Below, piece after piece: positions 1-36,618 of a stretch of 36,618 bases of DNA (position 1 is its first letter; each line of letters opens with the position of its first letter). The translations under genes were made by a program, and so were the position numbers. Under the pieces are notes generated by a model. That model saw only the letters and a list, made by a program, of their open reading frames with translations, ran no database searches and was not told the DNA's origin. The DNA is from a virus, in the IMG/VR virus record IMGVR_UViG_3300025280_000085, positions 1 to 36,618 of that record, one strand, 5' to 3'.

Positions 1-212
1 ATGTAGATCCTACTTCTTTAATTCCTAAGGCTGTAGATCCAGATGTAGATCCTACTTCTTTAATTCCTAAGGCTGTAGATCCAGATGTAGATCCTACTTC
101 TTTAATTCCTAAGGCTGTAGATCCAGACGTAGATCCTACTTCTTTAATTCCTAAGGCTGTAGATCCAGACGTAGATCCCACTTCTTTAATTCCTTCTGCT
201 GATCCAGCAAGG
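1..212 (+). repeat. 42-bp tandem repeat coding for a 14-residue repeat
   Basis: Four full 42-bp units (1-42, 43-84, 85-126, 127-168) are followed by a fifth that diverges after about 25 bp. The unit is in frame with the gene that ends at 3911 and has no stop. It encodes a 14-residue Pro/Asp-rich unit (VDPTSLIPKAVDPD). The first three copies look identical. Copies four and five differ by GAT to GAC at one Asp codon, and copy five also by CCT to CCC. Near identity at the DNA level points to recent unequal expansion. More copies may lie left of the window. Confidence 0.95.
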
Positions 213-3200
213 GTGGGTCTATTCAACGATTTCTCTAATAAGATACGGGCTTCTCAAGTTAATCCAGAAATACCTGCTCCTTCTCTATTTGATATAGAAA
301 GGTCTAATCTGTCAGAGGGTGAGAAGGAGCGGCTAAAGGCCATGCTCCTGCCGCCCAAGACGGACGAACAACTTTTAGAAGAAGAGGTCTTAAGGAATGA
401 CCAGACAAAGGCGACGGAAGATCATATAGCCCTTTATGATGGCAAGCAACTTATTGAGCCAGAAGCCTTAAGTGATGTGATTAATGATGTGTTTGATAAT
501 ATGGCTGGCACCTTGACAGAAGAACAAATAGTCAGTTTGGTTCAAGCTAGGTTGGATGGCAATAATATGCATGTGGATTCTTCTACTCTTCTCAATACGG
601 TAGCAGATATAGGGAGAGGTTATTTTGCTCATTTTCAAGGAACACGGGTCAGGCCTTTAACCTTTGTAGAAAGAAAAGAGTTAGAGGTAAAAGCACGAGA
701 TGGCAGTACAGTTACTGCCACTGAGCTTGATCCTATGATTGCAGTAAATGCTTTGTTTGACAAGTTTGATATTTTCGATCAGATGAGGGTGTCTCCTGAG
801 GAAGCATATCATCAGGCATTGGAAAAGGGGGCTACTCCTACAGAGGCGTATACGGTATTCAAGAATGCTGGAGGGTCGGGTGCGCCTCCAGCAGGAAAAA
901 TGGTAAAACAGGAAGTCGTTACGACTAATGCGGATGGGTCTGAGGAGGTAGAAGAGGTAGAAGTTTTTAATTTGACTCCAGAGTATGGCGGCTACGGTCA
1001 TCCCTTTTATAAAGATGATGTATATAACATAGCCTCAAGGCCGGGAGAGTCAGAGGAAGATTTTTGGGAAAGAGCGGAGGGGGCAGAATGGTTGACAGAG
1101 TTCAAAGACCCAGATAGCAATGTCACTTATTCATCGGTTAGCCCTACTGAGTCGGATGATATAGTGGCATTGATGATAGAGACGCTGGGTAAGAATCTTA
1201 CAGATTCCCCTGAGGTCGCTAATTTTCTAGCGGGGTTAGAGCGATTTCAAAATACAGATGCTTTCACCAAAAGTGATTTGAGGAAAGATTTTTCAACAGC
1301 CTTATCAAGTGCCCTCACTTCTTTTGGCAATTATGACCTAGATGAAGAAAAGAGGTTGATGCGGGAACAGGCTAGGGAGGATTACGATGATCAGTTGGAA
1401 GAAGCGAACCGATATTTTCTAGTCAATGGGCTTTCTGGGAGTGGCCAAGAGCAGCGGCAATATGAGGATCTGGCCAGTAATTATCAAACCAGCTTACGCG
1501 ACATAGATTTAGCCATCAGTCAAAAGAAATCTGAGTATGCGGCGTTACAGGTAACTACGTTAACCGATTCCTTTGCCTCGCTGGCCAATATTGATATTAG
1601 CACTGACAAGTTGGGGTTAGAAGCCGAGGACTTGGAAGAGCGAGGTAGACAGTTTGATGCCAGCATTCAGGCACAGGAGAAAGAGAGTACTGATTCATTG
1701 GCCTTACGAAGCAGGGAGTTGGATATAACGCAGACTCAGATATATGAAAATATTCGCCAGTTCAATAAGACGTTGGGGAATAAGATCAATGAGTTTGCGG
1801 CACAATATGGTTTGAGTGAGATGGAAACGGCAGCCATGTTGAAAAAGATGAACTCTGATATTATCAATCAGACTCGCTCCCTATCGGCAGAGATCGCTCA
1901 AGGATGGGCTGGCATAACGGGCGTTGCTGGAGACATGGAGGGTATTATAAACCTTGGCGATTTAGGCATTCCACTTTCGGAGATCGATGCTGAGACAAAG
2001 GAACTGCCGGGAATGCATCTGGTCGATACAGACGTAGGTCGAACGATCTCTCAGTCCTTTCAGGCTCTTACGGGTGCCTTACCAACCTTAGATCAATTGG
2101 AGTTGTTAGTAAATGGTGAAGACCTGACTGTGGCGGGAATACCTACTTTAGAATCCCGACAAATAGCTACGGCTATTGTGATGCAGAACCTTGATCGTAT
2201 GAATAAGTATGATGCCATTTCCAAAGAGAATGATTTGGATGTAGAAAGATTTCAAAATGCAAAGCAAGAGGCTGACAGGGCATGGTATATAGGTATTGGT
2301 GATGTATCTGAAACCTTTGGAATGAGTAATGATGGGTTCAGAGATGCTAAATACCAGTATGATAAGATGTATGATCCCCTATCTCCTGACCCCGCAAAGA
2401 ATGGTGATGAAAATCCTGACTTGCGCTATATGGCAGAAACTAAAGCTAAAGAAACGTATATGAGAGCCCTCGGGTTCCAGCCGGGAACTGATGAGTATTT
2501 GACTGAACAAGAGACATTTAATTCAAACTGGAGACAAGCCAATGAAGTCTTTGACAATACCTTTGGCAATCAATTAAAGGATATTGCACAGGCAAATAAG
2601 TTTGAAGAGAGTAAATTCTTAAGAGCGAACGAACAGGCAGACTTACAAGAGGAGAAGTATGATGCGGTATGGGGAGGGTTGATGGGAGCTAGAGAAGAGG
2701 AAGCTACAAATATTGACTTGTATAATAGTCACAGAATATTGTTTAATGACACTATGAGTTATATAAATGAATATACAGATATAGGATCATCCATTCCCGC
2801 TCATTGGGAAAAAGTTTATAGAGAACTGGCAACAGAATCTCATGGAAGGAATATGGTTGAAGTAATGTCAGGCTATGATCCAGAGGTTGCAACAGAGAGT
2901 GATTACAATGCGTTGATTAGTAGATGGAGGGAAGCAAATCCTAAATTTGATGATGAAACCGGGGATGATCATAGAAATAGAGCTGCTAGTAATATTAGGA
3001 GATATATAGCAAGTGCGAATGCGCGAGAGATGGTACCGAAATTAGACAGTGGAGAAGTTCTAATTGCAGATGCGGGAAGCGTGTCTACTATTGTAGATAG
3101 TTTAATGGAAAATCCTCCTCCAAGATTGTTTGATTCCATAGAAGGTAATTATGGATTAGTTGATGATGTTATTAAAAGAGATATATTAGAACAATTTGTA

Positions 3201-3911
3201 GCTGGAGCTTTGGCAGATAAAATTACCCAATCTTATGGCGAGTCATTTTCATTGAGTCATATTACCGAAACAGGAATACTTCCATCTGTTGAAGATAGAA
3301 AATCGTGGTTAAATGCAGAGAAACGAGATGAAGGTGGTTGGAATTCTGTTAGGAATCAGTTTGCCGACTATACTATATTCGGGGCATTGGATCTTATAAC
3401 TCCAGCAGGTAGGGATCGAATAGCGTCTAATCAAGATTATGCCCGTGAGTTTTCATCTATGACTATACCAGAATTTTCTGGCCTGAAAAAGTCTACAGAT
3501 GTGTTTTCAGAAGAAGGAATGAGGACATTGAAAGCTTATTCTGGCCGTTTTGAGGAGATATGGGGCAGACCAATGTCGATAGCTGAGGCTATGAATTTTA
3601 TTGATGATGGAGAGATAGATCTAGGCTCTACAGAATTTGGCATGAATAGCCATAGAAACATTTCCACACGGTTGATACCAGAAAACTGGGTAGATAACTA
3701 TAAGGGTGAGGGTCAGTTGGAGGGGATATTTGCTCTTCTTAATGGAGGCAATGTTACTCCAGAGCGTCAGGTGGCTCGTACCAGCGGATGGGCTAAGTTC
3801 GGAGCTATTGCTGGAAATGTAGTAGGTGCTGTGGTAGCGGCAAAAACAGGTAATCCAGCAGGAGTAGCGACTAACGCGGCAAGTGCATTAAGTACAGCAA
3901 CGCAGCCATAA
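1..3911 (+). CDS. Large virion/ejection-type protein, 5' end outside window
   Basis: The reading frame is open from base 3 through the 42-bp repeats to a TAA at 3909-3911, so the gene starts left of the window. A GTG at 213 is only an internal codon in this frame. The visible part is over 1300 residues: a Pro/Asp tandem repeat, then an acidic mostly helical body. The middle (about residues 370-620 counted from 213) is rich in Glu/Gln/Asp with coiled-coil character. The last about 40 residues are Gly/Ala/Val-rich and hydrophobic (AIAGNVVGAVVAAK). Such length, helicity and an Ala/Gly-rich hydrophobic end are common in internal or ejected proteins of podoviruses. I recognise no named domain, so the role is inferred from composition and from the two long neighbours downstream. 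The next gene starts 38 bp later. Confidence 0.8.
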   Translation, partial: VDPTSLIPKAVDPDVDPTSLIPKAVDPDVDPTSLIPKAVDPDVDPTSLIPKAVDPDVDPTSLIPSADPARVGLFNDFSNKIRASQVNPEIPAPSLFDIERSNLSEGEKERLKAMLLPPKTDEQLLEEEVLRNDQTKATEDHIALYDGKQLIEPEALSDVINDVFDNMAGTLTEEQIVSLVQARLDGNNMHVDSSTLLNTVADIGRGYFAHFQGTRVRPLTFVERKELEVKARDGSTVTATELDPMIAVNALFDKFDIFDQMRVSPEEAYHQALEKGATPTEAYTVFKNAGGSGAPPAGKMVKQEVVTTNADGSEEVEEVEVFNLTPEYGGYGHPFYKDDVYNIASRPGESEEDFWERAEGAEWLTEFKDPDSNVTYSSVSPTESDDIVALMIETLGKNLTDSPEVANFLAGLERFQNTDAFTKSDLRKDFSTALSSALTSFGNYDLDEEKRLMREQAREDYDDQLEEANRYFLVNGLSGSGQEQRQYEDLASNYQTSLRDIDLAISQKKSEYAALQVTTLTDSFASLANIDISTDKLGLEAEDLEERGRQFDASIQAQEKESTDSLALRSRELDITQTQIYENIRQFNKTLGNKINEFAAQYGLSEMETAAMLKKMNSDIINQTRSLSAEIAQGWAGITGVAGDMEGIINLGDLGIPLSEIDAETKELPGMHLVDTDVGRTISQSFQALTGALPTLDQLELLVNGEDLTVAGIPTLESRQIATAIVMQNLDRMNKYDAISKENDLDVERFQNAKQEADRAWYIGIGDVSETFGMSNDGFRDAKYQYDKMYDPLSPDPAKNGDENPDLRYMAETKAKETYMRALGFQPGTDEYLTEQETFNSNWRQANEVFDNTFGNQLKDIAQANKFEESKFLRANEQADLQEEKYDAVWGGLMGAREEEATNIDLYNSHRILFNDTMSYINEYTDIGSSIPAHWEKVYRELATESHGRNMVEVMSGYDPEVATESDYNALISRWREANPKFDDETGDDHRNRAASNIRRYIASANAREMVPKLDSGEVLIADAGSVSTIVDSLMENPPPRLFDSIEGNYGLVDDVIKRDILEQFVAGALADKITQSYGESFSLSHITETGILPSVEDRKSWLNAEKRDEGGWNSVRNQFADYTIFGALDLITPAGRDRIASNQDYAREFSSMTIPEFSGLKKSTDVFSEEGMRTLKAYSGRFEEIWGRPMSIAEAMNFIDDGEIDLGSTEFGMNSHRNISTRLIPENWVDNYKGEGQLEGIFALLNGGNVTPERQVARTSGWAKFGAIAGNVVGAVVAAKTGNPAGVATNAASALSTATQP

Positions 3912-3949
3912 ATATAGTAGCATAACTGTGATAAATACTGGAGTATACA

Positions 3950-5830
3950 ATGTCTTTTCTAGATAAGCTTGGTGACTTTGCTGGAGGTTTTGCTGAAGGT
4001 GCAGCAGAAACCTTTGTCCCTCTCTATACGCGGAATATGGAGCGTCAATATGAGAGAGGGCAAATGCTGGAAAAGCGTGAGTATCAGGAGAGGTTGCTAG
4101 GTGAGAGTCGTGAGTATGCACGCGAAGAGGAAAAGGAGCAAAGAGAGTATGAAGGGAGATTGCGTCTTCTTGGGGAGTTGGGGCAGACTAGAAATTTACA
4201 AGGTCTGGCTGATGAATTTGGCGAAGACGATCCTCTTTATGACGAAGCTCAATCTCAGATAAGATTTATTGTAGATAATATACATCAGAAATCTGAACAA
4301 AGTTTTCGTCTGGCAGATGTAGCTTTAGATTTTTCTAAGTCGCTGGAGAGTCAAAACTATCGGCAGTTACAAGCTGGTGGTACAAATGCAGAAACCTTCC
4401 AAGATATAGTAGGACAACTTGAAGGCACCAAAGAGAATATTCTTGCAGTAATGGAAGACCCGAACTTTGAATACGGTGCCGATGATAAGACGATTGCCTT
4501 ATACAACGAACGACTAGATGATATAGAGAGACAATTAGAAAAGGTCAACGCACATAGTTCGGGGTATAATAAATATCTTATGGGCAGAGAAGATTATGAT
4601 GCGACAGTCGAGATTGCCCTAAAGAACGAGAATTATGATTATGCCATACAGTTGATGAACCAACAAGGAGGCACTTATTACACACCTTCAGTGCAACAAG
4701 CTCGAATATCGAGTGCTATGAGAGAAAAAATCCTGAACGCACTAAAGGTTGGGGATGTGGATCAAGCATATGTGTTTGCAGGGGATAGTCCAACTCTCAA
4801 CAATATAGTATCTGAGCATGAAAGTATACAGGCGGGTGAGATAACAACTCTTGATATAGAAGGGGCTAGGGACTATGGGACATTGACTCGCGTGTATGAT
4901 GACCTATTAAAGAATCCGAACATAGGAGAGTCTAAAAAAGAGTTACTTATAAGAAATATCAAAAATAAGTTTAGCTCTATGGCAATAGAATCAAAGTCTC
5001 GGGTATCACAAACAATTCTAGCTCAAGCAAAAATTCATATGCAAGGTGGACGATTTACAAATTTTTTGGAAGCAATGAATAATGCTATTAGGGATATAGA
5101 AAACAACCCCACTGCGTTTGGGATAGAGAAATGGATGGTTGATCGATTTGAATGGGACAGGTCATTAGAACTCCAGATACCCGTAGGCACTGCCGATAAT
5201 TTACCCGATAGGATGGCAAAGCAGTATACTGGCCTGATTGATGCTGGAGCTTATGGCAAAGACGAAGTATTAGGCTTTCTTGGTGATATTAAATTTCTGA
5301 GTTCTTGGGAAAGGGATAGGGTAGCGCAACAGATACATACCCATGAGCCAAAATTTACTGAGTCTGCTATGATGGGGCTTGGCGGTATGTTAAATGCCTT
5401 TGAGCTAACAGACCTGCCGGGATTCAGTCAGTTGGATGAAATGACAGTAAAGTCTATGGCAAAAAATGCGGCAGTTGCCACGGAAGGAAAGAGAAATAAA
5501 TTAAAAAATGCTTTAAAAGTAAAAATAGGGGACGGCGTGACGAATGCGGAGATTCGTGATGAGGCTATACGTAGAGTGGATGAGTTGTTTAACGCTCTAT
5601 CACTTTACTGGCCTGACTTAAGCTTTGATAAAGAGAAAGAAGCAGAGAAGGAAAAAGAGGAGAAAAGGATTGCCACTGGAAGGGGAAGGGGAAGGATTCA
5701 GGCGGGAGCATCTCCGTCAGGAGGTAGGGGTCGTAGTGGAAGCGGTAATTCTCTTACTGACAAATCCTTTGATCACCTTGAGGGAGTAAAGACTAGACCA
5801 TCTAACGTGCAATCCGTAACAACTCTATAA
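3950..5830 (+). CDS. Helical virion-associated protein, 626 aa
   Basis: ATG at 3950 is preceded by GGAG at 8-bp spacing. The protein opens with a Gly/Ala-rich segment (FAGGFAEGAAETF), then a strongly charged helix (residues about 30-75, many Glu/Arg/Tyr) likely to form a coiled coil. The body is helical without a recognisable domain. The C-terminus (from about 565) is a Lys/Glu run followed by Arg/Gly/Ser-rich low complexity (RGRGR, GGRGRSGSG). It sits between two very long virion-type genes, 38 bp after the first and 13 bp before the next, so co-expression is likely. A structural or ejection protein role is inferred from context, not homology. The basic Arg-Gly tail could contact DNA in the capsid. 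Confidence 0.7.
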   Translation: MSFLDKLGDFAGGFAEGAAETFVPLYTRNMERQYERGQMLEKREYQERLLGESREYAREEEKEQREYEGRLRLLGELGQTRNLQGLADEFGEDDPLYDEAQSQIRFIVDNIHQKSEQSFRLADVALDFSKSLESQNYRQLQAGGTNAETFQDIVGQLEGTKENILAVMEDPNFEYGADDKTIALYNERLDDIERQLEKVNAHSSGYNKYLMGREDYDATVEIALKNENYDYAIQLMNQQGGTYYTPSVQQARISSAMREKILNALKVGDVDQAYVFAGDSPTLNNIVSEHESIQAGEITTLDIEGARDYGTLTRVYDDLLKNPNIGESKKELLIRNIKNKFSSMAIESKSRVSQTILAQAKIHMQGGRFTNFLEAMNNAIRDIENNPTAFGIEKWMVDRFEWDRSLELQIPVGTADNLPDRMAKQYTGLIDAGAYGKDEVLGFLGDIKFLSSWERDRVAQQIHTHEPKFTESAMMGLGGMLNAFELTDLPGFSQLDEMTVKSMAKNAAVATEGKRNKLKNALKVKIGDGVTNAEIRDEAIRRVDELFNALSLYWPDLSFDKEKEAEKEKEEKRIATGRGRGRIQAGASPSGGRGRSGSGNSLTDKSFDHLEGVKTRPSNVQSVTTL

Positions 5831-5843
5831 CTAGGGTTATAAA

Positions 5844-8800
5844 ATGGCCATTTTTACCGATTTAATCAGAGAGTCTGTCTCAGATCAGCAGCGGCAGCAG
5901 GGCTATCCATTGTCGGATGATTTTGTATCTCTTGAGTCAACGCAGTTCCCCGGCTATAGGGTTACCCGTGACATCGATGCTCTTACAAGGCGCAATCAAA
6001 ATAGAAGCGAGAGGAGTGCGTTAACCTCTAGCCAGCGCAATATACAGACTATGGGACCAGAGGGAATGTTGACGCAGCAGGGCATCTTGACGGGCGATAT
6101 AGAGCCGGGTGAGAACTATCTGGATGATTTCTCCGACGAAATTGCTCTTGACTCAAAAAGACATAAAACGGAGGGGCTCCTACAAACAACGGTTGATGTT
6201 CTTCAAACGCCTCTGTATATGATTACGGGTGGGGTGCTGGAGATGATGAGGACGGGTGATGTAGGGGAAGCTTTCAAACAATCTTTGAGCGAGTTGCGTT
6301 ATACCTTTGATGACGATTATGATCCAGAATATGGATCTATACTCAATAGGCCCGCCTACCGTGCAGAGTGGGGTCAGATCCTTAGATCCAACAATGGAAT
6401 TATTGGTAAAAAATTATTAGATGCTGGTTTTGGGATATACGAGGAGACTAGAGCGACGAATCCTTGGGAGGCAATGATGAAGTGGGGTGATTTAATAAGG
6501 GTGGTGGCGGATAAGGATTATCGTACGTCAGAGGCAGCGCGGCTGAATACCATACCCCTATCTTCGGCTGAAAATTATCAGCTAGCCGCACTAGGCCTGC
6601 TAGCAGATATAATGCTTGATCCACTGACGTATACGGGCGTTGGGTTTATAGGAAAGGGCGCAAGAGCCCTTAAGGGAGGGCGATTCCTAAGGGGCGTGGA
6701 GACAACGGTAGAAGCAGAGTTCAGGGCAAGGAAGGCGTTGAATACGAAACTTGCTGATCCACAGCAAGATGTGGCCATACGAAGAGCCAATCTAGAAGAA
6801 GATCTTGAAAAGAAAATTGGTGCGACAGACGAATCAGGCAAGCCCTTCATTGAAGAGGATATGCATGAGCAGTTGCGTATTTTTGATATGGAGGAGACAG
6901 CCGCTGAGAAAGCTTTATTAGAGCCACGCAGGACGAAGCTTGGCAAGGTTATTCCAAGCTTACGAGAGGAAGGGTACACGGTGCCAGAGGGGGTTTCTAA
7001 TCATGTCAATCTGGTCCTTAGTACTATGGGGAAACTGGATGCCCATCTACCGAAAAGGGGATTTGGCGGGCTGTTTATTCAAAATAATGTGATCAAGAGG
7101 CTACAGAATCCAGCGACGGCTGCTACTTTCAGAAAGTTTTTAAAAGAGAATGCAGAAGAAATAGCTGGCGCACAAGGTGCTAACGTAGATAAGGGAGAGT
7201 TGGTGGAGCATCTTACGGGTTTGTCAGATGAGGCTCTTGATGAGTCTATCCAAAACAATGCCTCCAAATACTTAGGGTTTGTTAACAAGGCTTCTCTTGA
7301 TAGTGCTTCTGAATCACAAGCTATTAAGAATGCGATGCTGCACATGACTAAGGTGTACGGTCTGGATGCACGGTATGCTATGAGTCTCCTTGCAGCCAAT
7401 ACGAAGTCGGCAAAGAGAATGATTGACGAGGGGCCGGGGGATGCTGATTTCAAGGAAAAGATGTACGAGATGTTGAATCTCGTTAAGTCTCTTACCAAAG
7501 AGATGACAGATAAAGATTTAAAACATGGCCTCTTAGATCAAACAGAATTGAGAAGCGATTACTTGCCAAGTCGAGCCCCCCTAAGTGCTTCTGGCGAACG
7601 CACTATGCGCCGATTTCTTGAAACAAGCATGGATAGTGAAGCGGACATAGAGCATATAATGCAGAAGATCATGTCATCTGAGGGTAGGCAGAGTTTTTTC
7701 TCTCATATGGAGGGAGACGTAAAAGCTACATTTCAAAACAAAGCTACATATAAAGATCTGTATAGTAAGCTGCTGGGATTGAGTCCTTCTGAAATGGACT
7801 ATGCATTGTTGTATGGGAATCGCTCCTTTGAGTCTTTGAGATTGAGAAATACAAAGAAGTTTCAGGAGTATATACTCAACGACAGGACGCTTACCATCCC
7901 TGTAGATATGGCTATAGCTACAGATAAAGCACATCCTCTGCATAAGAAGTTTTTATCAAAGGGTTTTGATTTCTATTCTCCAGCGGGAGAGTGGAAGGGT
8001 GAGGGGGCTGTTTTTTACGCCATGCCCAAGGATATGGTCAATGCCCTTAAGACTACTAATGAACTTATGGAGGGGGCTGTAGATGTGTCGAAGTCTGGAG
8101 GGTGGTCTAAGCTTTGGAAACAGTGGCAGATGGGGACAACTCTATGGCGGCAATGGGCTTTAGGCAGTTGGGGTTACGTAGCGCGTAATGTCCAATCGAA
8201 TATGTTCACCAACTACGTAGCTGGCGTAACGAATCCAGTGCGTTACCTTGAGGCAGCTATGCTCCAATGGGGTGGTACAGACAACATGCCTCGCGGACTA
8301 AGGTCTTATGTAGAATTCAAGGTGGGTGGTCCTAAGGTTATTCAAGATTATAAGTTCAAGCTGAAAGATGGAAGAGTCTTAAGTCTCAAGGACATGAGAA
8401 GTGAGATGGACAAACACGGTATATTCGCCCAGACGTTTAGCACGAATGAGATGGCTGAACTGGCTGGTGTGGAGAGTGCTGCCTATGGCATTTACCACAG
8501 TGCCAGAACTATTCCTGTCGGGGCTATCCGTGAGGGGATACAGGGGATGCCATCGTGGGGTGATACAAAAGAGCGGGTCAACAATGCTACCCGACACATA
8601 CAGGAGGTGTTTGCCAGCATCAAGAATGAGGAGATTTCAAAAGAGGAGGCTCATGCCCTAGCCGAATTATACGATGGCATGGCCAGACAGTGGGCGTGGT
8701 ATAGTGGGGGTGTCCCGGCAGAGTGGTGGAATAAACTTACCATCGAAGGGTTTAGTGATTTCAATCAGGTCAAGTCCAAGTATGTGGAGCAAAACATTTT

Positions 8801-11800
8801 TGATGTCCTTCCTCAGGCAGCTACGGATGATTCGGGATGGAAACCATGGTGGGACGAGAAGACGGAGGCGATGCCAGCATTGCGTAGTATGATGGCCTCT
8901 TTTGTTGAGGAGGAATCCAAGCGTAAGAAATCCATATGGCGCAAAGATGAGAGTGGGGAGCAGATGCTTACCTTTGCAGAGTTAAAGAAAAAGCTTGGTC
9001 CCGTAATTGAGGGCAGCAGAACCAATATACCTAAAACGAGACTGGTTGAAACAGAAAAGAAGGGCAAGGCTTGGCCAGATGATCCAAGAAGACTGGCAAA
9101 AGAAAAAGAGTGGACTTCCTTACGACATCCCGGCGAAGGTGAAGAATTTATGATGTTTGACGATTGGTTGAATTATGCGGTTGAAAACTTTCCCAATCAA
9201 AAGATTACAAAGAACAATTTAGTAAACGCTATGGATCGTGGTCTATTTCGCGTAAGGCCAGCAGAGCTTTCGCAGGGACAAATGTTAAGCCCCAATGGGG
9301 AATTAGCATTGGAGCAACGCTTGGATGACGGTCAAATAATATTTGGACACAGACTTCCTCAATTGTCACCGCGCCTTTCTCATCGTTGGGGACTTGAACC
9401 CTCATCGGGGTTAACTAAGGGGGAGGCAGATTTCTACGGGAAGGGTTCTCCACTAACTGCATCGGGAGAGCCTACTACAGAAAGCTCTTTTGGACACACA
9501 TTTAGAGAGCCATCAAGCTATCAAGATGATATACGTTATGCTACTTCTCCCATGAGGATACGATTAAATCCTTCTAATAAAAACGATCAGATCATTTGGC
9601 GAATTTTGAATCCCGCAAATACAAAGGATTTTACAGAACCCTTAGACCTAACGATACGATCTGACCTATCTGAAGTGTTGATAGACCAGATGATAAAAAA
9701 TGGCTCGTTAGATAAAAATGTTTTTTATGCAGCGGACCCGGTGGCTGGACATAAGTTGCCCACCGCTCTGGAACCGAGAACAGGAGCTAAGTATCGCCGG
9801 GGAGTTGGAGGGAAGTTGCAAGAGTCTACTATAAGAATGAGGGATCTAGAAGAGCCGAAATTTGGATTGGATAATTCATCTGCTCTCATATCGGAAGCCC
9901 TACAAAATATAGTGACAGTAGGGCAACGACTTGAAAAGCCAATGTTCGCGTTTCCAGATATCATTCTTCAAAATTCTATTAAGCTCTCTAGGGTTAAAGA
10001 AGGGGCGGCTGGTTATTGGTTTAGACAAAATTCAAGTGGGGCGTATATGAGGCCTCACAACATCCATAAAAAACAACTTCCAATCACCAGCAAGGAAGCA
10101 GTCCTATCGGCAAGGAGAAAAGATGAGTTACTTCAAACAGAAGATGACATCCGTTATGATCCATGGGAGTTAGACGATCCTCGTGATGAGGCTCGTGCTA
10201 AGGAAGCGGCGAAGAGGGCGCAAGGAGCGGCTTACCTAGGTGAATCTAGGGGTCGTTCAGATGTTGGATTTAGAACAGGATACATAGTGGCAGAAGGAAT
10301 GCCATCACCCGGTGCAAGTATTGATGAGTACAGGTTGGCAGCAGAAGGGTTAGACCAAGGTTTCGTGCAAGCCGTTCAACATGATTTAGGTCCTAAGGCC
10401 CGCTTTGAAGAGGTGCTTGAGGAGGGACCATTTATGATAGATGATGCGACACAGTCTGGTGCGAGAAGGTCGGGATACACAGAGCTTGGAGAAGAGCCTT
10501 TTTCCCCATATTCGACAAGACAGAATGCTATAGGTCATTATAAAATAAGTGATTATTACCCCAACCCTGATAATGATGATAAGTATTTAGTATTACACGA
10601 ATTGCAAAGTGATTATTTTCAAGGTGTCGAAGAGAATATGGGTGGTTGGGGAATTCCACTGAGTCCCGGCACATTTCCTATGGTAGCTCAAAAGTTGCTT
10701 ATACAAGAGGCGGCAAAAGGTGGTTATAAAAAGATAATCTGGGCCTCAAATCTGAAGCAAGTAGCAACAGCACAGGCTTGGGGTCCAGCAGCGGTAGCTA
10801 AGTATGAATATCAAAGAGTGGCTGATCGTTATATCAAGAATAATGAACGCGGTGGGGTAGGTGATACCTTTCGGAAGATTATCCATCGAGTCGATGCAAA
10901 AGCAGATGACCTTGCTGATCCTGCCAAGGCAGTGGGTGAAAGACCTTCATTAAAATTGTCTACAATAGAACATGAAACGGGAAAGTATAATGCCATAGAC
11001 ATCTCCGAAGACTTGTCGAACAAGGCTCTTAATGGCGGCATGACCTTCTTCCAGAAGGAAAAGTCAGGGGAAATAGAGAAGATCAAAGGACTTACCAACT
11101 TTTTAGATAGTGGCAGGGCAACCATAGTGGCTTTCAAGAGTGGTGATGTCTCTACGATGATCCATGAGTTGGCGCACTTGGCGCGTCGATCCAACTTGCT
11201 GGAGAATGGGGATAAGGATGTCATCAATCGATGGATCTTTGGGATGGGAGAGCCGAAGGGCAGGGACTTGGTGAAGAAGCGTCTTGAGGCATTCAGCGAG
11301 GATGCTTATGGGGAGGCAAGACCGTTGGGTCGTCAATTCAGTGAGGATGATACCCGTGATTTTGTCGATCAGATCATGTGGCCTGACCCAGATCCCTTGC
11401 CGGGGGAAAAGGTCAATGCGGAGGAGAAGTTCGCATTGGCCATAGAGAAGTATATCTTGGAGGGGGCATTAAAACCTGTAGGCTTATCCAGCAATCATAT
11501 CTCAGCCATTGAAAGGCTTACGATCTCTATGAAGGAGATCTATGAGACGAATGGCATGGAGAAACTGTTGCCTGACGAATTGCCAATGGAGGTTAAGCAG
11601 AAGATAAACAATCTCCTTGGTCAGGGGGTCGAGGCTGAGCCAGAGAAGGGTGAGTTGTTTAGTCAGATGGTGGAGTTAGGTCAGATAGAAGACCCCCATG
11701 AAGCGGGGGTTGGTCAACGGGCTAAGAACTATCTATTTGGGTTGGAGGGGGAGACAGTAACGAGGGGTTGGAAAGATCCCGCCACGGGGGAGCGTAGAGT

Positions 11801-12710
11801 CCCATTGAGTGCGGAGGGGTTGAAGAGGGTTCTTGGCAATAACGCTTACCTGCGTTTTACAAGAGGGGCAGCACGTATTACGGAACACAATGCCAGAGGG
11901 GCTTTGTTCATACAGTCTATGTTGGATGGAATGACGGGGGCAGAGGCGGCATTCAACGTCAAAAAATATTTGTTCGACTACAGTGAACTGACCGACTTTG
12001 AGAAAAATGTTATGAGGAACATCATTCCTTTCTACACATGGTTAAGAAAGAATATTCCTCTGCAAATAGAATCTATCATCAATCGTCCCGCCAAGTATGC
12101 CAGTGCAGCTAAGGCCCGTGCGGAGTTGGGCGAGTTGTCTCAGGTTGAGTATCAAGACGATCCTGCCACTCCAGATTATTTTAAAGAGAACCTAGCGACA
12201 CGATTGCCTTTTATGATTGACCACCAGCCTACCTATGCCGTGCCAGATCTACCATATCTGGACATAGAAACAGCAGAGGGCATCTTAGACTTGAACGCTT
12301 GGATAGGGAGGATGCATCCCATACTAAAGACAACCTATGAGCTAGTGGCTAATGAGAAAACGATGACGGGTGCGCCCATCAGAAAGGAGTATGGTGCAGA
12401 TGATCCTACCTTTGTAGGGGATATAGACTTAACGGCCATCTATGGACCTAACATGGATCATTTAGTAAATTCTCTATTGCCCCCTGCTTCTAAAATCAAG
12501 TCTATTACGAGAGATCTATCAAAGGGTAAGTCCCCGTTGGAAGTGTGGGGCAGAGTGGCGGGGGTACCAATACGAACGGTTGACGTGGATGCTGTGGTGC
12601 GGCATAGACGGTTTGAGTTTCAAAAGAAGGGCAGTAAGAGAGTGGCTGAAATCAAGGGGCGAATCAGAAAGCGAGCTAAGCTAATGGGATTGAACATTGG
12701 GACGGAGTGA
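5844..12710 (+). CDS. Large polyvalent virion protein with HExxH metalloprotease-like site, 2288 aa
   Basis: Visible modules, in order: an N-terminal amphipathic/hydrophobic stretch (about 110-130); a long helical region; a segment near 762-795 (WGYVARNVQSN) of a type recurrent in giant phage polyvalent proteins; an LHELQSDYFQG block at 1584-1594 followed by a KLLIQEAAKGGYKKIIWAS segment, matching the 'EIQSDWxQ ... AAxxGYxxIxW' module I know from such proteins; a zincin-like site H1774-E-L-A-H1778 preceded by STMI; and near 2042-2075 the block FDYSELTDFEKNVMRNIIPF, also typical of large phage virion proteins. Family knowledge suggests a protein carried in the virion and delivered into the host, with a protease activity of unknown target. 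Function beyond that is inference. Gaps: 13 bp to the gene before; the end overlaps the next gene by 14 bp. Confidence 0.75.
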   Translation: MAIFTDLIRESVSDQQRQQGYPLSDDFVSLESTQFPGYRVTRDIDALTRRNQNRSERSALTSSQRNIQTMGPEGMLTQQGILTGDIEPGENYLDDFSDEIALDSKRHKTEGLLQTTVDVLQTPLYMITGGVLEMMRTGDVGEAFKQSLSELRYTFDDDYDPEYGSILNRPAYRAEWGQILRSNNGIIGKKLLDAGFGIYEETRATNPWEAMMKWGDLIRVVADKDYRTSEAARLNTIPLSSAENYQLAALGLLADIMLDPLTYTGVGFIGKGARALKGGRFLRGVETTVEAEFRARKALNTKLADPQQDVAIRRANLEEDLEKKIGATDESGKPFIEEDMHEQLRIFDMEETAAEKALLEPRRTKLGKVIPSLREEGYTVPEGVSNHVNLVLSTMGKLDAHLPKRGFGGLFIQNNVIKRLQNPATAATFRKFLKENAEEIAGAQGANVDKGELVEHLTGLSDEALDESIQNNASKYLGFVNKASLDSASESQAIKNAMLHMTKVYGLDARYAMSLLAANTKSAKRMIDEGPGDADFKEKMYEMLNLVKSLTKEMTDKDLKHGLLDQTELRSDYLPSRAPLSASGERTMRRFLETSMDSEADIEHIMQKIMSSEGRQSFFSHMEGDVKATFQNKATYKDLYSKLLGLSPSEMDYALLYGNRSFESLRLRNTKKFQEYILNDRTLTIPVDMAIATDKAHPLHKKFLSKGFDFYSPAGEWKGEGAVFYAMPKDMVNALKTTNELMEGAVDVSKSGGWSKLWKQWQMGTTLWRQWALGSWGYVARNVQSNMFTNYVAGVTNPVRYLEAAMLQWGGTDNMPRGLRSYVEFKVGGPKVIQDYKFKLKDGRVLSLKDMRSEMDKHGIFAQTFSTNEMAELAGVESAAYGIYHSARTIPVGAIREGIQGMPSWGDTKERVNNATRHIQEVFASIKNEEISKEEAHALAELYDGMARQWAWYSGGVPAEWWNKLTIEGFSDFNQVKSKYVEQNIFDVLPQAATDDSGWKPWWDEKTEAMPALRSMMASFVEEESKRKKSIWRKDESGEQMLTFAELKKKLGPVIEGSRTNIPKTRLVETEKKGKAWPDDPRRLAKEKEWTSLRHPGEGEEFMMFDDWLNYAVENFPNQKITKNNLVNAMDRGLFRVRPAELSQGQMLSPNGELALEQRLDDGQIIFGHRLPQLSPRLSHRWGLEPSSGLTKGEADFYGKGSPLTASGEPTTESSFGHTFREPSSYQDDIRYATSPMRIRLNPSNKNDQIIWRILNPANTKDFTEPLDLTIRSDLSEVLIDQMIKNGSLDKNVFYAADPVAGHKLPTALEPRTGAKYRRGVGGKLQESTIRMRDLEEPKFGLDNSSALISEALQNIVTVGQRLEKPMFAFPDIILQNSIKLSRVKEGAAGYWFRQNSSGAYMRPHNIHKKQLPITSKEAVLSARRKDELLQTEDDIRYDPWELDDPRDEARAKEAAKRAQGAAYLGESRGRSDVGFRTGYIVAEGMPSPGASIDEYRLAAEGLDQGFVQAVQHDLGPKARFEEVLEEGPFMIDDATQSGARRSGYTELGEEPFSPYSTRQNAIGHYKISDYYPNPDNDDKYLVLHELQSDYFQGVEENMGGWGIPLSPGTFPMVAQKLLIQEAAKGGYKKIIWASNLKQVATAQAWGPAAVAKYEYQRVADRYIKNNERGGVGDTFRKIIHRVDAKADDLADPAKAVGERPSLKLSTIEHETGKYNAIDISEDLSNKALNGGMTFFQKEKSGEIEKIKGLTNFLDSGRATIVAFKSGDVSTMIHELAHLARRSNLLENGDKDVINRWIFGMGEPKGRDLVKKRLEAFSEDAYGEARPLGRQFSEDDTRDFVDQIMWPDPDPLPGEKVNAEEKFALAIEKYILEGALKPVGLSSNHISAIERLTISMKEIYETNGMEKLLPDELPMEVKQKINNLLGQGVEAEPEKGELFSQMVELGQIEDPHEAGVGQRAKNYLFGLEGETVTRGWKDPATGERRVPLSAEGLKRVLGNNAYLRFTRGAARITEHNARGALFIQSMLDGMTGAEAAFNVKKYLFDYSELTDFEKNVMRNIIPFYTWLRKNIPLQIESIINRPAKYASAAKARAELGELSQVEYQDDPATPDYFKENLATRLPFMIDHQPTYAVPDLPYLDIETAEGILDLNAWIGRMHPILKTTYELVANEKTMTGAPIRKEYGADDPTFVGDIDLTAIYGPNMDHLVNSLLPPASKIKSITRDLSKGKSPLEVWGRVAGVPIRTVDVDAVVRHRRFEFQKKGSKRVAEIKGRIRKRAKLMGLNIGTE

Positions 12711-13038
12711 GCGCAACAAGGGTTTGCGCGTAGAGCGTGAGATTGTGCATAGGCTGAACGAGGCAGGGATAGGGGCTGAGCGCGTTCCCCTCTCAGGGGC
12801 CGCAGGAGGCTCTTACACGGGTGATATAAGCTTCGGAGGGTGGATAGCGGAGGTTAAAGCGAGGAAGAACGGAGGGGGGTTTAAGCAGATCGAGGAATGG
12901 TTGGGGGATAATGATTGTTTAATTCTCAAAAGGAATAATGCAGACCCCACGGTTGTGTTACCGTGGGGTCGCTTCGTAGAGTTATACGCTGCGTTGAAAG
13001 AGAGCCTTGAGGAGGCGGGGCAACCAACTGAAGTCTGA
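12697..13038 (+). CDS. PD-(D/E)XK nuclease, Hjc-like Holliday junction resolvase
   Basis: 113 residues with the archaeal-Hjc/phage resolvase pattern: K8-G9 then E13/E15 in the first helix, R29-x-P-x-S-G around 29-34, G42-D43-I, and E52-V-K54. These correspond to the metal-binding and catalytic acids and lysine of a PD-(D/E)XK fold. Expected role: cutting branched DNA during replication, recombination or before packaging. The start is uncertain: TTG at 12697 (overlapping the preceding gene by 14 bp) keeps the KG motif, while a second TTG lies at 12724. Its 3' 57 bp are antisense to the end of the endolysin gene. A perfect 10-bp inverted repeat (12943-12952 with 12961-12970, 8-nt loop) lies inside the coding sequence. 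Confidence 0.75.
   Translation: MGRSERNKGLRVEREIVHRLNEAGIGAERVPLSGAAGGSYTGDISFGGWIAEVKARKNGGGFKQIEEWLGDNDCLILKRNNADPTVVLPWGRFVELYAALKESLEEAGQPTEV
12943..12970. repeat. 10-bp perfect hairpin inside the nuclease gene
   Basis: GACCCCACGG and CCGTGGGGTC are exact reverse complements separated by an 8-nt loop. The hairpin lies within coding sequence about 70 bp before the stop. It resembles the hairpins that crowd 25.3-27.3 kb. Confidence 0.8.
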
Positions 13039-13719
13039 CCCCCCTCTTCCATCGGTCATCTCTTTAGCACGATTCATCTCATTTAATTCTTTGGCGTGTT
13101 CAATAGGAATGTTTCTGCTGGATGCCAGACTTTGATCCTCCTTTAAATACCTTTCTATGACATCAGTATGATCGATTCGCTGGTTGGAGAAATACTCCAA
13201 CTGATTGTCAGGATCTATTATGTTTAATTTAAAATCGGTGTGCCAGTTGACACAGTTACCGGGATCTATTTTCCTGCCGGGACTTATGTGTTCATGTCCT
13301 ACGACAGCCGTCATTCCTGTAGATTGAATGTTCATCCTTAGCAGGTAATGCAATGACGTTATCTGCGATGGGGTGAAGCGTCCTTTAGGGCCGCAGACCA
13401 CTTCATATCCGATACTGTACTTGTTGCACCACTTCCTGCCCAGCCATTCTGAACGACCAGCGTGCCACAACACATCTTCTAAGTCTCCAAACTGCACCAC
13501 AGCACCATCCGCAGCGATGACATAGTGGGCGGACACCTTAGCTTCGGGGTCTTGGAACCAAGCAAGGGTGCCTTCTAAGCTGGACGATCCCGTGTAGTGA
13601 ATAACGCCAAGAGTTATTTGATCCAGCCTTCTCCTTCCTTTCTTGTTAGGCGTATCCAGCATCACCATAGAGTACTTGTCTGAAGCTTGAAAGACTTCAT
13701 CTACACGATCACGACTCAT
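12982..13719 (-). CDS. N-acetylmuramoyl-L-alanine amidase endolysin
   Basis: 245-residue Amidase_2 (T7 lysozyme/AmpD fold). It cleaves the amide between MurNAc and L-Ala of peptidoglycan to lyse the host. Key residues by analogy with AmpD: zinc ligands H41 (IHYTG), H142 (GHEHISPGRK) and D152 (KIDPG); catalytic-side K150; and E106 in SIGYEV. WHAG at 85-88 is also typical. No signal peptide or membrane segment is seen, so a holin would be needed; none is recognised nearby. The 60-odd residues after the catalytic domain are linker plus a short amphipathic basic end (LPRLLKALFQR), which may touch membrane or wall. ATG at 13719 has GGAGG at good spacing. The start overlaps the upstream gene by 11 bp, and the end overlaps the convergent nuclease gene by 57 bp. 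Confidence 0.93.
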   Translation of the reverse strand: MSRDRVDEVFQASDKYSMVMLDTPNKKGRRRLDQITLGVIHYTGSSSLEGTLAWFQDPEAKVSAHYVIAADGAVVQFGDLEDVLWHAGRSEWLGRKWCNKYSIGYEVVCGPKGRFTPSQITSLHYLLRMNIQSTGMTAVVGHEHISPGRKIDPGNCVNWHTDFKLNIIDPDNQLEYFSNQRIDHTDVIERYLKEDQSLASSRNIPIEHAKELNEMNRAKEMTDGRGGSDFSWLPRLLKALFQRSV

Positions 13720-14005
13720 ATCGATCCTCCCTCTTTAAAATAATCCCATCTATGCCCTTTTGAATCGGCATCTCGTGACCCCTGATTTCCAAATACTTTC
13801 TAAAAGGATTATCAGAATATAAAAAGGTTAAGGCGTTATCCTTCCTGCCTTGTGCTTCTTTGTTTAATTCATCCATGTCGAGGAGGTCTACTGCTTTCCT
13901 CAGTGTGTTAAAAGCATCCATATACACTGCACCACTCAACCTAGCGTATGGGTCTAATGCTCCTACGTTTCTTTTATGCTGAGAATAACTTCTTTTTGAT
14001 GACAT
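13709..14005 (-). CDS. Conserved-looking phage protein of unknown function, 98 aa
   Basis: Starts at ATG 14005 with AGGAG five bases upstream. Soluble, mixed-charge protein. The middle is helical (YMDAFNTLRKAVDLLDMDELNK) and the C-terminus basic. No motif I can name. It overlaps the endolysin start by 11 bp, so translation is probably coupled and the two are expressed together. A lysis role is possible only by context: it has no transmembrane segment, so it is not a holin. Confidence 0.7.
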   Translation of the reverse strand: MSSKRSYSQHKRNVGALDPYARLSGAVYMDAFNTLRKAVDLLDMDELNKEAQGRKDNALTFLYSDNPFRKYLEIRGHEMPIQKGIDGIILKREDRYES

Positions 14006-14059
14006 AGCATCTCCTAAGGTGATGAGAATGGGGGAGGAAACCAGTCACTCCCGTGTTAC

Positions 14060-14875
14060 CTATAGTCTGGTTTCAGGATCGATTGCTGCACCCTCTTCGT
14101 CAAGACTGTGAAGCATATCACCTTGCTCTCCCCCATCCTCAATTTCCCGCACTATATCCCTCTCCTTTTTACGCTTCTTTCGATTTCCTACAAGGGTTAA
14201 TATGGTGCTATAGAGAGGAGGTCTGAGATCGTTCTGCTGAAATCGTGTATAGATTAAACGGCCCAACTCACAATGGTCACAATAACATATTGCACAAGTG
14301 AACATAGAAGCCTTGGCCTCATCCTTGTCGGATAGGTCAAGCCATTCTTTTGCTGCGAATACATGATGAGCATGGCCTTTAATATAATAAAATCTGATGG
14401 TTCCCGTATCAAAGCAATCACTACATTTGCTACCAGCAGATCCTAATGCTTCGATGGAGTCCTCCTTAAACCATCGTTCTAAGGGTGTTCCTTTGATGGG
14501 AATAGTGACCATGTTTTTATTCTCGTCAAAGGAAACCATCTTGTCTGCTATCTCTTCGCCCCGCATTTTCTTTCTATGCATGATGACATATCTTAATTCG
14601 TTTACTATGGATGATATGTCAGGGAAGAACTTACCTCCTTCATTCCCTCCCTTGTTGTCGTCGCTGAAGATATAATTCTTTACCGCAGTCTCTACGTCAG
14701 ATCCTGTCACATCCAGTGACTTGAACTTGCCGTATTCTTTTATGTGGTCGAAGAGATTGCGTATGTCGTTATCCAATTCACTAGGATTCTTTTTATAGAA
14801 TCTCCTGTAGACCTTTGTCAAAAGACCTGAGGCTGCATTCCATCCAAAGTCTAAGCTTCCAGATTTTTTATCCAT
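14060..14875 (-). CDS. Zinc-cluster protein, possibly replication-related, 271 aa
   Basis: N-terminal helical half, then a four-cysteine-plus arrangement: C151-SD-C154-FDTG and, 40 residues later, C194-AI-C197-Y-C199-DH-C202. The 'CxxCxDTG ... CxCxxC' layout resembles the zinc ribbon near the C-terminus of phage replisome-organiser or helicase-loader type proteins, and also DnaJ-like zinc fingers. I cannot choose from sequence alone. The C-terminal 40 residues are Arg/Lys- then Glu-rich and probably disordered. The start overlaps the upstream gene by 25 bp. The Shine-Dalgarno is weak, consistent with translation coupled to the upstream gene. Confidence 0.7.
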   Translation of the reverse strand: MDKKSGSLDFGWNAASGLLTKVYRRFYKKNPSELDNDIRNLFDHIKEYGKFKSLDVTGSDVETAVKNYIFSDDNKGGNEGGKFFPDISSIVNELRYVIMHRKKMRGEEIADKMVSFDENKNMVTIPIKGTPLERWFKEDSIEALGSAGSKCSDCFDTGTIRFYYIKGHAHHVFAAKEWLDLSDKDEAKASMFTCAICYCDHCELGRLIYTRFQQNDLRPPLYSTILTLVGNRKKRKKERDIVREIEDGGEQGDMLHSLDEEGAAIDPETRL

Positions 14876-15303
14876 AATCTATACCCCGATTCTCTATAGT
14901 GATGCCATTCGTTGACGATTCCCGTGTTAGGATAATCGTCTCTCGAAAGGTTATAGGTCCAGAAGTCAGTGAGATCCTTGTTAAATAAGATGATATAGGC
15001 TGATACGCTTAGCCTATATGCCATCTCCACAACGAAGTCCTGCTGAGCATCTCTGGCAAAACGATCCAAGATAGCTTGCTGGTATTTTCGTTTTGTGTCT
15101 TCGTTGTAGAAGGCATTGTCTACTCTGGTAAGTTCAAGGACGGCTACTGGAGTAGGCACACCATCTACCAATCTCCATTCTACATGGTCAAGGTCATTAA
15201 CGTATAATCCTTCACCAAAGTTTCTACGATACGACCTGTAAGAGAATGCTCTATCCTCTGTATCAGATCGGTTGTGCTTCTTGCTTCCCTTGAAGTCTTC
15301 CAT
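14851..15303 (-). CDS. Putative PD-(D/E)XK-like nuclease, 150 aa
   Basis: ATG 15303 has an AAAGGAG ribosome site. Residues 37-59 read DLDHVEWRL...VAVLELT: an acidic residue (D39) on a strand, followed about 18 residues later by a hydrophobic strand ending E57-L-T59. This is the layout of a PD-(D/E)XK core, but with Thr where Lys is usual. A helix with conserved-looking Q/R/Y residues and a strand (AYIILFNKDLTDF) follow, as in the fold. I infer a nuclease-like fold; activity is doubtful because of the missing Lys. Overlaps the next gene by 25 bp. Confidence 0.6.
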   Translation of the reverse strand: MEDFKGSKKHNRSDTEDRAFSYRSYRRNFGEGLYVNDLDHVEWRLVDGVPTPVAVLELTRVDNAFYNEDTKRKYQQAILDRFARDAQQDFVVEMAYRLSVSAYIILFNKDLTDFWTYNLSRDDYPNTGIVNEWHHYRESGYRLWIKNLEA

Positions 15304-15344
15304 GTTATCTCCTTTCGTTAATGGAAAACCCTTGGCTGGAAATG

Positions 15345-16048
15345 GAAAGGGTCGATGAGGATTGCCCCTTGGTAGGGATGGACTTGACTCGTCAAATGTT
15401 TTTTGGCTTGGCTCGGCTTGTCATGGATAAGATCTGTCAACTTAGATGGGGGTGGTGAGGTCTGGCTAGTCATCGGGCTTGGCACGGGGGGACACGGGGT
15501 GTCAACAGGCTCGAAAAGAAATGAAAGGACGCGGCCAGTCAAACGGGGTCGAGCGGAATCGGCATGTCTATGGACTTGATAAGAGTGGACGCGGTATGAC
15601 CAGTCATTAGGGCAGGTTTGATGGGGCAAGAGACGGATGGACTCGTCAACTAGAATCGAATTGATTTGATTTGACTCGACTAGGATCGTCAACTAGAATC
15701 GAATTGACTTGACTCGACTAGGAAGGTCAAGGGGCTTAGATAGAAGCGGATTGGCATGTCATTAGAGGAGACAAGGTTCGTAACGACCTGAAACGTCAAA
15801 GGGGTCCGAAGAGGCTGGGCTCGATTCGTCATATGGTCTGGTACGACAGGGGTAGAGTCGGCTTGTCGATAAGAATAGGATAGCATCGGCTTGTCGATAG
15901 GGATAGGATAGCATCGGATGGATAAGACTTGTCGATAGGGATAGGAAAGTTCCGCTCCGTCAGTAGATCTGAGAAGACTCGAATCGGCTTGTCGATAGAG
16001 GTTGGTTGGGTACGGTTAGACTTAGCTTGGTATGTCACGTCATCGGGG
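15345..16048. repeat. Irregular array of about 20 TTGACNAGYC-like sites (minus-strand sense)
   Basis: No convincing gene lies in this about 740-bp stretch. It holds repeated GTC[A/G/T][A/T] cores, all in one orientation, at 15391, 15420, 15436, 15469, 15501, 15538, 15566, 15603, 15645, 15688, 15726, 15758, 15795, 15828, 15865, 15893, 15931, 15959, 15991 and 16034. Steps are mostly 28-43 bp. Read on the minus strand the copies approximate TTGACNAGYC (TCGACAAGCC in three of the best). Two longer near-duplicates occur: about 40 bp starting at 15641 and 15684, and GGCTTGTCGATA-GGATAG blocks at 15860-15945. This looks like an iteron-type protein-binding array (origin, partition or regulatory); function is not proven. 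Confidence 0.75.
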
Positions 16049-16079
16049 TGAGGCTTGGCATGAAACGGGCCGTTTCATC

Positions 16080-16334
16080 TCAAAAAACTTTTGCTTTGGC
16101 CTCCTTTATCATAGACTTTCTCAATTCTCCAGTAATAACTATGCCGCTGGAGTCTGGTAAGACTATGGAGTATACAGGATACTTCTTTTTATTTAATCGT
16201 AATGCCTCTTCGTTGTGTAAAGCAAAGCCTCCTCCTCCTGTAGTGTCGAAGTAAATGCTACGCTTAACCTCATTGGGGGCATCCAGTTCCTCCAGTACGT
16301 TTATCAACTCTTGCTTTGTACGTACTTCTTTCAC
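16080..16334 (-). CDS. Small hypothetical protein, 84 aa
   Basis: GTG start at 16334, with a purine-rich stretch (GGAAAG) about 8-13 bases upstream that runs into the AAAAG pentamer repeat. The protein is soluble, basic at the C-terminus, with a Gly run (TTGGGGF) in the middle. No recognisable family. It splits the site array into two blocks, so it may be an insertion into the array, or the array sites may flank it as its regulators. The codon pattern is plausible for a gene, but with no homology cue I am only moderately sure. Confidence 0.55.
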   Translation of the reverse strand: MKEVRTKQELINVLEELDAPNEVKRSIYFDTTGGGGFALHNEEALRLNKKKYPVYSIVLPDSSGIVITGELRKSMIKEAKAKVF

Positions 16335-16345
16335 TTACTTACTTT

Positions 16346-16375
16346 CCTTTCTTTTCTTTTCTTTTCTTTTCTTTT
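16346..16375. repeat. CTTTT pentanucleotide microsatellite
   Basis: One imperfect plus five perfect CTTTT units (AAAAG on the minus strand). They lie immediately upstream of the minus-strand gene starting at 16334, so copy number would alter the spacing between any promoter and that start. Confidence 0.9.
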
Positions 16376-16376
16376 A

Positions 16377-16415
16377 CTGTCCGTAGGACAGGATGTACAG
16401 TACGCCTACGGCGTA
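16377..16415. repeat. Two tandem 6-bp stem, 3-nt loop hairpins
   Basis: CTGTCC-GTA-GGACAG (16377-16391) and TACGCC-TAC-GGCGTA (16401-16415) are perfect stems with three-base loops, separated by a TGTACA palindrome. They have the same geometry as the hairpins of 25.3-27.3 kb. Confidence 0.85.
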
Positions 16416-16425
16416 AAGAGAAAAA

Positions 16426-16570
16426 GTCTATAAGGGACGGAGAGGAGTGGTGTGGCTAGTCTATGGAAAGGAGACGAAAGGAGTAGAATTGTCTAGTGAC
16501 AGGAATTGAGTGGATTGGATCAGTCAATTTGAACGGAGCGGAGCGGACTCGATATGGAATGTCGTACAGA
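16426..16570. repeat. Second block of the GTC-core site array
   Basis: GTC cores at 16426, 16459, 16491, 16523 and 16561 follow at 33, 32, 32 and 38 bp, in the same orientation as the block left of the 84-aa gene. Purine-rich spacers resemble those of the first block. Confidence 0.65.
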
Positions 16571-16631
16571 CCTGTCCCATACACCCCTCCTAAACTCCCT
16601 CACCCTTTGTTTAAGATGGCGGCTATCGATA

Positions 16632-16894
16632 AGCTTCGCTGAAGCTATCTCTCTCCATCGTTCACGGCACTATCTTTATACACCAGTATGTTGCCGTGCT
16701 TCGGTGTGCTGGTACTCCCGTACTCAGACCCGCTAAGGCTTTTAAAGAAAGAAGGCTATTGCTTCTTCCCTAGGATGCCAGTGCCGAAGTGGGATCAGTA
16801 GTCAACGAACGTGACCGGGAATAGGAAGCAATAGCCTTACGGGGTAATGATAAGGCATATTACGTTCGTTGTCCACTTCACTCACTCGGCACTG
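16632..16894. ncRNA. Structured intergenic element with crossing inverted repeats
   Basis: The whole 16335-16935 interval has no supported gene. This part holds: a hairpin AGCTTC-GCT-GAAGCT (16632-16646); CACGGCA (16663-16669) with TGCCGTG (16692-16698), crossed by ACCAG (16682-16686) with CTGGT (16709-16713); and a perfect 14-bp pair AAGGCTATTGCTTC (16752-16765) with GAAGCAATAGCCTT (16825-16838). That pair is crossed by three ordered blocks: CAGTGCCGA/TCGGCACTG (16779-16787, 16886-16894), AAGTGG/CCACTT (16787-16792, 16873-16878) and CAACGAACGT/ACGTTCGTTG (16803-16812, 16862-16871). The order A-B-A'-B' is that of a pseudoknot. It may be a structured RNA or a replication/recombination DNA site; the strand is unknown. 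Confidence 0.5.
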
Positions 16895-16935
16895 ACTATA
16901 CCTAAGATACTAAAGAGTCATGTTCTTGTCAAGCT

Positions 16936-17268
16936 CTAAATAATAGCATCGTCTATCTCCCCTGAATCAAGATTATTCATTTTATTATTAAGCTCTTCGG
17001 CTTGCTTAATGATATGATCAGGATCGTGACCCTGCTCGTAGTCCTCGAACTCCATGTCCATAAGGACAATCCTTGGTGTCTTAGTGCCTTGAACGCATAG
17101 AGCAACTCGACATCTATACTCTACGTTATTATGCACCATGATCCTATGCACCAAGTGCCATCCATTAGGGGCTAAATCTTCTAAAGCTTCTTCGCTTGGC
17201 CCCCTGTTTTTGTCTATGTTCTTGTTAACAATATGGAGCAACTGCTCAGTGGTAAAAGCTTTATTCAT
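16936..17268 (-). CDS. Hypothetical protein, 110 aa
   Basis: I place the start at ATG 17268, not at the far-upstream in-frame start at 17349. ATG 17268 has AGGAG upstream and overlaps the preceding stop by 8 bp (ATGAATAA), the usual coupled arrangement. The protein is acidic and soluble, with a helical N-terminus (FTTEQLLHIVNKNID), a strand-rich centre (NGWHLVHRIMV...YRCRVALCV...RIVLMDMEF) and an acidic tail. Unrecognised. It is likely co-translated with the RAMP-like protein directly upstream. Confidence 0.7.
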   Translation of the reverse strand: MNKAFTTEQLLHIVNKNIDKNRGPSEEALEDLAPNGWHLVHRIMVHNNVEYRCRVALCVQGTKTPRIVLMDMEFEDYEQGHDPDHIIKQAEELNNKMNNLDSGEIDDAII

Positions 17269-17998
17269 TAGACTTAATCTCCTCCTTGAGGCCAAAGAAA
17301 GAGCAATTAAATTTGCCATTGCCCTGACTACGCTCTGCCCCAAGACCATTCTCTTGAGAGTGCGTAATCAAATGCATGATATACTGTGGGACATCCAGAC
17401 GTTTCTTATCTTTCGTTATGATCTTCTCATTTAAGATCTTTAAGGTGAAAGTTATATAAGCTTTCTCTACGTAATCAACTCGTTTCAATGCGGAGATTTT
17501 ACCCATGGCAGTCATCGCATGAACCATCCCTTCGTATGATCCAGAAGGTTCTTGAAAAATGTCTGCCAAAGCGATATCCAATCCAGAATAGCGGAGATGC
17601 ACCTTGTCCTCTACGACAAAGACCCTCTCCGCTATTCTCGCCTTGAAAGCAGAGACATTCAAAACATTTTTGATTACGTTTGCAGATTCTTTAAACATAG
17701 ACTTGATCTGTCTGCCCTCTATGTAGAGTCCGCGTTCATCAGATTTGAATCCATTCCATGCAGACTTGGCGAGGTTTTCCAGATCGCTTTCGCTAAGGTT
17801 GTCTACATTCATGGACTCCTTAGTGTCTGCTACCATCTGCTCCAGCTTGCTCTTGTCTTCTACGTTAGCTCGTATCCAGCCTTCGATGGCCTTCTCTGAC
17901 TTGGGGATACCACCACAGAGCTTTTCCTTGAAGTCAAGGGTCATCGTATAGACAGAGAACAGATCAGAGTTGATGAATTTCTGGGCAAGGTTTTCCAC
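17261..17998 (-). CDS. RAMP/Cas7-fold-like phage protein, 245 aa
   Basis: GTG start at 17998 with AAGGAA eight bases upstream. Two segments match hallmarks of the RAMP (repeat-associated mysterious protein, RRM-fold) superfamily. YIEGRQIKSMFKESA (92-106) sits where RAMPs have 'IPGSSLKGxxR', and GLGAERSQGNGKF (218-230) matches the C-terminal glycine-rich loop 'GxGxxRSxGxGxF'. The spacing (about 125 residues) fits one RAMP domain. An early CGGIPKS...IEGWI block (28-42) is also distinctive. RAMPs bind RNA in type I/III CRISPR complexes, but there is no CRISPR array or other cas gene here. The role is therefore unknown: a stand-alone RNA-binding protein, an RNA-processing enzyme, or an anti-defence decoy. 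It is followed by the 110-aa gene with an 8-bp overlap. Confidence 0.75.
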   Translation of the reverse strand: MENLAQKFINSDLFSVYTMTLDFKEKLCGGIPKSEKAIEGWIRANVEDKSKLEQMVADTKESMNVDNLSESDLENLAKSAWNGFKSDERGLYIEGRQIKSMFKESANVIKNVLNVSAFKARIAERVFVVEDKVHLRYSGLDIALADIFQEPSGSYEGMVHAMTAMGKISALKRVDYVEKAYITFTLKILNEKIITKDKKRLDVPQYIMHLITHSQENGLGAERSQGNGKFNCSFFGLKEEIKSNE

Positions 17999-18024
17999 GT
18001 TGGGTTCCTTTCAATTAAAAGAGA

Positions 18025-18054
18025 AAGGGGAGGGGGAATTCGCCCCCTCCCCTT
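18025..18054 (-). terminator. Rho-independent terminator after the ParB-like gene
   Basis: A 12-bp GC-rich stem (AAGGGGAGGGGG with CCCCCTCCCCTT, 6-nt loop) lies between the stop at 18075 and the next start at 17998. On the minus strand it is followed by TCTCTTTT. It may only partly terminate, since the downstream genes have no other obvious promoter. Confidence 0.65.
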
Positions 18055-18074
18055 CGGCACTAAGGTTAGATGGT

Positions 18075-18911
18075 TTAGCTAGCTACTTTGTAAGCCTCTA
18101 GCTGTAGGGTTTCGAGATACTTCTTATACTTAGCAGGTGGAAGCGATCCATCTGCATAAGCCAGTGAAGCATTCGCCGCATCTCTGATGGTGTCTGAGAT
18201 GTCAAGGGTCTTAAGGTTGTCGGACATAGCTTCCAATTCCTTGGCGGTAGGCTTCAATGACCCACCGTGACCCTTCTTAGCTGCCGCTTTGCGGGTGTTG
18301 GACTTCTGTCCTCCCGCCGCAGTAACTACTTCGGCCAGTGCTTTGTCCTGTTCCTTGTGATCCTTGTGCTTACGGATCAACTTTACAGCCACATCAGCAG
18401 GGATGCGATTATTCCCTAAGGCATTTTTAATCTTACGAGATCCTCCTTCCAATGCCTTACGGTCCCGAACCCACTGATCACTACGGCTTAGCTTGAAAGC
18501 GATTTCTTTTGTGTCGTATCCATACGCTTCCATCTTAGCCACGATGTTTCCTTCTTCCAGCGGAGTGATGTCGCTACGTTCCATGTTAGAGGTAGCGGCA
18601 ACGATGACCGATGATTCGTCATCCATTCCTTGAAGGATACGAACGGGAAATGAAATCTCTACGCCCTGTTCGTGCAACATCTGCACTGCCTTGAGCCTAC
18701 GTTCCCCGTCGATCAGTCGGAAATCAAAGTCCGATCCTTTCGGATTGCGAGTAACTTTGATAGGGTCAAGCATCCCAACTTCACGAATGCTCGTTGCCAA
18801 CTGTTCGATATTCAAAAAACTTGTGCGATGATTGAATCCATCAATGACTTCAATCTGGGTGTAGTCAGTGATGTAGGGCATCGACTCAGAGGTTCTTTCT
18901 TTAGTAGCCAT
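18075..18911 (-). CDS. ParB/Srx-fold DNA-binding protein with HTH
   Basis: 278 residues. N-terminal ParB domain: GMLDPIKV (46-53), LIDGERRLKAV (66-76, the GxRR nucleotide motif) and NMERSDITPLEEG (109-121, the ParB 'NxxRxDLxPxEEA' block). A helix-turn-helix follows at about 131-152 (YDTKEIAFKLSRSDQWVRDR). The C-terminal half is basic (KAAAKKGHGG) then helical. Family knowledge: ParB-fold proteins bind CTP and short palindromic sites and spread on DNA; phage versions act in partition, transcription control or DNA modification contexts. No ParA is present in the window, which argues against a classical partition pair. The repeat array at 15.35-16.57 kb is a candidate binding site (inference). 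AAGGAG precedes ATG 18911. Confidence 0.85.
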   Translation of the reverse strand: MATKERTSESMPYITDYTQIEVIDGFNHRTSFLNIEQLATSIREVGMLDPIKVTRNPKGSDFDFRLIDGERRLKAVQMLHEQGVEISFPVRILQGMDDESSVIVAATSNMERSDITPLEEGNIVAKMEAYGYDTKEIAFKLSRSDQWVRDRKALEGGSRKIKNALGNNRIPADVAVKLIRKHKDHKEQDKALAEVVTAAGGQKSNTRKAAAKKGHGGSLKPTAKELEAMSDNLKTLDISDTIRDAANASLAYADGSLPPAKYKKYLETLQLEAYKVAS

Positions 18912-18938
18912 TTTTTTAAGTCTCCTTAAAGGGGTAAT

Positions 18939-19430
18939 TTAGAAGGGTAAGTCGTCGTCTTTTGCTTTTGCTTCGGACGGCTTATTACTCAAGCTCAACT
19001 TCGGTCCTTCACCTAACGACCAAAGCGTTTCGATGCTAGCACTCACCGTGTCTGGCTCCTTTCCTGCGGTGTGCTTAACTACGTAACCGATCTTGCGATC
19101 CAAGAACTCCAACTCAGGATCGTAGTCATCGGGGAAGTCTTCTGGAGTAAGAGGTCTTCCAAGGATGGCCTCTCTTCGACTCGCCAGTTTACCTTTGCGA
19201 GTAACGGTAAGGAAGTCCCACAAGTTGTAGAACATGGGAGTGCCTTCTTTGTCGGTGCGTTGCTTCCCTTTGTCATCTAACATGGGAGTTTCGGATTCGA
19301 TCTTGAGGATGATCTTATCCTTCAAGCCCCAAGGTGTCTCTTCTTGGTAGCGAACTTCTACCTCAAAGATATGACCTTGGTGCTGTCCTGTGGGGTGAGG
19401 AACAAAAGCTGACTTCGGAAAACTTAACAT
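18939..19430 (-). CDS. SSB-like single-stranded DNA-binding protein
   Basis: 163 residues. The N-terminal about 120 are strand-rich (HIFEVEVRYQEETPWGLKDKIILKIESE), compatible with an OB fold. The C-terminus is a low-complexity acidic tail ending exactly DDDLPF, nearly identical to the DDDIPF tip with which bacterial SSB recruits partner proteins. That tip, the size and the position beside a ParB-like gene make a phage SSB the best reading. The OB domain itself is not recognisably E. coli-type, so confidence rests mainly on the tail. Strong AAAGGAG before ATG 19430. It ends 28 bp before the ParB-like start and probably shares its transcript. Confidence 0.65.
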   Translation of the reverse strand: MLSFPKSAFVPHPTGQHQGHIFEVEVRYQEETPWGLKDKIILKIESETPMLDDKGKQRTDKEGTPMFYNLWDFLTVTRKGKLASRREAILGRPLTPEDFPDDYDPELEFLDRKIGYVVKHTAGKEPDTVSASIETLWSLGEGPKLSLSNKPSEAKAKDDDLPF

Positions 19431-19613
19431 TTACTTATCTCCTTTGTGCAATTGCACCTTGTATGGTGAGTTTGCGATTAATGAGACCCCACTTACCTTC
19501 CTTTCAGGTGGGTTGATTAAGGATGGGACTATCTTAACCGCCAGTATAATGGCACTGGCGAGGAGGAAAAAATAGGCTAATTTATTATTCTTGTTACCAA
19601 GAAATTTAACCAT
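19431..19613 (-). CDS. Small single-pass membrane protein, 60 aa
   Basis: ATG 19613 is preferred to an upstream in-frame start at 19631, because AGAGG lies upstream of it and the protein then begins MVKFLGNKNNK. One hydrophobic helix (about LAYFFLLASAIILAVKIV) follows a basic N-terminus, giving a probable N-in orientation. The outer 35 residues are polar. The stop abuts the start of the SSB-like gene. Unrecognised; candidates are an early membrane-acting or superinfection protein. Too little evidence to call it a holin, and the lysis gene is 6 kb away. Confidence 0.6.
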   Translation of the reverse strand: MVKFLGNKNNKLAYFFLLASAIILAVKIVPSLINPPERKVSGVSLIANSPYKVQLHKGDK

Positions 19614-19624
19614 AAAATAACCTC

Positions 19625-19652
19625 TTGTCAAGGGTTTTGTATTAGTTATATT
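19625..19652 (+). promoter_or_regulatory. Sigma70-type promoter for the plus-strand regulator gene
   Basis: TTGTCA (19625-19630, 5/6 to TTGACA), 16-bp spacer, TATATT (19647-19652, 5/6 to TATAAT). Its -35 lies within CTTGTCAAG, a near-palindrome. On the other strand this gives TTGACA followed at 17 bp by TAAATT, which could serve the minus-strand genes. Transcript start is predicted near 19659. Confidence 0.6.
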
Positions 19653-19659
19653 TAAGTAT

Positions 19660-19735
19660 CAACGTGACTGACGGAGCCACGTTGTCTCGCAAAGGGGGAA
19701 GTGGTTTCTAGCCATTCCACTTCCCCCTTTTAATT
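19660..19735 (+). promoter_or_regulatory. Two-hairpin leader, attenuator-like
   Basis: CAACGTG (19660-19666) pairs with CACGTTG (19678-19684). Then AAAGGGGGAAGTGG (19691-19704) pairs perfectly with CCACTTCCCCCTTT (19717-19730) and runs into TTTTAATT. The second is a 14-bp stem with a short T run, just before the ribosome site (GGAG) of the gene at 19747. The layout suggests premature termination or blocked initiation in the about 88-nt leader. Confidence 0.55.
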
Positions 19736-19746
19736 GGAGAAATTGT

Positions 19747-20361
19747 ATGAGCGAAGCAAGCTTAAGTCAAACTAGTCACATTCCCATCCCCGGCACATTA
19801 ACAGAGAACGCTTACCTGCCGTCAGAAACTATGAAGTTTGAGGATTGGCAACGGGCAGGTAGCTTACTAACCGACATTCAAACATCTATTAACTGGTGGA
19901 TTGGGGATTGGATACTTCATGGTGAAAAGACATGGCCCGATCAATTCAGTCAAGCCATTTACTTGACGGGCAAATCTGATGTAACGCTACGTAATAGTGC
20001 ATGGGTTTGTAATGTGTTTCCACCTGAAGATCGACATCCTTTGTTGTCTTATACTCACCACTTTGAAGTGGCCAGCGTTAAGAGTCCAGAGGAACGTAAG
20101 TGGTTGCTTGTTCAAGCAGAAGAGAAGGGACTGTCTTCCATTCAGCTTCGCAAATTAAGGAATAACAATGTAGGAGATGCGCCAGAGCTTCCATCCCTTG
20201 AGATGCCTGAGCATATGTCAAATGAATTACGTAAGGCCATGTCAGGGTTTATGGAAGCTCTGGCGGTATATAAACCTATCCACCACAGCGAAGAAGTAAC
20301 GTTTAAGTTGCCATGGGGCAGGGTCAATATGACGCTTACGGCTGAGACTATGCTGTCATAA
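19747..20361 (+). CDS. Regulator-like protein, lone plus-strand gene, 204 aa
   Basis: ATG 19747 with GGAG seven bases upstream. The block INWWIGDWILHGEKTW (48-63), TGKSDVTLRN (74-83) and RHPLLSYTHHFEVAS (96-110), then WLLVQAEEKGLSSIQLRKL, follows a pattern I associate with LmbU-like/ParB-related DNA-binding regulators ('wWigDwl...TLrN...R...LS.sHH..VA'). The last third contains FxLPWGRVNMTL, a strand pair. It is the only plus-strand gene inside the minus-strand block, with its own promoter and hairpin leader. That suits an autoregulated transcription factor controlling the flanking operon (inference). Its end overlaps the convergent DUF932 gene by 14 bp. Confidence 0.7.
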   Translation: MSEASLSQTSHIPIPGTLTENAYLPSETMKFEDWQRAGSLLTDIQTSINWWIGDWILHGEKTWPDQFSQAIYLTGKSDVTLRNSAWVCNVFPPEDRHPLLSYTHHFEVASVKSPEERKWLLVQAEEKGLSSIQLRKLRNNNVGDAPELPSLEMPEHMSNELRKAMSGFMEALAVYKPIHHSEEVTFKLPWGRVNMTLTAETMLS

Positions 20362-21418
20362 TCTTCCAGTCACTGCGAGGAAGCTCAACGACATCCCATC
20401 CGATTCCTTCCAACTCAGTAGCCCTGTCGTAGGAAGGAGCATCTTCTGCGGTTCGGGTTACGGCATTAGCCAATCCCCATTGGCTCAAGTCGTTCCCCTT
20501 TAAAAGATGCTGCATGACTCCAGAGGATTCAATTTGATTTAGATTGAATTTTCTCTGGGTTTTTTCAATTACGGCCAACGGATCACCTTCGATCTGATTG
20601 TCCGTAGTCTGACGGATCTCATTACAGATCCATTCAAAAGTTGCTTGAGACATAACCGACTTCACCAGATCACGAACTTGCATCCAGAAAGCTTCGTCCG
20701 TTTTCTGCTTAGTGGCATCGGTGTAAAGCTCCCAAGCATTATCAAGATCAGTCACGTTGTGACCCATCTTATTTCCTGTGTGATACTTCCGTTTGCCCCA
20801 CGAGTGGGCTTTCATTCCATTCATGCAAAGCACCCTAAGTAGCCAAGGAGTAACGCTTAGTGACCCATGTCCAACTTCAGAATTGGATATGACCACCCCG
20901 GCCTTTACAACATCTCCTTTCTTGATCTCTCCTTGAACGTGATCGGTGACTGCCTTAATGTAAAGGCGAGTTTCTGTCACTTCGCAACTAACCACCTCTG
21001 CTTTCGCTTCAATTAGCGAGGGCAGTATGGCCTCTAAGAGAAACCAGTTGTCCAAGGGGCGGTACTTCTCGCTGAGAAAAGCTCTCGCTCCACCATCTAA
21101 GGTTCGCACCAGCCTTTTCTCTGGTTCGGTGTTGAACCAGTGATTAATGTTGGTGCAAAGGAGTTCGGGCCATGCAGCGTTCATCCTGTCGTAATACTTC
21201 TTAGGAATCTTCAACCGACTACTGAGTTGTCCGTCAGCTATAGAGTTAGTAGGAAATGCACCTCGACCATTAATGGCCAGAGCGATTCCATCGGATGCTC
21301 CCTCCAATGTATGAGGGACGGCTTGGATAGATCTGGTATCAGCAAGCAAATCCAATTTGGAATCCATCTGACGGGTCAACTCACTTACTAACGGCTGAAG
21401 GTCACGACCTTTTTTCAT
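20348..21418 (-). CDS. DUF932-family phage/plasmid protein
   Basis: Matches the DUF932 (phage/plasmid-like) pattern: RAFLSEKYRPLDN, then VTETRLYIKAV, KGDVVKAGVVISNSEVGHGS, and LLRVLCMNGM followed by a conserved-looking basic/His stretch (KRKYHTGNKMG). The biochemical function of the family is not established; members occur on phages and plasmids and are usually expressed early. I choose ATG 21418 (GGAG eight bases upstream), giving 356 residues that start at the expected place (MKKGRDLQPLV). An in-frame ATG at 21487 adds 23 residues. It has AAGGAGG but only 3 bases from the start, and the extra stretch contains a 19-bp repeat also found in non-coding DNA, so it may be a leader rather than protein. 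Confidence 0.85.
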   Translation of the reverse strand: MKKGRDLQPLVSELTRQMDSKLDLLADTRSIQAVPHTLEGASDGIALAINGRGAFPTNSIADGQLSSRLKIPKKYYDRMNAAWPELLCTNINHWFNTEPEKRLVRTLDGGARAFLSEKYRPLDNWFLLEAILPSLIEAKAEVVSCEVTETRLYIKAVTDHVQGEIKKGDVVKAGVVISNSEVGHGSLSVTPWLLRVLCMNGMKAHSWGKRKYHTGNKMGHNVTDLDNAWELYTDATKQKTDEAFWMQVRDLVKSVMSQATFEWICNEIRQTTDNQIEGDPLAVIEKTQRKFNLNQIESSGVMQHLLKGNDLSQWGLANAVTRTAEDAPSYDRATELEGIGWDVVELPRSDWKIMTA

Positions 21419-21461
21419 TTTGAAACTCCATATTGAGAGGTAGCGGAAGAGGGAATCTCTT

Positions 21462-21480
21462 CTGCTTGTCAACAAGCAAG
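21462..21480. repeat. 19-bp dispersed repeat, copy 1
   Basis: CTGCTTGTCAACAAGCAAG, identical to 25414-25432. It contains the stem TGCTTGT-CA-ACAAGCA and, on the minus strand, TTGACA. Both copies lie upstream of minus-strand genes (DUF932 here; the 162-aa gene at the other site). Confidence 0.85.
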
Positions 21481-21554
21481 ATGCCATACACCTCCTTCCT
21501 TGGCACCTTGGCTGTAAGAGTTTTGTAAGAGTTTTGTTATAGTTTTAAATTTAA

Positions 21555-21749
21555 CTACTTCTTGTTAGAAGGGCAAGGATTATCTACCCCTTGTTGAGCC
21601 TTAAAGGCTAAGACTTGAATCTGTTGGAGAATACCTGTGATCACTGCATCCTCAATGGTGTGGCTGTTTATCACGAAGTGCGATTGGTTAGCCACAATAC
21701 TTTGGGCAATACGAAGATCTTCTTCGTCCAGATTAATGGTGATCTTCAT
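21555..21749 (-). CDS. Hypothetical protein, 64 aa
   Basis: A short acidic protein beginning MKITINLDEEDLRIAQSIV, a strand followed by helix as in small ribbon-helix-helix or related phage proteins; this is not specific enough to name. Its start codon shares a base with the stop of the preceding gene (ATGA-type overlap at 21749), a sign of a real coupled gene. The gap to the next gene (21487/21418) is AT-rich, with a repeated GTAAGAGTTTT motif and no further gene. Confidence 0.6.
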   Translation of the reverse strand: MKITINLDEEDLRIAQSIVANQSHFVINSHTIEDAVITGILQQIQVLAFKAQQGVDNPCPSNKK

Positions 21750-22192
21750 TACTTCGTCTCCTCACTAGGGATGGTGGTTTTTTGCTTCAATCCCAAATCA
21801 ACAACCCGTTGTGCTAATGTTGAGATCTCCTTGTTCTTCTCCTCCACAACAATCTCAAAGGCACGTATTTTTGCACCAAGATCCTTCAGCCTGTCGTCAG
21901 TCCTTTCTTTGTTGACCGTGTAACCATTACCGACCAACAAGATGAACTCTGCAAGGGACTGCATGGGGTTGGCGGCATCGCTGATCTCATTTATGATCTG
22001 CTGCCTGACCTCTGCCCACAATTCCTCTTTGAGATTCTCTTTGACATCTGACAGGTCTATATTAATGGTGATGTCTGTGCCGTAACCTTCGGTGTCACAG
22101 TCAATATCGTTGCCATGCTCATCCGAAACGGTGATGTCAACCTCAACCTCTACTTCGGCGGTTACTTCGGTTCTGAACTCGTGAGAAGCCAT
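21749..22192 (-). CDS. Acidic hypothetical protein with coiled coil, 147 aa
   Basis: The N-terminal 50 residues are strand-rich and very acidic (EVTAEVEVEVDITVSDEHGNDID). Then comes a helix, and residues about 95-135 (KERTDDRLKDLGAKIRAFEIVVEEKNKEISTLAQRV) form a likely coiled coil. No family recognised. The start overlaps the previous small gene by TAATG and the end overlaps the next by one base, so it is the middle of a coupled trio. Confidence 0.7.
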   Translation of the reverse strand: MASHEFRTEVTAEVEVEVDITVSDEHGNDIDCDTEGYGTDITINIDLSDVKENLKEELWAEVRQQIINEISDAANPMQSLAEFILLVGNGYTVNKERTDDRLKDLGAKIRAFEIVVEEKNKEISTLAQRVVDLGLKQKTTIPSEETK

Positions 22193-22329
22193 TATTTGTT
22201 CTCCTTAAGGGAAAGAGTTATGGCAGAAAATATGATGTCGGCTATCTCTTCATTGAGATCTTCGTAGATATCATCCTCACTGATAACATCATTCTGCAAG
22301 AGGTGTTCAAATAATGTTTGAGCCGTCAT
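22192..22329 (-). CDS. Short acidic protein, 45 aa
   Basis: The ORF from ATG 22329 to TAA at 22192-22194 encodes an acidic helical peptide beginning MTAQTLFEHLLQNDVISEDD. Support: its stop overlaps the next start as TAATG, it fills the gap between the GP88 gene and the 147-aa gene, and amino-acid use is protein-like. Against: AGCAGG abuts the ATG with no spacer, so translation may depend on coupling to the upstream gene, which stops 10 bp earlier. Confidence 0.6.
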   Translation of the reverse strand: MTAQTLFEHLLQNDVISEDDIYEDLNEEIADIIFSAITLSLKENK

Positions 22330-22339
22330 CCTGCTTAAG

Positions 22340-23074
22340 TTATGCGGACTTGGCATTCCATTCTTCCTTTCGCACCACCATTCCAGTGGTGTCGTTTTTT
22401 ATAGAGCCTTTCGGCTTAAGTAGCACCCAATGACCCGAAGGATCATCGATTCGTTCATCTGAGATATCACCATCCAAGGTTGGATACCCCATCCATGATT
22501 GTGGCCATGCTCCATCCTCCTTTTCCATGACCACTGCTACGTTAACTCCATGGTTTAATGCTTCCCAACAGTCAACCATGTTGCTTTCGCTTCGGCTGAA
22601 GGTGAGATGCATATGGTCTGGCTTATTTTTATAGTATCGAATGGGGATCTTAGTGTATTCCTCAAACCAGATCTCTTCGATATCATACCACTGCTTAAAC
22701 AGCTTGTCCCTATACCACATCTTGTCGCTGGTGAGATTCATTCGGGCTAAGAGGGGAAGATGTTTCTTCTCACCTCTTCGCTTCGCATTCAATAGCTCCG
22801 TATGAATGGTATCGGAGAACATCACTGGATGATTCTCCAAGATCCAGTTGCGAAGCATTCGTGCATTAATGATAGAAGCCATAGCCCCACGACCTTGATG
22901 CACTAAGCAGGGTGCAGTGCATCCCTCTGTCTGATAGGGACACAGCTTCTTCGTTGGCATCAGGTTAAGCCCCACCTGATACCAGTTGACCGCCTTGGCC
23001 AACTTAGGATTCTCTTCGCCCCACGTTAAGAGCTTGCGGGGCAACGACTTAGAGCGATGCTGCGTAATCTTCAT
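22340..23074 (-). CDS. GP88-domain phage protein, 244 aa
   Basis: Fits the GP88 family (named after mycobacteriophage gene product 88). A Cys cluster LCPYQTEGCTAPC at 44-56 (C45, C52, C56) and the following GRG correspond to the 'CP...C...C...GR' signature. LARMNLTSDKMW, YTKIPIRY, LTFSRSESN and GYPTLDGDISDERIDDP follow in the family's order. The function is unknown; the Cys cluster suggests metal binding, possibly an Fe-S or zinc site. ATG 23074 has GGAGG at 5-6 bases and overlaps the upstream gene by 26 bp. Confidence 0.8.
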   Translation of the reverse strand: MKITQHRSKSLPRKLLTWGEENPKLAKAVNWYQVGLNLMPTKKLCPYQTEGCTAPCLVHQGRGAMASIINARMLRNWILENHPVMFSDTIHTELLNAKRRGEKKHLPLLARMNLTSDKMWYRDKLFKQWYDIEEIWFEEYTKIPIRYYKNKPDHMHLTFSRSESNMVDCWEALNHGVNVAVVMEKEDGAWPQSWMGYPTLDGDISDERIDDPSGHWVLLKPKGSIKNDTTGMVVRKEEWNAKSA

Positions 23075-23588
23075 TCGACTCCTCCGTCTTTTCTTTCATG
23101 GATTCAATTGCCGATAAGGCCAGCAGTCTTGCTGTCTCCGCTGGAACTACTTGATAGGGTCTTACTTCTTTACCTCCTTGGCTTTGAACGTGTCCTTCTT
23201 CAGTGCTAAGCGAACACTTATTGCGGCATTCGTCAGCCCATTGATCGTCACACCTGAGGTCATACCTTTGTGTGAACTCCATTAGGTGGTAAGGCACCGG
23301 CCATACTCCGCTTCCTCCTTCTGTGAAGTCTGCCCTAAGCCGAATGCCTACCGTTGTGCTAAATGCTTTCTGCTCTTCCATCGACTTAGTCTCCTTAATG
23401 CAGAGGGAGACAGGACATAAACATGATTCGTTCCAGTCTACTGGCTCCTTAGGGAAAGCCTCCCAAGACTGAGTAGCCATAAGCTCAGGAAGCTCTGCCT
23501 CTTTCAGCCAGCTTTCCAACTCTTCTAAGGTTAACCACCATCCCAATTTTTCCTGCAGGTTTCCGTCATCTACCCAAGGAAGTTTCAT
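23049..23588 (-). CDS. Cys-containing hypothetical protein, 179 aa
   Basis: An acidic protein with Trp-rich N-terminus (WVDDGNLQEKLGWWLTLEELESWL) and seven cysteines, including CLCPVSLC and CDDQWADECRNKC, so a metal site is possible. No named family. It starts 2 bp after the stop of the 53-aa gene and uses AGGGAG inside that gene's end as ribosome site. It overlaps GP88 downstream by 26 bp. Confidence 0.7.
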   Translation of the reverse strand: MKLPWVDDGNLQEKLGWWLTLEELESWLKEAELPELMATQSWEAFPKEPVDWNESCLCPVSLCIKETKSMEEQKAFSTTVGIRLRADFTEGGSGVWPVPYHLMEFTQRYDLRCDDQWADECRNKCSLSTEEGHVQSQGGKEVRPYQVVPAETARLLALSAIESMKEKTEESNEDYAASL

Positions 23589-23590
23589 TT

Positions 23591-23752
23591 TTACTTACTC
23601 CCTATCTGAGCGAGTAACTTAGCTCGCTCCTTAGAGGCACCAACTCCCTTACCCAATCGCTTATCAAGGAGTTGGAGTTGCTGTTCGGGGGAACGCTCCA
23701 AGCGTTCCCCCTGACGAACTTCGGCTCGTTCAATGCGCTGGTCTTTGTTCAT
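23591..23752 (-). CDS. Small basic helical protein, 53 aa
   Basis: ATG 23752 sits 7 bases after a full AGGAGG; TAA at 23591-23593. The peptide is Arg/Gln/Glu-rich (MNKDQRIERAEVRQGERLE...) with a Lys/Arg-rich C-terminal half (LGKGVGASKERAKLLAQIGSK). It is tightly packed: 2 bp before the next gene, and its ribosome site overlaps the stop of the preceding broken gene. An 11-bp perfect hairpin (GGGGGAACGCT, loop CCA, AGCGTTCCCCC; 23687-23711) lies inside the coding sequence, encoding the ...QGERLERSPE... region. Function unknown. Confidence 0.7.
   Translation of the reverse strand: MNKDQRIERAEVRQGERLERSPEQQLQLLDKRLGKGVGASKERAKLLAQIGSK
23687..23711. repeat. 11-bp perfect stem, 3-nt loop hairpin inside a gene
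   Basis: GGGGGAACGCT-CCA-AGCGTTCCCCC, extended by an outer GTTC (23683-23686)/GAAC (23715-23718) pair. It has the same geometry as the hairpin field at 25.3-27.3 kb. Confidence 0.9.
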
Positions 23753-23764
23753 TGTGCTACCTCC

Positions 23765-23948
23765 TTAGTTGTATGAGTCTAAGAGTAAGTGACGCAGTGG
23801 CATTAACCTTCTCTGGACATCGGCCACTTCGATGGTGGTGTCTTCCCAAAACTTATTTGATTCCAAGTAGACGCGAAACTCAGTGACCAATTGTTCGCAT
23901 CTGCTCTAACTCTTTCACCTGTTGCTGCAACTGGTGAATGTAATTCAT
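23765..23948 (-). pseudogene. Frameshifted small phage protein (about 60 aa)
   Basis: ATG 23948 with a perfect AGGAGG begins MNYIHQLQQQVKELEQMRT but hits TGA at 23880-23882 after 22 codons. The next frame (+1) continues without a stop as LVTEFRVYLESNKFWEDTT and IEVADVQRRLMPLRHLLLDSYN to TAA at 23765-23767. The two halves join as one typical phage small protein: helical coiled-coil start, 'FRVYLES.KF', then 'VADVQRRL'. The span is 184 bp (61 codons plus one base). Either a one-base insertion/deletion, a sequencing error, or a +1 programmed frameshift around ACA-ATT-GGT. The downstream half ends exactly in the next gene's Shine-Dalgarno, so the full-length frame was once, or still is, used. Confidence 0.7.
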
Positions 23949-23959
23949 TCACAAGCCTC

Positions 23960-24223
23960 CTATTCTGATAGATCATACAGGTCATCCCAACCGTCTTCAG
24001 TTATTCCTGTCATCAGGAATTCCCGCTGATTGTCATCCAACATAGGCAAAGCATTCTGTATCAGAGTCCCTGTGTTCAGCCACTTAGCATAGCCCCGTTG
24101 AAATTGTAAGAAGGGAATGTCCCAAAGCTGAACACTCTGATCGCCGCTGAGGATGCTTCGTGCTGTAACAAGGGTGGTGTTATATTCACTTCGCTCCACC
24201 TTGACATCAGTGATCTGTGGCAT
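23960..24223 (-). CDS. Conserved phage protein, 87 aa
   Basis: The C-terminal half reads FQRGYAKWLNTGTLIQNALPMLDDNQREFLMTGITEDGWDDLY. This matches a small protein I have seen repeatedly in environmental phage genomes ('W..G..IQ.A.P.L....REF.MTG....W'), with no assigned function. The N-terminal 40 residues are strand-rich with polar Ser/Thr. AAGAGG precedes ATG 24223. The stop is 11 bp before the start of the frameshifted gene. Confidence 0.75.
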   Translation of the reverse strand: MPQITDVKVERSEYNTTLVTARSILSGDQSVQLWDIPFLQFQRGYAKWLNTGTLIQNALPMLDDNQREFLMTGITEDGWDDLYDLSE

Positions 24224-24241
24224 AATTTCCTCTTAGGTTAA

Positions 24242-24270
24242 GGGGAGAGGGGAATTAAACCCCTCTCCCC
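24242..24270 (-). terminator. Stem-loop between two minus-strand genes, terminator-like
   Basis: A perfect 11-bp stem GGGGAGAGGGG/CCCCTCTCCCC with a 7-nt AT loop, close in sequence to the terminator at 18025-18054. Only two Ts follow on the minus strand, so termination may be weak. The hairpin could instead protect the downstream message or set expression ratios. Confidence 0.45.
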
Positions 24271-24277
24271 GGCTCAC

Positions 24278-24643
24278 TTAATCCAATCGACTGCTTGTAT
24301 AGCAGTCAATGCCATAGTTGTTTAGCACCTTAGCAAAGGCTATGGCGAAGGCACTCTTTCTTGTATAGCTCTGTCCAAATTCACTTACCCAATAGTGCAA
24401 TCCCTTCGGGTAGGCTTTGGTACAGCCCCGTTCTTTCTTGGCCCATCGGCCCCATTGAGTATTCCCGGCAAATTTGATCTCAGCAAATCCACAGGGACCA
24501 TCAGGGACCATCCACTGTTGACCGGGATTGGGACCGATCTCTTCAGTGATTATCATCGGGGTGCATTGAGCGGCATTACCCGCTTCGGTCCCTGCTTCGT
24601 AAGCCATGCTCCAGATTTGGCTGAAGTCTATGGTGTCTTTCAT
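24278..24643 (-). CDS. Conserved phage protein, 121 aa
   Basis: The pattern DGPCGFAEIKF...FAGNTQWGRWAKKE...YPKGLHYWV......KSAFAIAFAKVLNNYGIDCYTSSRLD follows a family frequent in environmental phages: 'CGFAwv.i.p....fa.wLk', a Gly-aromatic strand, and an Ala-rich helix ending in S/R-(L/M)-D. No known activity. The start at 24643 is directly abutted by the stop of the upstream 58-aa gene, whose last codons supply the GAGGAGG ribosome site. Confidence 0.75.
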   Translation of the reverse strand: MKDTIDFSQIWSMAYEAGTEAGNAAQCTPMIITEEIGPNPGQQWMVPDGPCGFAEIKFAGNTQWGRWAKKERGCTKAYPKGLHYWVSEFGQSYTRKSAFAIAFAKVLNNYGIDCYTSSRLD

Positions 24644-24820
24644 TTAAACCTCCTCTGCGTCCAAGCTGGACGCTTCCTTAAAGGTGACCTTGCCGTAACG
24701 GTCCACCGATTGGTGAAGCCGAAGCGGTTCGGGGTGACGATTGAACTCCTCAACGGTTGCTCTGTTGAGAAGGGTGTTGATTGCTATTAAAGCATTGGCT
24801 TGTTGAGTTGTTATAGCCAT
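24644..24820 (-). CDS. Small hypothetical protein, 58 aa
   Basis: ATG 24820 has GGAGG at 7 bases; TAA at 24644-24646. Begins MAITTQQANALIAINTLLNRAT, a helix, then a polar C-terminal part (HQSVDRYGKVTFKEASSLD). It fits exactly between two genes with overlapping signals, so it is a real member of the operon although short. No family recognised. Confidence 0.75.
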   Translation of the reverse strand: MAITTQQANALIAINTLLNRATVEEFNRHPEPLRLHQSVDRYGKVTFKEASSLDAEEV

Positions 24821-24831
24821 TGTTAATCCTC

Positions 24832-25320
24832 CTAAACGTTGGACGTTGAGTGGGGCCAGTCTAACCGTGCTTGCTTCTCCTTAGCCCTTAATTCTAAGGA
24901 AAGTCTGTTCCTCTCACGGATAGCTTTTTGTTTTTCAAGTCTAATATCCAAGACGTTTTCTCTTAAGTCTTTAACCAAAGAATCTGAGGCTTCTTTGCCT
25001 AACTCGTAGGCAATCTCTACCATATTGCAGAGTGCTTCGTCTTCCTTGAGGCATGAAGACGTGATCTTACAAATCACGTCCCACAAAGACTTAATCCTCG
25101 GCTTATTACCTTGGACTATAGCCTTTCGTAGTTCGTCACCGAACTGCATCTGCCAAGCACACAACAGCGATGTGTTTAGCTCATGGCATTGGTCAATGTC
25201 CTTGACCCGCAGATCCATCTTACCAAACTGAACGGTGTCCTGTTCAGTAGCTTTGACTTCTTCTGCCAAGCCAGCTACGAACTTACGTAGCAAGGTCAAG
25301 GCATTCGTCAATACTTCCAT
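24832..25320 (-). CDS. Helical hypothetical protein, 162 aa
   Basis: ATG 25320 with AAAGGAG. Almost wholly helical. The C-terminal 50 residues (DLRENVLDIRLEKQKAIRERNRLSLELRAKEKQARL) form a strongly charged coiled coil. Four Cys are scattered (CHELNTSLLC, CKITSSC). Unrecognised. A hairpin TTCGCT-TAAC-AGCGAA (25334-25349) lies immediately upstream of the ribosome site, and GCAATAGC/GCTATTGC (about 25354/25385) encloses a larger leader loop, so the leader is structured. Confidence 0.7.
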   Translation of the reverse strand: MEVLTNALTLLRKFVAGLAEEVKATEQDTVQFGKMDLRVKDIDQCHELNTSLLCAWQMQFGDELRKAIVQGNKPRIKSLWDVICKITSSCLKEDEALCNMVEIAYELGKEASDSLVKDLRENVLDIRLEKQKAIRERNRLSLELRAKEKQARLDWPHSTSNV

Positions 25321-25413
25321 GGTACAACTCCTTTTCGCTTAACAGCGAATGATGCAATAGCTCAATGGCATTTACAGGACTTTCGCTATTGCGGGATGCC
25401 CCTTGATCTTCAA

Positions 25414-25432
25414 CTGCTTGTCAACAAGCAAG
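25414..25432. repeat. 19-bp dispersed repeat, copy 2
   Basis: Identical to 21462-21480 (CTGCTTGTCAACAAGCAAG). Here it lies in non-coding DNA, inside the loop of a 12-bp inverted repeat (CTTGATCTTCAA/TTGAAGATCAAG). Confidence 0.85.
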
Positions 25433-25714
25433 CTTACCTTCGGTCACCGTGATTAAATGGTTCCGACAGGTAGGCTTACCAGCCAACAACTTTTGAAGAT
25501 CAAGACAGTCCTTAAGGACTGATGAGTGTACATGCTTAGGCCTTCAGTCAGCTACCTAAGCACATACTATTTGCCCAACCCTGTCTCTCACTCAGGGGGT
25601 CCACTACGCTTACGAATGCTCTATCTCTTAATCCTTGACGAAGTCTCCGCTTATGAGCGGAGCGTTGATCTCGTCCTGTATCAAGGCCGCGAAGGGCTAA
25701 CAGGTGATCCATAG

Positions 25715-26090
25715 TCCACGAAGGGATGCCGTCAAGTATCTTGAGATGATCTCCGAAGGCCACAAAGGGCAAGATGCTTACGTAGTAAGGGACTCGTCAC
25801 TTCTCCGTTGAGAAGGACACGCTCTGGTCGCTTACCAAGCTGGAACTCCACGAAGGGAGTTAACCAGTGGTTGCAGCTTCAACTGCACTATCCAAAGCTG
25901 ATGTAAGGGGCTTAAGAGAGTACCAGCGGCGGTGTCGCTTACGATCCGTCAACGAAGGACGAACAGTTCACTGGCCTAAGGGTCTTAAACCCTATGGGAT
26001 TATCCACGAAGGGGGTGAGGCGAAGGCTCCACGAAGGGAGCTATGACTTATCCACGAAGGGATTTATACGAAGGCTCCACGAAGGGAGCA
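25715..26090. repeat. Six copies of a TCCACGAAGGG hairpin element with covarying stems
   Basis: The core TCCACGAAGGG recurs at about 25716, 25847, 26002, 26028, 26051 and 26076. Bases flanking the core change in pairs so that the stem is kept: AACTCC/GGAGTT, GCTCC/GGAGC (twice), ATCC/GGAT. One copy (26002) has lost pairing on one side. Related forms: GCC-GCGAA-GGGC near 25687 and CCTCCC-CGAA-GGGAGG near 26191. Confidence 0.85.
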
Positions 26091-26219
26091 AGGGTAGGAT
26101 GGCGTAGCTACGAAGTAGCTCAAAGATCTTAGAAGGGATACGCCGACATCCCTTAAGGGATGCCCCATCTCTTACCGATGGGACCAACCCCCTCCCCGAA
26201 GGGAGGAGGTCGGCAGCAC

Positions 26220-26786
26220 GATAGCCCTTCAGGCTATCTTGCTTCGGAGGCCTTTAGGCCTCGTCAATCAGGACCAAGGCATCTAAGAGGCCTTCCAACG
26301 CTCTTTCCAGAGCGTCTTTCAAGTCGTCTTCAACGACCTCGTCAATCTTCGCCTTCAGCGAAGATACGTCGATGTTCGGTTTCGAAGACTCCTTTGGAGT
26401 CTTGGAGGTCTTCTTAGAAGACCTTGGAAGTTCGCTTCGGCCCTCAGCCAAAGCCATCAACGACCAAAGCTCAGCTTTGGATAGTGCAGTGTCGCCATCT
26501 TTGATGGCGTCTTTAACCTTTCCGATGACGCTCCAAGCTTCTCCCCGGCAGATCAAGCCAGAGGCTTGATCCAGCAGGTCCCTTTCAGCTTCGCTGAAAT
26601 CTGCCAGTTCTGCTCCCTTCAGGAGCAGATTCATCGTCGGTTTGCTACTGTCCAGCGGCAAAGCCGCTGTTTCGAGTTTCATCCGATTCTTTGAATCGGA
26701 CTTACGAACTTTCGACTCCTCAGCTTTGCTGAGGTTCTTCAGGCTAAACTTAGCCATTTGAAGCTCCCTTCAGTCCCTTTGGGACT
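26220..26786. repeat. Run of 16 near-contiguous perfect hairpins
   Basis: Left arm starts and right arm ends: 26220-26238, 26247-26262, 26299-26314, 26323-26337, 26345-26365, 26385-26403, 26406-26424, 26464-26480, 26493-26509, 26551-26571, 26583-26599, 26609-26629, 26653-26669, 26682-26700, 26718-26734 and 26772-26786. Stems are 5-9 bp with no mismatch and loops 3-5 nt. Five have loop TTT, four CTTCA, and the others TTC, TTA, TTTA, TTCC, TCA, AGA and AAA. Fourteen overlap the 167-aa gene, including its stop codon (26247-26262). Confidence 0.93.
26254..26757 (-). CDS. Hairpin-laden hypothetical gene, 167 aa
   Basis: An ORF of 167 codons from ATG 26757 to TAA 26254. The protein is charged, Lys/Ser/Glu/Leu-rich and helical. 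A basic N-terminus (MAKFSLKNLSKAEESKVRKS) leads to a helical middle, then a Ser/Lys linker (SSKKTSKTPKESSKP) and an acidic amphipathic C-terminal helix (LKAKIDEVVEDDLKDALERALEGLLDALVL). A motif S-[K/E]-A-E recurs three times because three separate hairpins encode it. About half the gene is made of perfect hairpins. The protein pattern looks real (amphipathic, no cysteine bias), but repeated hairpin-derived tripeptides make selection at the nucleic acid level equally possible. No Shine-Dalgarno stronger than AAGGGAG (within hairpin flank) is visible. Unrecognised family. Confidence 0.55.
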   Translation of the reverse strand: MAKFSLKNLSKAEESKVRKSDSKNRMKLETAALPLDSSKPTMNLLLKGAELADFSEAERDLLDQASGLICRGEAWSVIGKVKDAIKDGDTALSKAELWSLMALAEGRSELPRSSKKTSKTPKESSKPNIDVSSLKAKIDEVVEDDLKDALERALEGLLDALVLIDEA

Positions 26787-26861
26787 TTCACGGGGTGAAC
26801 TGCAATACAACCGACCAACACAGAGTTGCGATGATCGGACCCCAAACTTACGGCACCCTAC

Positions 26862-26924
26862 CAACTCTTGTCAAGAGGTTTCGTAAATAACAAGTTATTT
26901 ACTACAACCTCTTGACAAGAGTTG
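26862..26924. repeat. 63-bp nested palindrome
   Basis: CAACTCTTGTCAAGAGGTT (26862-26880) and AACCTCTTGACAAGAGTTG (26906-26924) are exact 19-bp reverse complements. Between them GTAAATAA-CAAG-TTATTTAC (26883-26902) forms a second perfect 8-bp stem. Each 19-bp arm itself contains CTCTTG-T-CAAGAG, so a cruciform could branch. The TTGTCAAG core recurs at 16926, 19624 and in the 19-bp repeat. Confidence 0.95.
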
Positions 26925-26925
26925 A

Positions 26926-26975
26926 CTTGGAGGACTACTTACAGAAAACAAGTTTTCTGTAAGCAGTCCTCCAAG
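26926..26975. repeat. 50-bp palindrome with one mismatch
   Basis: CTTGGAGGACT and AGTCCTCCAAG enclose CTTACAGAAAAC-AA-GTTTTCTGTAAG. The only unpaired bases are A26937/C26964 and the 2-nt centre. It directly abuts the 63-bp palindrome. Confidence 0.95.
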
Positions 26976-26985
26976 AAATCAGCCT

Positions 26986-27056
26986 ACCCCCTCTCTGAGA
27001 AGCAGAGAGAGGGGGTCATCGCATTACTCCCTCTCTGAGTAGCAGAGAGAGGGAGT
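26986..27056. repeat. Two paralogous hairpins with compensatory base change
   Basis: Copy 1: ACCCCCTCTCTG-AGAAG-CAGAGAGAGGGGGT (26986-27016). Copy 2: ACTCCCTCTCTG-AGTAG-CAGAGAGAGGGAGT (27026-27056). The third base pair is C-G in one and T-A in the other, changed on both arms. Each has the same 2-nt bulge on the right arm. Confidence 0.93.
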
Positions 27057-27066
27057 TAGGTCTGGT

Positions 27067-27110
27067 AACCATCCACCCCATAGTTCCCAACAACCATCCA
27101 CCCCATGGTT
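27067..27110. repeat. 19-bp direct repeat pair with palindromic ends
   Basis: AACCATCCACCCCATAGTT (27067-27085) and AACCATCCACCCCATGGTT (27092-27110) start 25 bp apart and differ by one base. In the second, AACCAT pairs with ATGGTT. Confidence 0.9.
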
Positions 27111-27125
27111 CAGCCTCCCAATAAC

Positions 27126-27190
27126 AAAAGCTTTAGCTTTTTAGAAGAGTTCCAACAAAGCAATGACACACTAAAGGCTGAAGCCTTTAG
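27126..27190. repeat. Two further hairpins at the edge of the field
   Basis: AAAAGC-TTTA-GCTTTT (27126-27141) and CTAAAGGC-TGAA-GCCTTTAG (27171-27190), both perfect. A GCTCC-TTC-GGAGC stem follows at 27270-27282. Confidence 0.85.
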
Positions 27191-27224
27191 GGATGCGCGA
27201 AAAGGTCGCTGAGTCTATGCAGGG

Positions 27225-27345
27225 TCCGCTGCCATTTGACCCCTCAACGACGGGGAAAAAGCCCACGCGGCTCCTTCGGAGCTTAGGCGGCTTCCCGCGC
27301 CATGGCCCCGGCATCTGGCCCCCTCCGCAAACGTCATCCCCGACT
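27225..27345. other. GC-rich non-coding block upstream of terminase genes
   Basis: About 120 bp much richer in G+C than the flanking DNA (runs such as CCCGCGCCATGGCCCCGG), ending abruptly at AT-rich promoter DNA. No gene is convincing in it. Phage packaging (cos/pac) sites often lie just upstream of the small terminase gene, here 27733, so this is a candidate; that is position-based inference only. Confidence 0.35.
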
Positions 27346-27354
27346 TACGATTTT

Positions 27355-27363
27355 TGTTATAAT
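27355..27363 (+). promoter_or_regulatory. Extended -10 promoter, upstream copy
   Basis: TGTTATAAT gives a perfect TATAAT (27358-27363) with the TGn extension. There is no good -35 at 17 bp, as is usual for extended -10 promoters. It faces the packaging/head genes. Confidence 0.6.
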
Positions 27364-27411
27364 ATATGGCACTCCTACCAAGCGTATCATTTTTGGTCTA
27401 AAAAGTCATAT

Positions 27412-27440
27412 TTGGCTTGTTGCGCTTGTTGTGGTATAGT
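27412..27440 (+). promoter_or_regulatory. Extended -10 promoter, downstream copy
   Basis: TTGGCT (27412-27417), 17-bp spacer, TATAGT (27435-27440) with TG at 27432-27433. Predicted start near 27447, about 46 nt before the first gene. A small dyad CCGC-ATTAT-CGCGG (about 27457-27470) follows in the leader and could be an operator. Confidence 0.6.
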
Positions 27441-27492
27441 ATATTAGAGTATTATCCGCATTATCGCGGTTATATTAGAGAGGTGGTTTTGG

Positions 27493-27726
27493 ATGGACAG
27501 TCGTAATATAGTAAAGATGATTTCGGCGGCGGATGACATTATCAAGGTATTGCGGGATGAGTTAGGCGAGGAGGGTATTTCGTTAGAGACGTTGGGTATT
27601 GCTTCGGAGTTGGGTGATTTTGATAAGTTTTTCAGGTTGGCTGATATTTTGCCTACGGTATTGGGTCGTACGGCTTCTAACAAGGAAGTTTCTTTAATTT
27701 TGGAGGGTGGTACGCTTCACGTATAG
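27493..27726 (+). CDS. Hypothetical protein at head of packaging operon, 77 aa
   Basis: ATG 27493 with GAGAGGTGG upstream. An acidic helical protein (SAADDIIKVLRDELGEEGISLETLGIASELGDFDKFFRLADILP) with a strand at the end (EVSLILEGGTLHV). It is the first gene after two promoters and 6 bp before the small terminase gene. No family recognised; a packaging-accessory or regulatory role is plausible from position. Confidence 0.7.
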   Translation: MDSRNIVKMISAADDIIKVLRDELGEEGISLETLGIASELGDFDKFFRLADILPTVLGRTASNKEVSLILEGGTLHV

Positions 27727-27732
27727 GATAGT

Positions 27733-28320
27733 ATGGGTATGAACACGATTAAGCGGAGTAGGATGCAAAGAATGTTTGACAGGCAGCTTTTATCGTCGAT
27801 GTATTTGCGGGGTATGAAGCAAGCGGAGATGGCGAAGGAGTTGAAGGTTAGTCTGAGTACTATAGAGGTAGATTTGCGTAAGTTGCGTGATGAGTGGCAC
27901 AATGGTGCTTCGTATGATTTTAGATCGGCTAAGATGGAGCAGTTGGCTAAGATTGACGAGATTGAGAGGGCGGCATGGGAGGCGTATGAGGCATCGAAGG
28001 GTGAGCATCGCCGTACTACGCATTATGACGAGAAGGTCAATCCTAGGACGGTAACACAGAAGGAGGCTTCAAGTTCTGGGGATGCCAAGTGGTTAGACAA
28101 AATTTCGTGGTGTGTAGAGCAGCGGTGTAAGATTTTGGGATTCCACGCTCCTAAGGAGGTGGCGATGACGCATAGTAAGATAGATCGTCCTTTGGAGGAG
28201 TTAAGTAGGGAGGAGTTGATGATGATTGCTCAGAAGCGTAAGACGGAGGCGGCGTTGTCTGTTGAGTCGGAGGTTTCTGAGATAGGAGAGGTGGTGATGT
28301 TGGATGAGCAATCTGGATAG
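27733..28320 (+). CDS. terS: Terminase small subunit
   Basis: 195 residues. An N-terminal helix-turn-helix at about 26-52 (GMKQAEMAKELKVSLSTIEVDLRKLRDEW) would recognise the packaging site. A central helical part (KIDEIERAAWEAYEASK) and then WLDKISWCVEQRCKILGFHAPKE, 'R..lLG..AP', are typical of phage small terminase subunits, which form rings and feed DNA to the motor. The C-terminal acidic tail may contact the large subunit. The next two small genes and the large terminase follow with overlaps, as expected for a packaging operon. ATG at 27733, with a second in-frame ATG two codons on; the ribosome site (AGGAT) is modest. Confidence 0.85.
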   Translation: MGMNTIKRSRMQRMFDRQLLSSMYLRGMKQAEMAKELKVSLSTIEVDLRKLRDEWHNGASYDFRSAKMEQLAKIDEIERAAWEAYEASKGEHRRTTHYDEKVNPRTVTQKEASSSGDAKWLDKISWCVEQRCKILGFHAPKEVAMTHSKIDRPLEELSREELMMIAQKRKTEAALSVESEVSEIGEVVMLDEQSG

Positions 28321-28492
28321 GTTGCTTGAATCTACAGAGGTGAAGCCTACTGTTGGGGAGGCATTGGGCGTTGTGGATATGTATTTGAGGGATTGCGACT
28401 CTATTATGTCAAGGGAGAGAAAGAACCGTATGATTCATGCGATGGGTCTTTTGTTGCCTAAAAGTGACTTTGCAAAGAGGGAATATGAATAG
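28304..28492 (+). CDS. Small hypothetical protein, 62 aa
   Basis: Overlaps the end of the small terminase gene by 17 bp and the next gene by 8 bp, with GAGGTGGTG upstream of ATG 28304. A short helical protein (LDRLLESTEV, MYLRDCDSIMSRERKNRMIHAMGLLL). No family known. The overlaps on both sides support it being translated. Confidence 0.65.
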   Translation: MSNLDRLLESTEVKPTVGEALGVVDMYLRDCDSIMSRERKNRMIHAMGLLLPKSDFAKREYE

Positions 28493-28703
28493 TAATAGAT
28501 GGATAGACGCGGTGTATGGTTTGGCGGGTATTCCACGTGAAACAATGGAAGAGTATCAAAGGGTCAAGAAATCGTTGGGTTCATTTTCCGTTAAAAAAAT
28601 ATTCCCAAAATTAGGTGAAAAGGTAGAGCCGCATACGGATGAGGACCAGCGGGTGGTGTATGAGGAGGATGAGCATGGTAAGACGGTTACTACGTTATTG
28701 TGA
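28485..28703 (+). CDS. Small hypothetical protein, 72 aa
   Basis: The same frame is open from an ATG at 28437, but I choose ATG 28485. It has AGAGGG in front, it gives an 8-bp overlap with the previous stop, and the extra upstream residues look unlike protein (MRWVFCCLKVTLQRG). The chosen protein starts MNSNRWIDAVYGLAGIPRET and ends acidic. Its stop overlaps the GTG start of the large terminase (GTGA). Unknown function, possibly packaging accessory. Confidence 0.65.
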   Translation: MNSNRWIDAVYGLAGIPRETMEEYQRVKKSLGSFSVKKIFPKLGEKVEPHTDEDQRVVYEEDEHGKTVTTLL

Positions 28704-30265
28704 GAGATCCTGCACAGCAAGCGGCTGAGATTCTTTTAGAGCGGGAGTCGGCCTATGATACGTTGCTAGATTTCACTACGTTTACCTTCCCCAAGTTCGT
28801 AGTAGCGGATCATCATCATGTTATCTGTGAAAAGCTCCAAGAGGTGGAGTCGGGTGAGTGTCATCGTTTGATGATTTTTATGCCGCCTAGACATGGCAAA
28901 AGTGAGTTGGCTAGTCGCAGATTCCCGGCATGGTTTATGGGTCGCAATCCTAATTCATCTATAATACATGCTTCATATGGTCAGGAGCTAGCTACGGATT
29001 TTGGTCGTGATGTTAGGGAGATCGTCAACGGCGAAGAGTATCAAAAGATTTTTGAGGGGAAGAAGCTTTCTCAGGATGCTACTGCCGCTAATAAGTGGCG
29101 TATTGCTGATTATCGGGGTGAGTATTTTGCGGTGGGTGTTGGCACGGCAGCCACGGGACGAGGAGCAGACCTACTCATTATAGATGATCCTATTAAGAAT
29201 CGTGAGGAGGCAGATTCGTTATCGGAGCGAGAGAGGGTCTGGGCGTGGTATCGCTCTACGGCCTTTACTCGCTTGCAGCCTAATGCAAAGATCATTGTCA
29301 TCCAAACACGCTGGCATGACGACGACTTGAGTGGTAGGCTGATTCAGCAGATGGATGATACGGAGGAGGTACGGGATTGGGAGGTATTGAAGCTTGCGGC
29401 AGAAGCGATGGATGACGATCCTTTGGGTAGGGACAAGGGTAAGGCTCTCTGGCCGGGATGGTATGATGAGAAAGCGTTAAAAGAAATTCGTGGGGTCTTG
29501 GGGGAAAGAGAGTATCACGCACTTTACCAGCAGGAGCCTACCCGTGCGGAAGGAGCCTTTTTCCACATAGACTGGTTTGATATGTATGAGCATCTCCCTC
29601 CTCATACTACGTTGCGTTTTTATGGTACTAGTGACTATGCAACATCAGAGCGTTCTGGTGCGGATTATACGGTGCATGTCGTTTTTGCAGTAGATCCATA
29701 TGACCGTATTTATGTGGCTGATTTTTGGAAGAAGCGAGCTAAGCCACAGGAATGGATTGAGTCGGTCATCGATATGATGAAGAAGTGGAAGATCACGCAG
29801 TGGGGGGAGGAGCGTGGTCAGATCTTGAATTCTGTTGGTCCTTACTTATCACAGCGGATGAAGGAGCGTGACGCTTATTGCTATAGGAAGCAGTATACGC
29901 CGAGTAAGGATAAGACAGTTAGAGCTAGAGCTATTCAGGGGAGGGCGCAGCAGAAGATGATCTTGTTTCCTTCTAAGAGGCGTTGGACACAAGAGGTGTT
30001 GCAGACGTTAACCAATTTCCCCGTGGGGAAGCATGATGATGAGGTAGATTGTTTTTCTTTGCTGGGTATTATGTTGGAAGAGCTTACGCCCGGCAAGCCG
30101 CTACCTGACGAAGATAATCCATGGGGAGCTAGGACATATACTTTTGAAGAGTTGATGCACAGAAGCAAGTTGCGTAGGCAGGGTAAAAGAGTCGTTAGGG
30201 AGGCTCCTATCATAGGGTCACACGATCCTATTCCTTATGACCAGCATTATAGTAGTGTAGAATAG
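28700..30265 (+). CDS. terL: Terminase large subunit
   Basis: 521 residues: the packaging motor ATPase and nuclease. ATPase part: Walker A-like MPPRHGKS (61-68), Walker B LLIIDDP (158-164) and motif III QTRWHDDD (202-209). Nuclease (RNase H-like) part: SD312YA, with HDDEVD (445-450) supplying the distal acids. Length and motif order are those of Terminase_6-type large subunits. It uses GTG at 28700, overlapping the previous stop as GTGA, so translation is coupled. The spacing to the portal gene is 59 bp, containing a possible weak promoter. Confidence 0.95.
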   Translation: MRDPAQQAAEILLERESAYDTLLDFTTFTFPKFVVADHHHVICEKLQEVESGECHRLMIFMPPRHGKSELASRRFPAWFMGRNPNSSIIHASYGQELATDFGRDVREIVNGEEYQKIFEGKKLSQDATAANKWRIADYRGEYFAVGVGTAATGRGADLLIIDDPIKNREEADSLSERERVWAWYRSTAFTRLQPNAKIIVIQTRWHDDDLSGRLIQQMDDTEEVRDWEVLKLAAEAMDDDPLGRDKGKALWPGWYDEKALKEIRGVLGEREYHALYQQEPTRAEGAFFHIDWFDMYEHLPPHTTLRFYGTSDYATSERSGADYTVHVVFAVDPYDRIYVADFWKKRAKPQEWIESVIDMMKKWKITQWGEERGQILNSVGPYLSQRMKERDAYCYRKQYTPSKDKTVRARAIQGRAQQKMILFPSKRRWTQEVLQTLTNFPVGKHDDEVDCFSLLGIMLEELTPGKPLPDEDNPWGARTYTFEELMHRSKLRRQGKRVVREAPIIGSHDPIPYDQHYSSVE

Positions 30266-30288
30266 TAACTACCAAGAATTATTACTAC

Positions 30289-30318
30289 TTGACAAACTAT
30301 ACCTAATGGAAACATATT
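30289..30318 (+). promoter_or_regulatory. Possible promoter before the portal gene
   Basis: TTGACA (30289-30294) is a perfect -35, but the best -10 at 18 bp is CATATT (4/6), and transcription would begin almost at the portal ATG (30325). Weak, or a binding site related to the recurrent TTGACA-containing motif. Confidence 0.3.
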
Positions 30319-30324
30319 AATATT

Positions 30325-32409
30325 ATGCCGGTATCTTATCCAAATAAACGCGAACATCAATTGGAGTGGTGGAAGCGTAGGATTCAACACGCTACGGACT
30401 TCTACCGACCTTTTTTCGATGCTTCACAGGTCTTACTCGATCAGTACAATATGCAAGCGGCTACTGAGCGAGAAAAGGACTTGGAAGACCTGTCTTTAAC
30501 GGGCGATCCCGGTACGAGGATCAAAACTAATTTGATCTATGGGTGGATCGACCAGAGTGTCTCTAATATAGCCGCGCACGATCCCAAGTTTAAAATAACT
30601 CCTTTCAATAAAGATGGTGTAGGTCAAGAGCGATTTGTCGCTAAGATAAGCGATTATTGGTATCGTGAAACGGGGCAGTTGGAGCAGGATAAGCGGGTTT
30701 TATTGGATGCTTTTCTCAGTCCTTGGGGTGTTACTAAGGTTGGCTACACCATGGACTTGGAGACGGATATCGTCACCAGCCAGCTTTTGAACCCCGGCAA
30801 GGTGATGGATGATCCCAATACAGAGTCGCTGTTTCTCACTTCGGGTGAGATAACGACGGTCACCGCTGAACAGAGTCACGAAGAGCATATTGCGGTCCAT
30901 ACAGAGTTCCTTCAGCAGCCCGACCTCGACCCTCGCTTTCAGGCTATCTTAGAATCCCACATTCAAGACCATCAAATAATTTTGGACAGGGGAGATGCGG
31001 GAGAGCATACGTCTATAAAATGGGAAGCTCCCTATGGACGAAGGTGGAACCCCGGTGACTTTCTCATGGACCCCTTTGCCTCTGATGGCATACATGATGC
31101 CAAGTGGGTGGCTTTTAGATACGTGCGCCATATAGACGAGATGATGGCAGACGATTCCCTCTATAATACCGCCGACTTGGAACCATCGGAAGAGTTACGG
31201 TTTGCCAATGCCCCTGAGCAAGACAACATCTATGAAATAGATGATTTTGGCATGGTAGAGGGGTATGAGATCTATGCAAGGAATATGGTCATAGGACAGG
31301 GCAGTCGCTCCAACCTATTTCTCAACTTCTCCCCCTCTCACAATAAGTTCTTTCGCTATGAAGAAGATTGGCCTTTCAGGCACGTAGAGGGGTTCCCCTG
31401 TGAGGTCTTGAACTTTAATAATTCATTGACTACGTGGTTCAATAAGCCTCCGCTTCTATTGGCGGGAGGGGATGCGTTGCAGTCACTGGTAAATGAGATA
31501 CTGGACTCTTTCCTGTCGGTCATACGCAAGCAGAAGAATCTCTTTCTCTATGATCCACGTTATGTGTCAGATACAGAGATCAATGACATCCTTCAAGCGG
31601 ATGACATGGAAGCTTTTGAGGTAGAGGGGCTGGTAGAGTCACAGGGTCGTGCTGTGCAAGCGGTGCAGTTTGGGGATGTGCAGAGCGACAAGGGCCAGTT
31701 GCTCAACATGGTTCAAACAATGTTTGATCGCAGTGCGGGTACTCCTCAACCCGTAGCATTGCCCCAGAGCGATACGGCTACTGAAGCCAATATAATGGAT
31801 AAGCGTAATTCGGCCAGAGAGGATGAACGCGCACAGGCTTTTAAGTACTTCCAAGTTCGTAAGGCGATGAAGTTCTGGCAACTTACGACAGAGTTCAAGC
31901 CAGAGAGAATTTTTCTTATAGACCCTAATGCCGATGAGTATGTATCCATTACAGAGGATATGGCAAAGGGTGAATATGATTTTGAGATCGACATAACTTC
32001 TGGGGCAAAGGCTGTAGCCTTAGAGCGTAAGCAGTATCTGGACTTGATCAACTTAATGGGTGGTTTAACAGATAAGATTCAGCAGATTTATGGAGAACCT
32101 CCTAATCTGGGTGAATTGGTTCGGTTGCTGTTGGTGCGAGGTTATGAGATCCATGATCCAGAGCGTATCCTTCCCTTCCTTGATAAACCCGCCAAGGAGG
32201 TCATTAATCCTGCTGCGCCTGAGGCTCAGGCGGCACCGGGACAGGCTCCCGGCGGCGCGAGGGGTGGGGCAAGAGTACCGAGCGGTGCAGTAAATCCGAG
32301 TATGATGCGACAGCCTCCACAGACACCCAGCAATATTTTAGGAGATGCCCAACGTACGCAAGGGCAGGGTGCGCCATCACCGCCCCGTCAGAATGTGGAA
32401 GGACGATAA
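30325..32409 (+). CDS. Portal protein
   Basis: 694 residues following the large terminase, the standard place for the dodecameric portal through which DNA enters and leaves. A start with WWKRRIQHATDFYRPFFDAS, then IKTNLIYGWIDQSVSNIAAHDPKF and LLDAFLSPWGVTKVGY, and the helix-rich segment LQSLVNEILDSFLSVIRKQKNLFLYDP, fit large (P22-size) phage portals. The C-terminal 90 residues are Pro/Gly/Ala/Gln-rich and probably disordered. Assignment rests on size, order and general pattern rather than one diagnostic motif. Confidence 0.85.
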   Translation: MPVSYPNKREHQLEWWKRRIQHATDFYRPFFDASQVLLDQYNMQAATEREKDLEDLSLTGDPGTRIKTNLIYGWIDQSVSNIAAHDPKFKITPFNKDGVGQERFVAKISDYWYRETGQLEQDKRVLLDAFLSPWGVTKVGYTMDLETDIVTSQLLNPGKVMDDPNTESLFLTSGEITTVTAEQSHEEHIAVHTEFLQQPDLDPRFQAILESHIQDHQIILDRGDAGEHTSIKWEAPYGRRWNPGDFLMDPFASDGIHDAKWVAFRYVRHIDEMMADDSLYNTADLEPSEELRFANAPEQDNIYEIDDFGMVEGYEIYARNMVIGQGSRSNLFLNFSPSHNKFFRYEEDWPFRHVEGFPCEVLNFNNSLTTWFNKPPLLLAGGDALQSLVNEILDSFLSVIRKQKNLFLYDPRYVSDTEINDILQADDMEAFEVEGLVESQGRAVQAVQFGDVQSDKGQLLNMVQTMFDRSAGTPQPVALPQSDTATEANIMDKRNSAREDERAQAFKYFQVRKAMKFWQLTTEFKPERIFLIDPNADEYVSITEDMAKGEYDFEIDITSGAKAVALERKQYLDLINLMGGLTDKIQQIYGEPPNLGELVRLLLVRGYEIHDPERILPFLDKPAKEVINPAAPEAQAAPGQAPGGARGGARVPSGAVNPSMMRQPPQTPSNILGDAQRTQGQGAPSPPRQNVEGR

Positions 32410-32411
32410 TT

Positions 32412-32540
32412 ATGCCAAAAGTAGGATCAAAGCATTTTGCCTATTCCTCTAAGGGGATGGCACAGGCCAAAGCATACGCTAAGAAGAAAAAGAAGAAAGT
32501 AACCAAATCTTCCAAGCCCAAATCCAAGCGCAAATACTAG
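32412..32540 (+). CDS. Small basic phage protein, 42 aa
   Basis: ATG 32412 lies 2 bp after the portal stop; TAG at 32538-32540. It starts MPKVGSKHFAYSSKGMAQAKAYAKK, then is Lys-rich. This matches a tiny conserved basic protein found next to head genes in many phages ('MPxVGKKxFPYTxKGxxxAKAYAKK'). Function unknown; its charge suggests DNA or scaffold contact. Missed by length cut-offs. Confidence 0.8.
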   Translation: MPKVGSKHFAYSSKGMAQAKAYAKKKKKKVTKSSKPKSKRKY

Positions 32541-32549
32541 GGGTATATC

Positions 32550-33923
32550 ATGGCTACCAGACAACAACGTAAGGCGAGTAAGTCGAGTAAGTCGAAGAAA
32601 AGCGACCTAGACAAGTTGGAAGAGTTTCTAAAGGGGCTTAGTGGCGGTCCTCTAGCTGATGAAATCAGAGGATTTGTAGCAGAAAGGAAGCAGGGGGCGG
32701 GTGGCTTGCAAGGGGATATGAGCGTAGGGACGGAAGCTCCTGCTTCACAATTTGATAATAAGTGGTCTTTGCGAGGAGGACCAGAGGGGATTCGGAGTAG
32801 AGAGGATGTGCGGGCTTCTACCAATGAAGCTTTCAGGAGGGGGTTAGGCAAACAGGCGAGGGAAGAGTCGGGTATAGCAGCCCCACAAGCCAAAAGTAGA
32901 CTAGATCGATTGAAAGGGCTGGCAGGTAGGGCTGGCAGTTGGCTGGCTTCTGGAAGAGGTGGCATAGAGGGTAGAAACGTCCAACGGAGACAGCCAGCAC
33001 CTGAGGTTGCAAAGCCTAGTGTAGGTCTTATGCAGCCAACGTCACCCTTAACGCAACCTTTAACTGCTTCACCTACGGCCCCAGCAGCAGCAGGGGTACG
33101 TCGCGGTGGTGAGGTAGCCCAAGGGGGACCAAGTGTTGATCCAAGACAAGGTAGAGACTTCCAAAGACCTCCTGTGGCCACAGGAGGTGCGGTAACGGCT
33201 GCTCAGCGTAAGAAGTTAATGGAATCGGCGGGGTTTTCTGGTGCAATGCCTCCTGCGGGTCAACCTCCTATACAACAAGGACCAAGATCGGGACCACAGA
33301 GAGGTTCAGCAGGACAGGAGGGTTCTAGGCCAACGCAGTCGGCACCCCAAAGACCCCCTCAGGCTGCTCCGCAACCGCCATTAACCCTTGATCAGGCTCG
33401 TTTGCCAGCGGCATTAGGTGGAGTAGGTAGATCAAGGGCCATGGGTTTTGGTGATTTTCAGAAGTCTGGAGGAGTAGCGGGAGGGGGATATAGTCCTGCC
33501 GCAGCAAGATTACAAGGCACGATGGAAGCAGGGGCGCAAAGGGCTGGGGCCATAGGAGCAAGGGGTAAGGATGAAAAGATGTATGCTGCGGGTGATCAAT
33601 ATGGTGGTGGACAGGCTAGGTTTAATGTAGAGGAAAAGCAGGTGCGGGATCAAATAGATACCCTACTTCAAAAGGCCCAAGGAGGAGATAGGGCTTCAAA
33701 GCAGGAGTTGTCAAAAATACACGCCGACCTTACGTCTCAAGCTGACAGAGCAGAAGGTGGACCTAGGGTTCGTCCCGGCCAAGGACAGCTAGAGACTACC
33801 GTGGGAGGTTCTGGAGCGCAAAAGCTACCGCAAGTGATAGTAAATAGAATATTGAAAGACTACGGTCAGCAATTTAGAAGTATTTTGGCTGGACAAACGC
33901 AAGGAAGACGCGCTCGTAGATAA
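32550..33923 (+). CDS. Low-complexity head-region protein, 457 aa
   Basis: Basic N-terminus (QQRKASKSSKSKKSDLDKLEEFLKGL), then more than 300 residues rich in Gly, Pro, Gln, Arg and Ala with no predicted fold. Helical patches occur at about 360-415 and near the C-terminus (VIVNRILKDYGQQFRSIL). No homolog recognised. Position between portal and scaffold/capsid suggests a virion or assembly protein. The strong PQ/GR bias may make its codon pattern look like another frame, but the frame is continuous, and it stops four bases into the next gene's start (overlap at 33923). Confidence 0.65.
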   Translation: MATRQQRKASKSSKSKKSDLDKLEEFLKGLSGGPLADEIRGFVAERKQGAGGLQGDMSVGTEAPASQFDNKWSLRGGPEGIRSREDVRASTNEAFRRGLGKQAREESGIAAPQAKSRLDRLKGLAGRAGSWLASGRGGIEGRNVQRRQPAPEVAKPSVGLMQPTSPLTQPLTASPTAPAAAGVRRGGEVAQGGPSVDPRQGRDFQRPPVATGGAVTAAQRKKLMESAGFSGAMPPAGQPPIQQGPRSGPQRGSAGQEGSRPTQSAPQRPPQAAPQPPLTLDQARLPAALGGVGRSRAMGFGDFQKSGGVAGGGYSPAAARLQGTMEAGAQRAGAIGARGKDEKMYAAGDQYGGGQARFNVEEKQVRDQIDTLLQKAQGGDRASKQELSKIHADLTSQADRAEGGPRVRPGQGQLETTVGGSGAQKLPQVIVNRILKDYGQQFRSILAGQTQGRRARR

Positions 33924-34330
33924 TGAAACAAGGTCAAAAATTATATGATTTTAAGTGCAAGGCCTGTGAAAAGGTAGAGGAGAGGTTCGCTTTATTTGAA
34001 GAGCGTAGCTATACGTGCAAGGATTGTGGCGAGGAAACAGAGCGTATGTTTCCCATGAATGCCCTCAAAAGTTTTGTGCCTTTTGAGGAATATTATGATG
34101 AGTCCTTAGATTGCGACATTACTGGACGTAGGCAGAAGAAAGATGTGATGAATGCACTTAATGTGCATGAGTCGGGAGATAGGAAGCATGGAGGGCGTAA
34201 TTGGGATTCGGGTAATCCCACTGCTATTCGCCCTTCATCCAAGCTACGGGGTAAAAAGATCGACGACATCCATCGCAAAAAAGATGTGATGGAGAAGGCT
34301 AAAGATTCTTTTACCTATGATGATGGATAA
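33923..34330 (+). CDS. FmdB-like zinc ribbon protein, 135 aa
   Basis: An N-terminal zinc ribbon with C12-x2-C15 and C32-x2-C35 in the context YDFKCKACEKVEERFAL...TCKDCGEETERMF matches the FmdB/putative regulatory zinc ribbon that many phages carry between portal and capsid genes. The remaining 90 residues are polar and basic with no known domain. Role unknown: regulation or a virion zinc protein. Overlaps the previous stop by one base. Confidence 0.8.
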   Translation: MKQGQKLYDFKCKACEKVEERFALFEERSYTCKDCGEETERMFPMNALKSFVPFEEYYDESLDCDITGRRQKKDVMNALNVHESGDRKHGGRNWDSGNPTAIRPSSKLRGKKIDDIHRKKDVMEKAKDSFTYDDG

Positions 34331-34341
34331 GGAGATGTATA

Positions 34342-35259
34342 ATGACTGAGGCAACTATACCGATAGATCCAGCCATGGATAACCCTGCTGATGCTTTACA
34401 GCAGATGGAGGCGTCCCAACGGTTAAGTGAGATCGATACGGCTATGGATGCTCGACGCGGGGGAGCAACCGCGTCTGCCACTAACCCCAGATCGGATGCG
34501 GCTTCTAATGGAAACTCCAATTCCGATACTACGGGGGAGAAATCTGCTGGCAGGGACCAAGTGCTTCAATACTTGGAGGATAACGCTCATAATATCCCCG
34601 GTGGCGCACAAGCTTTTCGTGAGATGCAACGCACGATCTCCCAACAGGGTCAATCGAATAATAACCTTGAAGGTAGATTGAATGATTTAGAGCAAGCATT
34701 GACGGAAGATCAGCCCGAACAGGTTGATGCAGATACGGAGCGTCGTAGGGCATTAGTGAATCGTATTCCCAAGCAGCAGCAAGAAGCATTTCAAGCTTTA
34801 TTGGATGAGATGGGGTATGTGTCTCGCCAAGATCTTGAAGATCAGGAAGTGGATCGTGAAGCCTATCAATACACGGTAGATACCATTAATGAGGGTGTCG
34901 ATGCGTGGGGAGATAACTTTGGCCATATGGAGGGGGGAGAGTTTGTATGGAACCCCGACATATATGATGGAGTTCGTGAGTTGTACTCGGATATGCTTTC
35001 CAAAGACAAAGGAATCACACCGACGCAACTGTACAAAATCTATCATTTCGATAATCTTCTTGAAGATGCATATAATCGTGGTGCTACGGAAGGACGGGGT
35101 GGCATATCGAATCGCGTGGCTCGTGCGGCCAATGCGAGGACTATAGACCAGTCGTCACATCGTGCGCCTGACAATCAATCGATCTATAGGGAAGGAGACA
35201 GCTTGGATACGGTTACAGAACGTGCCGTATTAAAAGCGTTTCGTGCCTTGGGTCAATAA
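34342..35259 (+). CDS. Capsid scaffolding protein
   Basis: 305 residues directly before the major capsid gene. Acidic and highly helical: a Gln/Asp-rich disordered N-terminal region, long central helices (EMQRTISQQGQSNNNLEGRLNDLEQAL...RRALVNRIPKQQQEAFQALL) and a C-terminal basic helix (ERAVLKAFRALGQ), as phage scaffolds have for binding coat protein. Gene order terminase-portal-scaffold-coat and 20-bp spacing to the coat gene support this. Ribosome site AAGGAGATG lies just before ATG 34342. Confidence 0.85.
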   Translation: MTEATIPIDPAMDNPADALQQMEASQRLSEIDTAMDARRGGATASATNPRSDAASNGNSNSDTTGEKSAGRDQVLQYLEDNAHNIPGGAQAFREMQRTISQQGQSNNNLEGRLNDLEQALTEDQPEQVDADTERRRALVNRIPKQQQEAFQALLDEMGYVSRQDLEDQEVDREAYQYTVDTINEGVDAWGDNFGHMEGGEFVWNPDIYDGVRELYSDMLSKDKGITPTQLYKIYHFDNLLEDAYNRGATEGRGGISNRVARAANARTIDQSSHRAPDNQSIYREGDSLDTVTERAVLKAFRALGQ

Positions 35260-35279
35260 ATATTTGATGGAGCTTTCTA

Positions 35280-36278
35280 ATGGCAACGGGAGAAAGTAGC
35301 CTAAGTAGAACATATGGTCCGTTGCTCACGATGACCTTGGATGAGATCCTTTCATCGGGAGCAATACAGGACAATGTTTATCAGGCCAATCCCACGCTGG
35401 ATTGGTTCAATTCTGGAAATCGTATCAAGGTATTGCAGGGAGGCGAACGTATTCGCATTCCTGTGATGACGGGTACGAATGGTACATTTAAGTGGTATTC
35501 GCAGTTGGATACTCTTAATATCACTCCTTCAATCGGCTTTACCACGGCATGGTATCAGTGGAAGCAAGCCGCAGTCAGCATCGCTATTGACGGTCTTACC
35601 GTTCGTCAGAACATGGGTCCGACACAGATTGCTGACATTATGAAGGAAAAATCCCGTCAGGCCGAACTTAGTTTGGTGGACGGTATTGCTACTGGTGTTT
35701 TCTCTGATGGAACGGGTTCCAGCAATAAGCAGATGACGGGTTTGGAAGCAGCATGTCCAGATGATCCGACTTCTGATACGACCTATGCTGACATCAATCA
35801 GAAAGATAACACTTCGTGGCGCAGTCAGATTCAAAGCAGTGTTGGAGCAGCCGCTACTAATCTCATTTCTAATATGCGGACGGTATGGAATGACTGCGGT
35901 GAAGGGAAATCGGGTTCTAATACTTCGCCCGATTACATCGTCACTACTCAGACGGTTCACGAATCGTTTGAGGCGTTGATTGCTCCTCGCGTACGCTATG
36001 AACCCAACCCTTCGGGTGGTGCAGATGCTGGCGTTGAGAAGCTGCTGTTCAAGGGTGCTACGGTTGTCATGGACAATTTTTGCGGTTCGGGCAACATGTA
36101 CATGCTTAATGGTTCGCATATCATGCTTTTCGTTCACGCGAAGGCTAATATGGCGATGACTGATGAGGGTTTTCAGAAGCCCATCGATCAGGATGCGTTG
36201 GTTGCCCAGATTCTTTTTCAGGGCAATATTGCTGTCAACAATCGTCGTAAGCTTGGTAAGCTTACTGGTATTACCTAA
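35280..36278 (+). CDS. Major capsid protein
   Basis: 332 residues, HK97-fold coat protein by order and pattern. N-terminal arm (TYGPLLTMTLDEILSSG), then IPVMTGTNGTFKWYSQLDTLNITPSIGFTTAWYQWKQAAVSIAIDGL, a helical spine (MKEKSRQAELSLVDGIATGVF), and the late block VEKLLFKGATVVMDNFCGSGNMYMLNGSHIMLFVH, where coat proteins have their last P-domain strand. GGAG precedes ATG. It is probably the most strongly expressed gene of the operon. Coat family assignment is by general likeness rather than a specific sub-family. Confidence 0.9.
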   Translation: MATGESSLSRTYGPLLTMTLDEILSSGAIQDNVYQANPTLDWFNSGNRIKVLQGGERIRIPVMTGTNGTFKWYSQLDTLNITPSIGFTTAWYQWKQAAVSIAIDGLTVRQNMGPTQIADIMKEKSRQAELSLVDGIATGVFSDGTGSSNKQMTGLEAACPDDPTSDTTYADINQKDNTSWRSQIQSSVGAAATNLISNMRTVWNDCGEGKSGSNTSPDYIVTTQTVHESFEALIAPRVRYEPNPSGGADAGVEKLLFKGATVVMDNFCGSGNMYMLNGSHIMLFVHAKANMAMTDEGFQKPIDQDALVAQILFQGNIAVNNRRKLGKLTGIT

Positions 36279-36310
36279 ACTAGGCAGATAAGGCTTAAGG
36301 AGATACCAAA

Positions 36311-36604
36311 ATGGCAGCTTTAACGCATTCTACATCTTCATATGGTCCAGTGGGCGAGAATGCAGTGATTACGGGAACGATTACCATTCCCGATGCGAAT
36401 AAAAATCACATGACACTATTGCCTTCTTCAACTGGTTTTATTTTAGCATGTCAAGTGGCGGCGCAAGAAGAACTTACAACTGATCCACTGGTGGTAATAA
36501 ATACAAACACTTCACTGGATACGGTAAATGGAACCGTATTGATTGAAGCGTCGTCTGCCTGCGAAGTCATCTTCACGGCAGTTGTAAGTGGTGGACCTTT
36601 TTAA
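36311..36604 (+). CDS. Small strand-rich virion protein, 97 aa
   Basis: Begins 32 bp after the coat gene with AAGGAG upstream. Almost all beta-strand-like alternating Thr/Ser/Val residues, few charged residues, no Trp. Such small strand-rich proteins after the coat gene are often capsid decoration or head-completion proteins. I do not recognise the family, so this is inference from position and composition. Confidence 0.65.
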   Translation: MAALTHSTSSYGPVGENAVITGTITIPDANKNHMTLLPSSTGFILACQVAAQEELTTDPLVVINTNTSLDTVNGTVLIEASSACEVIFTAVVSGGPF

Positions 36605-36618
36605 TTCAAAAGTTATTT

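Follow-up and report, generated by a model that had tools for sequence, protein, structure and literature searches.

A hairpin-dense phage locus carries a candidate large structured RNA next to genes with perfect coding hairpins

About 2 kb of a virus genome holds dozens of perfect hairpins, in non-coding DNA and in genes alike, and the question arises of what these hairpins are and how they came about. They lie in a 36.6-kb virus record, 36,618 nucleotides in all and incomplete, which is referred to below as the window. The hairpin field forms the 5′ part of a leftward gene unit and adjoins the divergent spacer (Table 1). The terminase has its best match among known phages in Pseudanabaena phage Pam1 (46%), and ARAGORN found no tRNA in the window, an incomplete record.

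Table 1. Features of the window and of its hairpin field (strand - is the leftward strand)
Feature	Position	Strand or direction	Remarks
Large terminase gene	28700-30265	rightward	
Major head protein gene	35280-36278	rightward	
Leftward genes	about 12982-26757	leftward	include endolysin and ParB-like protein
CTCTG-NNNAG-CAGAG hairpin, copy 2	27025-27056	-	
CTCTG-NNNAG-CAGAG hairpin, copy 1	26985-27016	-	near-identical in L012
Leader hairpin 2	26926-26975	-	24-nt arms, 96% complementary
Leader hairpin 1	26862-26924	-	19-bp perfect arms around an inner 8-bp stem-loop
167-aa gene	26254-26757	-	12 perfect hairpins; homologues in L008, L045, L127
Candidate new class of large, structured non-coding RNA	25321-26253	-	between the 167-aa and 162-aa genes; ends approximate
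Two consecutive hairpins, 5′ boundary of RNA	26191-26248	-	same place as the L008 hammerhead
Motif GGACGAGRYNAACG of RNA	25663-25676	-	conserved in relatives
Helix, 13 bp, 14-nt loop	25528-25567	-	compensatory changes between window and L008
Possible pseudoknot	25367-25402	-	GGGCAU (from 25402 down) with AUGCC in the 3′-hairpin loop (25371-25367)
3′ hairpin, 8-bp variable stem, loop GAAAGYYYUGNAAAUGCCAUUGA	25354-25392	-	covariation in 7 phages
162-aa gene, directly downstream of RNA	24832-25320	-	hairpins mostly in the 5′ half

Exact hairpins with a stem of at least 6 bp and a loop of 3-8 nt were counted in each kilobase. There are 11 in 25001-26000 and 22 in 26001-27000, whereas dinucleotide-shuffled DNA gives the far lower means of 1.9 (maximum 6) and 1.8 (maximum 4), respectively. 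The remaining kilobases of the window mostly contain 0-3, and a few contain 4-7. Between 25321 and 27283, the limits given in the first-pass annotation, there are 33 at this stem length and 48 when stems of at least 5 bp are admitted. That annotation had described a dense field of perfect hairpins with few elsewhere, extending over non-coding DNA and a gene, and the counts bear it out. It had also stated that the loops are not random and that TTT and CTTCA recur, which is correct: on the minus strand AAA occurs five times, TGAAG four times and CTTCGT three times, equivalent on the plus strand to TTT, CTTCA and ACGAAG. The field is thus real, but its left limit was misplaced, as the run of hairpins begins near 25058, inside the 162-aa ORF. 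The field has three parts, all within one leftward transcript, namely a non-coding RNA, the 167-aa gene and a set of leader hairpins. RNA-fold z-scores are as low as -12.7 (200-nt window at 26801, minus strand), and the individual elements have z-scores of -7.2 (RNA), -12.3 (167-aa ORF) and -11.8 (leader).

The same hairpin field is present in L007 (99.8% identity to the window over 17.9 kb) and L006 (99.9% over 10.2 kb); since both were assembled separately from other metagenomes, an assembly error is unlikely. No DNA relative of the field was detected among 50,697 phage records. When the window was compared with L007 over ∼10 kb (18.8-29 kb), 14 of the 18 substitutions were found clustered in 25175-26739. 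L007 also contains an 11-base insertion (GTCCGCTTCGC) at window position 23893. The contig of a 95%-identical relative, L009, starts at about window position 27372, the edge of the hairpin region; perhaps the palindromes caused this break in assembly.

Regions homologous to the RNA part of the field are found in L008 (690-1335, minus strand), L045 (5005-5840, minus strand) and L127 (6310-7010, plus strand), each preceded by a homologue of the 167-aa gene and followed by a small, variable gene; the length of the RNA is about 0.65-0.93 kb. In four more distant relatives (L012, L013, L014 and L016, with 62-63% terminase identity) a comparable stretch precedes a different basic gene, and these stretches are very probably homologous to the window RNA. 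RNAalifold on these four gave -170.5 kcal/mol in the minus sense, compared with -148.8 in the antisense and -95.3 ± 6.3 for column-shuffled alignments, and 32 of the 159 pairs in their consensus show double-sided changes. The 3′ hairpin is common to both groups of RNA, with a similar loop sequence; in seven phages 55 of 56 cells are canonical, and all eight pairs change type. Five double-sided and two one-sided compensatory changes distinguish the 13-bp helix of the window from that of L008; read in the minus sense, this helix includes two G.U pairs. The 36 substitutions between L045 and L127 include four double and three single compensations and leave all 221 pairs intact; on the same measure the antisense fold is about equally good. 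In the pooled RNAs of the relatives, one-mismatch 7-bp stems with G.U number 11 in the minus sense (2.3 when shuffled) and 7 in the antisense (3.6 when shuffled). Taken together, the 159-pair consensus, the 3′ hairpin, the 13-bp helix, the comparison of L045 with L127 and the G.U-containing stems are good evidence that 25321-26253 specifies a structured minus-strand RNA. It is non-coding and has a conserved structure with compensatory changes, as is expected of a large structured phage RNA.

What links the RNA of the window clade to that of the L012 family is their shared position and 3′ hairpin, together with short motifs, e.g. GGACGAG. Motif GGACGAGRYNAACG is present in the window, L008, L045 and L127, and also in L012-L016 (as GGATGAG in L013). 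The window-clade alignment folds at -52.5, compared with -40.4 ± 4.6 when shuffled and -46.3 in the antisense, an excess that is modest because the sequences align poorly. A model of the 3′ hairpin (R1), built from seven carriers, matches each of the eight carriers, with no other convincing match in 1.1 Mb; the window hairpin scores 43.8 bits with a model that includes the window sequence. When the model is made solely from hairpins of the L012 family, L008 is a weak match (E 0.05) and the window is not matched. A scan of genome contigs with the loop motif gave 15 matches, none of them with a matching stem, which we read as chance, and L124 and L125 were rejected as carriers because they have the loop motif and lack the stem. 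Both strands of the proposed GGGCAU-AUGCC pseudoknot are conserved in the alignment of the window, L008, L045 and L127, and the pairing is possible. A 20-nt perfect inverted match joins 25882-25901 in the RNA with 26471-26490 in the 167-aa gene, and long-range pairing between the two may also be possible.

Rfam gave no gathering-level match in the window and no plausible family up to E 5 in 24600-27500; in six relatives the hammerhead ribozyme was the only family matched. Type II hammerheads have a CUGAUGA and GAAA core and three stems. This core is present in L008, where a type II hammerhead (1330-1256, minus strand; 51.3 bits) lies exactly between the RNA and the gene upstream of it, and because of this location release of the RNA through self-cleavage is plausible in L008. 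A second type II hammerhead (4139-4212, minus strand; 40.7 bits) lies in a later spacer of the leftward operon of L045. In contrast, the window lacks the core and has just the pair of hairpins at the same 5′-boundary position; the hammerhead model found no match in the window, nor at the RNA 5′ boundary of L045 and L127. The superficial likeness of 26191-26262 (minus strand) to the core (UGACGAG...CGAA) was discounted, as it is not matched by the model and the letters TGACGAG are the end of the 167-aa gene.

The 167-aa ORF is a real gene. Its protein has homologues in L008 (E 7e-08), L045 and L127, and all of them combine a helical domain with a basic linker of low complexity and a helix at the C-terminus. 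AlphaFold (mean pLDDT 65) predicts the helical domain at residues ∼34-110, followed by a disordered basic linker and the C-terminal helix. The protein has no phrog or Pfam match, and its predicted fold has no significant structural match. The 12 hairpins of this gene compare with 1.0 after synonymous-codon shuffling (maximum 4 in 200 shuffles), and the 162-aa ORF has 7 compared with 1.07. The homologous genes contain three hairpins in L008, inside its shuffle range, and none in L045 or L127. With no comparable set there, the coding hairpins are lineage-specific. Perfect 7-bp stems number 12 in the 167-aa gene, 0.3 being expected, but there is no surplus of stems with one mismatch, a pattern that suggests homogenisation of the arms or strong selection; stem length is 7-9 bp. 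The RNA part has 3 perfect 7-bp stems and 13 with one mismatch. The coding hairpins thus arose within the window lineage, where they are retained or made perfect.

These results separate several ideas of the first-pass annotation. Its structured transcript holds for 25321-26253, on the strength of covariation in relatives and of G.U pairs in the minus sense. One generating process for the whole field does not hold, since the RNA covaries with G.U pairs whereas the stems of the gene are nearly all perfect. A selfish hairpin expansion is difficult to reconcile with the 167-aa protein, which is shorter than its homologues and aligns to them nearly without gaps across the hairpin positions of the conserved domain; on the same grounds we rule out that mobile hairpins were inserted into this gene.

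Terminator-like sites, defined by a GC-rich stem with a U tract after it, number 2 compared with 3.6 in shuffled sequence, and the hairpins of the leader (26758-27190) lack the U tract and were ruled out as intrinsic terminators. The CTCTG-NNNAG-CAGAG core recurs in L011 and, in three copies, in an unrelated 73-kb phage, L044, where the outer stem differs and the differences are compensated. Sites of this form, with covarying outer stems, lie in gene spacers of phages that are not otherwise related, at L044:1075-1122 and 1565-1612, L156:1490-1537, window 26985-27056 and L012:5650-5697. From their sequences they seem to be an RNA element that phage spacers carry.

Other repeats were noted in the spacers of relatives. 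Near-palindromes of the form TGCAAANTTTGCA are repeated, as judged by eye, in divergent spacers at L011:440-620, L016:1100-1260 and L013:7460-7610, and are possibly operator sites. Intergenic hairpins with a 6-bp stem and a 3-nt loop are located at L013:7665-7962 and L014:8110-8404; their core ATGGTAT/ATACCAT is constant while the outer arms co-vary (CCAAATACCATTTGG, ATGGATGGTATCCAT, CTGAATGGTATTCAG). They resemble promoters or operators more than any hairpin of the window does.

We favor, with a probability of about 0.6, an explanation in which the field at the 5′ end of the leftward unit comprises a large non-coding RNA with a structural role in trans, and in which the flanking mRNA has been recoded into hairpins. 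The RNA would be a segment of the leftward transcript, fold into many helices and the conserved 3′ hairpin, and serve as an abundant, trans-acting structural RNA, by itself or together with a protein. The 167-aa protein might be that partner, although this idea is weak because the RNA-adjacent gene of L012, L013 and L014 encodes a protein with no detectable homology to it. In the window lineage the flanking mRNA (the 167-aa gene, the leader and the start of the 162-aa gene) would have been recoded to short perfect local hairpins. We prefer the view, which is unproven, that these would hold the flanking mRNA folded and away from the RNA. Many of the arms were probably supplied or made perfect by template switching that homogenised imperfect palindromes. 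The coding hairpins are absent from L008, L045 and L127 and therefore do not demonstrate a service to the RNA. The RNA itself is well supported; its role in trans and what gave rise to the coding hairpins we infer from sequence. We consider it doubtful that this new RNA class belongs to a higher-order RNA or RNA-protein particle and that the recoded flanks fold the 2-kb transcript as one compact object.

Somewhat unlikely, in our judgement, is a purely mutational origin, by which template switching or repair would have perfected palindromes, chiefly in the two genes, with no function attached. The excess of perfect over one-mismatch stems in the 167-aa gene, the lack of hairpins in homologous genes and the clustering of the substitutions between the window and L007 are consistent with it, and the binary pattern of perfect and imperfect repeats is that of the coding palindromes in Nematomorpha mitochondria (PMC6649704). 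However, such an origin leaves the restriction to ∼2 kb around a conserved RNA unexplained and cannot produce the covarying stems and conserved loops seen in the RNA part. In addition, the L007 differences within the 162-aa gene fall mainly at codon positions 1 and 3, which rather suggests recombination with a diverged allele. Template switching, as proposed earlier, is a live explanation for the coding hairpins and not for the covarying RNA. An unlikely reading, although one with several observations in its favor, is that the hairpins are processing or stability sites (RNase III-like or protein-binding) along the leftward operon. The CTCTG-NNNAG-CAGAG hairpin with its covarying outer stem in spacers of the unrelated phage, the 19- and 24-bp leader stems and the type II hammerheads that L008 and L045 have in spacers all point this way, but at best they cover the leader, not the dense coding hairpins or the multi-helix RNA.

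We regard as improbable that the RNA controls the downstream gene in cis, as a very long 5′ leader akin to a riboswitch or attenuator. In the window, L008 and L014 it does end 30-60 nt before a start codon that has a ribosome-binding site. However, the RNA is kept while the protein encoded 3′ of it changes among phages (162, 78, 113 or about 205 aa), which argues against a leader of one particular gene, and it is larger and more complex than known leaders and has no Rfam match. An array of promoters for an N4-type virion RNA polymerase, put forward in the first-pass annotation, or of primase or origin hairpins, is very improbable. The window hairpins do share short stems and 3-nt loops with N4 promoter hairpins and are sited between divergent units, but they have no common, promoter-like stem sequence and continue through coding DNA. 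Moreover, searches of PHROGs, Pfam and PDB sequences with the large proteins found no relative of a virion or other RNA polymerase in the window, an incomplete record.

No Rfam family, no DNA match in the phage database and no description in the open-access literature was found for the RNA. An unrelated RNA class in another phage group would provide an independent system for asking what large phage RNAs do. Its neighbours are useful as well, as they include a candidate protein partner and, in L008, a self-cleaving ribozyme at the 5′ edge. The 167-aa gene, with 12 perfect stem-loops and an intact protein, offers a test case for selection on mRNA structure versus homogenisation of palindromes. 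The nearest precedent found for its hairpins is the mitochondrial genes of Nematomorpha, in which perfect coding inverted repeats are many, imperfect ones are not in excess and the pattern is lineage-specific; the origin of these palindromes was ascribed to template switching or conversion of the arms (PMC6649704). The 167-aa gene shows the same lineage-specific excess of perfect over imperfect repeats. Unlike the nematomorph palindromes (mean 43 bp), its stems are 7-9 bp, the hairpins are confined to ∼2 kb of a phage genome, and they flank a conserved structured RNA.

As to the RNA itself, the comparison is with GOLLD and ROOL, the best-known large phage RNAs, whose function is still open; they often, but not obligatorily, lie near tRNA islands, and a homo-oligomeric nanocage is one of their features. 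They are phage-borne non-coding RNAs of ∼600-900 nt with elaborate conserved structure (PMC12286853). The window RNA differs from them in that it has no covariance-model match in Rfam, with no relation apparent, and in that it lies between genes near the terminase end of a window without tRNA, the record being incomplete. Like them, it is phage-borne, similar in size and elaborate in its conserved structure, and it is perhaps a new class of large phage RNA of a kind like GOLLD and ROOL.
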